A stretch of 45,981 nucleotides of DNA from Bacteroidales bacterium (GTDB lineage: Bacteria > Bacteroidota > Bacteroidia > Bacteroidales > VadinHA17). Positions 1 to 45,981 of this stretch are shown here, in pieces. The position numbers and the translations under genes are program-made. The stretch spans positions 1 through 45,981 of the forward strand of contig JALVJE010000011.1 of NCBI GenBank assembly GCA_027028505.1, given 5' to 3'. The first letter of the stretch is position 1, and the number at the start of each line of letters is the position of its first letter. Under the pieces are notes generated by a model that was not told where the DNA came from, did not search any database, and saw only the letters and a program-made list of their open reading frames with translations.

Positions 1-1
1 G

Positions 2-475
2 GACTTCGCTCCCCGCCTGGTGCGCACGGCCCTCAACGGCGTACTGCTCCAGGACCGCGACAGTAAAACCGAGAACGCCGGCGATCTGAAGACCGTCACC
101 CAACGCGCTCCCACACCTGAGGAGGTCGGGGACCTGCTCTTCGCCAACATCCTGGTGAAACATTCCAAATCCAATGCCATCGTACTGGTGAAGAACAAGC
201 AGCTGCTGGGACACGGCATAGGCCAGACCTCCCGCATCGACGCCCTGAAACAGGCCATCGAAAAAGCAAAGCGTTTCGGCTTCGACCTGCAGGGCGCCGT
301 CATGGCCTCCGATGCTTTCTTCCCTTTCGCTGATTCGGTGGAGGTGGCACACCAGGCCGGTATCAACGCCGTCATTCAGCCGGGAGGGAGCATACGCGAC
401 CAGGAATCCATCGACTATTGCGACCGGAACGATATGGCAATGGTCTTCACAGGTATCAGACATTTCAAACATTAA
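2..475 (+). CDS. purH: Bifunctional purine biosynthesis protein PurH, C-terminal part (partial)
   Basis: The window opens inside this gene, in frame from base 2; only the last 157 or so codons are present. The product belongs to the AICAR transformylase half of PurH, which formylates AICAR to FAICAR in de novo purine synthesis in the cytoplasm. Visible family motifs are LLQDRD near the start, the stretch around KHSKSNAIVLVKN, the GIGQTSRIDA motif, MASDAFFPFAD, and the terminal VIQPGGSIRDQ with MVFTGIRHFKH. The IMP cyclohydrolase domain would lie upstream, outside the window. The stop codon is 24 bp before mreB, so purH may be co-transcribed with the shape genes, an order common in Bacteroidota. 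The partial status comes from the window edge, not from a mutation. Confidence 0.96.
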   Translation, partial: DFAPRLVRTALNGVLLQDRDSKTENAGDLKTVTQRAPTPEEVGDLLFANILVKHSKSNAIVLVKNKQLLGHGIGQTSRIDALKQAIEKAKRFGFDLQGAVMASDAFFPFADSVEVAHQAGINAVIQPGGSIRDQESIDYCDRNDMAMVFTGIRHFKH

Positions 476-499
476 AAACAGAATAACACAAACAGATCT

Positions 500-1522
500 A
501 TGGGACTTTTTTCATTGTTGATGCAGGAGATCGCTATCGATCTGGGAACGGCCAATACCATTATCATCCATAATGACAAGATCGTAGTGGACGAACCCTC
601 CATCGTAGCGCTGGACAAGAATACGGGAAAGCTGATCGCCATCGGTAAGAAAGCCCGTCAGATGCAGGGCAAGACGCATGAGACCATCAAGACCATCCGT
701 CCCCTGCGCGACGGGGTCATCGCCGATTTCGATGCCGCCGAGCTGATGATCCGCGGCATGATCAAGATGATCAACACCAAGCCCCGGCTTTTCAATCCTG
801 CCCTGCGCATGGTGGTGTGCATCCCTTCGGGGAGCACCGAGGTGGAGATACGTGCGGTACGTGACTCCTCCGAACATGCCGGAGGCCGCGACGTATATAT
901 GATCTATGAGCCCATGGCCGCCGCCATCGGCATAGGCATTGACGTGGAAGCCCCCGAAGGGAGCATGGTCGTCGATATCGGCGGCGGCACCACCGAGATC
1001 GCCGTCATCGCCCTCGGCGGCATCGTCACCAACAAATCGATACGTGTGGCCGGCGACGGCTTCACCGCCGACATACAGGCCTATATGCGCCACCAGCACA
1101 ACATCAAGGTGGGTGAGCGTACCGCCGAAGATATCAAGATACAGGTGGGCTCGGCCCTACCCGATCTCGATGAGCCACCCAACGATTTCGTCGTGCGGGG
1201 ACCCAACCTGATGACCGCCCTGCCCATTGAGGTGCCCGTCTCTTACCAGGAGATCGCCCACTGTCTCGACAAATCGATCTCCAAGATCGAAACGGCTATC
1301 CTCGGCGTCCTCGAACAGACCCCTCCGGAGCTCTATGCAGATATCGTCTCCCACGGCATCTACCTCGCCGGCGGAGGAGCCCTGCTGAGAGGACTGGCCC
1401 GGCGACTGACCGATAAGATCAACATTCCTTTCCACATCGCCGAAGACCCCCTCCACGCCGTGGCCCGCGGGACAGGTATAGCCCTGAAGAATGTGGATAA
1501 ATTTTCTTTCCTGATGAGATGA
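500..1522 (+). CDS. mreB: Rod shape-determining actin homologue MreB
   Basis: 340 residues, the usual MreB length. MreB is a membrane-bound actin-like ATPase that organises lateral cell-wall synthesis with MreC, MreD, PBP2 and RodA. The N-terminus has a short hydrophobic stretch (MGLFSLLMQ) that could serve as membrane anchor, followed by the phosphate-1 loop IAIDLGTANT. Further actin-fold motifs are IRPLRDGVIADF, the phosphate-2 loop VVDIGGGTTEIAVI around residues 155-168, and GIYLAGGGALLRGL near residue 287. The start ATG at 500 gives this complete N-terminus. It is the first gene of the mreB-mreC-mreD-mrdA-rodA series and lies 22 bp before mreC. Nothing is truncated or missing. Confidence 0.97.
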   Translation: MGLFSLLMQEIAIDLGTANTIIIHNDKIVVDEPSIVALDKNTGKLIAIGKKARQMQGKTHETIKTIRPLRDGVIADFDAAELMIRGMIKMINTKPRLFNPALRMVVCIPSGSTEVEIRAVRDSSEHAGGRDVYMIYEPMAAAIGIGIDVEAPEGSMVVDIGGGTTEIAVIALGGIVTNKSIRVAGDGFTADIQAYMRHQHNIKVGERTAEDIKIQVGSALPDLDEPPNDFVVRGPNLMTALPIEVPVSYQEIAHCLDKSISKIETAILGVLEQTPPELYADIVSHGIYLAGGGALLRGLARRLTDKINIPFHIAEDPLHAVARGTGIALKNVDKFSFLMR

Positions 1523-1544
1523 TCAATAAATGAGGCGCCGGTGA

Positions 1545-2363
1545 ATGAGAAACCTGCTCAACCTGATATATAAGTACCACTTCTTCCTTCTATTTATCCT
1601 GCTGGAAGGAATAGCCACCTCCATGGGCATACGGTACAACCTGTACCAGAAAGCAGGGTTCGTCGCCTTCACCGAGAACATCTCAGCTTTTTTTAACGAA
1701 TCGATCAGCTCCTTCTCCGACTATTTCAACCTGGTGGAGACCAACCGCAAGCTGTCGCTGGAGAACACCATCCTCAAGAACCAACTGCAGCGGGTTTACC
1801 GCTCGGACGAGCTTTTCTTCTTCGGGGAGAACGATACGGTGCATCGCCAGAAATATTTCTTTACCTCGGCGCGTGTGATCAGCAACACTGTCACCCGCAT
1901 GCACAACTACCTGAGCCTCGACAAAGGCAGCGACCAGGGGATACAGCCCGAAATGGGAGTGGTCTGCTCCGAAGGGATCGTAGGGGTCACCAACGGCGTC
2001 ACCCGCAACTATACGTCCGTCCTCTCGGTGATCAACCTCAACTTCCACGTGAGCGCCAAGCTGAAAAAGAACAATTATTTCGGCACCATCTCCTGGGACG
2101 GGAGTGATTACCGCACCGTTATCCTCAACGAGATCCCTTACCATGTGAATGTCGCCAAAGGGGACACCATCGTCACCAGCGGCTATTCGGCCATCTTCCC
2201 CGAAGGGATCCCTGTGGGTACCGTCGAGGAAGCCTCCGTCGAGAACGGGAGCTTCTACAGGATCAAAGTGAAACTCTTCACCGACTTCCGCCACCTGACC
2301 TATGTCGACGTGATACGTAACCTGCAAAAGGAAGAACAAAAAAAACTGCAGAGCCATGATTAA
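1545..2363 (+). CDS. mreC: Rod shape-determining protein MreC
   Basis: 272 residues. MreC is a bitopic inner-membrane protein whose periplasmic domain links MreB filaments to PBP2. The sequence shows one N-terminal membrane segment (about residues 10-28, YHFFLLFILLEGIATSMG), then a predicted coiled coil (about 60-85, including NRKLSLENTILKNQLQRV), then the beta-barrel domain. Family motifs are LDKGSDQGI with MGVVCSEGIVGVT, and the late VTSGYSAIFPEGIPVGTV. Its 3' end overlaps mreD by 8 bp, so the two are likely translationally coupled. Length and domain order are normal. Confidence 0.95.
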   Translation: MRNLLNLIYKYHFFLLFILLEGIATSMGIRYNLYQKAGFVAFTENISAFFNESISSFSDYFNLVETNRKLSLENTILKNQLQRVYRSDELFFFGENDTVHRQKYFFTSARVISNTVTRMHNYLSLDKGSDQGIQPEMGVVCSEGIVGVTNGVTRNYTSVLSVINLNFHVSAKLKKNNYFGTISWDGSDYRTVILNEIPYHVNVAKGDTIVTSGYSAIFPEGIPVGTVEEASVENGSFYRIKVKLFTDFRHLTYVDVIRNLQKEEQKKLQSHD

Positions 2364-2871
2364 TTCTCTTTTGCGGTATATCTTTGCTTTCATACTGATC
2401 ATCCTCGTGCAGGTACTGATCCTGGACAACATACAGTTCAGCCGTTATGCGGTTCCTTTCCTGTACATCCTGTTCCTGCTGATCCTGCCTTTTGAAACCC
2501 CCGGATGGCTGTTGCTCATCCTGGCTTTTTTCCTGGGTCTCACCGTCGACCTTTTTGAGCATACCTACGGTATCCACACCGCTGCCACTGTTTTTGCCGC
2601 CTGGCTGCGACCGGGGGTCCTGAAACTTTTCTCCCCCCGTGACGGCTATATGTCCAACACACGCCCCGGTATCTCTGACTACGGGGTGGGGTGGTTCCTG
2701 AAATATTCCGCCACGATCATCTTTGTCCATCACTTCTTTCTCTTTTACTTCGAAGTGTTCTCCTTCCATCATTTTTTCTCCACCCTCTGGCGCGTGATCG
2801 TCAGCTCGGCTTTCACCCTTCTCCTGGTGGTCCTCAGCCAGTTCTTCGTCCATAAACCCCGTAACGAATGA
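2356..2871 (+). CDS. mreD: Rod shape-determining protein MreD
   Basis: 171 residues and almost entirely hydrophobic, with about five membrane segments; MreD is the small polytopic partner of MreC and PBP2 in the elongasome. The start ATG lies inside the last codons of mreC and the stop overlaps the mrdA start (ATGA at 2868), so the gene sits in a tightly coupled operon. The conserved feature visible is the stretch FFLGLTVDLFEHTYGIHTAA near residues 57-76, which resembles the MreD consensus (G...D......G......). MreD sequences diverge strongly, so identification rests on size, topology and position between mreC and mrdA. Confidence 0.92.
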   Translation: MINSLLRYIFAFILIILVQVLILDNIQFSRYAVPFLYILFLLILPFETPGWLLLILAFFLGLTVDLFEHTYGIHTAATVFAAWLRPGVLKLFSPRDGYMSNTRPGISDYGVGWFLKYSATIIFVHHFFLFYFEVFSFHHFFSTLWRVIVSSAFTLLLVVLSQFFVHKPRNE

Positions 2872-4715
2872 AAGATACGAGTCAGTATGCGGGCAGAAGA
2901 TATGTGATCGCAGGGCTGGTGATCCTGATCGCGTTGATCTACATCATACGACTCCTGACCATCCAGGTACTGGATAAATCTTACCGCCTGAGCGCCTCCA
3001 ACAATGTGCTGCGCTATATCACCCAGTATCCGGCGCGAGGGCTTATCTACGACCGGAACCATACCCTGATCGTCTCCAACGAGGCGGCCTATGACCTGAT
3101 GGTCATCCCCTCACAGGTGGAGCCTTTCGATACGGCAGAATTTTCCGCTCTCCTGGAGGTACCTGAAAAAGATATCCGCGAAGGACTCCGGAAGGCGGCA
3201 GCTTACTCCCGGTTGAAAGCTTCCATTCTGGTAAAACAGATCCCCGCCGTCACCTACGCCCGGCTTTCGGAGAAAATGTACAAGTACCCGGGGTTTTATG
3301 TACAGCCCCGTACGCTGCGCTACTACAACCGGCATGTGGCCGCCCATATGCTGGGATATGTAGGGGAGGTAACCGAGAAGACCATCCGGAAAGATCCTTA
3401 TTATAAGATGGGAGACTATATCGGCATCAGCGGCATAGAACATTCCTATGAAAAGGAGTTGCGTGGCCGGAAAGGTGTGAAGATCTATCTGGTGGATGTG
3501 CACAACCGTATCAAAGGATCATACCGTTATGGCCGTTACGATACGGCAGCGGTGGTAGGTACCAACCTGACGGCATCGTTCGATGCCGGCCTACAGGCAT
3601 ACGGGGAATATCTGATGAATAACAAAGTGGGCAGCATCGTGGCCCTGGAACCCGCTACCGGCGAGGTGCTTTGTATGGTCTCCTCGCCCGGGTATGATCC
3701 CGAGCTGCTGGTGGGACGCAACCGCCGGAAATATTTCCCTGCCCTGGTGCAGGATACCCTCAAACCCCTCTTTAACAGGGCTATTATGGCCAGTTACCCC
3801 CCGGCGTCCACCTTCAAAGTGGTCAACGCCCTCATCGGATTGCAGGAGAGAGTTCTCTATCCTTCCTATAAATATGAATGCCATGGGGGCTATTATGCCG
3901 CCGGCGTGCATAAAGGATGTCATCCCCACCGCTCACCCCTCAACCTTGTCGAGGCCATCCAGATGTCCTGCAACGCCTATTTCTGCAATGTCTTCCGCAA
4001 TATCCTCGACGATCCCAAGTTCCCCTCCATCTACCGGTCCTTTGAGAACTGGGAACATCATCTCGAGATGTTCGGGTTCGGTCATCCCCTGGGCATAGAC
4101 CTGCCCAACGAGCTGAGCGGCTACCTGCCCGACACATCCTATTACGACCGCTATTACCACAAGAACGGCTGGAGCTCGCTCACCCTTATCTCCATGGCCA
4201 TCGGCCAGGGGGAGCTGGGCCTTACCCCCCTGCAGATGGCTAATCTTGCCGCCACAGTCGCCAACAGAGGATATTACATCACCCCGCATGTGGTAAAAGA
4301 GATCGAGGGCAGGGACTCCATCAACAGACGGTTCCGGGAGGAACATCCGGTAGGCATCGACCGGAAATATTTTGACATTGCTGTAGAAGGAATGGACCGC
4401 GTGGTCAACGGAGAGCCGGGGAGCGGATCCACGGCCCGCATCGCCCACATCCCCGATATCCGGGTATGCGGCAAAACAGGTACCGCCCAGAACCCCCACG
4501 GCAAAGACCATTCCATCTTCATGGCCTTCGCCCCGAAAGACAACCCCCGCATAGCTATCAGCGTGTATGTGGAAAACGGCGGCTTCGGCGCTACCTATGC
4601 CGCACCCATCGCTTCCCTGATGATCGAAAAATATCTGAAGGGGAAGATCACCCGTACCTGGCTGGAGGATTATATCAGGAAAACCGATCTGATACATGGA
4701 GAGAAGCAGAAATAA
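2868..4715 (+). CDS. mrdA: Penicillin-binding protein 2, elongasome transpeptidase
   Basis: 615 residues. This class B PBP is the peptidoglycan transpeptidase paired with RodA for side-wall growth; it is anchored by one N-terminal membrane helix (about residues 11-30) and acts in the periplasm. The dimerisation domain begins at ITQYPARGLIYDRN (about 51-64). Active-site motifs are complete: PPASTFK with nucleophile Ser314, SCN at 367-369, and KTG at 536-538 within CGKTGTAQNPHG. The start overlaps mreD by 4 bp and the stop overlaps rodA by 20 bp, consistent with coupled, stoichiometric translation of the transpeptidase and its glycosyltransferase partner. Confidence 0.96.
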   Translation: MKDTSQYAGRRYVIAGLVILIALIYIIRLLTIQVLDKSYRLSASNNVLRYITQYPARGLIYDRNHTLIVSNEAAYDLMVIPSQVEPFDTAEFSALLEVPEKDIREGLRKAAAYSRLKASILVKQIPAVTYARLSEKMYKYPGFYVQPRTLRYYNRHVAAHMLGYVGEVTEKTIRKDPYYKMGDYIGISGIEHSYEKELRGRKGVKIYLVDVHNRIKGSYRYGRYDTAAVVGTNLTASFDAGLQAYGEYLMNNKVGSIVALEPATGEVLCMVSSPGYDPELLVGRNRRKYFPALVQDTLKPLFNRAIMASYPPASTFKVVNALIGLQERVLYPSYKYECHGGYYAAGVHKGCHPHRSPLNLVEAIQMSCNAYFCNVFRNILDDPKFPSIYRSFENWEHHLEMFGFGHPLGIDLPNELSGYLPDTSYYDRYYHKNGWSSLTLISMAIGQGELGLTPLQMANLAATVANRGYYITPHVVKEIEGRDSINRRFREEHPVGIDRKYFDIAVEGMDRVVNGEPGSGSTARIAHIPDIRVCGKTGTAQNPHGKDHSIFMAFAPKDNPRIAISVYVENGGFGATYAAPIASLMIEKYLKGKITRTWLEDYIRKTDLIHGEKQK

Positions 4716-6123
4716 TATCCTGGGCAGAATCGACTGGCTGACGGTGCTGATGTACCTCCTGCTGGTGACCTTCGGGCTGATCAACATCTATTCATCAGCC
4801 TACAATGAGGCTCATCCGCGCCTTTTCGATTTCTCCATGCGTTACGGGAAACAGTTCTACTGGATCCTCCTGACCCTCGTGATCGCTATTGTCATCCTCA
4901 CGCTGCATCCCCGTTTTTACTATTTCTTCGCCTGGCCTCTCTACCTGTTATCCCTGTTGTTGCTGGTGATGGTCCTGGTGATCGGCGCCACCATCCATGG
5001 GTCCACCTCCTGGATCTCGGTGGCAGGGGTGCACATACAACCCTCCGAATTTGCCAAGGTGACCACGGCACTGGTCCTGGCCCGTTACCTCAGCGAGTAC
5101 AATGTGACACTCGAACATTTCCGTGACCTGGTGAAGGCCTCGCTGATCATCATCGCGCCGGCAGCGCTGATCATGCTGCAACCCGACATGGGATCCGCCT
5201 TCGTTTTCATTGCCTTTATCCTGGTCCTTTACCGGGAAGGTCTGCGTGCCGAGGTGCTGCTCATCGGATTCCTGTTCATCGTTCTTTTCATCATCACCCT
5301 CATCGTGGACAAGACCATCGTGCTGGCCGTCCTGCTGGGCCTGGCCCTGCTGATCCATCTGCTGGTGGAGAAGAGACCTCTCCTCACCGCCAGGGGAGCC
5401 GTGATCCTGGCCGCCACAGGAGGGATCCTCTGGCTGGGGATGACCCTGCTGCACAAAGGGATGTCGCTCTATACGGTCATCTTCCTGTCCATCCTGGCAG
5501 GGACAGTGATCCTCCTGCCTTTCATCTATCGCCTGAAACTGGTACGTACAGCCATCCTCTACGGCGTACTCATCCTGGCCATGCTCTTCACTTTCTCGGT
5601 GAACTATGTCTTCAACAACATCCTGGAACCCCACCAGCGCACCCGCATCAATATCGTGCTCGGCATCGAATCGGACCCCTATGGCAGCGGCTACAACGTC
5701 AACCAGTCGAAAATAGCCATCGGTTCCGGCGGGTTTTCCGGCAAAGGCTTCCTGCGCGGCACACAGACCAAGTTCAACTTCGTGCCGGAACAGAGCACCG
5801 ACTTTATCTTCTGCACCGTAGGAGAGGAGTGGGGTTTCCTGGGAACGTTCGGGGTGATCGCTTTCTATATCCTTTTCCTGATGCGCATCCTCTACCTGGC
5901 CGAACGGCAACGCTCCGCCTTCAGCAGAGTGTACGGCTATTCCATCTTCTCACTGTTCAGCTTCCATGTGCTCGTGAATATCGGCATGACCATAGGCCTT
6001 TTCCCCGTCATAGGGATCCCTCTGCCCTTTTTCAGCTACGGAGGATCCTCCCTCTGGGCCTTTACGATCCTGCTGTTCATCTTTATCAGACTGGATGCCG
6101 ACCGGCTGGAAATGACGTTCTGA
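4696..6123 (+). CDS. rodA: Peptidoglycan glycosyltransferase RodA (SEDS family)
   Basis: 475 residues with many hydrophobic segments. RodA polymerises lipid II into glycan strands in the elongasome. SEDS landmarks are GATIHGSTSWISVAGVHIQPSEFAK in the N-terminal half (around residues 95-119), LQPDMGSAFVF near 161, the extracellular segment with DPYGSGYNVNQSKIAIGSGG near 328-347, EQSTDFIFCTVGEEWGF near 363, and FPVIGIPLPFFSYGGSS near the C-terminus. The protein is longer than E. coli RodA (370 residues); the extra length seems to be added membrane segments between about residues 185 and 300, which I believe is common in Bacteroidota RodA. The start lies 20 bp inside mrdA. The acpH-like gene converges from the other strand 11 bp downstream with no visible terminator. 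Confidence 0.95.
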   Translation: MERSRNNILGRIDWLTVLMYLLLVTFGLINIYSSAYNEAHPRLFDFSMRYGKQFYWILLTLVIAIVILTLHPRFYYFFAWPLYLLSLLLLVMVLVIGATIHGSTSWISVAGVHIQPSEFAKVTTALVLARYLSEYNVTLEHFRDLVKASLIIIAPAALIMLQPDMGSAFVFIAFILVLYREGLRAEVLLIGFLFIVLFIITLIVDKTIVLAVLLGLALLIHLLVEKRPLLTARGAVILAATGGILWLGMTLLHKGMSLYTVIFLSILAGTVILLPFIYRLKLVRTAILYGVLILAMLFTFSVNYVFNNILEPHQRTRINIVLGIESDPYGSGYNVNQSKIAIGSGGFSGKGFLRGTQTKFNFVPEQSTDFIFCTVGEEWGFLGTFGVIAFYILFLMRILYLAERQRSAFSRVYGYSIFSLFSFHVLVNIGMTIGLFPVIGIPLPFFSYGGSSLWAFTILLFIFIRLDADRLEMTF

Positions 6124-6134
6124 CCTGTACCTAT

Positions 6135-6776
6135 CTATACCCTTTTCCGGTAAGTTTCCTCATATTCATAAAGGAAACTCTCACTCAGGTAAAGATGAAC
6201 ATCAAAAGCGGTCGTCACATAATGGACAATATCGGGGAAAAAGGCAAAAAACTCGTTTTGATATGTTTCATAGTTCTCCTCCAGCGACCGGATGGCTTCA
6301 CCGGTCAGGTCAGGCAGGGAGGTCACCACGCTCATCTTCTGTAAAACGCTCTCGATCCCCTCGATGGTGTTGTAAGCTTCCAGCCAGCGGTTGAAAATAA
6401 AGGAAGGGACTACCCTCTTGATCGCCTCCGGAAGGATATCATAATGATCATGAAGGTTGTGATAGGTAAGCTCCGCCAGCTCGGCCAGGGGAACAGAACT
6501 GATGAAATCCCAGTTGACCGAAAGAAAATGATCATAAAAGATATCGATGATCACCCCCGCATACTTGTGGTACACCGGCACAAGCCTGGCAATACTCTCC
6601 CGCACCACCGGATGTGTATCGGTGAAGGAATCTATATGACGATGCAGAATGATCCCTTTCCTGATCCCCTCGGAATAGAATTTGAAATCACTCCCCTTGA
6701 CATAATCGCCAATGAAATTCCCGATCCTGACCTCATCAGAATCACCGGATAAAAAAGTATGCGCCAGATAATTCAT
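6135..6776 (-). CDS. Acyl carrier protein phosphodiesterase-like protein (AcpH/DUF479 family)
   Basis: 213 residues. The N-terminus MNYLAHTFLS, followed by IGNFIGDYVKG, is the family signature of AcpH (ACP hydrolyase), which removes 4'-phosphopantetheine from holo-ACP. Putative metal ligands fitting the HD-like fold are seen in GIILHRHIDSFTDTHPVV (about residues 43-60), and the helix around DIFYDHFLSVNW is also typical. Length matches the family. Several bacteria with this family may use it for something other than ACP turnover, so the substrate is inference. It is convergent with rodA and faces an AT-rich gap of 228 bp upstream that separates it from the divergent GTPase gene. Confidence 0.86.
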   Translation of the reverse strand: MNYLAHTFLSGDSDEVRIGNFIGDYVKGSDFKFYSEGIRKGIILHRHIDSFTDTHPVVRESIARLVPVYHKYAGVIIDIFYDHFLSVNWDFISSVPLAELAELTYHNLHDHYDILPEAIKRVVPSFIFNRWLEAYNTIEGIESVLQKMSVVTSLPDLTGEAIRSLEENYETYQNEFFAFFPDIVHYVTTAFDVHLYLSESFLYEYEETYRKRV

Positions 6777-7004
6777 GAAAAAACACTTCTTTATTATACA
6801 GACGAAAATTATGCCAAAAGGGTTGCTATTATTTTAAATTTTGGCCTTTTCTGCTCATGTTATAAAACACATTGACCTCCAATTCAATGACGCCGCCGTT
6901 TTATACATGATCAAAAACATATCCCAAAAACTTTTAATTCTCCATGAAAGAACGTATTTTTATGCAATTATCGTATAATTGGAGTCATAAAAAATCAACA
7001 GATC
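6777..7004. other. AT-rich divergent intergenic region
   Basis: This gap separates the minus-strand AcpH-like gene from the plus-strand GTPase gene. It is visibly AT-rich compared with the flanking genes. A one-mismatch match to the Bacteroidota -7 element, TATAATTG at 6974-6981, lies 23 bp before the downstream ATG and could be its promoter. No hairpin with a T-run, no tandem repeat and no RNA gene was seen. Confidence 0.5.
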
Positions 7005-8342
7005 ATGGGAAAAAGAAAAGTTATCATCATCGGCGCCGCCGGCAGGGATTTTCACAATTTCAACACTTTTTTCAGGAACAACGATCATTACGAAGTGGTG
7101 GCTTTCACGGCTGCCCAGATCCCCGACATTGAAGGACGTGTTTATCCGTCCGGGCTGGCTGGTCCGTTGTACCCGCAGGGGATACCTATTTATGCTGAGG
7201 AAGACCTGCCACAACTGATCCAGGAGCACGGGGTTACCGATTGTGTTTTCTCGTACAGTGATGTGCCTTACACAAAAGTGATGCAGGTGAGTGCCATTGT
7301 GAATGCTGCGGGAGCTTCTTTCATGTTGCTGGGGCCGGATGATACGATGCTGAAAAGCACCAAACCCGTGATCTCTGTGGGGGCGGTACGTACCGGCTGT
7401 GGCAAGAGCCAGACCTCACGGCGCGTCATAGAGATCCTGATAAAAAAAGGGTTGAAGGTGGTAGCGATACGCCATCCCATGCCTTACGGCGATCTGATGG
7501 CCCAGAAAGTGCAACGCTTCGCCAGGCTGGAAGACCTCGCAAAACATCATTGCACCATTGAGGAGATGGAAGAGTATGAACCGCACATTGTCCGGGGCAA
7601 CGTCATCTATGCGGGGGTGGATTACGAAGCCATCCTGCGGGCCGCCGAGCAGGATCCCGACGGTTGCGACGTGATCCTCTGGGATGGCGGCAACAACGAC
7701 TTTCCCTTTTACCGTCCCGACCTGGCCATTACGGTCACCGACCCGCACCGTGCCGGTCATGAGACCAGTTACTATCCCGGCGAAGTGACCCTGCGCATGG
7801 CCGATGTGGTGGTCATCAACAAACTGGACACCGCCGCTCCGGAAAACGTTCAGCTGCTCCGCGAGAACATCGCCCGACTGGCACCGGCTGCCACCGTGAT
7901 CGATGCAGCCTCTCCCATCCGGGTGGACGATCCGCAGGTGATCCGCGGCAAACGGGTACTGGCCATAGAAGACGGTCCCACCCTCACCCATGGCGGGATG
8001 AAGCTGGGCGCCGGCGTGGTGGCCGCCCAAAAATACGGAGCATCGGAGCTGGTGGATCCCCGTCCCTTCCTCCACGGGAAACTGCAGGACACCTTCCGCA
8101 TCTATCCCTCCATCGGCACCCTGCTGCCGGCCATGGGCTACGGCGAGGAACAACTGCATGATCTGGAAAAGACCATCAACAACACCGACTGTGATGCCGT
8201 GATCATCGGGACACCCATCGACCTGAACCGCATCACCAACATCAACAAACCGACCACACGGGTGTACTACGACCTTCAGGAGATAGGCGATCCCACCCTC
8301 GAACAGGTGCTCGACGAATTCATCACCCAAAAACTACATTGA
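7005..8342 (+). CDS. Cyclic 2,3-diphosphoglycerate synthetase-like P-loop GTPase (COG2403 type)
   Basis: 445 residues. The N-terminal ~120 residues look like a Rossmann-type domain (VIIIGAAGRDFHNFN at residues 6-20). A P-loop domain follows, with Walker A GAVRTGCGKS at 126-135, an ILWDGGNND segment near 227, and NKLD at 272-275 as a G4-like guanine-specificity motif. This architecture matches the COG2403 family, which contains archaeal cyclic 2,3-diphosphoglycerate synthetase and many bacterial 'predicted GTPases' of unknown role. Gene neighbours give no pathway clue: it stands alone between an AcpH-like gene and an EamA transporter. The family call is firm; the reaction is unknown. Confidence 0.8.
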   Translation: MGKRKVIIIGAAGRDFHNFNTFFRNNDHYEVVAFTAAQIPDIEGRVYPSGLAGPLYPQGIPIYAEEDLPQLIQEHGVTDCVFSYSDVPYTKVMQVSAIVNAAGASFMLLGPDDTMLKSTKPVISVGAVRTGCGKSQTSRRVIEILIKKGLKVVAIRHPMPYGDLMAQKVQRFARLEDLAKHHCTIEEMEEYEPHIVRGNVIYAGVDYEAILRAAEQDPDGCDVILWDGGNNDFPFYRPDLAITVTDPHRAGHETSYYPGEVTLRMADVVVINKLDTAAPENVQLLRENIARLAPAATVIDAASPIRVDDPQVIRGKRVLAIEDGPTLTHGGMKLGAGVVAAQKYGASELVDPRPFLHGKLQDTFRIYPSIGTLLPAMGYGEEQLHDLEKTINNTDCDAVIIGTPIDLNRITNINKPTTRVYYDLQEIGDPTLEQVLDEFITQKLH

Positions 8343-8371
8343 ACAACGGTTCGCCGTTCATCATTCGTCGT

Positions 8372-9265
8372 TCATCGTTTCTTCAGCATCTGCTTCCCCA
8401 GGGTGATCAGTATCACTCCTGTTACGGTGAGCACGCCGCCCCAGATCTGCCAGGAGGCAGGGACCATGCCGAAATAAAGGAAAGCTCCGGCCAGCACAAA
8501 AAAGCCTTTGGAGCTGGTGATGATGGAGGTGCGCGAGGCCTCCAGGTAACGGATGGCCGAATAGTTGGTCAGGGCCGTGAGGAAAGGCCCCAGGAAAGAG
8601 CCCAGTACAATGTTCAGGAACGCTTTGCCGGGGATGACCATTGACATGCCCGTGATCAGCAATGCCCCCACCGAGAAGGCCCATAAATAGACCAGCCTGT
8701 TGAGGGTGAGCACAAAAGGATTGAGGCGGGCAATGGAATGTTTGGCCATCACAAAAGCTACCGCATACAACACGGACGAAAGGAATACCCACTCTGCTCC
8801 TTCGCGCAGCCAGCCGCTCCCTTCGCCCGGCCGCTGGTAGCTGATCAGAAAGGCACCGCCCAGCGTCAGGACAATACCCAGGATCTCTATGGGAACATAC
8901 CGTTCATGGAGCAACATGACCCCCAGCAGGGTGATCAGCAACGGCGTCAGATTGCCCAGGAAAGAGACCATCGCCGGATTCTCCATTTTCTGTATGGCCA
9001 GGAAGAAAAAGACCGTGCCCCCCAGCTCCAGCAGCCCTATGAGGGCCAGCTGACCCCACTGGTTGCGGGGGATCTCTTTCAGCATGCCCAGCTGCCCCCG
9101 CAAAATCAGATAGATCAGCAGCCATACTATCCCCAGCAGGTACCAGTACACACCGAACTGGATGAGATGGATCTCGTTCAGCGCCGCCTTACTGAAGATA
9201 TACACATTGGCCATGGCCAGCGTGGCCACTACCGCCAGTAAATATCCTTTCGTCCTCTCTTTCAT
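8372..9265 (-). CDS. EamA/DMT-family transporter
   Basis: About 297 residues from the chosen start; an ATG 33 bp upstream (9298) would add 11 residues not typical of the family. I prefer 9265 because MKERTKGYLLAVVATLAMAN is a standard start and AGGAG lies just before it. Roughly ten membrane helices form two EamA repeats; the second is near residues 150-290. Family-like segments are KAALNEIHLIQFGVYW and the GVILITLGKQMLKKR end. Members export or import small metabolites, often amino acids or nucleosides; no substrate can be read here. The stop codon falls inside a short TTCATCG-type repeat at 8349-8378. Confidence 0.88.
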   Translation of the reverse strand: MKERTKGYLLAVVATLAMANVYIFSKAALNEIHLIQFGVYWYLLGIVWLLIYLILRGQLGMLKEIPRNQWGQLALIGLLELGGTVFFFLAIQKMENPAMVSFLGNLTPLLITLLGVMLLHERYVPIEILGIVLTLGGAFLISYQRPGEGSGWLREGAEWVFLSSVLYAVAFVMAKHSIARLNPFVLTLNRLVYLWAFSVGALLITGMSMVIPGKAFLNIVLGSFLGPFLTALTNYSAIRYLEASRTSIITSSKGFFVLAGAFLYFGMVPASWQIWGGVLTVTGVILITLGKQMLKKR

Positions 9266-9303
9266 ATTCTCCTGAAAAATCCCGGCAAAGTTAACCATTT
9301 CCT

Positions 9304-9414
9304 CCTTCGTCCGCCATAGCCTTGGCGAAGGCGGAGCTCACCTTCGTCCGCCGTAGCCTTGGCGAAGGCGGGGCTCACCTTGTCCGCCGTAGCCTTTGGC
9401 GAAGGCGGAATTCA
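9304..9414. repeat. Three tandem 37-bp palindrome-containing repeats
   Basis: Units start at 9304, 9341 and 9378, with a broken fourth beginning near 9415. Each unit contains CCTTCGTCCGCC, then TAGCCTTGGCGAAGGCGG, so TCCGCC can pair with GGCGGA and, alternatively, CCTTCG with CGAAGG. Units differ by only a few bases. There are no unique spacers between units, so this is not a CRISPR. Confidence 0.85.
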
Positions 9415-9550
9415 TCCTTCGTCCGCACGCTGTCGCTGGTCCCGATAGCTGTCGGGATTAGCGTAGGCGCCCGAAGTCCCCGGCAGTTGCTGGGTGCTGG
9501 GTGGAGACGCTCTATGCTATATGCTCTATGCGCTACGCCTTACGCACTTT

Positions 9551-9648
9551 TCCCACTCTTCATACCTTTCATACCTTTCATACTCTTTGACCTTTCGCCT
9601 TTCGCCCTTCGTCCTTCGCCAATCGACCTTCAACCTTCTTCTCCTTTT
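9551..9648. repeat. 98-bp pyrimidine-rich direct repeat, copy A
   Basis: This block matches 9855-9952 at a constant offset of 304 bp, with only about seven differences and no length change. It is built of short units such as TTCATACC and TTCGCC, and is almost free of purine runs on this strand. Confidence 0.8.
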
Positions 9649-9735
9649 CCGTTCGCCCTTTGTCTTTCGCCCTTACAGGGCTATTTTGATCTTGGCTCAT
9701 AATGATCGGGCTGCGCCCGATCCTGTTTGCTTATC

Positions 9736-9754
9736 GCCCCTTCGGGGCTTTTTT
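9736..9754 (+). terminator. Terminator-like hairpin inside the repeat region
   Basis: GCCCC (9736-9740) pairs with GGGGC (9744-9748) around a TTC loop and is followed by six T. It fits an intrinsic terminator for plus-strand transcription, but the nearest upstream plus-strand gene ends 1.4 kb away. It may instead be part of a REP-like group with hairpins at 9669-9681 and 9704-9722. Confidence 0.45.
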
Positions 9755-9854
9755 CTTTTTATTCCTCTCTCATCGCTTGTTCCTGAACAGCCGCAGTCGT
9801 ATCGAATGACTCATCTCTCACATCTCATCGCTCATCGCTGACTTTTTCCACTCT

Positions 9855-9952
9855 TCCCACTCTTCATACTTTTCATACCTTTCATACTCTTTGACCTTTC
9901 GCCCTTCGCCATTCGCCATTCGCCAATCAACCTTCAACCTTCTTCTCCTTTT
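9855..9952. repeat. 98-bp pyrimidine-rich direct repeat, copy B
   Basis: Second copy of the 9551-9648 block. Its right edge merges with the TTTG of the etfB promoter (9950-9953), so the copy directly abuts or supplies the -33 element. Confidence 0.8.
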
Positions 9953-9979
9953 GTCAATTCTGAAAATCCTTTATCTTTG
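9950..9979 (+). promoter_or_regulatory. Bacteroidota-type promoter of etfB-etfA-acd
   Basis: TTTG at 9950-9953, an 18-bp spacer and TATCTTTG at 9972-9979 match the Bacteroidota consensus TTTG / TAnnTTTG. The ATG follows at 10000, giving a short leader of about 15 nt. Confidence 0.75.
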
Positions 9980-9999
9980 CCGGACAAAATATTTCACCT

Positions 10000-10878
10000 A
10001 TGAAGAAGAGTTACAGGATCATCGTACTGGCCAAGCAGGTGCCCGACACCCGCAACGTGGGCAAGGATGCCATGAAAGCCGACGGCACCGTCAACAGAGC
10101 GGTCCTGCCGGCCATTTTCAATCCGGAGGATCTCAATGCCCTGGAGCAGGCCCTCCGTATCAAAGACCGTTTTCCGGGCAGCCATATCACTATGCTGACC
10201 ATGGGTCCGCCGCGTGCTGCCGAGATCATACGGGAAGGTCTCTACCGCGGTGCCGACGACGGGTACCTCCTCACCGACCGGGCATTTGCCGGCTCCGACA
10301 CCCTGGCCACCTCTTACGCTCTTTCCCGGGCCATCCTGAAAATAGGCGACTTTGACCTGATCCTGGCAGGCAGGCAGGCCATCGACGGCGACACCGCACA
10401 GGTAGGGCCCCAGGTGGCTGAAAAGCTGAAGATCGCCCAGGTCTCCTATGCCGAAGAGATCCTGGAGATCAAAAAAGAAAAAGTGACCGTAAAAAGACGC
10501 CTCGAGAAAGGGGTGGAGATCGTTGAAGCTCCCACGCCCCTGCTGATCACCGTCACCGGCTCGGCACCCGCCTGCCGTCCCCGCAATGCCAAACTGATCA
10601 TGAAATACAAAAGGGCTACCACCCTCAGCGAACGTCAGGGGATCTCCGAAGACTATATCTCCATCTATAACGACCGGCCTTTCCTGAACCTGCCCGAGTG
10701 GAACGTCACCGACATCGACGCCGACCCGGCCCAGCTGGGCCTCTCCGGCTCGCCCACCAAGGTGAAGAAGATTGAGAATGTGGTCTTCCAGGCCAAGGAA
10801 GCCAAGGTGCTGCAGGACAGCGACGCGGACATCAACTGGCTCATGAAGGAGCTGATCACCAACCATACCCTGGGTTAA
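10000..10878 (+). CDS. etfB: Electron transfer flavoprotein subunit beta
   Basis: 292 residues. EtfB pairs with EtfA to pass electrons from acyl-CoA dehydrogenases to the respiratory chain or other acceptors. Visible family segments are IVLAKQVPDT at the start, NPEDLNALEQALRIKD, TMGPPRAAEIIREGLYRGAD near residues 66-85, and the nucleotide-binding LAGRQAIDGDTAQVGPQVAE near 124-143. The C-terminal ~50 residues form the arm that wraps EtfA. I cannot tell from sequence whether this is a bifurcating type; the AGRQAIDGDTAQVG loop occurs in both. It is followed by etfA after 35 bp and the dehydrogenase, suggesting one operon. Confidence 0.95.
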   Translation: MKKSYRIIVLAKQVPDTRNVGKDAMKADGTVNRAVLPAIFNPEDLNALEQALRIKDRFPGSHITMLTMGPPRAAEIIREGLYRGADDGYLLTDRAFAGSDTLATSYALSRAILKIGDFDLILAGRQAIDGDTAQVGPQVAEKLKIAQVSYAEEILEIKKEKVTVKRRLEKGVEIVEAPTPLLITVTGSAPACRPRNAKLIMKYKRATTLSERQGISEDYISIYNDRPFLNLPEWNVTDIDADPAQLGLSGSPTKVKKIENVVFQAKEAKVLQDSDADINWLMKELITNHTLG

Positions 10879-10913
10879 CCGCCTTTTGTCAATAACCTCA
10901 AAAACGCGAGAAA

Positions 10914-11933
10914 GTGAACAATCTATTCGTTATATGTGAAATGGACAACGGCCACGTCGCCGACATCAGCCTGGAGCTGATCACCAAAGGGCATAAGCTG
11001 GCCGGCGAGCTGGGCTGCAGCGTGGAAGCCCTCGTCATGGGACACGGCCTGAAAGGTGTCGAAAAAGAGCTCTTCGCCTACGGGGCCGACACGGTATGGC
11101 TGGCCGATGACAAACGCCTGGAACACTACACCTCCCTGCCTTATACCAGCATCGCCAAAGGCCTTTTCGAAGAGGAAAAGCCGCAGATAGCCCTCCTCGG
11201 CGCCACCAGCTTCGGCCGCGACCTGGGACCCCGCGTCTCCTCCGCTCTCCACAGCGGTCTCACCGCCGACTGTACAGCCCTGGAAATCGGGGAACACACC
11301 GACAAGAAAAAGGGAAAGACCTATAAAAACCTCCTGCTGCAGATACGGCCTGCTTTTGGGGGGAACATCATCGCCACCATCATCAACCCGGAGAACAAGC
11401 CCCAGATGGCCACCGTGCGTGAAGGGGTGATGAAAAAAGAAAAATGCCGGGAACCCCGCAAGGGAGAGGTGAAAAAGGTGGACGTGGACAAATATATCCA
11501 ACCCGGCGATATGGTGGTGAAGGTGCTGGAACGCCACATGGAAGAGTCGAAGATCGACCTCAAGGGCGCCTCCGTGATCGTCTCCGGCGGATACGGCGTG
11601 GGCTCACGGGAAAACTTCGACTTGCTCTACGAGCTGGCAGAGGTCATAGGCGCTGAAGTGGGGGCCTCCAGGGCCGCCGTCGATGCCGGCTTTGCCGACC
11701 ATGACCGCCAGATAGGCCAGACAGGCGTCACCGTACGGCCCAAGCTCTACATCGCCTGCGGCATATCCGGACAGGTACAGCACCTCGCCGGCATGCAGGA
11801 ATCGGCCATGATCATCTCGGTGAACAATGACCCCAACGCTCCCATCAACCAGATCGCCGACTATGCCATCATTGGCGAGATCGAAAGCGTGATACCGAAA
11901 ATGATCAAATATTACAAGGAGAATTCCAAATAA
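10914..11933 (+). CDS. etfA: Electron transfer flavoprotein subunit alpha
   Basis: 339 residues from a GTG start at 10914; that start gives the normal N-terminus NNLFVICEMDNGHV, and no ATG upstream fits. EtfA carries the FAD. The N-terminal Rossmann-like half includes LLGATSFGRDLGPRVSSAL near residues 98-116. The FAD domain is unmistakable in the C-terminal half: VSGGYGVGSRENFDLLYELA, GASRAAVDAGF, RQIGQTGVTVRPKLYIACGI, SGQVQHLAGM, and the terminal NNDPNAPINQIADYAIIG. It lies between etfB and acyl-CoA dehydrogenase in the same orientation with gaps of 35 and 42 bp. Confidence 0.96.
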   Translation: MNNLFVICEMDNGHVADISLELITKGHKLAGELGCSVEALVMGHGLKGVEKELFAYGADTVWLADDKRLEHYTSLPYTSIAKGLFEEEKPQIALLGATSFGRDLGPRVSSALHSGLTADCTALEIGEHTDKKKGKTYKNLLLQIRPAFGGNIIATIINPENKPQMATVREGVMKKEKCREPRKGEVKKVDVDKYIQPGDMVVKVLERHMEESKIDLKGASVIVSGGYGVGSRENFDLLYELAEVIGAEVGASRAAVDAGFADHDRQIGQTGVTVRPKLYIACGISGQVQHLAGMQESAMIISVNNDPNAPINQIADYAIIGEIESVIPKMIKYYKENSK

Positions 11934-11975
11934 CCACCGGCACTTTATACGATAATTTCTAAAAACAACAGGACA

Positions 11976-13703
11976 ATGGCTAATTTTTTCACCGACAACC
12001 CCGATCTGAAATTCCACCTCAACCATCCTTTGATGAAGAAGATCGTTGAGCTCAAAGAGCGGAATTTCGAGGACAAGGACAAGTTTGATTATGCTCCGGT
12101 GGATTTTGAAGATACCATGGACAGTTACGAGAAGGTGCTGGATGTCATCGGGGAGATCTGCGGAGAGATCATCGCTCCCAATGCCGAGGATATCGACCGG
12201 GAGGGCCCGCACGTCGAGAATGACCGGGTCGTCTATGCCAAAGGCACCGAGGAGAACCTCGACGCCATACGCAAGGCCGGCCTGATGGGCATCACCCTGC
12301 CGCGCAAGTACGGAGGCCTGAACTTTTCCATTGTGCCATATACCATGGCCGCAGATATGGTCTCCCGTGCCGACGCTGCTTTTGTCAACATCTGGGGACT
12401 GCAGGATTGTGCCGAGACCATCCACGAGTTCGCCGACGAAGAGCAGAAAGAGAAATACCTGCCCCGTTTCTGTAACGGGGAGACCGGCTCCATGGCCCTC
12501 ACCGAGCCCGACGCCGGCTCCGACCTGCAGTCGGTGATGCTGAAAGCCACATACGATGAGGAGAAAAAGCAGTGGTACCTCAACGGTGTGAAACGATTCA
12601 TCACCAACGGCGACGGTGATATCTCGCTGGTGCTGGCCCGTTCGGAAGAAGGCACCAAGGACGGCCGCGGCCTTTCCATGTTCGTCTATGACAACAAAGC
12701 CCACAAGGCCATTAAGGTACGCCGCATAGAGCATAAGCTGGGCATCATCGGCTCACCCACCTGCGAGCTGGTGTACCGCAACGTGCCGGCCGAGCTGGTA
12801 GGCTCCCGCCGCATGGGCCTGATCCGTTATGTCATGTCGCTGATGAACGGCGCCCGCCTGGGGATCGCCGCCCAGAGCGTAGGCATCGCCGAGGCAGCCT
12901 GGCGCGAAGCACTGGAATATGCCAAAGAAAGAAAGCAGTTCGGCAAAGCCATCATCGAGTTCCCCGCCGTCTACGAGATGCTCTCGGTCATGAAGGCCAA
13001 GCTGGACGGCGCCCGCAGCCTGCTCTACGAGACCTCCCGTTTCGTGGATATGTACAAAGCCTATTTCCATATCTCCAACGAACGCTCCCTCGAGAAAGAA
13101 GAACGCCAGGAGATGAAGAAATACCAGCTGCTGGCCGATGCTTACACCCCGCTGGCCAAAGGCCTTGCCTCGGAGGTATGTAACCGCATCGCTTACGACT
13201 CTCTGCAGATCCACGGAGGCTCCGGCTTCATGAAAGATTATCCCATCGAACGGATCTACCGTGATGCCCGTATCACCTCCATCTATGAAGGGACCACCCA
13301 GCTGCAGGTGGTGGCTGCCCTCACCGGCCTGGCCAAAGGCACCTACCTCAAACAGATCAGGGAATATGAAGACACTCCCCTGAAACCGGAACTGCACACC
13401 TACCGCCGTACCCTCATCACCATGACCGAAGAGTTCGAACAGGCCCTGATGAAGGTACAGGAGACCGAAGACAAAGAGTTCGTCGACTTCCACGGACGGC
13501 GCCTCATAGAGATGGCCGGCAACATCATCATGGGCTATCTCCTCCTGCTCGACACCAACAGGGAATCCCGTTTCTGGAAATCCCTGGAGGTCTTCCTGCG
13601 CAACGCCCGCTCCGAGAACAAAGCAAATGCCGCTTTCATAGCAGCCTCGGGGCTCAGCGATATGGGCCGCTTCAAACAGGATGAAGTCGGCGAAGAAGAA
13701 TAA
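11976..13703 (+). CDS. Acyl-CoA dehydrogenase family protein
   Basis: 575 residues, longer than the classic 380-residue enzymes by a C-terminal extension beyond about residue 450. It oxidises an acyl-CoA to the 2-enoyl-CoA using FAD and hands electrons to ETF. Signatures are MALTEPDAGSDLQSVMLKAT (about 167-186), the FAD-contact segment KRFITNGDGD, ERKQFGKAIIEFPAV near 315, LQIHGGSGFMKDYPIERIYRD near 405, and the catalytic-base region IYEGTTQLQ near 430, where the Glu is present. The acyl chain preferred cannot be read. It is the last gene of the etf operon; a strong terminator follows at 13711. Confidence 0.94.
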   Translation: MANFFTDNPDLKFHLNHPLMKKIVELKERNFEDKDKFDYAPVDFEDTMDSYEKVLDVIGEICGEIIAPNAEDIDREGPHVENDRVVYAKGTEENLDAIRKAGLMGITLPRKYGGLNFSIVPYTMAADMVSRADAAFVNIWGLQDCAETIHEFADEEQKEKYLPRFCNGETGSMALTEPDAGSDLQSVMLKATYDEEKKQWYLNGVKRFITNGDGDISLVLARSEEGTKDGRGLSMFVYDNKAHKAIKVRRIEHKLGIIGSPTCELVYRNVPAELVGSRRMGLIRYVMSLMNGARLGIAAQSVGIAEAAWREALEYAKERKQFGKAIIEFPAVYEMLSVMKAKLDGARSLLYETSRFVDMYKAYFHISNERSLEKEERQEMKKYQLLADAYTPLAKGLASEVCNRIAYDSLQIHGGSGFMKDYPIERIYRDARITSIYEGTTQLQVVAALTGLAKGTYLKQIREYEDTPLKPELHTYRRTLITMTEEFEQALMKVQETEDKEFVDFHGRRLIEMAGNIIMGYLLLLDTNRESRFWKSLEVFLRNARSENKANAAFIAASGLSDMGRFKQDEVGEEE

Positions 13704-13710
13704 GAAAAAG

Positions 13711-13732
13711 GCCCTCATGTGAGGGCTTTTTT
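13711..13732 (+). terminator. Intrinsic terminator of the etfBA-acyl-CoA dehydrogenase operon
   Basis: GCCCTC (13711-13716), loop ATGT, GAGGGC (13721-13726) and six T. It starts 8 bp after the acyl-CoA dehydrogenase stop codon and is preceded by an A-rich stretch. Confidence 0.9.
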
Positions 13733-13733
13733 G

Positions 13734-13741
13734 TATCTTTG
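13734..13741 (+). promoter_or_regulatory. -7 element for the small membrane gene and mutL
   Basis: TATCTTTG fits TAnnTTTG and begins one base after the T-run of the upstream terminator, so terminator and promoter are packed back to back. No clear TTTG is seen at -33. Confidence 0.65.
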
Positions 13742-13766
13742 TAAGGAAAGAACAGCGTAAAAAGAG

Positions 13767-14054
13767 ATGTCTTCATTACCTTCATTTTTTCAGACAAGCA
13801 GGCCCAAAGGGTTTCACTTCATTCCCCGGTATTATGATCCGGAGAAAGAAGCCCTGCAGCAGCGCATAGCCATGATCCGGCAGGAACTGGGTCTTACCAC
13901 CGAGGAGGATAACAATTACGTACGCCTCATACAGCGGGGGACCATGACAACCTATTTCCGCCGCAAGCTGCGCAAGCGTGAGCGTTCCTCGAACCTGATG
14001 CTGGTGGTCATCCTGGCATTGCTCGTCTGGCTGGCATGGTTCCTTTTTTTCTGA
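13767..14054 (+). CDS. Small membrane protein of unknown function upstream of mutL
   Basis: 95 residues. I do not recognise a named domain. The N-terminal ~70 residues are soluble and charged, with a likely helix (EKEALQQRIAMIRQELGL, about 27-44) and a basic cluster (RRKLRKRERSS, about 64-74). The C-terminal ~20 residues (LMLVVILALLVWLAWFLFF) form one membrane helix, making it a candidate tail-anchored protein with the positive residues on the cytoplasmic side. It lies 16 bp before mutL and has its own -7 element, so it probably leads a two-gene transcript. From memory, similar small proteins sit before mutL in other Bacteroidota; I could not check this. Confidence 0.8.
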   Translation: MSSLPSFFQTSRPKGFHFIPRYYDPEKEALQQRIAMIRQELGLTTEEDNNYVRLIQRGTMTTYFRRKLRKRERSSNLMLVVILALLVWLAWFLFF

Positions 14055-14070
14055 TAAACAAGGAGCGCCG

Positions 14071-15909
14071 ATGTCAGATATCATCCGTTTATTGCCCGAT
14101 TCAGTTGCCAACCAGATCGCGGCGGGGGAGGTCATACAACGTCCCGCCTCCGTGGTGAAGGAGCTGATGGAGAATGCGCTGGACGCGGGCGCCTCTTCCG
14201 TCACCGTTGAGGTTACCCAGGCCGGCAAAGACCTGATCCGTGTCACCGACGACGGCTGCGGTATGTCAGAGACCGACGCCCGCCTGGCCTTCGAACGTCA
14301 TGCCACCTCCAAGATCCGGAAAGCAGAAGACCTCTTCGCCATACGCACCATGGGCTTCCGCGGCGAAGCCCTCGCCTCCATAGCTGCTGTGGCACAGGTA
14401 GAGCTGCGCACCAAAAGAAAAGAGGACGAGCTGGGGACCCATATCATCATCGCCGGCTCACGCGTCGAGAACCAGCAACCCGTGGCCTGTCCCGACGGCA
14501 GCAGCTTCTCGGTGAAAAACCTCTTCTTCAACATCCCGGCACGGAGGAAATTCCTTAAGACCAACAACACCGAGCTCAAACATATCATCACCGAATTCCA
14601 GCGCATCGTCCTCACCCATCCCCAAATCGCTTTCCGTCTGCGCCACAACGAGACCGATATCTACCACCTGCCGGCCGTGGCCAACCTACGGCAACGTATC
14701 ACCGGCGTCTTCGGGAAAAACGCCAACGCCCACCTCATCCCCCTGGAAACGGATACCTCTCTCGTGAATATCAGAGGCTTCGTCGGGAAACCCGAATTTG
14801 CCAAAAAAACTTTCGGAGAACAGTTCTTCTTCACCAACGGCCGCTTCATGAAGCATCCCTACTTCCACAGGGCCGTCACCGAAGCTTACCAGAAACTGCT
14901 GCCGCCCGAGGCGGTACCCTCCTACTTCATCTATTTCGAGACCGACCCCGGCAGGATCGATATCAACATACACCCCACCAAAACTGAGATCAAGTTCGAA
15001 GATGAACGGTCGGTCTGGCAGATCCTCCACGCTTCGGTAAAAGAGGCGTTGGGTAAGTTCAACATTGTCCCTTCCCTTGATTTCGACGGTGGTGCCCCTA
15101 TCGATATACCCGTGGCACGGAAGGGACAGGAGGTCCGTCCGCCGGAGATCACCATCAACCCGGACTTCAACCCCTTCGAAGAGGAGAAAAAAGAGCAGGG
15201 CCTTTCGCGATCCGGCCCCCGGCCCGTCACTCCCTCCCAAAAAGATGTGCTGCAGTACTGGGAAAAAGCCTATGAAGGACTGCCCTCCGCCTCCTCCCTG
15301 CCGGAACAGCTCGAGACCGAACGGGAAGAGCCTTCGCCGGCAGCTTCGGGGAGCGCTTTCCTGCAGTTCAAACAAAAGTATATCCTCTTCGCCGTGAAGT
15401 CGGGCCTGATGTTCGTCGATCAGCGGAGAGCTCACGAACGTATTCTTTTTGAGGAATATCTCCGGTCGCTGCAGGAAGAACACACCCCTGCCCAGCAACG
15501 CCTCTTTCCGGTCGTCCTGCAGCTTGCCCCTGCCGATATGCTGATCCTCGAAGAGATACGCGGGGAGGTGGAAAAACTGGGGATCTCCCTCACCATCAGT
15601 GGTAAAAACTCGGTGGAGATCAACGGCCTTCCCGGCAATGCCGGCACCACCGATCCGGCCTTGCTGCTGCACTCCCTCATCGACCATTACAAGATCTCAG
15701 AGAACGACCCTTCGGTGAAGACACGGGAAAAGATCGCAGCGGCCATGGCCATGGCGGCAGCCATTCCTTACGGCAAAACCCTCACCGGTGAAGAGATGAG
15801 AGATCTGACAGACCGTCTTTTCGGATGCTCAGAACCCACTTTCACTCCTTCCGGAAAGCCGGTCTTCTACATCCTCCCCGGCAGTGACCTGGAGAAACAG
15901 TTCGAATAA
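14071..15909 (+). CDS. mutL: DNA mismatch repair protein MutL
   Basis: 612 residues. MutL links mismatch recognition by MutS to strand removal. The GHKL ATPase domain is intact: IAAGEVIQRPASVVKEL, ENALDAGA with the catalytic Glu, DDGCGM, and TMGFRGEALASI (about residues 92-103). The transducer domain continues to about residue 335. A linker of about 90 residues leads to the C-terminal dimerisation domain (about 425-612). There the usual endonuclease motif region reads DQRRAHERILFEE at residue 450, where DQHA would be expected in nicking MutLs, and the C-terminal CPHGRP-type motif reads TPSGKP. Loss of endonuclease activity is therefore possible, though Bacteroidota MutLs in general may share this. 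Confidence 0.95.
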   Translation: MSDIIRLLPDSVANQIAAGEVIQRPASVVKELMENALDAGASSVTVEVTQAGKDLIRVTDDGCGMSETDARLAFERHATSKIRKAEDLFAIRTMGFRGEALASIAAVAQVELRTKRKEDELGTHIIIAGSRVENQQPVACPDGSSFSVKNLFFNIPARRKFLKTNNTELKHIITEFQRIVLTHPQIAFRLRHNETDIYHLPAVANLRQRITGVFGKNANAHLIPLETDTSLVNIRGFVGKPEFAKKTFGEQFFFTNGRFMKHPYFHRAVTEAYQKLLPPEAVPSYFIYFETDPGRIDINIHPTKTEIKFEDERSVWQILHASVKEALGKFNIVPSLDFDGGAPIDIPVARKGQEVRPPEITINPDFNPFEEEKKEQGLSRSGPRPVTPSQKDVLQYWEKAYEGLPSASSLPEQLETEREEPSPAASGSAFLQFKQKYILFAVKSGLMFVDQRRAHERILFEEYLRSLQEEHTPAQQRLFPVVLQLAPADMLILEEIRGEVEKLGISLTISGKNSVEINGLPGNAGTTDPALLLHSLIDHYKISENDPSVKTREKIAAAMAMAAAIPYGKTLTGEEMRDLTDRLFGCSEPTFTPSGKPVFYILPGSDLEKQFE

Positions 15910-15985
15910 AACCGGCCCCGGGGAACAACCTCCGCGATCTTCCGTGACAATCTGTCCTGTTCCGGTATTTCTCCTTACCTTTTTT

Positions 15986-15993
15986 TATCTTTG
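15986..15993 (+). promoter_or_regulatory. -7 element for the rhomboid operon
   Basis: TATCTTTG fits TAnnTTTG, 43 bp before the first rhomboid ATG. No convincing -33 TTTG was found at the expected distance. Confidence 0.6.
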
Positions 15994-16036
15994 GCGCAAC
16001 TATTGCAGGACCACAGAGAAACAAAAATATTAATAC

Positions 16037-16783
16037 ATGAACTATTACTCTCGCCGGTACAATGCCAATTTCCCACCGGTAGTAAAAAACATTATCATCC
16101 TCTCCACACTCATGTTGCTGATCACATGGGTGATGGCCAGCAGTTTCGGGATCGATCTGACCCGTTACCTGGCACTCTATTTCCCCGGATCAGAATACTT
16201 CCAGCCCTACCAGTTCGTCACCCACCTGTTCATGCACGCAGGGCTCACGCATCTGTTCTTCAATATGTTCGCCCTCTGGATGTTCGGCAGGGTGCTGGAA
16301 AATGTGTGGGGGAGCAAGCGTTTTTTCATATTTTTTTTCGTCACGGGCATCGGGGCCGCCGCCTTTTATACGCTGGTCCGCTGGTTCGAGTTCACAGCGC
16401 TGAAGCACCAGATGACCCCTGAGCAACTGCAGATCGTTCTGCAGCAGGGAGCGCAGATCCTGAGGAACAATCAGAACTTTACGGATCCGCTGATGGGCAA
16501 AATGAACCTGTTCCTCAACACCCCTGTGGTGGGAGCTTCGGGAGCTGTCTTCGGCGTATTGCTGGGTTTCGGTATGCTCTTCCCCAACACCCAGTTGATG
16601 CTCCTCTTCCCACCCATACCCATCAAAGCCAAATACTTTGTGATCGGTTACGGCGCCCTCGAGCTGTATCTGGCCCTGGTACAGCCGGGCAGTCATGTGG
16701 CCCATGTGGCACACCTGGGTGGTATGCTTTTTGGATATTTCATGGTGAAGTACTGGAACAAGAACCGAACAACTTTCTATTGA
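16037..16783 (+). CDS. Rhomboid family intramembrane serine protease
   Basis: 248 residues with about six membrane helices. Rhomboids cleave transmembrane substrates inside the bilayer. The catalytic pair is present: GASGAVFG with nucleophile Ser168, and His226 in VAHLGGMLFGY. The L1-loop consensus, FVTHLFMHAGLTHLFFNMFA (about 55-74), and the WMFGRVLENVWGSKRF segment are also typical. An insertion of some 45 mostly polar residues between helices, around 115-160 (TALKHQMTPEQLQIVLQQGA and on), is seen in Bacteroidota members. The stop TGA lies three bases before the ATG of the second rhomboid, so the pair is co-translated. Substrate unknown. Confidence 0.93.
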   Translation: MNYYSRRYNANFPPVVKNIIILSTLMLLITWVMASSFGIDLTRYLALYFPGSEYFQPYQFVTHLFMHAGLTHLFFNMFALWMFGRVLENVWGSKRFFIFFFVTGIGAAAFYTLVRWFEFTALKHQMTPEQLQIVLQQGAQILRNNQNFTDPLMGKMNLFLNTPVVGASGAVFGVLLGFGMLFPNTQLMLLFPPIPIKAKYFVIGYGALELYLALVQPGSHVAHVAHLGGMLFGYFMVKYWNKNRTTFY

Positions 16784-16785
16784 CG

Positions 16786-17676
16786 ATGAATATCTGGGAT
16801 GACATAAAAGCCTCCTTCCGCGAAGGATCGATGCTGATCCGGCTGATCTATATCAATGTAGGGGTATGGCTGGCCGTCAACCTCACCTGGATCATCCTTT
16901 TCCTGGCCGGCGTGCTTAATCCTTCGCTGCATGTGCTGCGGTGGCTGGCTGTCCCGGCATACCTGCCGGCACTGCTCACCCACCCCTGGACGCCCGTCAC
17001 GTATATGTTCACCCACCAGGGATTCCTGCACATCCTCTTCAACCTGCTCTGGCTTTATTGGTTCGGTATTATTTTTCTCCAGTATTTCGACCAGAAAAAA
17101 CTGGTGGGCGTCTATGTGCTGGGAGGACTGACGGGAGCTCTTTTTTACATCGCAGGTTTTAATCTTTTCCCGGCTTTTCACAACGTGCTGCCGGTGTCGC
17201 TGGCACTGGGCGCTTCCGCTTCCGTTATGGCGCTGGTCATTGCCACAGCCGTCTATGTGCCCAATTATACCGTATACGTTTTCCTGATCGGTCCCGTGAA
17301 GATCAAATACATCGCCCTCGTCGCGTTCATCCTTACCACCCTGGTCGATTTCCCCACCAATACCGGCGGCAAGTTCGCCCACCTGGGAGGTGCTCTTTAC
17401 GGATATCTGTTTGTGCTTCAGTACCGCCGCGGGAAAGATCCCACACGCCGTTTCAACAAGACCCTCGACAGTCTGGCAACACTTTTCAAACCCCGGAAGA
17501 CAAAAATACACGTTACCTACAAGCGCCCGGCAGATGATATAGAATACAACCGTCAGAAACTTCATGAGCAGGAAGAGATCGACCGCATCCTCGACAAGAT
17601 CTCCAAGGGCGGATATGACAGCCTGACGAAAAAAGAGAAGGAGATCCTTTTCAGGATGAGCAATAAAGAGAACTAA
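16786..17676 (+). CDS. Second rhomboid family protease with cytosolic C-terminal tail
   Basis: 296 residues from ATG 16786; a TTG six bases earlier overlaps the previous stop and is less likely. About six membrane helices span residues 20-215. The catalytic Ser144 is kept in GASASVMA and His199 in FAHLGGALYGY, but the usual GxSG second glycine is replaced by alanine. The L1 segment VTYMFTHQGFLHILFNLLWL is typical. The last ~85 residues are soluble and basic to acidic, ending in an EIDRILDKISKGGYDSL-type helical motif that I recall on many Bacteroidota rhomboids. Coupled to the upstream rhomboid (2-bp gap) and to the next gene (2-bp gap). Confidence 0.92.
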   Translation: MNIWDDIKASFREGSMLIRLIYINVGVWLAVNLTWIILFLAGVLNPSLHVLRWLAVPAYLPALLTHPWTPVTYMFTHQGFLHILFNLLWLYWFGIIFLQYFDQKKLVGVYVLGGLTGALFYIAGFNLFPAFHNVLPVSLALGASASVMALVIATAVYVPNYTVYVFLIGPVKIKYIALVAFILTTLVDFPTNTGGKFAHLGGALYGYLFVLQYRRGKDPTRRFNKTLDSLATLFKPRKTKIHVTYKRPADDIEYNRQKLHEQEEIDRILDKISKGGYDSLTKKEKEILFRMSNKEN

Positions 17677-17678
17677 AA

Positions 17679-18779
17679 GTGGCTATAAAAAAGATATTCC
17701 GTTTCATACTGATCATCATCACCTATGTCCTGGCAGGGGCCCTGCTTCTCTCTTACCTGTCGGTGTACATCCCGCCTGACAAATTCTGGCCGCCGGCCTT
17801 CTTCGGCCTTGCCTTTCCTTACCTGGTAGCCGCCAACCTCATCTTTTTTGCCTATTGGTTGCTGCGCCTGAAGAAAGAGGCTCTGGTAGTGGGAGCGGTC
17901 ATCCTCCTGGGTTGGGGCCACATCAACCACTTCTACAGTTTCCCCTGGAAACACAGCAAGACACCGGAAGGAAAAGGGTTCTCGGTCATGACCTTCAATG
18001 TCCGCTCCTTTGACATCTATGCCCGGGGAGGCACGCATCACCCCGAAGAAGAGGTGATCTCTTTCCTGCGCAAAGCCAGACCCGACATCCTGTGCATGCA
18101 GGAGATCTATACCAGCCCGCATACCGTACCGGAAAGAAAGATCATCTCCTCCCTCGGCTATCCCTACCATTTCCTTTCCTACTCCTCCACCCGCCCCAAC
18201 GGGGTACGTTACGGCATGGCGATCTTCAGCCGTTTCCCTCTCCGGCACAGAAAAGTGATCCATTTTATCGGCACCCCCAACCAGACCCAGGTCTGCGATG
18301 TGGTGATCCGCCGTGACACGCTCCGCCTCTTTAACAACCATCTGCAGTCCACAAGGCTGGGAGGAGAGGAATTCAGGCTGTACATCCCCGACGACGAGAC
18401 CGAAGCCATACGCAACGTAAAAAATATCTCTGTACGTCTGAAGAGTGCCTATCCCCTGCGGGCCCGGCAGGTGAGAAGGCTGAGCGACAGCATCGCAGCC
18501 TCCCCCTTCCCGGTGATCGTCTGCGGCGATTTCAACGACACCCCCGTTTCCTATACGTACCACCGGTTAAGTAAGGGGCTGACGGATGCTTTTGTGGAAA
18601 GCGGCAAAGGGTTCGGAAAGACCTATCACGGCAAGGTCCCTTCCTTCCGCATCGACTATATCCTGCATGACAAGCGGTTCCCCTCTTCCGGGTACCGCAC
18701 TTTTCACAACACCCTCTCCGACCATTTTGCCGTCATGTGTACGATCTATCCACCTCCAGGTTCCCCCCCGAAAGAATGA
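17679..18779 (+). CDS. Membrane-anchored endonuclease/exonuclease/phosphatase family protein
   Basis: 366 residues from a GTG start two bases after the rhomboid stop. Three N-terminal membrane helices (to about residue 90) precede an EEP-fold domain. All EEP landmarks are visible: MTFNVRSF, ILCMQEIY with the metal-binding Glu, VCGDFNDTP with the Asp-x-Asn pair, RIDYILHD, and LSDHFAVM at the end. Such proteins hydrolyse phosphodiesters in nucleic acids, lipids or sugars; the membrane anchor argues against a general DNA-repair role, but the substrate is unknown. Its last 47 bp overlap the 3' end of the dehydratase gene on the opposite strand. Confidence 0.9.
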   Translation: MAIKKIFRFILIIITYVLAGALLLSYLSVYIPPDKFWPPAFFGLAFPYLVAANLIFFAYWLLRLKKEALVVGAVILLGWGHINHFYSFPWKHSKTPEGKGFSVMTFNVRSFDIYARGGTHHPEEEVISFLRKARPDILCMQEIYTSPHTVPERKIISSLGYPYHFLSYSSTRPNGVRYGMAIFSRFPLRHRKVIHFIGTPNQTQVCDVVIRRDTLRLFNNHLQSTRLGGEEFRLYIPDDETEAIRNVKNISVRLKSAYPLRARQVRRLSDSIAASPFPVIVCGDFNDTPVSYTYHRLSKGLTDAFVESGKGFGKTYHGKVPSFRIDYILHDKRFPSSGYRTFHNTLSDHFAVMCTIYPPPGSPPKE

Positions 18780-19677
18780 TCACCACCCTTTTCCCCTCAA
18801 ATACCTGCGGGTGTTCCAGCACCACGGCCAGGGGCACGGCGGCAGAGGGCTCAATGACGATCTTCATGCGCTGCAGTATCAGCCGCAATGCCTTGCGAAT
18901 ATTTTCCTCCGTCGTGGTGAGGATATCATCCGTATGATCGCGTATAATGGAAAAGGTACGTTCGCTCAGTGAGGTGAGCAGTCCGTCGGCGATCGTTTGC
19001 GGATGCACGGAAGGTACCAGCACCCCCGAACGGAAAGAGCGGTAAGCATCGTCGGCGCCGGCAGGCTCGGCCCCGATCACCTGCGTCGCGGGAGACAATG
19101 CTTTCACTGCCAGCGAAGTGCCGCTGAGCAGTCCTCCGCCGCCCACCGGTGTCATGACAATGTCCGGGGCAGGCACCTCCTCCAGGACCTCCAGGGCCGC
19201 CGTGCCCTGGCCGGCGATAACATGGGGATGGTCATAAGGATGGATGAAGACCGCGCCTGTCTCCTGCACTACCTGCGCCAGCGTCTCCTCACGGGCATCC
19301 AGCGTGGGGGCACAGAAAGTGATATGCCCCCCGTACTCCTTCACAGCAGCCTTTTTGATCGCCGGGGCGTTCTCAGGCATCACGATATAGGCAGGGAGGC
19401 CCCGCAGGGAGGCCGCCAGCGCCAGCGCAGCAGCATGATTGCCCGAGCTGTGGGTAGCCACACCCCGCCGCGCCTCCTCCGCCTCCAGACGGCTTACAGC
19501 ATGATAAGCCCCCTGGAACTTGAAGGCTCCGGCACGCTGGAAATTCTCACATTTGAAAAAAAGATGTGCCCCCGTGATGCGGTCCAGAGAACGGGAGGTC
19601 AGCACAGGCGTACGATGGGCCTCCGGGGAGATGATCCCCGCAGCCCTCCTGATATCCTCAATGCCCGGGATGATCAC
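18733..19677 (-). CDS. PLP-dependent threonine/serine dehydratase (fold type II)
   Basis: 314 residues from a GTG start. The fold-type-II signature is clear: the Schiff-base Lys53 in RAGAFKFQGAYHA, the substrate loop SSGNHAAALA near 77-86, the phosphate-binding glycine loop PVGGGGLLSG near 176-185, and the C-terminal SGGN. It lacks the regulatory ACT-like domain of biosynthetic IlvA, so it fits the short catabolic threonine/serine dehydratase or serine racemase group. These deaminate L-threonine to 2-oxobutyrate or L-serine to pyruvate. The start overlaps the upstream gene's stop as GTGA, implying coupling. The 3' end overlaps the convergent EEP gene by 47 bp. Confidence 0.92.
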   Translation of the reverse strand: MIIPGIEDIRRAAGIISPEAHRTPVLTSRSLDRITGAHLFFKCENFQRAGAFKFQGAYHAVSRLEAEEARRGVATHSSGNHAAALALAASLRGLPAYIVMPENAPAIKKAAVKEYGGHITFCAPTLDAREETLAQVVQETGAVFIHPYDHPHVIAGQGTAALEVLEEVPAPDIVMTPVGGGGLLSGTSLAVKALSPATQVIGAEPAGADDAYRSFRSGVLVPSVHPQTIADGLLTSLSERTFSIIRDHTDDILTTTEENIRKALRLILQRMKIVIEPSAAVPLAVVLEHPQVFEGKRVVIILSGGNLEVDRSYT

Positions 19678-20462
19678 TTCTTTTTTTGATCCAGTAATTT
19701 ATAATTCTCGTAAGCATCCTTGATCCTGGCCAGAATGTCATATTCCGGCGATTTCAGAATAAAATCCCGGGGGATCTGGCAGTAATGCATGAAATCTTCC
19801 AGCTGTTTCCCTTTGAGACCGGTGAGCCTGCTGACGATGGCCTTGTTGTACTTGGCATTGATCTGGTCTTCGATCTTCTGCTCTGCCAGCACCTTCTGCA
19901 GCTTACGCAGACTCCTTTCCTCCGGCGAACGGAGTGAAAAAGAAAAGCCTGTCGTCACCGCCTGGTACTTGATGGCCTCTTCCGTCAGGATCTTGTTGTA
20001 ATACGACTGCATCTTCACGGTCTTGTCATCAGAGAGATCCAGGGACAGCACCTTCTGCTTGAACTGCTCATACGTACCCAGGCCGTGGACCGTCACCCCT
20101 TCGATATCGTAAACTTTCTCTTCCACATAGAGCACCCCGGAATAGGTGTTGGCAGGCCAGAAAGGAGGCAGAGTAAAAAAAAGATCTTCATAGCCGATCG
20201 CGGTGATCAGGATCGTGTCTTTCCTGCGCATGGGGATCGTGAAAAATCCCAGCGTATCGGAAACGGCCGCTTTCCCGAAACGCAGGTTGAGCACATGGGC
20301 ATACGGTATCGGCTTGCCATCCTTCGCATCCCGCAGCTGACCATGCATCATCACAATGGAATCAAGCGCCTGGTTCACCGGAGAACGTACCTCCTCCTGG
20401 GCCTGTACCGTCATCACCCCCCAGAGGAAAAAGAAAAAGAACAAGCTGTAATACCTCTTCAT
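19674..20462 (-). CDS. Secreted carboxypeptidase-regulatory-like domain protein
   Basis: 262 residues from ATG 20462, chosen because MKRYYSLFFFFFLWGVMTVQA is a clean signal peptide; an upstream in-frame ATG would put 23 polar residues before it. Residues about 40-115 (HGQLRDAKDGKPIPYAHVLN ... DTLGFFTIPMRRKDTILIT, then AIGYEDLFF) are a CarboxypepD_reg-like beta-sandwich, the domain found at the N-terminus of TonB-dependent receptors and alone in small envelope proteins. The remaining part is mostly helical, rich in K/E/Q, with no known motif. It is likely periplasmic or outer-membrane associated. It is coupled to the dehydratase by a 4-bp overlap, though a shared function is not obvious. Confidence 0.85.
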   Translation of the reverse strand: MKRYYSLFFFFFLWGVMTVQAQEEVRSPVNQALDSIVMMHGQLRDAKDGKPIPYAHVLNLRFGKAAVSDTLGFFTIPMRRKDTILITAIGYEDLFFTLPPFWPANTYSGVLYVEEKVYDIEGVTVHGLGTYEQFKQKVLSLDLSDDKTVKMQSYYNKILTEEAIKYQAVTTGFSFSLRSPEERSLRKLQKVLAEQKIEDQINAKYNKAIVSRLTGLKGKQLEDFMHYCQIPRDFILKSPEYDILARIKDAYENYKLLDQKKK

Positions 20463-20481
20463 ACTGACCTTGTTTAGTCCG

Positions 20482-20513
20482 CAAAGGTCTCCTTTTTTTT
20501 TGAAATTATCAAA
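20482..20513 (-). promoter_or_regulatory. Possible promoter for the carboxypeptidase-regulatory-domain gene
   Basis: On the minus strand TTTG (20513-20510), 20 bp, then GACCTTTG (20489-20482), one mismatch from TAnnTTTG. It lies about 20 bp before the chosen ATG, supporting that start. Confidence 0.45.
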
Positions 20514-20613
20514 CCACCCCTGCCGGTTCAAATACCGGGCAAAAAAATGTTCCCCGGATTATCCCCGATATCAAATAAAAATACGATTTTTGCGTTTTAT
20601 TTATTCGTACCTC

Positions 20614-21426
20614 ATGGAAATGCAAGAGATCATAGAAAAAGCATGGGAGCAACGTGAGCTCCTGGACGATCCTGCTGTGCAGGATGCCGTTTTCAAGACC
20701 GTAGATATGCTGGACAACGGCGAACTCCGGGTGGCCGAGCCGGCAGGAGAGGAGTGGAAGGTGAACGAATGGGTAAAAAAAGCCGTTATCCTCTATTTCC
20801 CGCTACGCAGCATGGAGGTCATCGATGCGGATCCTTTTGAGTTCCATGACAAGATCCCCCTGAAAAAGAACTTCCGCGAGCTGGGCGTGCGGGTGGTACC
20901 GCATGCGCTGGCCCGTTACGGGGCTTACCTGGCCAGGGGAGTGATCATGATGCCCTCTTATGTCAATATAGGTGCTTACGTTGACGAAGGTACCATGGTG
21001 GACACCTGGGCCACGGTAGGATCCTGTGCCCAGGTGGGGAAACACGTGCACCTGAGCGGTGGTGTTGGCCTGGGGGGGGTGCTGGAACCGGTTCAGGCCG
21101 CCCCCGTGATCATCGAGGATGACTGCTTCATAGGATCCCGCTGCATCGTCGTCGAAGGCGTGCGGGTGAGAAAGGAAGCCGTGCTGGGCGCTAACGTCGT
21201 GCTTACTCAGTCGACACGCATCATTGATGTCACGGGAGAGGAACCGGTGGAATACCGGGGGGTGGTGCCGCCGCGGTCCGTGGTCATCCCCGGCAGCTAC
21301 ACAAAAAAATTCCCAGCCGGAGATTACCAGGTACCCTGCGCACTCATCATCGGGAAAAGAAAAGAATCTACCAATAAAAAAACTTCCCTCAATGATGCGC
21401 TGAGGGAATACAACGTATCCGCATAA
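20614..21426 (+). CDS. dapD: 2,3,4,5-tetrahydropyridine-2,6-dicarboxylate N-succinyltransferase
   Basis: 270 residues from ATG 20614 (a second ATG two codons later is possible). DapD succinylates tetrahydrodipicolinate in the succinylase route to meso-diaminopimelate and lysine, in the cytoplasm, and forms a trimer of left-handed beta-helices. The hexapeptide repeats run from about residue 100 to 215: VIMMPSYVNIGAYVDEGTMV, TWATVGSCAQVGKHVHLSGG, VGLGGVLEP, and VIIEDDCFIGSRCIVVEGV. The N-terminal helical domain and C-terminal strands are complete. Its presence says this organism uses DapD rather than only the DapL shortcut known in some Bacteroidota. The gene precedes a glycosyltransferase by 33 bp. 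Confidence 0.96.
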   Translation: MEMQEIIEKAWEQRELLDDPAVQDAVFKTVDMLDNGELRVAEPAGEEWKVNEWVKKAVILYFPLRSMEVIDADPFEFHDKIPLKKNFRELGVRVVPHALARYGAYLARGVIMMPSYVNIGAYVDEGTMVDTWATVGSCAQVGKHVHLSGGVGLGGVLEPVQAAPVIIEDDCFIGSRCIVVEGVRVRKEAVLGANVVLTQSTRIIDVTGEEPVEYRGVVPPRSVVIPGSYTKKFPAGDYQVPCALIIGKRKESTNKKTSLNDALREYNVSA

Positions 21427-21459
21427 AAAAGAACCATTTATTGACCTGAACTTTACCCC

Positions 21460-22254
21460 ATGCCGGCGATCTCAGCAGTGATCATCACTCTCAATGAGGA
21501 AAAATATATAGGCAGGTGCCTCGACTCGCTGCAGGGGGTGGCCGACGAGATCGTAGTGGTCGACTCCGGCAGTACGGACAATACTCGACGTATATGTGAG
21601 GCGAAAGGTTGTCGCGTGATCCACCATGATTTCGAGGGTTATGTGGAACAGAAAAACTGGGCCATGCAACAGGCCAAACACGACTGGATACTCTCTCTCG
21701 ACGGGGATGAGATGTTGTCGGAAGAGCTGAAAAAGTCCATCCTGGCCGTGAAAGAGAACCCGGTGAAAGACGGTTATTACATGAACCGCCGGAATAATTA
21801 TTACGGCCGGTGGATACGCCACTCGGGAGAATATCCCGACCGCAAACTGCGCCTGGTAAAGCGGGAAAAAGCGATCTGGAAAGGTATCAACCCCCATGAC
21901 CTCCTCACCCTCGCAAAAGGATCTTCCATCGGCCGCCTGAAAGGCGACCTCTTTCATTATGCCCAGGACACACGGGAAGAACACCGCGCTAAAACGGAAT
22001 TGTTCGGAACCATCGGCGGAAAGAGTCTTTACCTGTTAAAAGGGCGCTCTTCCTGGCCCCGTATTATCCTGAGTCCCGTCTGGCGTTTTATCTGGAACTA
22101 TTTCTTCCGTCTGGGTTTCCTCGACGGACGCGAAGGATTGTACCTCTGCTATACCAACGCCCGCCAGAGCTACCTGAAACACCTGACCACGAGAAAACAG
22201 GCAAGCCCCCGGCCTCTTCAGCGCCGCAAAGGCCAAGAGAAAAGCAGTACATGA
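21460..22254 (+). CDS. Glycosyltransferase family 2 protein (WaaE/KdtX-like)
   Basis: 264 residues. The GT-A nucleotide-binding fold begins at ISAVIITLNEEKYIGRCLDS, with VVDSGSTDNT near 34-43 and the metal-binding SLDGDEML near 79-86. The sequence from HHDFEGYVEQKNWAMQQA onward closely resembles the family of LPS-core beta-glucosyltransferases called WaaE or KdtX. Near the C-terminus WRFIWNYFFRLGFLDGREG is a recurring motif of this subgroup and may form a membrane-associated helix. It likely adds a sugar to lipid A-core or another surface glycan at the inner face of the membrane. Sugar donor not readable. It converges with the second glycosyltransferase gene. Confidence 0.9.
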   Translation: MPAISAVIITLNEEKYIGRCLDSLQGVADEIVVVDSGSTDNTRRICEAKGCRVIHHDFEGYVEQKNWAMQQAKHDWILSLDGDEMLSEELKKSILAVKENPVKDGYYMNRRNNYYGRWIRHSGEYPDRKLRLVKREKAIWKGINPHDLLTLAKGSSIGRLKGDLFHYAQDTREEHRAKTELFGTIGGKSLYLLKGRSSWPRIILSPVWRFIWNYFFRLGFLDGREGLYLCYTNARQSYLKHLTTRKQASPRPLQRRKGQEKSST

Positions 22255-22258
22255 AGAG

Positions 22259-22277
22259 ATCACCGTATGCCGGTGAT
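22259..22277. other. Short perfect hairpin between convergent glycosyltransferase genes
   Basis: ATCACCG (22259-22265), TATGC, CGGTGAT (22271-22277). It is the only inverted repeat in the 52-bp convergent gap. No T-run follows on either side, so a terminator role is only possible. Confidence 0.4.
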
Positions 22278-22306
22278 ATCCCGCCTTCCGGGCAGGATCA
22301 TCCTGC

Positions 22307-23311
22307 TCACTTTTTCCCGAAAAGGAGCTCTTCCGGATCCGGGTTCCAGCGCCGCAGGGCCAGGGCCCGGAGATAATATTTCACCAAATAGATATAAATA
22401 ATAAGATACCTGCGGAGAGTCCCGAAGGGAAAAAGCAGCAGGCCTGCCAGTGCCGGGAAGAGCTGGTCAAAGAACAGGTTGTTCAGCACCAGGAAAGCAA
22501 GCATCAGGTGGCCCCGCCAGCCGGGAAAATGTTTCCTGAAGTAAATATGCTGCGAGATCAACACATAGGTCTTGAAGAAAGCCACCCTCTTCTTGTCCTT
22601 CCGGGTGGTGCCGCCGTGGCGGTGTATCACCGGCGGGTCGCAGAGGAGAAGCACCTCGCCTCCCCGGTCGCGGAGTCGCCTGCAGAGATCCACATCCTCA
22701 TAATAAAGCCAGTAGTCCCTGTCCCAGCCTCCCAGACGCTCAAAAGCGTCCCGCGGGATCCACACCACCGAACCCGACACCCAGTCGGGACGGACCATGC
22801 CTGACTCGTGGCATCGCATATCTTTCCCGGCGGAAGAGAGCGCTTTGTACAACGAACGCACCAGGCTGTTGACCGTCCAAAAAGAAGGAAAAAGCCGGTC
22901 TGTATGCTCCTCACGCCCTGCCGGGCTCACCTGACGCAGGGAGAGGATCTGCAGGGGATCATGCCGGCGGCTCTCCTCCAGCAGCGCCGCCAGAGCCTCC
23001 CGGCTGATCACCGTGTCGGGGTTGAGGAACAACAGGTAACGACCCGCCGCCACGGCGGCACCCCGGTTGTTGCTCCGGGCAAACCCCTCATTGACCGGAC
23101 TCTCCAGAAAACGTACCCAGGAATATTTTGCAGTAAAACCCTCCAGCCGGCCGTCGTCCGAATGGTTGTCCACCACGATCACCTCGGGACGGTCGCCCTC
23201 CTCACCTGTAGCCTCCAGCGCATCGAGGCATGCTGCCAGCGTGTCCCAGCCACGGTAATTCACAATAATGACCGATATGTCAGAAAATGGATCCAAAAGA
23301 TCTTGTTTCAA
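22307..23311 (-). CDS. Glycosyltransferase family 2 protein (rhamnosyltransferase-like)
   Basis: 334 residues. Typical GT2 features: SVIIVNYRGWDTLAACLDAL at the N-terminus, VVDNHSDDGRLEG, the NEGFARSNNRGA segment, the DXD-equivalent FLNPDTVIS, and GGWDRDYWLYYEDVDLCRRL near residue 200, where the catalytic-base EDVDLC motif is seen in rhamnosyl- and related transferases. The C-terminal ~90 residues hold two or three hydrophobic segments, suggesting membrane attachment. It lies 42 bp downstream of the FkbM-type methyltransferase on the same strand, forming a probable two-gene unit for surface-polysaccharide synthesis. Confidence 0.9.
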   Translation of the reverse strand: MKQDLLDPFSDISVIIVNYRGWDTLAACLDALEATGEEGDRPEVIVVDNHSDDGRLEGFTAKYSWVRFLESPVNEGFARSNNRGAAVAAGRYLLFLNPDTVISREALAALLEESRRHDPLQILSLRQVSPAGREEHTDRLFPSFWTVNSLVRSLYKALSSAGKDMRCHESGMVRPDWVSGSVVWIPRDAFERLGGWDRDYWLYYEDVDLCRRLRDRGGEVLLLCDPPVIHRHGGTTRKDKKRVAFFKTYVLISQHIYFRKHFPGWRGHLMLAFLVLNNLFFDQLFPALAGLLLFPFGTLRRYLIIYIYLVKYYLRALALRRWNPDPEELLFGKK

Positions 23312-23353
23312 TGACCGGTAAATTTGCGTCTCTGTAGCCTGTACCTGCCGGTC

Positions 23354-24196
23354 CTATGGCAGGGTGGCTCTCAGCACCCCCCGACGCAGATAGGGGGCCT
23401 CGATCCTTTTCCGGAAGATCATGTACCCCGGGGAAAAAACAATATTATACCCGTAACCCCGCAACAACCGTGAAAAAAACTCAGCATCCTGTTGCCGGTG
23501 ATAGGTACACAAGGCGATCTTCCGGACCTTCTTCTCACGCAACAGCCTTTCCATGCCACGTATCACCTGCAACTCGGCACCATCCACATCGATCTTGATA
23601 AAATCAAAAGGTTCACGGTCTCTGAAAAAGTCATCCAGGGCCACGGTAGCACCGGAGGTATGATCCGAAACCATCTTAGGGATGATCTCAACCTTCTCCC
23701 CCCAGGGAGCAAAAGTGGCCTGCAGCGCCTGCTGCCAGGCGGGGTCCGCCTCAAAGAGCCAGATCTTCCTGGCCCGATCCGCTATATCCATGGCAAAGTT
23801 GCCCTCGGCAGCCCCAATGTCCACCACAACATCCCCTTCTTCCACATCAAAATCCGGCGTCAGATAACGATGGGGAGAAGCAGGGTCCTGCTCCATGAAG
23901 ATGGAATTGAAATAACGCTTTGCCCGGGATACACTGCCGGCATCCTTGTAATAGAGACGATGCCCCTGGTATTCGGTGTAAAAAAGGTTCTTTTCCGGAT
24001 CCCTGTGTAAAGGCACCTCCGCCGCCCGATATTTTTGGGTAAAGTCATACGGGAAAACGAAAACTTTGTGCTTCCCCAGCCACCGAACGACCTCGTCCCA
24101 TTCCGGTGTCCGTTCTTCCGGTGACAGATGGCGGTAATAGTTCAGAATAGAATGTCTGAGAAATTTTTTCCGGATGTATGCTTTCGTTTTTTTCAT
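23354..24196 (-). CDS. FkbM family methyltransferase
   Basis: 280 residues from ATG 24196, which has a strong GGAGGAG six bases upstream, rare in this window and decisive for the start. The SAM-binding motif VVVDIGAAEGNFAMDIADRA lies near residues 123-142, followed by the acidic WLFEADPAW and the FDFIKIDVDGAELQVIRGME segment near 198-217, both hallmarks of FkbM enzymes. Members O-methylate sugars or polyketides. Next to a glycosyltransferase, methylation of a surface sugar is the likely job, by inference. The first ~60 residues are basic and family-variable. Confidence 0.88.
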   Translation of the reverse strand: MKKTKAYIRKKFLRHSILNYYRHLSPEERTPEWDEVVRWLGKHKVFVFPYDFTQKYRAAEVPLHRDPEKNLFYTEYQGHRLYYKDAGSVSRAKRYFNSIFMEQDPASPHRYLTPDFDVEEGDVVVDIGAAEGNFAMDIADRARKIWLFEADPAWQQALQATFAPWGEKVEIIPKMVSDHTSGATVALDDFFRDREPFDFIKIDVDGAELQVIRGMERLLREKKVRKIALCTYHRQQDAEFFSRLLRGYGYNIVFSPGYMIFRKRIEAPYLRRGVLRATLP

Positions 24197-24324
24197 GCAA
24201 CTCCTCCGGCCGCTAAAATACACACATTCCTCAGGATAAAAAAGCGGAGAATATCCGCCCCCTGATCCCGGAGGCAGAGAATATAAAAGATTTGCATTAA
24301 TTTCGCAGAAAAAGCACTGGGATC

Positions 24325-24897
24325 ATGACAGACCTGCAGGAAGACATTCGACAGGCGCTTGCTGTACTGCAGCGGGGAGGGGTGATCCTGTACCCCACCG
24401 ATACCATCTGGGGGCTGGGGTGTGATGCCGGGGACGAAGAGGCCGTGCAACGTATCTTCCGGATCAAAAGGCGTCCTCCGCAGAAAAGCTTTATCATCCT
24501 CATGGACTCGGCGGAGATGCTGCACCGTTATGCTCCGGACCTCCCTGAAGACCTGGCCCGCGAAGTAGCCAACACTTCACGGCCGGTTACCTACATCCTT
24601 CCGGGGCTGCAGGGACTGGCCCCTTCTGTGATGGCTCCGGACGGCACGGTAGCCGTACGCATCCCCCGCGATGACCTCTGCCGCTCTCTCATACATGATC
24701 TCGGAAAGGCCCTGGTCTCCACCTCGGCCAATTTTACAGGATCACCACCTCCGGCCCATTTCGGAGAGATCGATCCGCTACTCGTCCGTGAAGCGGACTA
24801 TGTAATAAAATGGCGGCAGGACGACCGCACCCCGGCGCGGCCCTCCCGCATCCTGCGCATCCTGCCCGACGGCTCCCGCGAAGTGATCCGCAATTAA
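24325..24897 (+). CDS. tsaC: L-threonylcarbamoyladenylate synthase (Sua5/YrdC/YwlC family)
   Basis: 190 residues. The enzyme makes threonylcarbamoyl-AMP from threonine, bicarbonate and ATP for the t6A37 modification of ANN-decoding tRNAs. Signature motifs: GGVILYPTDTIWGLGCDAGD (about 17-36), RIFRIKRRPPQKSFIIL near 44-60, RPVTYILPG near 86, GTVAVRIPRDDLCRSLI near 107, and ALVSTSANFTGSPP near 130. It has the short single-domain form without the Sua5 C-terminal domain. The symbol is given by family; YciO-type paralogues look alike, but the KRRPPQKSF region favours the t6A enzyme. Its stop codon abuts a TTCATCG-type repeat array. Confidence 0.9.
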   Translation: MTDLQEDIRQALAVLQRGGVILYPTDTIWGLGCDAGDEEAVQRIFRIKRRPPQKSFIILMDSAEMLHRYAPDLPEDLAREVANTSRPVTYILPGLQGLAPSVMAPDGTVAVRIPRDDLCRSLIHDLGKALVSTSANFTGSPPPAHFGEIDPLLVREADYVIKWRQDDRTPARPSRILRILPDGSREVIRN

Positions 24898-24985
24898 ATC
24901 ATTCGCCCTTCATCGATTATCGTTCATCGATCGCCCTTCATCGATCGTCATCATTCCTCCTTCTTCAACCCCTCCGGGTCGGGAA

Positions 24986-25084
24986 GTGTGGAGTACTTGG
25001 AGTGTGGAGATTGGAGTTGTTTTTGCCTCATCGCTTTATCTCTCCTTACTCCCTACTCTTTACTCCTTACTTTTCCCACTCTTC
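24986..25084. repeat. 99-bp direct duplication, copy 1
   Basis: Matches 25223-25321 at an offset of 237 bp with a single base difference (T versus A in TATC[T/A]CTCC). It begins GTGTGGAGTACTTGG and ends in TTTTCCCACTCTTC, a tail shared with the pyrimidine blocks at 9551 and 9855. Confidence 0.88.
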
Positions 25085-25222
25085 AGACTTTTCATACTTT
25101 TTCCACTCTTAAACTCTTGTAATCTCGACCTTCAACCCCGCCGGGGTTGCGATTTATTGGTACATGCCATACCGCAGGCGTAACTGCGGCTACTATACTA
25201 TGACCCCTCCGGGGTCGGGGAA

Positions 25223-25321
25223 GTGTGGAGTACTTGGAGTGTGGAGATTGGAGTTGTTTTTGCCTCATCGCTTTATCACTCCTTACTCCCTACTCTTTAC
25301 TCCTTACTTTTCCCACTCTTC
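25223..25321. repeat. 99-bp direct duplication, copy 2
   Basis: Second copy of 24986-25084, 98 of 99 bases identical. Both copies are preceded by a GACCCCTCCGGGGTC-like palindrome, imperfect at copy 1, so the duplicated unit probably includes it. Confidence 0.88.
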
Positions 25322-25380
25322 CCACTTTTAAGACTTTTCGACTTTCGACCGTTCGACCTTCGCCGATCATCATTCATCGC

Positions 25381-26103
25381 TCATCGTTCATCCTTCCTCT
25401 TCGCTTCCCCCGATCCCGTGATCCTGGCATCGATGACGCCGGGCCCGCTGTAATAGACATCACCGCTGCCGGTGATGCCCACCTTCAGGTTTTCCATCGT
25501 CAGGACATGGGCATCGCCCGAACCGGTGATACTCACCTTCGCATCGCGGGCAGGCAGGTTCTCCGCATGCACATCCCCCGAGCCGGTGATGACGATCTCC
25601 TCCTGTCCGGTTTCCTGCCCGGCCACCCGGATGGTGCCCGAACCCGTTACAGCCATCTTCACTCCTTTGGCCGTAAGATCCTTTATCCTTATATCACCAC
25701 TTCCGGTCACCAGCATTTTCAGAACATTGCCGGCGTTCACAGGAGTGACTGCTTCGATCTTCCCCGACCCGGTAACGGTCAGGGACTTAATGTCAGGAGT
25801 TGTGATGTGGATGCGGATCCTTCCCGAGGGAGTTCTCCAGCCGTTGTACTTTTTATAAAAACGGATCTTCAGTATTCCCCCTTCCGTAACCGTTTCAACT
25901 TTTGCCAGAAAATCCGAAGGACCCTCCAGCACCACTTTTGTCTCATTTCCCTGCCGCAGGTCCACATCGGCAGAAAGGGCCAGGCTGATCCCCTCAAAGG
26001 ATCTGACCTTTCGTTCTTCTTTAACCGTGGCAGCCTGCAACACAAAAGACATCAGGATGAACAGACCTGTCATTACCGATAGTGACAAAACAAGTTTTTT
26101 CAT
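25381..26103 (-). CDS. Secreted head-GIN domain protein (DUF2807)
   Basis: 240 residues from ATG 26103, chosen because MKKLVLSLSVMTGLFILMSF begins a signal peptide. The mature part is a DUF2807 'auto-transporter adhesin head GIN' beta-helix: after the opening FEGISLALSADVDLRQGNE, the motif TGSG recurs about eight times at near 20-residue spacing (VTGSGKIEA, VTGSGDIRI, VTGSGTIRV, ITGSGDVHA, ITGSGDAHV, ITGSGDVYY, ITGSGEAK). Such proteins are common in the Bacteroidota envelope and their function is unknown. The last residues DER and the stop codon lie within the TTCATCG-type repeat that follows. It is on the same strand as rimM but 339 bp away, so it is probably a separate transcript. Confidence 0.9.
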   Translation of the reverse strand: MKKLVLSLSVMTGLFILMSFVLQAATVKEERKVRSFEGISLALSADVDLRQGNETKVVLEGPSDFLAKVETVTEGGILKIRFYKKYNGWRTPSGRIRIHITTPDIKSLTVTGSGKIEAVTPVNAGNVLKMLVTGSGDIRIKDLTAKGVKMAVTGSGTIRVAGQETGQEEIVITGSGDVHAENLPARDAKVSITGSGDAHVLTMENLKVGITGSGDVYYSGPGVIDARITGSGEAKRKDER

Positions 26104-26442
26104 TTTGATCGATTTATAGGGTTCACATTCGAAAGACGGATGAGTTGATATAATGTTGCTTCCCTCAGGCATTTAAAAAAGATAAAAAATATACTTTTTT
26201 ACCACTTTCTATGAAGTAGATATGAATATACGATTCCTAATTCATATAATTCATTGTTATTCCGTATATTATAAGTTCATTCATTTTTTACAACTACGTA
26301 GCTAACTACGTAGTCAACTACGTAGTTATGTCTATCGGTCATAATGCTCCGTGAGATAAAGGGATCGAGGTACCTATAAAAAGAGAGATAATGCGGTAAA
26401 TGTTTCAGAAAAACCCGATACTACCAACTCGCAACCCCCAAC
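26104..26442. other. AT-rich gap between rimM and the head-GIN gene
   Basis: 339 bp, strongly AT-rich. The only clear structure is the triple TACGTA array at 26292-26325. No gene, no convincing TAnnTTTG element for the downstream minus-strand gene and no T-run hairpin after rimM was found. Confidence 0.6.
26292..26325. repeat. Three 12-bp-spaced palindromes AACTACGTAG
   Basis: AACTACGTAG occurs at 26292-26301, 26304-26313 and 26316-26325, with exactly 12 bp between starts and spacers CT and TC. The core CTACGTAG is a perfect 8-bp palindrome. The regular spacing suggests operator or iteron-like binding sites, about 190 bp upstream of the head-GIN start. Confidence 0.75.
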
Positions 26443-26964
26443 TCATAACATTTCCGGATCAAAGATCCCTTCCGGCAGGCGGAAGAGGATCCTCTTTTTT
26501 TCATGATCGATGTTTTTGATGTGTTCCTCCCCGGCCGGGATGAGGAAAGTGTCGCCTCCGGTCTCCACCTCAAAGAGCGGGTTGCCGGGAATATTCACAA
26601 AACTACTGATGATCCCCTCCCTGCCCGTTGTCATGTCTGTAAAACGGTAGCCTGTCAGCCCGGGGGGTGTTTCCCCTCCCCCTTCCGGCAGAAGGTCCCT
26701 TTCCAGCAACACCTCCACACCCCGGTACTGCAGTGCCTGGTCGCGGCCGGTCACATCCTCGAAAAAGAAGAGATAGGAACACTCCCCGAATTCCTCTGCC
26801 TCTTCCACCGGGAAAGGTACAGGCAGCCCGTCGATCTTCAGGAACACAAAGGAGGGGAGGGTCTCCAAAGGACAAAAAGGTTCATGGAACCGGAGGACAA
26901 GTCCGCCTTCCAGTCCGTGAACCTTTAGCACTTCACCCGCAGGGATAAGATCTTCGCGGGACAT
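26443..26964 (-). CDS. rimM: Ribosome maturation factor RimM
   Basis: 173 residues. RimM binds ribosomal protein S19 and helps 30S head maturation. The N-terminal RimM domain starts at LIPAGEVLKVHGLEGGLVLR and includes YLFFFEDVTGRDQALQYRGV; the C-terminal PRC-barrel domain includes LTGYRFTDMT, the FVNIPGNPLFEVE segment and FLIPAGEEHIKNID, followed by RLPEGIFDPEML. Both domains are complete. It lies 15 bp downstream of rpsP on the same strand, the usual rpsP-rimM pairing. trmD and rplS, often next in other bacteria, are not here. Confidence 0.94.
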   Translation of the reverse strand: MSREDLIPAGEVLKVHGLEGGLVLRFHEPFCPLETLPSFVFLKIDGLPVPFPVEEAEEFGECSYLFFFEDVTGRDQALQYRGVEVLLERDLLPEGGGETPPGLTGYRFTDMTTGREGIISSFVNIPGNPLFEVETGGDTFLIPAGEEHIKNIDHEKKRILFRLPEGIFDPEML

Positions 26965-26979
26965 ATTGTCGGGAAATGA

Positions 26980-27771
26980 TTATTCTGCAGCTTTCTCTTC
27001 GCCGCCCTCTTTTTTCTTCTCCTCTTCGGCGTGAGCTTCTGCAGGTTTTTCCGCTTCAGCTTTGGGAGCCTCTTCAGCAGGTTTTTCCTCGGCCGCAGGA
27101 GCTTCCTCTGCAGGTTTCTCTTCAGCTACCGGGGTTTCTTCTGCTTTCTCCTCAGTAGCGGGAGCTTCTTCTGCAGGCTTCTCTTCTGCAGCAGGAGCTT
27201 CGGCTTCGGCAGCCGGTTTTTCAGCGGTCTCTGCAGCTTCTGCGGCAGGAGCTTCAGCAGCTTCTTCGCCCTCAGCAGCAGCTTCCTCTGCACCGGCCTC
27301 TACACCGGCTTCGGCAGCACGCTTCTTGGCGATCTCCTGGGCACGGGCCTCGCTGATCTTGGCCTCTTCGGCGAGCCGTTTCTTGTGCTCATCCTCGATG
27401 CCCTGCTGCACACGCTGACGCTTGGCCTCGATCCTGGCCTCTTTCTCCTTCATCCAGGTCTCGAAACGACGTTCTGCCTCCACCTCGGAGAAAGCTCCTT
27501 TCTTTACCCCCGTAAGGAGATGTTTCTTATACAATACCCCACGGTACGACAGGATAGCCCTGGCGGTGTCGGTGGGTTGGGCGCCTTTCAATAACCAGTC
27601 CAATGCCTTATCAAAATCCAGTTCTATTGTAGCAGGATTTGTGTTGGGATTGTAATACCCGATTTTTTCAATAAACCGGCCATCTCGTGGCGCCCTGCTA
27701 TCTGCTATCACGATGTGATAGAAAGGTTTTTTCTTGCGACCTTCACGCTTTAACCTGATCTTTACTGGCAT
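26980..27771 (-). CDS. rpsP: 30S ribosomal protein S16 with very long acidic tail
   Basis: 263 residues, about three times the usual S16. Residues 1-80 are a standard S16 core: [40 protein letters not shown] and [17 protein letters not shown]. Residues about 100-160 are a charged helical segment ([20 protein letters not shown] and on). Residues about 160-263 are low-complexity Ala/Glu/Pro/Lys with several copies of an EEKPAEEAP-like unit. A C-terminal extension is usual for Bacteroidota S16, but this one is long. The tail should be disordered and strongly acidic, projecting from the small subunit. It has a good promoter at 27809-27838 and leads rimM. Confidence 0.93.
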
Positions 27772-27808
27772 TCGTAAAAGTTTTTATTGGTTATTAATTT
27801 TGAGGCTG

Positions 27809-27838
27809 CAAAGATACAATTAAATTTCTCATCACAAA
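27809..27838 (-). promoter_or_regulatory. Promoter of rpsP-rimM
   Basis: On the minus strand TTTG (27838-27835), 18 bp, then TATCTTTG (27816-27809), a perfect match to the Bacteroidota consensus. The ATG of rpsP is 37 bp downstream. Confidence 0.75.
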
Positions 27839-27952
27839 CAATTTCAATATTTTATTCTGATCCGATCCCCCTCTCCTGCATATACTCACCCCAACTCCTC
27901 CTATAAACCCCATGCCATTACTTTTATTATTTTTGTAATTTTCCACAAATCC

Positions 27953-28069
27953 CGAAAAACTGCAAATGCCGCTTATGGCATTTGCATAGTTTTTCGAGGA
28001 TCCCCGCCCGGATGACTCCGGTCGGACGGGCTCGCAATTCTAACGAGATCAAAGATCTCGTGAATTGCG
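27953..28069. other. Three stacked hairpins of unknown function
   Basis: Hairpin 1: CGAAAAACT+GCAAATGCC (27953-27970) pairs with GGCATTTGC (27977-27985) and AGTTTTTCG (27988-27996), 18 bp with a 2-nt bulge and 6-nt loop. Hairpin 2: 28003-28030, CCCGCCCG against CGGACGGG with one mismatch plus an inner CCGGA/TCCGG. Hairpin 3: CGCAATTC (28033-28040) and ACGAGATC (28043-28050) pair with GATCTCGT (28054-28061) and GAATTGCG (28062-28069), 16 bp with a 2-nt bulge and AAA loop. They may be a structured RNA, a REP-like element or a protein-binding cruciform. Confidence 0.75.
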
Positions 28070-28071
28070 GG

Positions 28072-28110
28072 ACCTCAAACCTCAAACCTCACAACTTGAA
28101 ACCTGAAACC
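28072..28110. repeat. 7-bp tandem repeats before the MBL gene
   Basis: Units ACCTCAA, ACCTCAA, ACCTCAC, AACTTGA, AACCTGA and a partial AACC end exactly at the ATG at 28111. The array sits where a ribosome-binding site would be. Confidence 0.75.
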
Positions 28111-28965
28111 ATGAAAGTCTACTCTGTTCACATCTCCAACTTCAGGATCGACGGCGGTGCCATGTTCGGCGTGGTCCCCAAGGCCCTCTGGCAAAAGGTT
28201 TATCCTGCCGACGAACGGAATCTCTGCAACTGGGCTTTGCGTTCTTTGCTCATAGATACGGGCGACCGCCGCATCCTCATCGACAACGGCTATGGTGACA
28301 AGCAGGATGAGAAATTTTTCCAATATGTTTATCTCAACGGCGGCGACGGTCTGGAGGGTAGCCTCCGCAAGGCCGGCTATGCCCCCGAAGATATTACCGA
28401 CATGGTGCTCACCCATCTCCATGCCGATCATTGCGGCGGAGGCATCCGGTACAACCGCGACCGCACCGGCTATGAGCCCGTCTTCCCCAACGCCACTTAC
28501 CGCATCAGCCGTTCCCATTGGGAATGGGCCACCCACCCCAACCCGCGTGAAAAAGATGCTTTTCTCCCCGAGAACATCCTGCCCATGCAGGAGAGCGGTC
28601 AGCTGGATCTGTTGGAAAAACCCGGAGAGATCGCCCCGGGCGTGGAACTGAGGATCTACAACGGCCATACCCGCGGCCAGATCATTCCTTTTATTCATTA
28701 TAAAGATCGCACACTGGTTTTTATGGCCGACCTCATCCCCTCGGTGGCCCACCTGCCCCTGGTGTGGAACATGGCATACGACATTGAACCGCTCGTCACC
28801 CTGGAGGAAAAAGCGGCCTTCCTGAAAGAAGCTTATGAGAACCAATACATCCTCTTCTTCCAGCACGACCTGTACCATGAATGCTGCACCCTGAAAGAAA
28901 CCCCCAAAGGATACCGGGCTGACAGGATCTTTACGCTGGAGGAGTTCGTAGTTCACAGTTCATAG
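28111..28965 (+). CDS. MBL-fold metallo-hydrolase
   Basis: 284 residues from ATG 28111; longer readings into the upstream hairpins have no normal start and look spurious. The zinc-binding motif THLHADHCGG gives His102, His104, Asp106 and His107; further ligands are likely His in YNGHTRGQIIPF, Asp in VFMADLIPS and the late His in FFQHDLYHECC. The N-terminal VHISNFRIDGGAMFGVVPK and the ligand layout resemble the quorum-quenching-lactonase/AttM-like branch of the superfamily, but substrates there are diverse. The final VVHSS residues and stop codon are encoded by the heptad array that continues downstream. Confidence 0.9.
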   Translation: MKVYSVHISNFRIDGGAMFGVVPKALWQKVYPADERNLCNWALRSLLIDTGDRRILIDNGYGDKQDEKFFQYVYLNGGDGLEGSLRKAGYAPEDITDMVLTHLHADHCGGGIRYNRDRTGYEPVFPNATYRISRSHWEWATHPNPREKDAFLPENILPMQESGQLDLLEKPGEIAPGVELRIYNGHTRGQIIPFIHYKDRTLVFMADLIPSVAHLPLVWNMAYDIEPLVTLEEKAAFLKEAYENQYILFFQHDLYHECCTLKETPKGYRADRIFTLEEFVVHSS

Positions 28966-29066
28966 TTCATAGTTCATAGTTCATAGTTCACAGTTCACAG
29001 TTCACAGTTCACAGTTCACGGTTCACGGTTCACGGTTCATGGTTCACGGTTCATGGTTCACGGTTT
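28944..29066. repeat. Heptad tandem array, about 17 units
   Basis: A degenerate unit GTTCGTA (28944-28950) is followed by sixteen full 7-bp units (28951-29062) of the form GTTCA[C/T][A/G], then GTTT. Units ending in A dominate the left half, those ending in G the right half. The array overlaps the last codons of the MBL gene and ends 13 bp before the DUF2752-like gene's stop. Confidence 0.92.
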
Positions 29067-29078
29067 AAAGGGAAGAGT

Positions 29079-29492
29079 TTATATCCTTTGCATGAGCAGT
29101 TTCAGGAGGCTGCCATAGCACAGCAGGAACAGGAGCACGGAGAGGATCACATCTGCCGTGAGGATCCGGCGCAGGGGCAGCACATGTCTTCTGATTAACA
29201 CAAAAGCCGTGATCCTCATAATGAGCTGTATCAGCAAAAACAAAAAGAGGGGGATGCCGTAAGGGCTCAGGTCACGGGCCAGTGACAGATCTCCCCGGAG
29301 TATGGCGGAAAAACTGCGGGACAATCCGGCCGTAGGTGAGGGCTCACCGGAAAGGAGCGTATAAAGAGAAGGTACCGGATGCCCCCCTGTGGGAGGATAG
29401 GCCAGCGCATAACCCCATACCAGCAAGATCGCTCCGGCAAAAAGAAGATTGACCGTCCGGTAGCTCCTGTGGTCCGACATGACCGGCGCCAC
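29079..29492 (-). CDS. DUF2752-like small membrane protein
   Basis: 137 residues (133 if the second ATG at 29480 is used). Three membrane helices are visible: about 14-31, 72-92 and 108-130. The middle section TAGLSRSFSAILRGDLSLA followed by NP-like LSPYGIPLFLFLL aligns with the DUF2752 pattern, where CPxCGxTR-A-hydrophobic-G(D/N) is usual; here both cysteines of that motif are absent (SPTAGLSR). Function unknown. It follows the DUF4190-like gene by 8 bp on the same strand, and that pairing is, from memory, common in Bacteroidota. The family call is moderate because of the lost cysteines. Confidence 0.75.
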   Translation of the reverse strand: MAPVMSDHRSYRTVNLLFAGAILLVWGYALAYPPTGGHPVPSLYTLLSGEPSPTAGLSRSFSAILRGDLSLARDLSPYGIPLFLFLLIQLIMRITAFVLIRRHVLPLRRILTADVILSVLLFLLCYGSLLKLLMQRI

Positions 29493-29500
29493 CCGTCCTA

Positions 29501-30013
29501 TTATTTCTTTTGGTTCTTCTCCACCACCGTATCGACCTTCTCCGTAGTTTCGCCGGTAGTGTCATCCTCTTCCAGTTCCTCGAGGAGTTTTTCTTTATCA
29601 TTACCGGTCACCTGGATCGTTTTTTTGATGGTGATCGTATAGTTACCGGAAGTATCCACTCCTTCCTCCAGTCCTTCCAGCTCGTGCTGCAGGGTCTTCA
29701 GCTGGCGGGTCAGTCCTCTGAACCCTGCATGCGTCATCACGGGCGGGCTGGAGATGATAAGCACCCAAACGGTAGAGATAGAGGTGCCCAGGACGGATAT
29801 GACCAGGGCGGTGATGATGAGGCCCTTGGCCCCCTGTCCCTGGCTGGCCTGTACCAGCGCCACAATGGCAAAGATGATCCCCAGCATCCCCGGTATCAGG
29901 GCCAGGATGCCCACGCAGGGAATGGGAGCTGTGATCAGTGCGATGATGCCCAGCACCAGGGCCGCTATACCGAAACCCTGCCCGGCATTGGTTTTTTCTT
30001 TTAGTTCTTCCAT
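29501..30013 (-). CDS. DUF4190-like membrane protein with helical C-terminal domain
   Basis: 170 residues from ATG 30013. The N-terminal half fits DUF4190: GQGFGIAALVLGIIALI, then an IPCVGILALIPGMLGIIFAI hairpin, an ALVQASQGQGAKGLIITALV segment and a third helix ending near residue 87. After the membrane part the protein continues with a soluble tail: a short coiled-coil-like RQLKTLQHELEGLEEG, a strand-rich part and a Glu/Asp/Thr-rich end with LLEELEEDDTTGETTEKVD. The tail is longer than the domain usually has. The gene sits between a thioredoxin-like secreted protein (31 bp upstream) and the DUF2752-like gene. Function unknown. Confidence 0.8.
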   Translation of the reverse strand: MEELKEKTNAGQGFGIAALVLGIIALITAPIPCVGILALIPGMLGIIFAIVALVQASQGQGAKGLIITALVISVLGTSISTVWVLIISSPPVMTHAGFRGLTRQLKTLQHELEGLEEGVDTSGNYTITIKKTIQVTGNDKEKLLEELEEDDTTGETTEKVDTVVEKNQKK

Positions 30014-30044
30014 GATCTTGTATGTTTTTCTTTGTTGGTCATAA

Positions 30045-30575
30045 CTACGCTCCTCCTGCCACTTTCCGGCAGATCTTTCGGATCTCCTTTTCAAAGCTGC
30101 CGTGCGGTACCTCCACGATACGCCCCACTTCCAACCCGTCGAGGGTGAAGATGAAGGTAGGCACCCGCCGGATCAGCAGACTGTCCGTATCGATGCCGGG
30201 GGCTTTTTTGTCGCGATCCACATAGATCACGCGGATATGATCGTCCGGGAGGTTCAGCGCATCGGCCACCTTAAAAAATCGGGGCACCTCGCGCCGGCTG
30301 TCGGGACACCATGTGCCCAGGACCACGGTGATCATCATCTCTTCCAGCAGGGGACAGTCCGTCTTTCGCAACAGGGCCGTGTCCGGCCGGTATGCCTCAT
30401 ACTCCCCGGAAAACCACTGACGGAAGGGCTCCTGCTCCATCCCGGCACGGTTACCGTATCCCAAAAGGATCTTCCGGCCGGCCGCTTCTGAATAGACGGT
30501 ACGGTTCTCTTCCTGTGCTTCCAGCAACAGGACACCGGAAAAGAAAAGCAGGAAAAAAAGTGCAATATTCTTCAT
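30045..30575 (-). CDS. Secreted thioredoxin-fold protein lacking the second active-site Cys
   Basis: 176 residues from ATG 30575, where MKNIALFFLLFFSGVLLLEA gives a signal peptide; longer readings would bury it. The thioredoxin-like core runs from about residue 80: VLGTWCPDSRREVPRFF with Cys90, then VIYVDRDK and the cis-Pro region IRRVPTFIFTLDGLEVGRIV. The usual CxxC is C-P-D-S here, so it should not act as a disulfide oxidase by itself; monothiol peroxidase- or glutaredoxin-like chemistry, or a binding role, is possible. It starts a three-gene minus-strand unit with the DUF4190- and DUF2752-like membrane proteins, so a role in the periplasm is inferred. Confidence 0.85.
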   Translation of the reverse strand: MKNIALFFLLFFSGVLLLEAQEENRTVYSEAAGRKILLGYGNRAGMEQEPFRQWFSGEYEAYRPDTALLRKTDCPLLEEMMITVVLGTWCPDSRREVPRFFKVADALNLPDDHIRVIYVDRDKKAPGIDTDSLLIRRVPTFIFTLDGLEVGRIVEVPHGSFEKEIRKICRKVAGGA

Positions 30576-30688
30576 TATTTTTCTTCTGTTGAAACGTAAA
30601 AATAATAATTTCCCTGAAATTCCGGTATTTATCCGGCCCCCTTCTTCATGAATGACGAAAGAATAACGGGAGCGTTGCTTCCGGGAGA

Positions 30689-31753
30689 TCAGAAATGATC
30701 TGTCCTGAAGAACAGGTGATAGACCGAGTCGACAAGGGACACGATCTCTTTGGGCTGACGCCCGGGGGAAGGGGCTTTCACCCCTTTGTGGAAGTAGCGC
30801 TCTCCCCTGAACACGCGGGCTTCGTCCCACAGCTCTTCGCGTATGAACTGTTCCAGCGTATAGGCACCCCCCTCGACGATCAGCGACTGGATCTGCCGTT
30901 CATACAGTTCGTCGAGGATCTGCGGCAGGATGGGTTGGGAGAAGTTGATCTTCACCGGTTCCGGGTGAGTATGTTTTTTCGTTTTCACGTTGTTAAAGAT
31001 GATCGTCGGTGCTTCCTCATCGAACATCTGCAGTGTGGGGGGGAGGCTCAGTTCCCTGTCGATGACCAGTCGCAGGGGGTTACGCCCCCACCACTCGCGG
31101 GAGGTGAGCGCCGGGTTGTCGATCACGGCTGTCTTGCGTCCCACGAGAATGGCCTGCTCCTGTGTGCGCCAGCGGTGCACTGCCTGGCGTCCCAGTGGGC
31201 CGCTGATCCAGTTGGGTCCTTCCTGTCCCGGCAGCCGTTCTTCATCCAGAAATCCATCCGCGCTCTCCGCCCATTTCAGAAGGATGTAAGGTCTCTTTTT
31301 CTCATGATACGTGAAGAACCGGCGATTTATATAACGGCTCTCCTCTTCCAGCACGCCCGTGATCACTTCCACACCTCCTTCCCGCATGCGGGCAATACCC
31401 TGGCCACGTACCTTATCGGTAGTATCTATTGTGCCCACGACCACACGCGGTATACCTTCACGCACGATCATGTCGGCACAGGGAGGTGTCTTGCCATGGT
31501 GCGAACACGGCTCCAGGTTAACGTACAGGGTAGAGGTCTTCAGCAGCTCTTTATCCTTCACCGACCGGACGGCCAGCACCTCGGCATGGGGCTCGCCGCT
31601 GCGGTGATGGAACCCCTCGCCGATGATATGTCCTTCATGAACGATCACCGCCCCTACGAGCGGGTTGGGCCAGGTGGTACCCAGCCCCCGGCGTGCCAGC
31701 TCCAGACAACGCCGCATGTACCTTTCATCCTGTTCCTTTTGGCTCATCCTCAC
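30689..31753 (-). CDS. ribD: Bifunctional riboflavin biosynthesis deaminase/reductase RibD
   Basis: 354 residues. RibD performs the deamination and side-chain reduction steps after GTP cyclohydrolase II. The N-terminal deaminase domain shows the zinc site: HAEV (near residue 56) and PCSHHGKTPPCAD (near 82-94), with WPNPLVGAVIV before it. The C-terminal reductase domain starts near YILLKWAESADGFL and includes HRWRTQEQAILVGRKTA, DNPALTSR, NPLRLVIDR and the VEGGAYTLEQF motif. The start may be ATG 31753 or 31747 (MRM). It is divergent from prmC with only 20 bp between the ATGs. No FMN riboswitch was seen upstream, and there is no room for one. Confidence 0.94.
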   Translation of the reverse strand: MRMSQKEQDERYMRRCLELARRGLGTTWPNPLVGAVIVHEGHIIGEGFHHRSGEPHAEVLAVRSVKDKELLKTSTLYVNLEPCSHHGKTPPCADMIVREGIPRVVVGTIDTTDKVRGQGIARMREGGVEVITGVLEEESRYINRRFFTYHEKKRPYILLKWAESADGFLDEERLPGQEGPNWISGPLGRQAVHRWRTQEQAILVGRKTAVIDNPALTSREWWGRNPLRLVIDRELSLPPTLQMFDEEAPTIIFNNVKTKKHTHPEPVKINFSQPILPQILDELYERQIQSLIVEGGAYTLEQFIREELWDEARVFRGERYFHKGVKAPSPGRQPKEIVSLVDSVYHLFFRTDHF

Positions 31754-31769
31754 AAGCTTTGTATCTTTG
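31738..31769 (+). promoter_or_regulatory. Promoter of prmC, overlapping the ribD start
   Basis: TTTG (31738-31741), 20 bp, TATCTTTG (31762-31769): a perfect consensus. The prmC ATG is at 31774, four bases after the -7 element, so transcription would start at or next to the ATG. The -33 element lies within the first codons of ribD on the other strand. Confidence 0.7.
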
Positions 31770-31773
31770 ACCT

Positions 31774-32637
31774 ATGCAGTCCCTGCACACTTTCGACAGC
31801 CTTATCCGTTACCTCACCCGCCAACTGCAGGAGGACCGTGATCCGGCGGAAGCCCGCAGCCTGGCCCGTCTTGTGACAGAAGCGGTGAGCGGCCGCAGCC
31901 ACACACAGCTGCTGCGCGACGGTGCACTGCCCTTCCCGCAGGAACTGTTGCCGAAAGTTAATAATATTCTCCGGCAATTGAAAGCCCGTATACCCCTGCA
32001 ATATGTCCTGGGGGAGACCACTTTCTACCACTGCCGTATTACCCTGAACCCGTCGGTGCTCATCCCCCGCCCTGAGACCGAAGAGTTGGCGGACCGGGTG
32101 ATCCGTTCGCTGGAAAAGAAAAAAGGACCTCTCACGATCCTGGATATCGGTACAGGCAGCGGATGCATCGCCATCGCCCTGGCAAAACACCTGCCCCGGG
32201 CCACCGTCCTGGCCTCGGACATCTCCCCCGAAGCGCTGGAGACCGCCCGGGAGAACGCCCGCCTCAACGGCGTGAAGGTACACTTTTACCGGGAGGACAT
32301 ACTGCACCCGGGAAGCCCCCCGGAAAAGAGACTGCACTGTATCGTCTCCAACCCTCCCTACATCCCCCTCTCCGAAAAAAAGGGCCTGCAACCGGAGGTA
32401 AGAGAGCATGAGCCGCCGGCAGCCCTTTTTGTTCCTGACCGGGACCCTCTGCTTTTTTACCGGGCCATCGCCGGTTATGCCGGCAAATACCTGGCTAAGG
32501 AGGGCCTGCTCATGGTCGAATGCCATGAAAGATATGCCGAAGCAGTAAAAATATTGTTTGAGCAGCAGGGATTCGAAAAAACCGAAGTGTTCCGCGACAT
32601 CAACGGCAAAAAGCGTTTTGTCTCCGTAAAAAGGTGA
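31774..32637 (+). CDS. prmC: Peptide chain release factor N5-glutamine methyltransferase
   Basis: 287 residues. PrmC (HemK) methylates the glutamine of the GGQ motif in RF1 and RF2. The N-terminal helical domain includes RIPLQYVLGETTFYHCRITL leading to LIPRPETEELADRV near 90-103. The SAM-binding ILDIGTGSGCIAIALAK lies near 117-133, and the catalytic NPPY is in IVSNPPYIPLSEK near 191. All are intact. The target RF2 gene is about 4.6 kb downstream in this window. Its 3' end converges with the Crp/Fnr gene with a gap of 3 bp. The mRNA may be leaderless, given the promoter position. Confidence 0.95.
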   Translation: MQSLHTFDSLIRYLTRQLQEDRDPAEARSLARLVTEAVSGRSHTQLLRDGALPFPQELLPKVNNILRQLKARIPLQYVLGETTFYHCRITLNPSVLIPRPETEELADRVIRSLEKKKGPLTILDIGTGSGCIAIALAKHLPRATVLASDISPEALETARENARLNGVKVHFYREDILHPGSPPEKRLHCIVSNPPYIPLSEKKGLQPEVREHEPPAALFVPDRDPLLFYRAIAGYAGKYLAKEGLLMVECHERYAEAVKILFEQQGFEKTEVFRDINGKKRFVSVKR

Positions 32638-32640
32638 ACC

Positions 32641-33324
32641 TTATCCGGTTTTGCTGATCCGCCTGAGGCTGTTGATGTCCAGGATACGAAATTTTTTCCC
32701 TTCCACTTCCAGGATCTTCTCTTCTTTCAGGTCCTTCAGGACCCGGGAGAGACTCTCTCCGGACATCAGGGTTACCTCTGCCATATCACGGCGTGTAAGA
32801 GAGGTGGTAAACTCCCGTGACTTGTATATCCGCACCGACAGACAGAGTAACAGATCTGCCAGGCGGCCGTGCAGTTGTTTGACGCCTACAGTCGCAATGC
32901 GCTCAAAGCTCTTGCGAGTGTCATTGCTCAGCTGCCGTACTATGGCTGTGGCAAAAAGCGGATTGGACGTCAACATCTTCCGGAAAGCCTTGATATCGAC
33001 CGAACATACTGAGGTGTCCTCAAAAGCAATGGAAGAATAGGTGTACTTGTGAGGCGGGGACAATGCCTGGAGTCCCAGGAAATAACCCCGCGACTCAACC
33101 GACAACACCAGGGAACCATGCGTATCTTCCGAGGAAAGCTTGACCAGTCCCTCCTTTATATAATATACACTCGAGGCAAAGATCCCCTGCTTGCACAGGG
33201 ACTCTCCCCGCCGGTATTTCACATCCACACGGTTCCTGTTCATAAACGACAACTCCTCCGGGGATAGGTAACGGAAAGGTGTGGAAATACAATCACAATC
33301 ATGACACCTGGCAAGAAGATCCAT
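32641..33324 (-). CDS. Crp/Fnr family transcriptional regulator with N-terminal cysteines
   Basis: 227 residues. A cyclic-nucleotide-binding-like beta-roll (about 20-130; YRRGESLCKQGIFASSVYYI, KEGLVKLSSED) is followed by the dimer helix and a C-terminal winged helix with LTRRDMAEVTLMSGESLSRV as the HTH. The N-terminus has Cys7, Cys10 and Cys12 in RCHDCDC, with Cys44 in the roll. This is an FNR-like arrangement that might bind an Fe-S cluster or sense redox or sulfur species, although spacing differs from E. coli FNR (20, 23, 29, 122). Divergent from the rhodanese-porin operon across 212 bp, it is the obvious candidate regulator of it. Confidence 0.9.
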   Translation of the reverse strand: MDLLARCHDCDCISTPFRYLSPEELSFMNRNRVDVKYRRGESLCKQGIFASSVYYIKEGLVKLSSEDTHGSLVLSVESRGYFLGLQALSPPHKYTYSSIAFEDTSVCSVDIKAFRKMLTSNPLFATAIVRQLSNDTRKSFERIATVGVKQLHGRLADLLLCLSVRIYKSREFTTSLTRRDMAEVTLMSGESLSRVLKDLKEEKILEVEGKKFRILDINSLRRISKTG

Positions 33325-33346
33325 TTTTTTAATAAGGTTGGCAGGT

Positions 33347-33379
33347 CAAAAATAATAAAATACTTGAGCTGGGATCAAA
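33347..33379 (-). promoter_or_regulatory. Promoter of the Crp/Fnr gene
   Basis: On the minus strand TTTG (33379-33376), 21 bp, TATTTTTG (33354-33347). The start codon follows 22 bp later. The imperfect palindrome TTGA-N7-TCAA at 33364-33378 overlaps the -33 end, a place where an autoregulatory operator could sit. Confidence 0.6.
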
Positions 33380-33476
33380 TTTTTATTGCCCTGTTATAAA
33401 AAAAACTTGACGAAATTATTGTGAATTTAATATCATAAAACATTCCGAAACTCTCATTTCTTTATTGCCGAGGCCG

Positions 33477-33484
33477 TATATTTG
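33477..33484 (+). promoter_or_regulatory. -7 element for the rhodanese-porin operon
   Basis: TATATTTG fits TAnnTTTG, 52 bp before the first ATG. No TTTG lies at the expected distance upstream, which would suit a promoter that needs an activator such as the divergent Crp/Fnr protein. An inverted repeat GAATTGT (33484-33490) / ACAATTC (33509-33515) lies in the leader. Confidence 0.55.
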
Positions 33485-33536
33485 AATTGTTTATTGATTC
33501 ACAAATTCACAATTCGTTATCTAATCTTTAAAAATT

Positions 33537-34511
33537 ATGATTATGAAAAATTTCAGAAGATTCAGTATTCTTTTTCTCGCGGTTTTGTTTCTGGGCATCT
33601 CCGCATGTAAGAAAAGCACCGATGACGGTCCGGAACGTAAAACGGACCCGGAATTTCAGACGCTGGTGAGTTATTTGTCGGCCCATCAGATGGATCTCTC
33701 ACATATTCTTTCGGACTGGATCATTCCTGCCTCTGCTGTTAACGGTGACCTGGGGTCCTTTTATGTGATCGATATCCGGGCTGGAGACGATTACAATGCC
33801 GGCCACATTGAAGGGGCCGTGAACAGTTCCCTGGCCGGTATCCTGGACGCTGCCAAGAATGCCGGAGGAAAGACCATTGTGGTGGCATGTTATACGGGGC
33901 AGACGGCCGCCCATGCTGTGGTGGCTCTGCGGCTCAGCGGCTACAGCAATGCCAAGGTCCTGAAGTGGGGCATGGCCGGGTGGACCAGTTCCCTCTCAAC
34001 GCCATGGGAAAGCAATGTGGACACCAAAAACTCCCCCAACTGGATAGCAGCACCGGGCGGTATCGTGGACAACAAAGAGTTTGATGATCCCGATCTGCAG
34101 GTGAGTGCCACCGACGGAAAAGGTATACTGGCCGAAAGGGTGAATTATCTCCTGACCCGGGGATTTAAAGGGATCAGCAGTGCGGATGTGCTGGCCTCCC
34201 CCGGAGATTACTTCATCAATAATTTCTGGGATGCCGAAAATGTAAAGGATTACGGCAATATAGCCAATGCTCACCGCATCAAACCCCTCACCCTCGCCAA
34301 CGAAGACTATAAGTACATCGATCCTTCCCAAACAGTGGTCACCTACTGCTGGACCGGTCAGACCTCCTCAATGGTGACTGCCTATCTCGCTGTCCTGGGG
34401 TACAACACCAAAAGTCTGAAATTCGGTGTGAACAGCATCATATACGACGACCTGAAAGAACACAAGTGGAGCACACCCACGACCGACCTGCCCCTTGTGA
34501 CAGAAAATTAA
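33537..34511 (+). CDS. Lipoprotein with two active rhodanese domains
   Basis: 324 residues. The signal peptide MIMKNFRRFSILFLAVLFLG ends in lipobox ISAC, with Cys24 as the lipidation site. Two rhodanese-like domains follow, each with its catalytic cysteine: Cys118 in VVACYTGQTAAHA and Cys271 in VTYCWTGQTSSM. The first domain has the preceding VIDIRAGDDYNAGHIEGAVN motif; the second is less regular. Rhodaneses carry sulfane sulfur on that cysteine, so this protein could bind or relay sulfur at the membrane surface. Whether it faces the periplasm or the outside is unknown. It is first in an operon with a porin and a second exported rhodanese, divergent from the Crp/Fnr gene. Confidence 0.9.
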   Translation: MIMKNFRRFSILFLAVLFLGISACKKSTDDGPERKTDPEFQTLVSYLSAHQMDLSHILSDWIIPASAVNGDLGSFYVIDIRAGDDYNAGHIEGAVNSSLAGILDAAKNAGGKTIVVACYTGQTAAHAVVALRLSGYSNAKVLKWGMAGWTSSLSTPWESNVDTKNSPNWIAAPGGIVDNKEFDDPDLQVSATDGKGILAERVNYLLTRGFKGISSADVLASPGDYFINNFWDAENVKDYGNIANAHRIKPLTLANEDYKYIDPSQTVVTYCWTGQTSSMVTAYLAVLGYNTKSLKFGVNSIIYDDLKEHKWSTPTTDLPLVTEN

Positions 34512-34547
34512 ACGAACCCTTATTGAAATCACCAAATAATCCTTACC

Positions 34548-35567
34548 ATGAAAAGATCAATCATATGCTCCTTGCTGGTGATGTTATGCCCCCTGCTGGC
34601 CCGTTCCCAGGGATGTATGGAGCCCAAATCGGAAGAAGGCGTATCCGTGATAGGATACCTGCAGCCTCAATATGAGCTGCTCCAGACACCCGACGGGTGG
34701 AACAACGGGTTCACCTTCAACCGGGCCCGTCTGGGAGTCACGGGCAGCATACCTTACGATTTCTCTTATTACGCCATGATCGACTTCTCCCGTTTCAAAC
34801 CACAGGCCACTTATATCCTGGATGCTTTCATCACCTACGGGCGGTTCTCTTTTGCCAAAGCCACACTGGGACAGTTCAAACCCCCTTATTCGCAGGAGCT
34901 GAACACCCCCTGTCACAAATTGCACACCATTGAGCGTTCGAAAGTGGTGTATGAGCTGGCCTTGCCCGACCGTGACCTGGGGATCATGGTGTGGGGCAGT
35001 TTCCTGGATTCCAGGATCAGTTACAACTTCGCTGTGATGAACGGTTACCGTCGCAACTTTTTCGACGAAAACAAGCAGAAAGATATCGTTGGAAGGTTGC
35101 TCTTCCAGCCGTCTGAGATGTTCCGCTTCGGCGGAAGCTTCCGCAGAGGTGTCACCGGCGCCGGGTCGGATAACCTCAAAACGCGCTACGCTGCAGAAAT
35201 GCAGTTCAAATGGAGAGACCTCATGCTCCAGGCCGAATATCTTCACGGTACCGACACGGGATCCTACACCACCGGCGGCGGTTGTGACGGCTCACCCATT
35301 GAGATACACGACGGACCCGTGACCAGGGATGGTATGTATGCCATGCTGATGTATATGACCCCCTGGCGGATCCAGCCGGTCATCAAGTATGAGTTCTACC
35401 GGGGTGATATCAGTATTGCCAACAATATCGACCACTGGATCACCTACGGGATCAATTACTTTTTTAACGACTGGACCCGTCTCCAGGTCAACTACATCTA
35501 TAAATCCGAGATGCTGGACGAGATCCCCAATGACGCGTTCCTGGTACAGCTACAGGTCGAGTTTTAA
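34548..35567 (+). CDS. Outer-membrane porin (OprO/OprP-like)
   Basis: 339 residues. A signal peptide (about 1-20, ending LLARSQ) is followed by alternating hydrophobic beta-strand segments and a C-terminal strand ending in Phe (FLVQLQVEF), the outer-membrane barrel signature. The opening GYLQPQYELLQ, then NGFTFNRARLGVTGSIPYDF, and ATLGQFKPPYSQE resemble the phosphate-selective porin O/P family, widely used for small anions. Two cysteines near the N-terminus and a few others are unusual for porins. Between two rhodanese genes (36 and 24 bp gaps), it may admit a sulfur oxyanion such as thiosulfate, but that is inference from context. Confidence 0.88.
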   Translation: MKRSIICSLLVMLCPLLARSQGCMEPKSEEGVSVIGYLQPQYELLQTPDGWNNGFTFNRARLGVTGSIPYDFSYYAMIDFSRFKPQATYILDAFITYGRFSFAKATLGQFKPPYSQELNTPCHKLHTIERSKVVYELALPDRDLGIMVWGSFLDSRISYNFAVMNGYRRNFFDENKQKDIVGRLLFQPSEMFRFGGSFRRGVTGAGSDNLKTRYAAEMQFKWRDLMLQAEYLHGTDTGSYTTGGGCDGSPIEIHDGPVTRDGMYAMLMYMTPWRIQPVIKYEFYRGDISIANNIDHWITYGINYFFNDWTRLQVNYIYKSEMLDEIPNDAFLVQLQVEF

Positions 35568-35591
35568 GTCTAACCCTATAAACTTACTACC

Positions 35592-36455
35592 ATGAAGATC
35601 AAGAAATATTCATTCCTTTTGTTGGGGCTCTTTCTTGCCGCCCTTACTGCCTCTGCCTCCGATCTTATTACGGTATCGGAGCTGGCCAAAAAGCTTCGTG
35701 ACAAAAACACAGTGATCGTTTCCTGCCGAAAACCCGCCGACTATGAGAAGGTTCATATCCCGGGTGCGGTCAACATCCATCACATGGAACTTTACCAGGA
35801 TCCGGCCACCAACGGTTATATCCTACCCGCCGATCAGCTGGCACAGATCTTTGGCGAATATGGTATCACAGAGACCAAGACCATTGTTCTTTATGATGAA
35901 GGATCCGGAAAATATTCCGGACGCCTTTACTGGATCCTGAAGTATCTTGGAGCGCCCAACGTAAAGATCCTGGATGGTCAGCTACCGGCCTGGAAAGCAG
36001 CACGTAAGCCCCTAACGGGAGCGTCCCCGTCCATCCGGCCGGCCGTTTTCACCCCTCATTTGCAACCCCAACTCCTGGCAACCACGCCCCAGGTAAAAAA
36101 AGCCATAGGGGATCCCGGCACAGTCATTATCGATGCCCGTTCTCCTGAAGAGTACAGCGGAACAGATGGAGGAAACCTGCGGCCGGGCCATATCCCCAAA
36201 GCCATCAATATCGACTACAGGGAAGTGGAACACCCCGGAGGAAAGCTGAAATCTCCGGAAGAACTGAAGAAACTTTTTACCTCCAAAGGGGTCACCCCCG
36301 ACAAGAAGGTGATCGTTTATTGCAAGACCAGTGTTCGTGCAGGGATCATCTTCTTTGCCTTGAGAAGCATCCTGGACTATCCAAACGTCCGGGTATATGA
36401 TGAAGCATATATAGGATGGCTACAGACGGCCGGCAACCCCGTAGCCACCCGGTAA
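35592..36455 (+). CDS. Exported tandem-domain sulfurtransferase (thiosulfate sulfurtransferase-like)
   Basis: 287 residues. A signal peptide (about 1-22, ending TASAS) precedes two rhodanese domains. The first (about 25-140) has VLYDEGSGKYSGRLYWILKY in place of an active-site loop and is the non-catalytic structural domain usual in TST/SseA proteins. The second has VIVYCKTSVRAG with Cys244 as catalytic residue, after VIIDARSPEEYSG and RPGHIPKAINIDY. It should transfer sulfur between thiosulfate or a persulfide and an acceptor thiol or cyanide in the periplasm. It is the last gene of the operon; a terminator follows. Confidence 0.92.
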   Translation: MKIKKYSFLLLGLFLAALTASASDLITVSELAKKLRDKNTVIVSCRKPADYEKVHIPGAVNIHHMELYQDPATNGYILPADQLAQIFGEYGITETKTIVLYDEGSGKYSGRLYWILKYLGAPNVKILDGQLPAWKAARKPLTGASPSIRPAVFTPHLQPQLLATTPQVKKAIGDPGTVIIDARSPEEYSGTDGGNLRPGHIPKAINIDYREVEHPGGKLKSPEELKKLFTSKGVTPDKKVIVYCKTSVRAGIIFFALRSILDYPNVRVYDEAYIGWLQTAGNPVATR

Positions 36456-36475
36456 GGATCCATAACAGCATTGAT

Positions 36476-36503
36476 AAAGGCCGCCTCCGGGTGGCCTTTT
36501 TTT
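36476..36503 (+). terminator. Terminator of the rhodanese-porin operon
   Basis: GGCCGCC (36479-36485), loop TCCG, GGGTGGCC-type arm to 36496 with one G-U pair, then seven T (36497-36503). It is 21 bp after the sulfurtransferase stop and 34 bp before recX. Confidence 0.88.
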
Positions 36504-36536
36504 ATTAAATTTACTCCTTACCAAAACCTTCCTGCC

Positions 36537-37022
36537 ATGCCCGGGATCAACGCAGAAAAAGCACTCGACCGCGCCATGCGCCTCTGCAGCCGCCAGGAGA
36601 AATGCAGCAGCTATATCCTCGACAAACTGAAAGCATGGGGTACGGACGAAACCACCGCCCAAAAGATGCTGAAGACCCTGACAGAAAAAAAGTTCGTCGA
36701 CGACCTGCGCTACGCCAAAGCTTATACCCGCCAGCAACATACCTTCCGCAAATGGGGCCGCATCAAGATCCGGACCGTGCTGAAGCAGAAAAACATCCCT
36801 GCAGATTTCATTGACGAAGCCCTGGCGGAGCTCGACGAACAGGAATACCGGGAGACCCTGAAAGCGGAGCTGTTGAAAAAACGCCGGAGCATAAAAGCCA
36901 AAAACCGGTACGACCTGCTGGCGCGGTTGCAGAAATTCGCCTACGGCCGCGGCTACGAACCTGAGCTGGCAAGGAAGGTGGCGGAAGAAATTATCGATGA
37001 AGATCCGCCTTCGTTCCGCTAG
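36537..37022 (+). CDS. recX: RecX-family regulatory protein
   Basis: 161 residues from ATG 36537; an ATG at 36471 lies inside the terminator hairpin and would add 22 residues of poor fit. RecX modulates RecA filaments. The three-helix repeats are visible: ALDRAMRLCSRQEKCSSYIL, DKLKAWG, then EKKFVDDLRYAKAYTRQQHTF with RKWGRIKIRTVLKQKNI, the best-conserved part, and a third repeat near the C-terminus (ARLQKFAYGRGYEPELARKV). No recA is nearby. Moderately diverged, as RecX usually is. Confidence 0.88.
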   Translation: MPGINAEKALDRAMRLCSRQEKCSSYILDKLKAWGTDETTAQKMLKTLTEKKFVDDLRYAKAYTRQQHTFRKWGRIKIRTVLKQKNIPADFIDEALAELDEQEYRETLKAELLKKRRSIKAKNRYDLLARLQKFAYGRGYEPELARKVAEEIIDEDPPSFR

Positions 37023-37245
37023 CGGAACTACTGCGGACAAAGGATAAAGCGATAATGCGATAATGCGATCGCATGCCCATCTTTCCATTATTCCATTTTT
37101 CCATCATTCCATTATTCCATTCCATAATTCCCTTCCAGCTTCCTCGCTTCTCTTTCTGCTTAACAACACCTCGATTTCCCCCTCCCTAGCTACCTTCAAA
37201 ACCCTCTTTTTTTCTACCTTTGTATGAAATTCAAAAGAGAGACTT
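37023..37245. other. Intergenic octad repeats before prfB
   Basis: GATAATGC occurs twice in tandem (37051-37066), then an array of 8-bp units of the form CCAT(N)4 runs from 37077 to about 37129 (CCATCTTT, CCATTATT, CCATTTTT, CCATCATT, CCATTATT, a short CCATT, CCATAATT). The prfB promoter element is at 37215-37222. No gene is present. Confidence 0.8.
37215..37222 (+). promoter_or_regulatory. -7 element of prfB
   Basis: TACCTTTG fits TAnnTTTG and lies 23 bp before the prfB ATG. No clear -33 TTTG. Confidence 0.6.
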
Positions 37246-38338
37246 ATGTATCAACCGGAAGCAGTGAATGAGATGGTAAAGCGCCTGGATGCGCTGAGGA
37301 GGCATCTTTGACATCGACAACAAACGGGCACAAATTGCTGAAGAGGAGAAGATCACGCAGGCTCCCGGCTTCTGGGACGATCCGAAGAAGGCCGAATCCC
37401 AGCTGAAAAAGATCTCGGAACTCAAGAAATGGACCGAAGCTTACGACCAGGCCGCCGCTGCCGTGGATGACCTGGTGGTGCTGTCCGATTTCCTGAAAGA
37501 GGGCGAGGCCTCCGAAGAGGAGGTGGAGCAGCAGTACGCCCTCACCCTGAAAAAGATCGAGGAGCTGGAGCTGAAGAACATGCTGCGGCGCGAGGAAGAC
37601 CGGCTGGGGGCCCTCCTGAAGATCAACTCGGGCGCCGGCGGCACCGAAAGCCTCGACTGGGCCGAGATGCTCATGCGCATGTACATCCGGTGGGGCGAGA
37701 AGAATAACTACAAAGTGCGGGAGGTGGAATACCACCCCGGCGACGAGGCCGGTGTCAAGTCGGTGACCCTCGAATTTGACGGGGAATATGCCTACGGCTA
37801 TCTCAAGAGCGAGAACGGCGTGCACCGGCTGGTGCGTATCTCCCCTTTCAATGCCCAGGGCAAACGGCAGACCACCTTCGCCTCGGTCTTTGTCTCACCC
37901 GTGGTGGATGAAAAGATCGAGATAGAGATCAATCCGGCCGACATCACGTGGGAGACCTACCGCTCCAGCGGCGCCGGAGGACAGAACGTCAACAAGGTGG
38001 AGACAGCCGTGCGACTGCGCCACATCCCCACAGGCATCGTCATCGAGAACCAGGAGACCCGCTCACAGCTCAAGAACAAGGAGAACGCCATGCGCATCCT
38101 CAAATCACAACTCTATGAGCTGGAGCTACGCAAGAAAAAGGAGGAACAGGCAAAGATCGAGGGAGAGAAGAAAAAGATCGAGTGGGGATCGCAGATACGC
38201 AGCTACGTGCTTCATCCCTACAAAATGGTCAAAGACCTGCGCACCGGCTACGAGACCTCCAACGTGCAGGCCGTCCTCGACGGAGAGCTGAACGACTTCA
38301 TCAAAGCGTACCTGATGGAGTATGGAGGGAAATTATAG
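37246..38338 (+). CDS. prfB: Peptide chain release factor 2, with programmed +1 frameshift
   Basis: 363 residues after frameshifting. RF2 reads UAA and UGA. The first 21 codons from ATG 37246 end at an in-frame TGA (37309-37311) in CTT-TGA-C. AGGAGG at 37297-37302, three bases before CTT, is the internal Shine-Dalgarno that drives the shift. Reading resumes at GAC 37310 and continues to 38338. This is the classic RF2 autoregulatory site: low RF2 lets the ribosome slip and make more. The SPF tripeptide (RISPFNAQG) and GGQ at residues 244-246 ([14 protein letters not shown]) are intact. It leads prfB-arsC-like-fumC. Confidence 0.97.
37297..37312 (+). promoter_or_regulatory. Programmed +1 frameshift site of prfB
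   Basis: AGGAGG-CAT-CTT-TGA-C. The Shine-Dalgarno-like AGGAGG, the 3-base spacer, the slippery CTT, the stop TGA and the following C are all in canonical places. Confidence 0.96.
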
Positions 38339-38364
38339 TTTATGAACCCAAAAAAAGAAGTATT

Positions 38365-38706
38365 ATGATCACGATCTATCACAACCCCCGATGCCGAAAG
38401 AGCCGCGCCGGCCTGGCATACCTCGAAAGCAAAGGGGTGGATTTTACGATCCGCAACTATTTCAAGGAGCCTCTCTCAGCAGAGGAGCTGAAGGACGTAC
38501 TAAAAAAGCTGGGTCTTCCCGCCCGGGAGATGATCCGCACACAGGAGGCGGAGTACAAGAGCCTCTACAAAGGGAAAGAGCTCAGCGAAGAGGAGTGGGT
38601 GCAGGCCATCATCGACCATCCCAAACTGCTCAAACGTCCGGTGGTGGTGAAAGACGACAAAGCCGTCTGGGCCGATCCGCCGGAGAATATGGATATTCTT
38701 TTCTGA
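38365..38706 (+). CDS. ArsC/Spx/YffB-family protein
   Basis: 113 residues from ATG 38365. The N-terminal ITIYHNPRCRKSRAGLAYLE places the redox Cys10 in the ArsC thioredoxin-like fold; the C-terminal RPVVVKDDKAVWADPPENM holds the conserved Arg-Pro. Many proteins of this type (YffB, ArsC-like) are not proven arsenate reductases, and no arsenic-resistance genes lie near. It sits between prfB (26 bp) and fumC (26 bp) in one orientation, so it probably shares their transcript. Arsenate reductase or a glutathione/thiol-linked reductase activity are both possible. Confidence 0.88.
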   Translation: MITIYHNPRCRKSRAGLAYLESKGVDFTIRNYFKEPLSAEELKDVLKKLGLPAREMIRTQEAEYKSLYKGKELSEEEWVQAIIDHPKLLKRPVVVKDDKAVWADPPENMDILF

Positions 38707-38732
38707 TACTTTAACCGTAAAAAATTACCATC

Positions 38733-40127
38733 ATGAATGTAAGGATCGAAAAGGACACGATGGGCACGGTAGAGGTCCCCGCCGATAAGTATTGGGGAGC
38801 CCAGACCCAGCGTTCCGTCAACAATTTCAAGATCGGTGAACCCGCTTCGATGCCGATCGAGATCATCCACGCTTTTGGTGTGCTGAAGAAAGCAGCCGCC
38901 ATGGCCAATATGGACCTGGGCGTACTGCCCGAAGAAAAAGGCAAGCTGATCATGCAGGTGGCCGACGAGATCATCGAAGGCAAGCTGGATGATCAGTTCC
39001 CGCTGGTGATCTGGCAGACCGGCTCCGGCACCCAGTCGAACATGAACGTCAACGAGGTGATCGCCAACCGGGCACATGTATTGAAGGGCGGCAAGCTGGG
39101 CGAAGGGGAAAGGCCACTGCATCCCAACGACGATGTCAACAAGTCACAGTCGTCGAACGACACCTTCCCCACGGCCATGCACATCGCCGCCTACAAGATG
39201 GTGGTGGAGGTGACCCTCCCCGGCGTGGAGCGGCTGCGGGACGCTCTGGCCCAAAAAGCCGAAGAGTTCAAGGACATCGTCAAGACGGGCCGCACCCACC
39301 TGATGGATGCCACGCCCCTGACACTGGGACAGGAGTTCTCCGGTTATGTGGCCCAGCTTGACCACGGCCTGCGGGCCCTGCGCCACACCCTCGACCATCT
39401 CACCGAACTGGCCCTGGGCGGCACCGCTGTAGGGACAGGCCTCAACACCCCCAAAGGCTACGACGTGCTGGTGGCCCAAAAGATCGCCGAGCTGACCGGC
39501 CATCCTTTCAAGACCGCTGAGAACAAGTTCGAGTCCCTGTCGGCTCACGACGCCATCGTAGAGGCTTCGGGAGCCCTGAAGACGCTGGCCGTGAGCCTCA
39601 TGGCCATCGCCAACAACATCCGTTTCCTGGGCAGCGGCCCCCGCTGCGGCATCGGCGAGATACAACTGCCGGCCAACGAGCCCGGCTCCTCCATTATGCC
39701 CGGCAAGGTCAACCCCACCCAGAACGAAGCCCTCACTATGGTATGCGCACAGGTGATCGGTAACGATGCCGCCATCAACATCGGAGGCATGCAGGGCCAC
39801 TTCCAGCTGAACGTCTTCAAGCCGGTGATGATCTATAACTTCCTCCAGTCGGCCCGCCTGCTGGGTGACGCCTGCGTATCCTTCGCCAAAAATGCCATCG
39901 AAGGCACAGAGGCCAATGAAAAACGTATCAAGATGCACCTCAGCAACTCCCTCATGCTGGTCACGGCCCTCAACCGGTATATCGGCTACGAGAATGCGGC
40001 GAAGATCGCCAAGAAAGCCCATGCCGAGCATAAGACGCTCAAGGAGGCCGCCGTCGAGCTGGGCCTGCTCACCGAAGAGCAGTTCGACGAATGGGTCGAC
40101 CCGGCCAAGATGATCGGGCCGTACTAA
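38733..40127 (+). CDS. fumC: Class II fumarate hydratase
   Basis: 464 residues, full length. FumC interconverts fumarate and malate without an Fe-S cluster. Motifs: [15 protein letters not shown] near residue 24, [19 protein letters not shown] near 95-113, [17 protein letters not shown] near 135, [20 protein letters not shown] near 185, and the signature [17 protein letters not shown] with the catalytic Ser near 315. The stable oxygen-tolerant form may support a reductive or oxidative TCA branch. It ends 4 bp before a palindromic terminator shared with recJ. Confidence 0.97.
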
Positions 40128-40130
40128 AAG

Positions 40131-40162
40131 AAAAAAGCCGCTGAAATTTCAGCGGCTTTTTT
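40131..40162. terminator. Bidirectional terminator between fumC and recJ
   Basis: A perfect palindrome with 16-base arms: AAAAAAGCCGCTGAAA (40131-40146) and its complement (40147-40162). Both strands get a GC stem followed by a T-run. The recJ stop codon overlaps its edge. Confidence 0.93.
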
Positions 40163-41889
40163 TATTCTCTGCCACCGGCAGGCTTAATATCCTTAACATT
40201 CAGTTGGAGCGTGCGTCTCCCCCTGAACTCATTCTCCTCGATGGTATAGCATACATCGAAAAGGGCTCCTCCTGCGATCAGCTCGTATTTATCGGCCATA
40301 TTGAATGCGATGGCGGGGAAGGCCCTGCCGTGATCCCCCTGCACCAGTTCCAGCTTCAGATGACCGCCGTTGTTGCCCACCACACGGCCGTTGCCGGTGT
40401 CCCGCACCCCCCGGCTCATGAATACCGGCGCCAGGTTGCCCGGTCCGAAGGGGGTCATCTGCTTCAGGATGCTGAAAAAGCTTTCGGTGATCTCATCCAG
40501 CGCCAGCTCCTCGTCGATGAGAACGGTGGGGATCATCTGCTCGGGAGTGATGTTCTTCTCCACGATCGCCTCAAAACGCTCGCTGAACTCCTCCAGTTTT
40601 TCGCGGCGCAGGGTGAGGCCCGCCGCATACATGTGTCCTCCGAACGTCTCCAGCAGATCCCCACAGGCCTCCAGCGCCTGGTAGAGGTCGAAACCTTTCA
40701 CCGAGCGGGCCGAGCCGGTGAGGAAACCATTGGATTCGGTCAGCACGATGGTAGGCCGGTAGTAGGTCTCGATGAGGCGGGAGGCCACGATGCCCACCAC
40801 CCCTTTGTGCCAGTTCTCATTGAAGACGACCGTGGTGAGACGGTTGACCATGGCGGGATCGTCGGAGATCATGGTGAGAGCCTCCTGGGTGATCTTCTGG
40901 TCCACCTCACGCCGGTCGCGGTTGAAGACGTTGATCTGGTCGCTGATGCCCTCGGCGGCACGGCGGTTGTCGGAGACAAGCAGATCGACCGCCCGGCTGC
41001 CCGATTCCATCCTGCCGGCAGCGTTGATGCGCGGACCTACACGGAAAACAATATCTTCGACGGTCACCTCTTTCACATCCAGACCGGCAGAGAACATGAT
41101 CGACTTCAGACCGGTGCGCGGATCACGGTTGAGCTGTTCCAGACCATGATAGACCAGGATCCTGTTCTCGCCCGTGATGGGCACGATGTCGGAGGCAGTG
41201 CTCACCGCCACCAGATCGAGGTAAGGGATCAGGTCGTCAAAAGGTATATTATTGATCCTGGCATACCCCTGTATCAGCTTGAAGCCCACACCACAGCCGG
41301 AGAGCTCCTTATAGGGATACTCACATCCCGGCTGCTTGGGGTCGAGGATGGCCGCCGCCTCCGGCAGGGTGTCGCCGGGAAGATGATGGTCACACACCAC
41401 AAAATCGATGCCCTTGCCGTTGGCATATCTGATCTCCTCCACCGCCTTGATGCCGCAGTCCAGAGCGATCACCAGCGAGTAGTTGTTCTCTTTCGCCCAG
41501 TCGATGCCCTTCAGGGATATCCCATATCCCTCCGAATACCGGTCGGGGATATAATATCCCAGGTTGTCATAAAAGGTCCGGAAGAAGGAGTACATAAGAG
41601 CCACCGAGGTGGTGCCGTCCACATCATAGTCACCGTAGATCAGGATCCGTTCATGACTGTCGATGGCCGTAGTGATGCGGTCGATGGCCCTGTTCATGTC
41701 CTTCATCAGGAAAGGATCGTGCAGATCGTCCAGCGAAGGCCGGAAGTAGGCCTTTGCCTCCTCAAAGGTGGTGATGCCGCGCTGTACCAGCAGGTTGGCC
41801 AGATGACGGTTCACGTTGATGGCCGCAGAAAGCTGCTCCACTGTGGCTTTGTCGCCTGCCGGCTTGATCTCCCATCTTTTTTCCATCAC
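40162..41889 (-). CDS. recJ: Single-stranded-DNA-specific exonuclease RecJ
   Basis: 575 residues. RecJ degrades ssDNA 5'-3' in recombination, base excision and mismatch repair. The DHH core is intact: ILIYGDYDVDGTTSVALMYS near residue 80, the ALDCGIKA segment, VCDHHLPGDTLPEAAAILDP near 145-164, and GCGVGFKLIQ. The DHHA1 domain includes GIVASRLIETYYRP, GSARSVKGFDLYQAL and TFGGHMYAAGLTL. The OB-fold at the C-terminus ends in LQLNVKDIKPAGG. The ATG overlaps the lipB stop (ATGA), so RecJ is translated from the lipA-lipB transcript, a pairing that looks like chromosomal convenience more than shared function. Confidence 0.96.
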   Translation of the reverse strand: MMEKRWEIKPAGDKATVEQLSAAINVNRHLANLLVQRGITTFEEAKAYFRPSLDDLHDPFLMKDMNRAIDRITTAIDSHERILIYGDYDVDGTTSVALMYSFFRTFYDNLGYYIPDRYSEGYGISLKGIDWAKENNYSLVIALDCGIKAVEEIRYANGKGIDFVVCDHHLPGDTLPEAAAILDPKQPGCEYPYKELSGCGVGFKLIQGYARINNIPFDDLIPYLDLVAVSTASDIVPITGENRILVYHGLEQLNRDPRTGLKSIMFSAGLDVKEVTVEDIVFRVGPRINAAGRMESGSRAVDLLVSDNRRAAEGISDQINVFNRDRREVDQKITQEALTMISDDPAMVNRLTTVVFNENWHKGVVGIVASRLIETYYRPTIVLTESNGFLTGSARSVKGFDLYQALEACGDLLETFGGHMYAAGLTLRREKLEEFSERFEAIVEKNITPEQMIPTVLIDEELALDEITESFFSILKQMTPFGPGNLAPVFMSRGVRDTGNGRVVGNNGGHLKLELVQGDHGRAFPAIAFNMADKYELIAGGALFDVCYTIEENEFRGRRTLQLNVKDIKPAGGRE

Positions 41890-42593
41890 TTCCTCCTGCT
41901 TATGTGAACCTCAAAAACTTCCGAAAACTTTTCCGCCACCTGCCGTTTCACCTCTTCCATATCCTGGCGCCGCCCCGTCTCTTTTGCGAGGGAGGTGACC
42001 CCTTTGTCGGTGAACCCGCAGGGGTTGATATAATCAAAATACCGCAGGTCAGTGTTGACATTGAAGGCAAAGCCGTGCATGGTCACGCCGCGGCTCACCC
42101 GCACCCCTATGGCGCAGATCTTCTCCGGCCTTTCTCCCGCCCCCTGATGCAGCCATACCCCTGTCGCTTTCTCCAGCCTGCCGGCCTGCAGTCCGTGATC
42201 TCCCACCACCCGTATGATGGTCTCCTCGATCAGGTAGATATATTTTTTGATCCCGATGCCCAGCCGGTCGAGGTCGAGGATGGGATATCCCACGATCTGC
42301 CCCGGCCCGTGGTAGGTGATATCGCCCCCGCGGTTGGTATGGTAGAACTCGATCTTTTCCGCTTCCAGGCGATCCGGGGGTATGAGCAGGTTGTTCCGGT
42401 CGCCGCTCTTGCCCAGGGTGTACACATGGGGATGCTCCACAAAAAGCAGGTATCCTGCCGGCAACGAAGGCAGTGAGGAGGGATCGTCCGCCAGCTTATG
42501 CTGCTGCAGACGTTCCAGGAGGGATTCCTGGTAGTCCCAGGCCTGCCGGTAAGGCATCCTGTCTATATCCTCCAGTATCACTTCCTCTTTCAT
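41886..42593 (-). CDS. lipB: Octanoyltransferase LipB
   Basis: 235 residues. LipB moves octanoyl from octanoyl-ACP to lipoyl domains of 2-oxoacid dehydrogenases and the glycine cleavage H protein. Motifs: LLFVEHPHVYTLGKSGD near 49-65, RGGDITYHGPGQIVGYPILD near 88-107, KICAIGVRVSRGVTMHGFAF near 155, and INPCGF with the catalytic Cys near residue 190. The start overlaps lipA's stop as ATGA and the stop overlaps recJ's start the same way, giving a three-gene coupled operon in the order lipA-lipB-recJ. Confidence 0.96.
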   Translation of the reverse strand: MKEEVILEDIDRMPYRQAWDYQESLLERLQQHKLADDPSSLPSLPAGYLLFVEHPHVYTLGKSGDRNNLLIPPDRLEAEKIEFYHTNRGGDITYHGPGQIVGYPILDLDRLGIGIKKYIYLIEETIIRVVGDHGLQAGRLEKATGVWLHQGAGERPEKICAIGVRVSRGVTMHGFAFNVNTDLRYFDYINPCGFTDKGVTSLAKETGRRQDMEEVKRQVAEKFSEVFEVHISRRK

Positions 42594-43477
42594 GACCTGG
42601 TCCTTTCCGTGGTAAGGGCATGTATGTGCCGGTCGGCATGGTAGGAGGATCGCACCAGGGGGCTGCTCTCCACAAAGGCAAAGCCTTTTTCCAGACCGAT
42701 CTGCTTATATTCTTTGAATATTTCGGGTGTCACATACTCCTTCACGGGGTAGTGGGCCGGCGAGGGCTGCAGGTACTGGCCGATGGTCATCACCCGGCAT
42801 CCGGCCGCCAGCAGATCGTCCATGGTCTCCAGCACCTCCTCCCGCGTTTCCCCGAGCCCCAGCATGATACCCGATTTGGCGATCACCCCCCGGGAGGCGA
42901 GGTAGCGTATTACCTTCAGACTGCGGTCATAGATATTTTTGTTACGCACCTGTGGCGTCAGGCGACGTACCGTCTCCACATTGTGGGAGATCACCTCCGG
43001 CCCGGCATCGATCACCTGCTGCAGCAACTCCTCCCGTCCCTGAAAATCGGGGATCAGTGTCTCCATGGTGATGCCGGGGTTCCCCTCCTTCACGGCCCGG
43101 ATGGTCTCCGCCCAGAAAGAAGCCCCCAGGTCGGGCAGATCATCCCGGTCGACAGAGGTGATCACGCAGTGTTTCAGTCCCATGAGACGAATGGAACGGG
43201 CCAGACGCCGCGGCTCCTCCTGATCGGGAGGAAGAGGCCGGCCCGTGGCTACGTTGCAGAACTTGCAGGAGCGGGTGCAGATATCTCCGAGGATCATGAA
43301 AGTGGCCGTGCCGGCATTCCAGCACTCCCCGATGTTGGGGCAGTTGCCGCTGGTGCAGATGGTATGGAGATGGTGGTGCGTGACGATGTTCTTCACCCGT
43401 GCATAGGTCTCCCCGTGCGGCATCTCCATCTTCATCCATGCCGGCAATCTCCTCCTCCTTTTGTCACCCTCTTCCAT
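42590..43477 (-). CDS. lipA: Lipoyl synthase LipA
   Basis: 295 residues from ATG 43477; an ATG at 43516 would add 13 residues (MYFCILDPESKER), but it lies against the -7 element, so the shorter form is preferred. LipA is a radical-SAM enzyme that inserts two sulfurs into protein-bound octanoyl groups. The auxiliary cluster cysteines are Cys41, Cys46 and Cys52 (ICTSGNCPNIGEC), and the radical-SAM CxxxCxxC is Cys67, Cys71, Cys74 (DICTRSCKFC). The C-terminal SSPLVRSSYHAD supplies the conserved serine ligand. Complete. It heads the coupled lipA-lipB-recJ unit and is divergent from lysS. Confidence 0.96.
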   Translation of the reverse strand: MEEGDKRRRRLPAWMKMEMPHGETYARVKNIVTHHHLHTICTSGNCPNIGECWNAGTATFMILGDICTRSCKFCNVATGRPLPPDQEEPRRLARSIRLMGLKHCVITSVDRDDLPDLGASFWAETIRAVKEGNPGITMETLIPDFQGREELLQQVIDAGPEVISHNVETVRRLTPQVRNKNIYDRSLKVIRYLASRGVIAKSGIMLGLGETREEVLETMDDLLAAGCRVMTIGQYLQPSPAHYPVKEYVTPEIFKEYKQIGLEKGFAFVESSPLVRSSYHADRHIHALTTERTRS

Positions 43478-43505
43478 GCGTTCCTTACTTTCCGGATCAA
43501 GGATG

Positions 43506-43513
43506 CAAAAATA
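43506..43513 (-). promoter_or_regulatory. -7 element of lipA-lipB-recJ
   Basis: TATTTTTG on the minus strand fits TAnnTTTG and lies 28 bp upstream of the preferred lipA ATG. The alternative start at 43516 would be upstream of it, which supports the shorter protein. Confidence 0.6.
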
Positions 43514-43544
43514 CAAGAAATAAACCAGCCCTCCTCATTTTTTT

Positions 43545-43552
43545 TATCTTTG
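43545..43552 (+). promoter_or_regulatory. -7 element of lysS
   Basis: TATCTTTG preceded by a T-run, 16 bp before the lysS ATG. It is back-to-back with the lipA element 31 bp away on the other strand. Confidence 0.65.
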
Positions 43553-43568
43553 CAAAAATTTATTCCGG

Positions 43569-45308
43569 ATGACAAACACACAACTCACTGAGCAGGAAAT
43601 AATAAGGAGAAACGCACTGAAAGAGCTGCGTGATCTGGGCATCGATCCTTACCCTCCGGAGGCCTATCCCGTGACTGCATGGAGTGATGAAATACTGGCC
43701 GGGTACGACCCGGAGAAAAACAATTTCCAGGATGTGAGCCTGGCCGGCCGTATCATGTCGCGCCGCATCATGGGCAACGCCTCCTTCATCGAGCTGCAGG
43801 ACAGCCACGGCAGGATACAGGCCTATTTCCGCCGCGACGATATATGCCCCGGCGAAGACAAGACGATGTACAACACGGTCTTTAAAAAACTGCTGGACAT
43901 AGGGGATATCATCGGTATCCGCGGCCATGTCTTCAAAACGAAAATGGGGGAGACGACCGTCTATGTGAAGGAGTTCAAGCTGCTGGCCAAGTCGCTGCGG
44001 CCCCTGCCCATCGTCAAGGAGAAAGACGGCAGGGTGTACGACGCTTTTACCGACCCTGAGCAACGCTATCGCAACCGCTCGCTGGACCTCATCGTCAATC
44101 CCGAGGTGAGGGACATCTTCATCAAGCGTACGAAGATCGTCAACACCATGCGCTCTTTTCTCAATGAACACGGTTACCTGGAGGTGGAGACCCCCGTTCT
44201 GCAGCCCATCTACGGCGGGGCGGCGGCACGGCCCTTCAAGACCTACCACTACCGTCTCGACCAGACCCTGTACCTCCGCATCGCCAATGAGCTGTACCTG
44301 AAAAGGATCATCGTGGGTGGCTTCGACGGGGTATACGAGTTTGCCAAGGACTTCCGCAACGAAGGCCTCGACCGTTTTCACAACCCTGAGTTCACCCAGA
44401 TGGAGATTTATGTGGCTTACAAGGATTACTACTGGATGATGGACTTCTTCGAGCAGCTCATCGAGAAGGTGGCGGTGGAACTGCACGGCACGACAAAGGT
44501 GAAACACGGCGACCGGGAGATCGACTTCAAAAGGCCCTGGAAACGGCTTACCATGTTCGACGCCATCCGTGAGCATGCCGGCGTGGATATCTCGGAGATG
44601 GATGAGGAGGAGCTGCGCAAAACAGCAGAAAAGCTGGGCGTGGAGACCGATCCCTCCATGGGCAAAGGCAAGCTGATCGACGAGATCTTCGGCGAGACCA
44701 CCGAGCCCAACCTCATCCAGCCCACCATCATCATGGACTATCCCATTGAAATGTCCCCCCTCTCGAAGAAGCATCGTTCCAAGCCGGGGCTGGTGGAACG
44801 TTTCGAGGTGATCGTCAACGGCAAGGAGCTGGCCAACTCTTTCTCCGAGCTGAATGATCCCATCGACCAAAGGGAACGCTTCGAGCAACAACTGCTCCTC
44901 GGCAAACGCGGCGACGAGGAGGCCATGATGCTCGACGAAGACTTCCTCAAGGCCCTCGAGCTGGGCATGCCCCCTACGGCAGGACTGGGCGTGGGCATCG
45001 ACCGTCTCACCATGATCATGACCGGCGCACACTCCATACAGGACGTGATCTTCTTCCCCCAGATGCGCCCCGAGAAAAAACCGGTCATCGACCCCAAAGA
45101 GAAATTCCTCGACCTCGGCATCCCCGAAGAGTGGGTGCCCGTCATCCAGGGCCTCGGCTTCCTGACGGTAGAGAGCCTCCGGGAGATCAAACCCGGCAAA
45201 CTCTTCAACGACATCACCTCCTACAATAAAAAACATAAGCTGGGACTGAAAAACCCCTCCCAGGAAGAGGTGAAAGCATGGGTCGCCCGGGCCACAGAAC
45301 AGGAATAA
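43569..45308 (+). CDS. lysS: Lysyl-tRNA synthetase (class II)
   Basis: 579 residues, about 75 longer than E. coli LysS. The OB-fold anticodon domain lies near residues 57-150 ([20 protein letters not shown]). Class II motifs follow: motif 1 in [20 protein letters not shown], motif 2 in [20 protein letters not shown] near 260-279, and motif 3 in [15 protein letters not shown] near 470. Beyond about residue 505 there is an extra C-terminal domain ([20 protein letters not shown], then [18 protein letters not shown]), a helical, HhH-like extension I recall from Bacteroidota enzymes. Possibly it helps tRNA binding. pgi follows after 42 bp. Confidence 0.96.
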
Positions 45309-45310
45309 AA

Positions 45311-45345
45311 CTTTTAACTTTAGGCACTTTTAACTTTTAACTTTT
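45311..45345. repeat. CTTTTAA heptads between lysS and pgi
   Basis: CTTTTAA occurs at 45311-45317, 45327-45333 and 45334-45340, with a partial CTTTT to 45345. It fills nearly the whole lysS-pgi gap. Confidence 0.7.
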
Positions 45346-45350
45346 CCCCC

Positions 45351-45981
45351 ATGAGCCTCACACTCTCTCTCGATCATCTCAGCCCATTCATTTCACAAAA
45401 GGAAATAGACGCCATGGCTGATGAAACCCTGGACAAAGTGGTCATGGTCCACCAGAAAAAAGGCCCCGGCAACGATTTCCTGGGCTGGGTCGATCTGGCC
45501 TCTTCCATCAAGAACTCTTTTCTGGAAGAGGTGGAGGAGGCGGCTGCCTCCCTGCGGCAGAAGTGTGACGCGATCGTGGTCATAGGTATCGGCGGCTCTT
45601 ACCTGGGCGCCAAAGCCGTGATCTCCGCCCTGGCCCACAATTTCACCCAAAAACCCGTGGAGGGGGAGCACCCGGAGATCTTTTTCGCCGGGAACAATAT
45701 CTCCGAAGATTATATCGCCGAGCTGATGGATGTGCTGGAAGGAAAAGAGTACGGACTGGTGGTGATCTCCAAGTCGGGCACCACCACCGAGCCGGCCATG
45801 GCCTTCCGCATCCTGAAGAAACACCTGGAAGAGACTGCCGGTCGTGAAGAGGCCGGGAAACGCATCATCGCCATCACCGACGCACACAAAGGAGCCCTGC
45901 GCACCCTGGCCGGCCGGGAGGGGTACCGCTCCTTTATCATCCCCGATGACATCGGCGGGCGTTACTCGGTACTCACACCTG
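45351..45981 (+). CDS. pgi: Glucose-6-phosphate isomerase, N-terminal part (partial)
   Basis: The first 210 codons are present; the gene runs out of the window. Pgi interconverts glucose 6-phosphate and fructose 6-phosphate. The sequence shows the bacterial ~450-residue type: LGWVDLASSI near 44, the sugar-binding VVIGIGGSYLGAKAVISAL near residues 64-82, AGNNISEDYIAELMDVL, the phosphate loop VISKSGTTTEPAMAFRIL near 139-156, and IPDDIGGRYSVLTP at the window edge, the start of the PGI signature. The ATG at 45351 gives the expected N-terminus. It is downstream of lysS, 42 bp away. Confidence 0.96.
   Translation, partial: MSLTLSLDHLSPFISQKEIDAMADETLDKVVMVHQKKGPGNDFLGWVDLASSIKNSFLEEVEEAAASLRQKCDAIVVIGIGGSYLGAKAVISALAHNFTQKPVEGEHPEIFFAGNNISEDYIAELMDVLEGKEYGLVVISKSGTTTEPAMAFRILKKHLEETAGREEAGKRIIAITDAHKGALRTLAGREGYRSFIIPDDIGGRYSVLTP

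Follow-up and report, generated by a model that had tools for sequence, protein, structure and literature searches.

The extHIJKLMNOPQS genes of Geobacter sulfurreducens encode a rhodanese lipoprotein, ExtH, and a porin, ExtI, from adjoining genes, with a divergent LysR regulator. Loss of extI is reported to lower selenite and tellurite reduction, an effect that is possibly indirect, and extHIJKL was tested as a putative conduit that alone supports part of Fe(III) and Mn(IV) oxide reduction. A second point of reference is the YTD cluster (YedE-TusA-DsrE) of sulfur disproportionators; among the phyla studied in PMC12998232, Desulfobacterota and Nitrospirota alone are reported to have it complete.

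The Bacteroidota locus described here shows the same pairing of rhodanese lipoprotein (A) and porin (B). In the window, which is the whole 45,981-nt stretch of DNA analysed, positions 32641–36455 hold a four-gene cassette in which the gene for a Crp/Fnr regulator (R) points away from those for a double-rhodanese lipoprotein (A), a porin (B), and an exported rhodanese (C). The best explanation, to which we give a probability of roughly 60%, is a Bacteroidota variant of ExtHI: an outer-membrane module under FNR-type control that feeds periplasmic sulfur metabolism with sulfane sulfur or thiosulfate, substrate and direction both being inferred. The features are as follows.

32622–36563, no strand: segment without counterpart in the close relative G001, comprising the cassette plus small prmC/recX margins (comparison with G001).
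32641–33324, minus strand: R, Crp/Fnr-family regulator with CxxCxC at residues 7–12 and Cys107 (Pfam; kept cysteines; alignment with PDB FNR-type chains).
33364–33378, no strand: predicted R operator TTGAGCTGGGATCAA, of the form TTGAK-N5-ATCAA (all five closest R-A intergenic regions).
33477–33484, plus strand: possible Bacteroidota-type −7 element TATATTTG of the A-B-C promoter (read in the sequence).
33543–34511, plus strand: A, lipoprotein with two rhodanese domains, loops CYTGQT and CWTGQT (Pfam; alignment of 22; AlphaFold).
34548–35567, plus strand: B, 16-strand outer-membrane porin of the Porin_O_P/ExtI type with invariant Cys23 and Cys122 (Pfam, NCBIfam; alignment of 22; AlphaFold; Foldseek).
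35592–36455, plus strand: C, exported TST/MST-type tandem rhodanese, second-domain Cys244 invariant (Pfam; PDB rhodaneses; alignment of 17).
36476–36499, plus strand: terminator-like hairpin followed by a T run (hairpin scan).

All four genes reported in the first-pass annotation stand at these positions, as judged by open reading frames and Pfam: R matches cNMP_binding and HTH_Crp_2; A and C each match Rhodanese over two stretches; and B matches Porin_O_P. No Pfam haem-protein family matches any of the four. A starts at 33537 or, more likely judging by relatives, at 33543; the R-A divergent promoter region is accordingly 212 nt long, or 218 nt with the later start, and the A-B and B-C gaps are 36 and 24 nt. 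A terminator had been called at the end of the operon; the hairpin is there, and has the most pairs of the four found, but such hairpins are not significant as a class (4, against a mean of 4.6 in shuffled sequence). The cassette sits between the housekeeping genes prmC and recX with no respiratory gene adjoining, the gene directly downstream of C being RecX-like.

The four genes had been proposed to belong together, and their neighborhoods bear this out. A precedes B in all 22 loci that carry a B-type porin (the source locus and 21 others, gathered through A), and C comes next in 18. One further locus, L064, was left out of this set, with a porin scoring only 89 bits and the gene order C-A-B. 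C does not follow B in L040 and L049, both of which have a C-like rhodanese elsewhere. An independent search with the porin gave scores above 470 bits in 12 of 99 relatives, with A beside B in every one; the next match reached 180 bits. The cassette is rare, since only five of 395 evenly drawn Bacteroidota have a B match at 1e-40, three of them at 387 bits or more (the source genome, G232, and G394). The other two score 163–187 bits and are without A in the fetched loci. G232 and G394 each have A-B with a further rhodanese upstream and no C after B.

G001 has just a short spacer between prmC and recX; in G004 the interval includes roughly 1 kb of unread DNA, with no match to R, A, B, or C; and G003 gave no match to prmC or recX. 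The cassette is cleanly present or absent at a single site, and this, together with the conserved A-B(-C) order, led us to reject chance neighbors. R-A-B-C is a true unit, accessory and patchily distributed, and its four genes form a self-contained gain/loss cassette.

The first-pass annotation noted Cys7, Cys10, and Cys12 in R and pointed to FNR relatives as redox sensors; the three cysteines are present. These residues and Cys107 are kept in R and its four closest divergent regulators (5/5), whereas more distant R proteins do not keep the CxxCxC. Cys7, Cys10, and Cys107 align with cysteines of PDB FNR-type chains, the third ligand being shifted, and the R helix GESLSR aligns against the FNR-type VETISR; the score against the NCBIfam Fnr model is 56.3 bits, far below the cut-off of 228. 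The pattern TTGAK-N5-ATCAA occurs in all five of the closest R-A intergenic regions. A narrower pattern, TTGAKNTGRNATCAA, chosen after looking, occurs once in the window against 0.02 expected, and the looser FNR-like TGAT-N4-ATCA, with 15 occurrences across 147 kb of background, is weak evidence. Neither operator pattern was found in the R-A intergenic region of L047. The −7 consensus of Bacteroidota is TAnnTTTG, and elements similar to the one listed above were read by eye in orthologous intergenic regions. Judged from sequence, the R group closest to the source protein has four cysteines in an FNR-like pattern, opposite a conserved predicted operator that resembles that of FNR.

A patchy, accessory cassette with its own regulator might also be a detoxification or repair unit, with the rhodaneses removing cyanide, polysulfide, or surplus sulfide at the envelope and the porin serving only as a passage for the products. 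Rhodaneses do accept cyanide in vitro. The FNR-like regulator of the closest R group argues the other way, as does the recurrent link to respiratory-type sulfur genes described below, and we consider this explanation distinctly improbable.

In A, the lipobox Cys22 and the loop residues Cys116 and Cys269 are invariant in all 22 aligned proteins, which places one cysteine in each of the two rhodanese loops, as had been claimed. The AlphaFold model (pLDDT 83.5) finds only poor global Foldseek matches, with TM scores of 0.24–0.31 by query length; its domains may be arranged otherwise than in classical TST, or the model itself may be at fault. Most of the A N-termini (20/22) carry at least two acidic residues at +2 to +8, yet that of the source protein, CKKSTDD, is a poor fit to the published signal for surface export, C-X-K-(D/E)2-X, and surface export was therefore set aside as a settled property. 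ExtH is absent from the NCBIfam families matched by the 22 A proteins scored. Because A-like rhodaneses occur in 46 of the 99 relatives, A is not confined to the cassette. In C, the loop Cys244 is invariant in 17/17 aligned proteins, and the score against the ExtH model is 72.7 bits, below the cut-off of 200. Both A and C have rhodanese domains with an active-loop cysteine. Rhodaneses with C-terminal GGC tails were also encountered; 18 of 22 short ones lack the catalytic cysteine, and four keep it.

B exceeds the Pfam Porin_O_P cut-off (50.8 bits against 20.9), and its AlphaFold model has 16 long strands. Cys23 and Cys122 are invariant in the alignment of 22, and the stretch that joins strands 5 and 6 of the OprP-like barrel contains an invariant cysteine. 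OprP is the best match by both sequence and Foldseek, at 17% identity; by fold, OmpF-like porins come close behind. At E 0.001, every one of the 22 B proteins matches ExtI and no other NCBIfam family. The source protein scores 53.2 bits, far below the ExtI cut-off of 150, although the model picks only B in a source genome with three Porin_O_P places.

What lies beside the cassette in relatives supports the sulfur context originally suggested, dissimilatory sulfur genes being among the neighbors. Thirteen of the 21 other loci (14 counting L042, with a b-type cytochrome only) adjoin one of three redox sets: a multihaem cytochrome of ExtM-like type, in most cases accompanied by a PhsA-like enzyme; an octahaem cytochrome of the tetrathionate-reductase family; or YedE/TusA(/DsrE). 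Partner genes also include type III SQR and the NrfD/polysulfide-reductase family; seven loci have no redox partner nearby, some being on short contigs. In five of the 21, the A-B core has YedE/YeeE and TusA as neighbors, with DsrE added in four (L049, L058–L060). In the single-contig genome of G232, a Crp regulator, a rhodanese, A, and B are contiguous with two rhodaneses, two Sulf_transp halves (YeeE), and a Psr/Phs-type complex of NrfD, a 4Fe-4S protein, and a molybdoenzyme. A cluster of this kind is also present in the source genome, on contig C267, as is an ExtP-ExtM-like fusion on contig C15; the PhsA, ExtM, and ExtP matches of this genome are all below cut-off. ExtM-like proteins (E <1e-40) occur in 8/12 cassette genomes against 7/87 others, and PhsA-like proteins (1e-60) in 10/12 against 34/87, by plain Fisher tests that both ignore phylogeny; the PhsA-like matches in G031 and G075 are fragments, and PhsA-like genes are common in cassette-free relatives.

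The ExtM-like proteins, which adjoin the cassette in five loci (L047, L054, L057, L061, and L076), raise the idea that A, B, and the cytochrome together conduct electrons out across the outer membrane, as proposed for extHIJKL. With 16 of the 21 loci lacking such a partner beside the cassette, and the four genes lacking a haem protein, this is very improbable. Another possibility is that the module, like Geobacter extHI, admits and helps to reduce selenite or tellurite, the rhodaneses forming or binding Se0 or Te0. The ExtI match of B, the Geobacter extI phenotype, and the ExtM/ExtP-like cytochromes in the source genome and beside the cassette in relatives (below cut-off in the source genome, L047, L054, and L061) are consistent with it. 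Selenium and tellurium oxyanions are usually trace compounds, however; the remaining partners carry sulfur names (octahaem tetrathionate family, YedE/TusA/DsrE, type III SQR, NrfD/polysulfide-reductase family); and recX after C means that extJKL does not follow. We regard a metalloid role as unlikely.

The favored sulfur module would operate in anaerobic Bacteroidota, with sulfane sulfur or small sulfur oxyanions (thiosulfate, polysulfide) as cargo. A would take sulfur at or outside the outer membrane; B would pass sulfide, thiosulfate, or short polysulfide; and C, in the periplasm, would then give sulfur to a PsrA/PhsA-type reductase or to YeeE channels; other redox sets may be the recipients in relatives. 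R may carry an Fe-S cluster by which oxygen or redox state controls the cassette. A bolder version, tentative and on balance doubtful, makes A-B-C a dedicated outer-membrane sulfane-sulfur relay: the surface rhodanese loads, the porin, whose pore-loop segment has an invariant cysteine, passes, and the periplasmic rhodanese delivers to whichever respiratory module the cell owns. On this view, at least three unrelated redox systems would be served by a single core that travels from genome to genome as one cassette.

According to PMC10045233, the membrane proteins that transport S0 in sulfur oxidizers lack experimental confirmation. Concrete candidates for the outer-membrane crossing of elemental sulfur and polysulfides come from the conserved, movable rhodanese-porin core, found repeatedly next to tetrathionate-family, Psr/Phs-type, and YedE/TusA genes.

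Literature searches found no title or abstract on an R-A-B-C set in Bacteroidota. The first-pass annotation knew of no named system with this composition; that statement must be revised, Geobacter extHI being a close precedent. The lipoprotein and porin genes adjoin in Geobacter as in the source locus and 21 others, and both systems have a divergent regulator, LysR in one and Crp/Fnr in the other. ExtM/ExtP/Rieske-like partners adjoin the core in some relatives and lie on another contig in the source genome. Membership in ext proper was nonetheless rejected: the source proteins reach neither the ExtI nor the ExtM cut-off, the ExtH model is not matched by A, the regulator differs in family, and recX rather than extJKL lies downstream. 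Moreover, the cassette has an extra TST-type rhodanese, C, and, unlike in Geobacter, cytochrome b and the ExtM-like part are fused into one protein.

Other systems resemble single components. B shares Porin_O_P with OprP/OprO, from which its invariant cysteines and rhodanese linkage set it apart. The CxxC and Cys107 of R align with FNR-type cysteines, and R has a similar helix and TTGAT-like half-sites; its third cysteine is spaced differently, and its half-sites are 5 nt apart. The FNR box has 4 nt between half-sites. Genes of the YTD cluster adjoin the core in relatives and not in the source genome. The recurring core also suggests a broader sulfur/chalcogen family, to which the Geobacter ext selenite/tellurite operon would belong as one member, and, by sequence, the cassette looks like a construction on the rhodanese-plus-porin theme of ExtH-ExtI with different partners.

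The gene list and coordinates that the first-pass annotation gave for the cassette are borne out for all four genes, which lie between prmC and recX:

31774-32637: prmC, upstream of the cassette; passes its NCBIfam cut-off
ribD: upstream, with prmC; passes its NCBIfam cut-off
32641-33324 (-): R, Crp/Fnr protein, 227 residues
33543-34511 (+): A, lipoprotein with two rhodanese domains, 322 residues
34548-35567 (+): B, porin, 339 residues
35592-36455 (+): C, exported rhodanese of TST/MST type, 287 residues
36537-37022: recX, downstream; RecX models matched, score below cut-off
prfB: downstream, with recX; passes its NCBIfam cut-off

The start of A is probably 33543, because most relatives have an MK start. 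Just past prfB lies an ArsC-family protein (38365-38706, +), and at 30045-30602 (-) an exported-looking protein carries a WCPDSR motif and resembles thioredoxin weakly, at a score under the Pfam cut-off.

Fifty-four loci were collected through A and scanned: the window and L040-L092. Gene order was counted in the 22 loci, window included, with a porin above 400 bits; L064 (porin 89 bits, order C-A-B) was left out. In every one of the 22, A immediately precedes B (in L076 the contig end truncates A), and C comes next in 18 (truncated in L055). C does not follow B in L040, L044, and L049, and L043 cannot be judged. The proposal that these genes are conserved together thus holds. An R-like regulator is divergent from and adjoins A in nine of the 22 and lies elsewhere in the stretch in five more; several of the remaining eight are cut by contig ends. 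The other loci of the 54 contain A-like rhodaneses without a porin, and A-like proteins are present in 46 of 99 relatives. When the porin was searched independently, 12 of the 99 gave strong matches (>470 bits; next match, 180 bits), each with A beside B. Among 395 genomes drawn evenly from the Bacteroidota, five match B at 1e-40: three score at least 387 bits (the window's own genome, G232, and G394), and the other two, at 163-187 bits, have no A in the fetched locus. The rhodanese-porin module is rare and patchy in this phylum. One version of lipoprotein A (L040:6013-7869) has a duplicated double-rhodanese unit.

The close relative G001 lacks R-A-B-C. Its DNA is 92.5% identical to the window up to 32621, near the prmC end; identity resumes at 36564, just inside recX (89.0%), and the matched ends are 64 bp apart. 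In G002, G004 (where they are about 1 kb apart), and G006, too, prmC adjoins recX with no R, A, B, or C between them; the same holds for G017 and G024, whose own A-B-C is located elsewhere. In G003 the search matched neither prmC nor recX. G005 has the cassette at the window's site, and its four proteins A, B, C, and R share 71-79% identity with those of the window. The simplest history is ancestral insertion followed by loss in G001; alternatively, there may have been two separate insertions.

Among 31 R-like reading frames longer than 200 residues, C7 is kept in all and C10 in 17; the window's R and the four closest divergent regulators keep C7, C10, C12, and C107. Residues C7, C10, and C107 line up with cysteines in FNR-type chains (for example, 9qly) that we take to be cluster ligands. 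This alignment also sets GESLSR, in the recognition helix of R, against VETISR. R scores below the curated Fnr cut-off. The R-A intergenic region contains a candidate operator:

33364-33378: candidate R operator, TTGAGCTGGGATCAA

The pattern TTGAK-N5-ATCAA occurs in all five closest R-A intergenic regions, at about the same place; its loose form, TTGA-N7-TCAA, occurs six times in 147 kb of background. A narrower pattern, chosen after inspection of the sequence, fits four of the five regions and has one occurrence in the window versus 0.02 expected. L040, L049, and L063 instead have TGAT-N4-ATCA (15 occurrences in the same background), and L047 has neither pattern. Judged from sequence, R is plausibly FNR-like in both sensing and DNA reading.

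In A, the lipobox Cys22 and the loop cysteines Cys116 and Cys269 are invariant (22 of 22 aligned). In C, Cys244 is invariant in all 17 aligned, and the first domain mostly lacks a loop cysteine. The alignment of 22 B proteins shows Cys23 and Cys122 in every member and Cys246 in nearly all. B was modelled with AlphaFold from 12 sequences (pLDDT 78.2); the model shows 16 long strands and places Cys122 in the long predicted segment between strands 5 and 6. In porins of this kind, a loop from the strand 5-6 segment folds into the pore. The top Foldseek match of the model is OprP (17% identity); OmpF-type porins score nearly as well.

Redox partner genes adjoin many of these cores; members without model scores were assigned by BLAST clustering. 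An ExtM-like multihaem protein is present in five of the 21 other loci: L047 (192.6 bits), L054 (272.7), L057, L061 (232.2), and L076, against a cut-off of 800. In all of these except L047, it exceeds 900 residues, and its neighbours include a PhsA-like molybdoenzyme (the two scored, in L054 and L061, fall short of the PhsA cut-off) and a Rieske protein; in L047, NrfD and 4Fe-4S proteins lie nearby instead. In L054 (10468-13221), cytochrome b is fused to the ExtM-like multihaem part (ExtP, 54.7 of 290 bits), and genes resembling DsrE and SQR lie upstream; the member of this SQR-like family in L056 passes the type III SQR cut-off. The core of L040, L041, and L048 adjoins a b-type cytochrome and a cytochrome of the octahaem tetrathionate-reductase family (569-577 bits, cut-off 375); L042 shows the b cytochrome alone. 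YedE/YeeE and TusA adjoin it in five of the 21 (L045, L049, L058-L060), with DsrE in four of these and Hdr/FlpD-like genes also in L058-L060. Seven of the 21 show none of these sets. In the B tree, the window's family makes up a six-member group of ExtM type, but loci of the ExtM, octahaem, and YedE types also appear in other parts of the tree, and many deep forks are open. In L058, L059, and L060, a YedE-TusA-DsrE-rhodanese set with Hdr/FlpD-like genes surrounds A-B-C in Bacteroidota. Of the phyla covered in PMC12998232, Desulfobacterota and Nitrospirota are the only ones for which it reports the complete YTD cluster.

In the single-contig genome G232, the unbroken cluster that holds a Crp regulator, rhodanese, A, and B in a row also encodes NrfD, a 4Fe-4S protein, a molybdoenzyme, two Sulf_transp proteins, and two more rhodaneses. 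A similar cluster lies on another contig, C267, of the window's own genome (PhsA, 475.8 of 694 bits), and on C15 there is a Rieske protein with a cytochrome b-ExtM fusion (220.4 of 800 bits); this genome has no octahaem protein over the cut-off. Such a fusion beside a Rieske protein is encoded at L113:8658-11396 and in L054, a one-protein version of Geobacter ExtP plus ExtM. Relatedness ignored, ExtM-like genes (E <1e-40) occur in 8 of 12 cassette genomes versus 7 of 87 others (Fisher p 1.4e-5), and PhsA-like genes (1e-60) in 10 of 12 versus 34 of 87 (p 0.004). Overall, 15 of the 99 relatives have ExtM-like genes at E <1e-40, and 21 at 0.001. On contig C25 of the own genome (L168:12-389, 392-1399, 1520-5851), a second rhodanese gene directly precedes a Porin_O_P porin; next comes an RND pump that carries a fused outer-membrane efflux domain.

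From 74 loci gathered around rhodaneses, 1419 non-identical six-frame reading frames of at least 100 residues were surveyed for a terminal GGC. Thirty, spread over 18 loci, end so, and all 30 are rhodanese-like (144 rhodanese-like frames in the set). The 22 shorter than 260 residues have the usual loop cysteine replaced in 18 and kept in four (L040, L041, L048, L062). Examples are:

C267, L114:7405-8019 and 8107-8721 (+): GGC-tailed rhodanese-like pair
L119, L121, L122, L126, L127, L170, L083, L050, and others: further GGC-tailed rhodanese-like proteins

In L114 and L170, these adjoin YeeE and a Psr/Phs-type complex. By analogy, they look like SoxY-type sulfur carriers, with the tail as a putative swinging arm. 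A literature search on GGC-tailed rhodaneses found no such title.

The gene order and neighbours, the export signals, the cysteines, and the operator-like repeat are directly observed; for substrate, sulfur direction, surface position, and sensing, we infer a scheme. Most likely, lipoprotein A and porin B would serve to capture sulfane sulfur or small sulfur oxyanions and let them in; periplasmic rhodanese C would relay sulfur to reductases or YeeE; a Psr/Phs-type complex or a bc/multihaem unit would supply electrons; and low oxygen would act as the switch for the whole.

B matches a single NCBIfam model, that for ExtI from the Geobacter selenite/tellurite operon (53.2 bits versus a cut-off of 150), and the same is true of all 22 B proteins at E 0.001. 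In the own genome this model matches B alone, and Pfam Porin_O_P finds three places, one stronger than B; in 14 control genomes the ExtI model matched nothing. According to PMC5877670 and PMC6148476, the cluster in Geobacter comprises extHIJKLMNOPQS, with ExtH a rhodanese lipoprotein and ExtI a porin, and extI loss lowers selenite and tellurite reduction. The first-pass annotation knew of no named system with such a composition; given the ExtI match and the ExtH/ExtI pairing, the rhodanese-porin theme therefore already has a name, extHI. Otero et al. (PMC6148476) report a divergent LysR regulator in most ext clusters and a different rhodanese in 10 of 18. The Bacteroidota R-A-B-C set is a variant of this theme: it shares the rhodanese lipoprotein and ExtI-type porin, but has a Crp/Fnr regulator where most ext clusters have LysR, adds the TST-type rhodanese C, and is not followed by ExtJKL.
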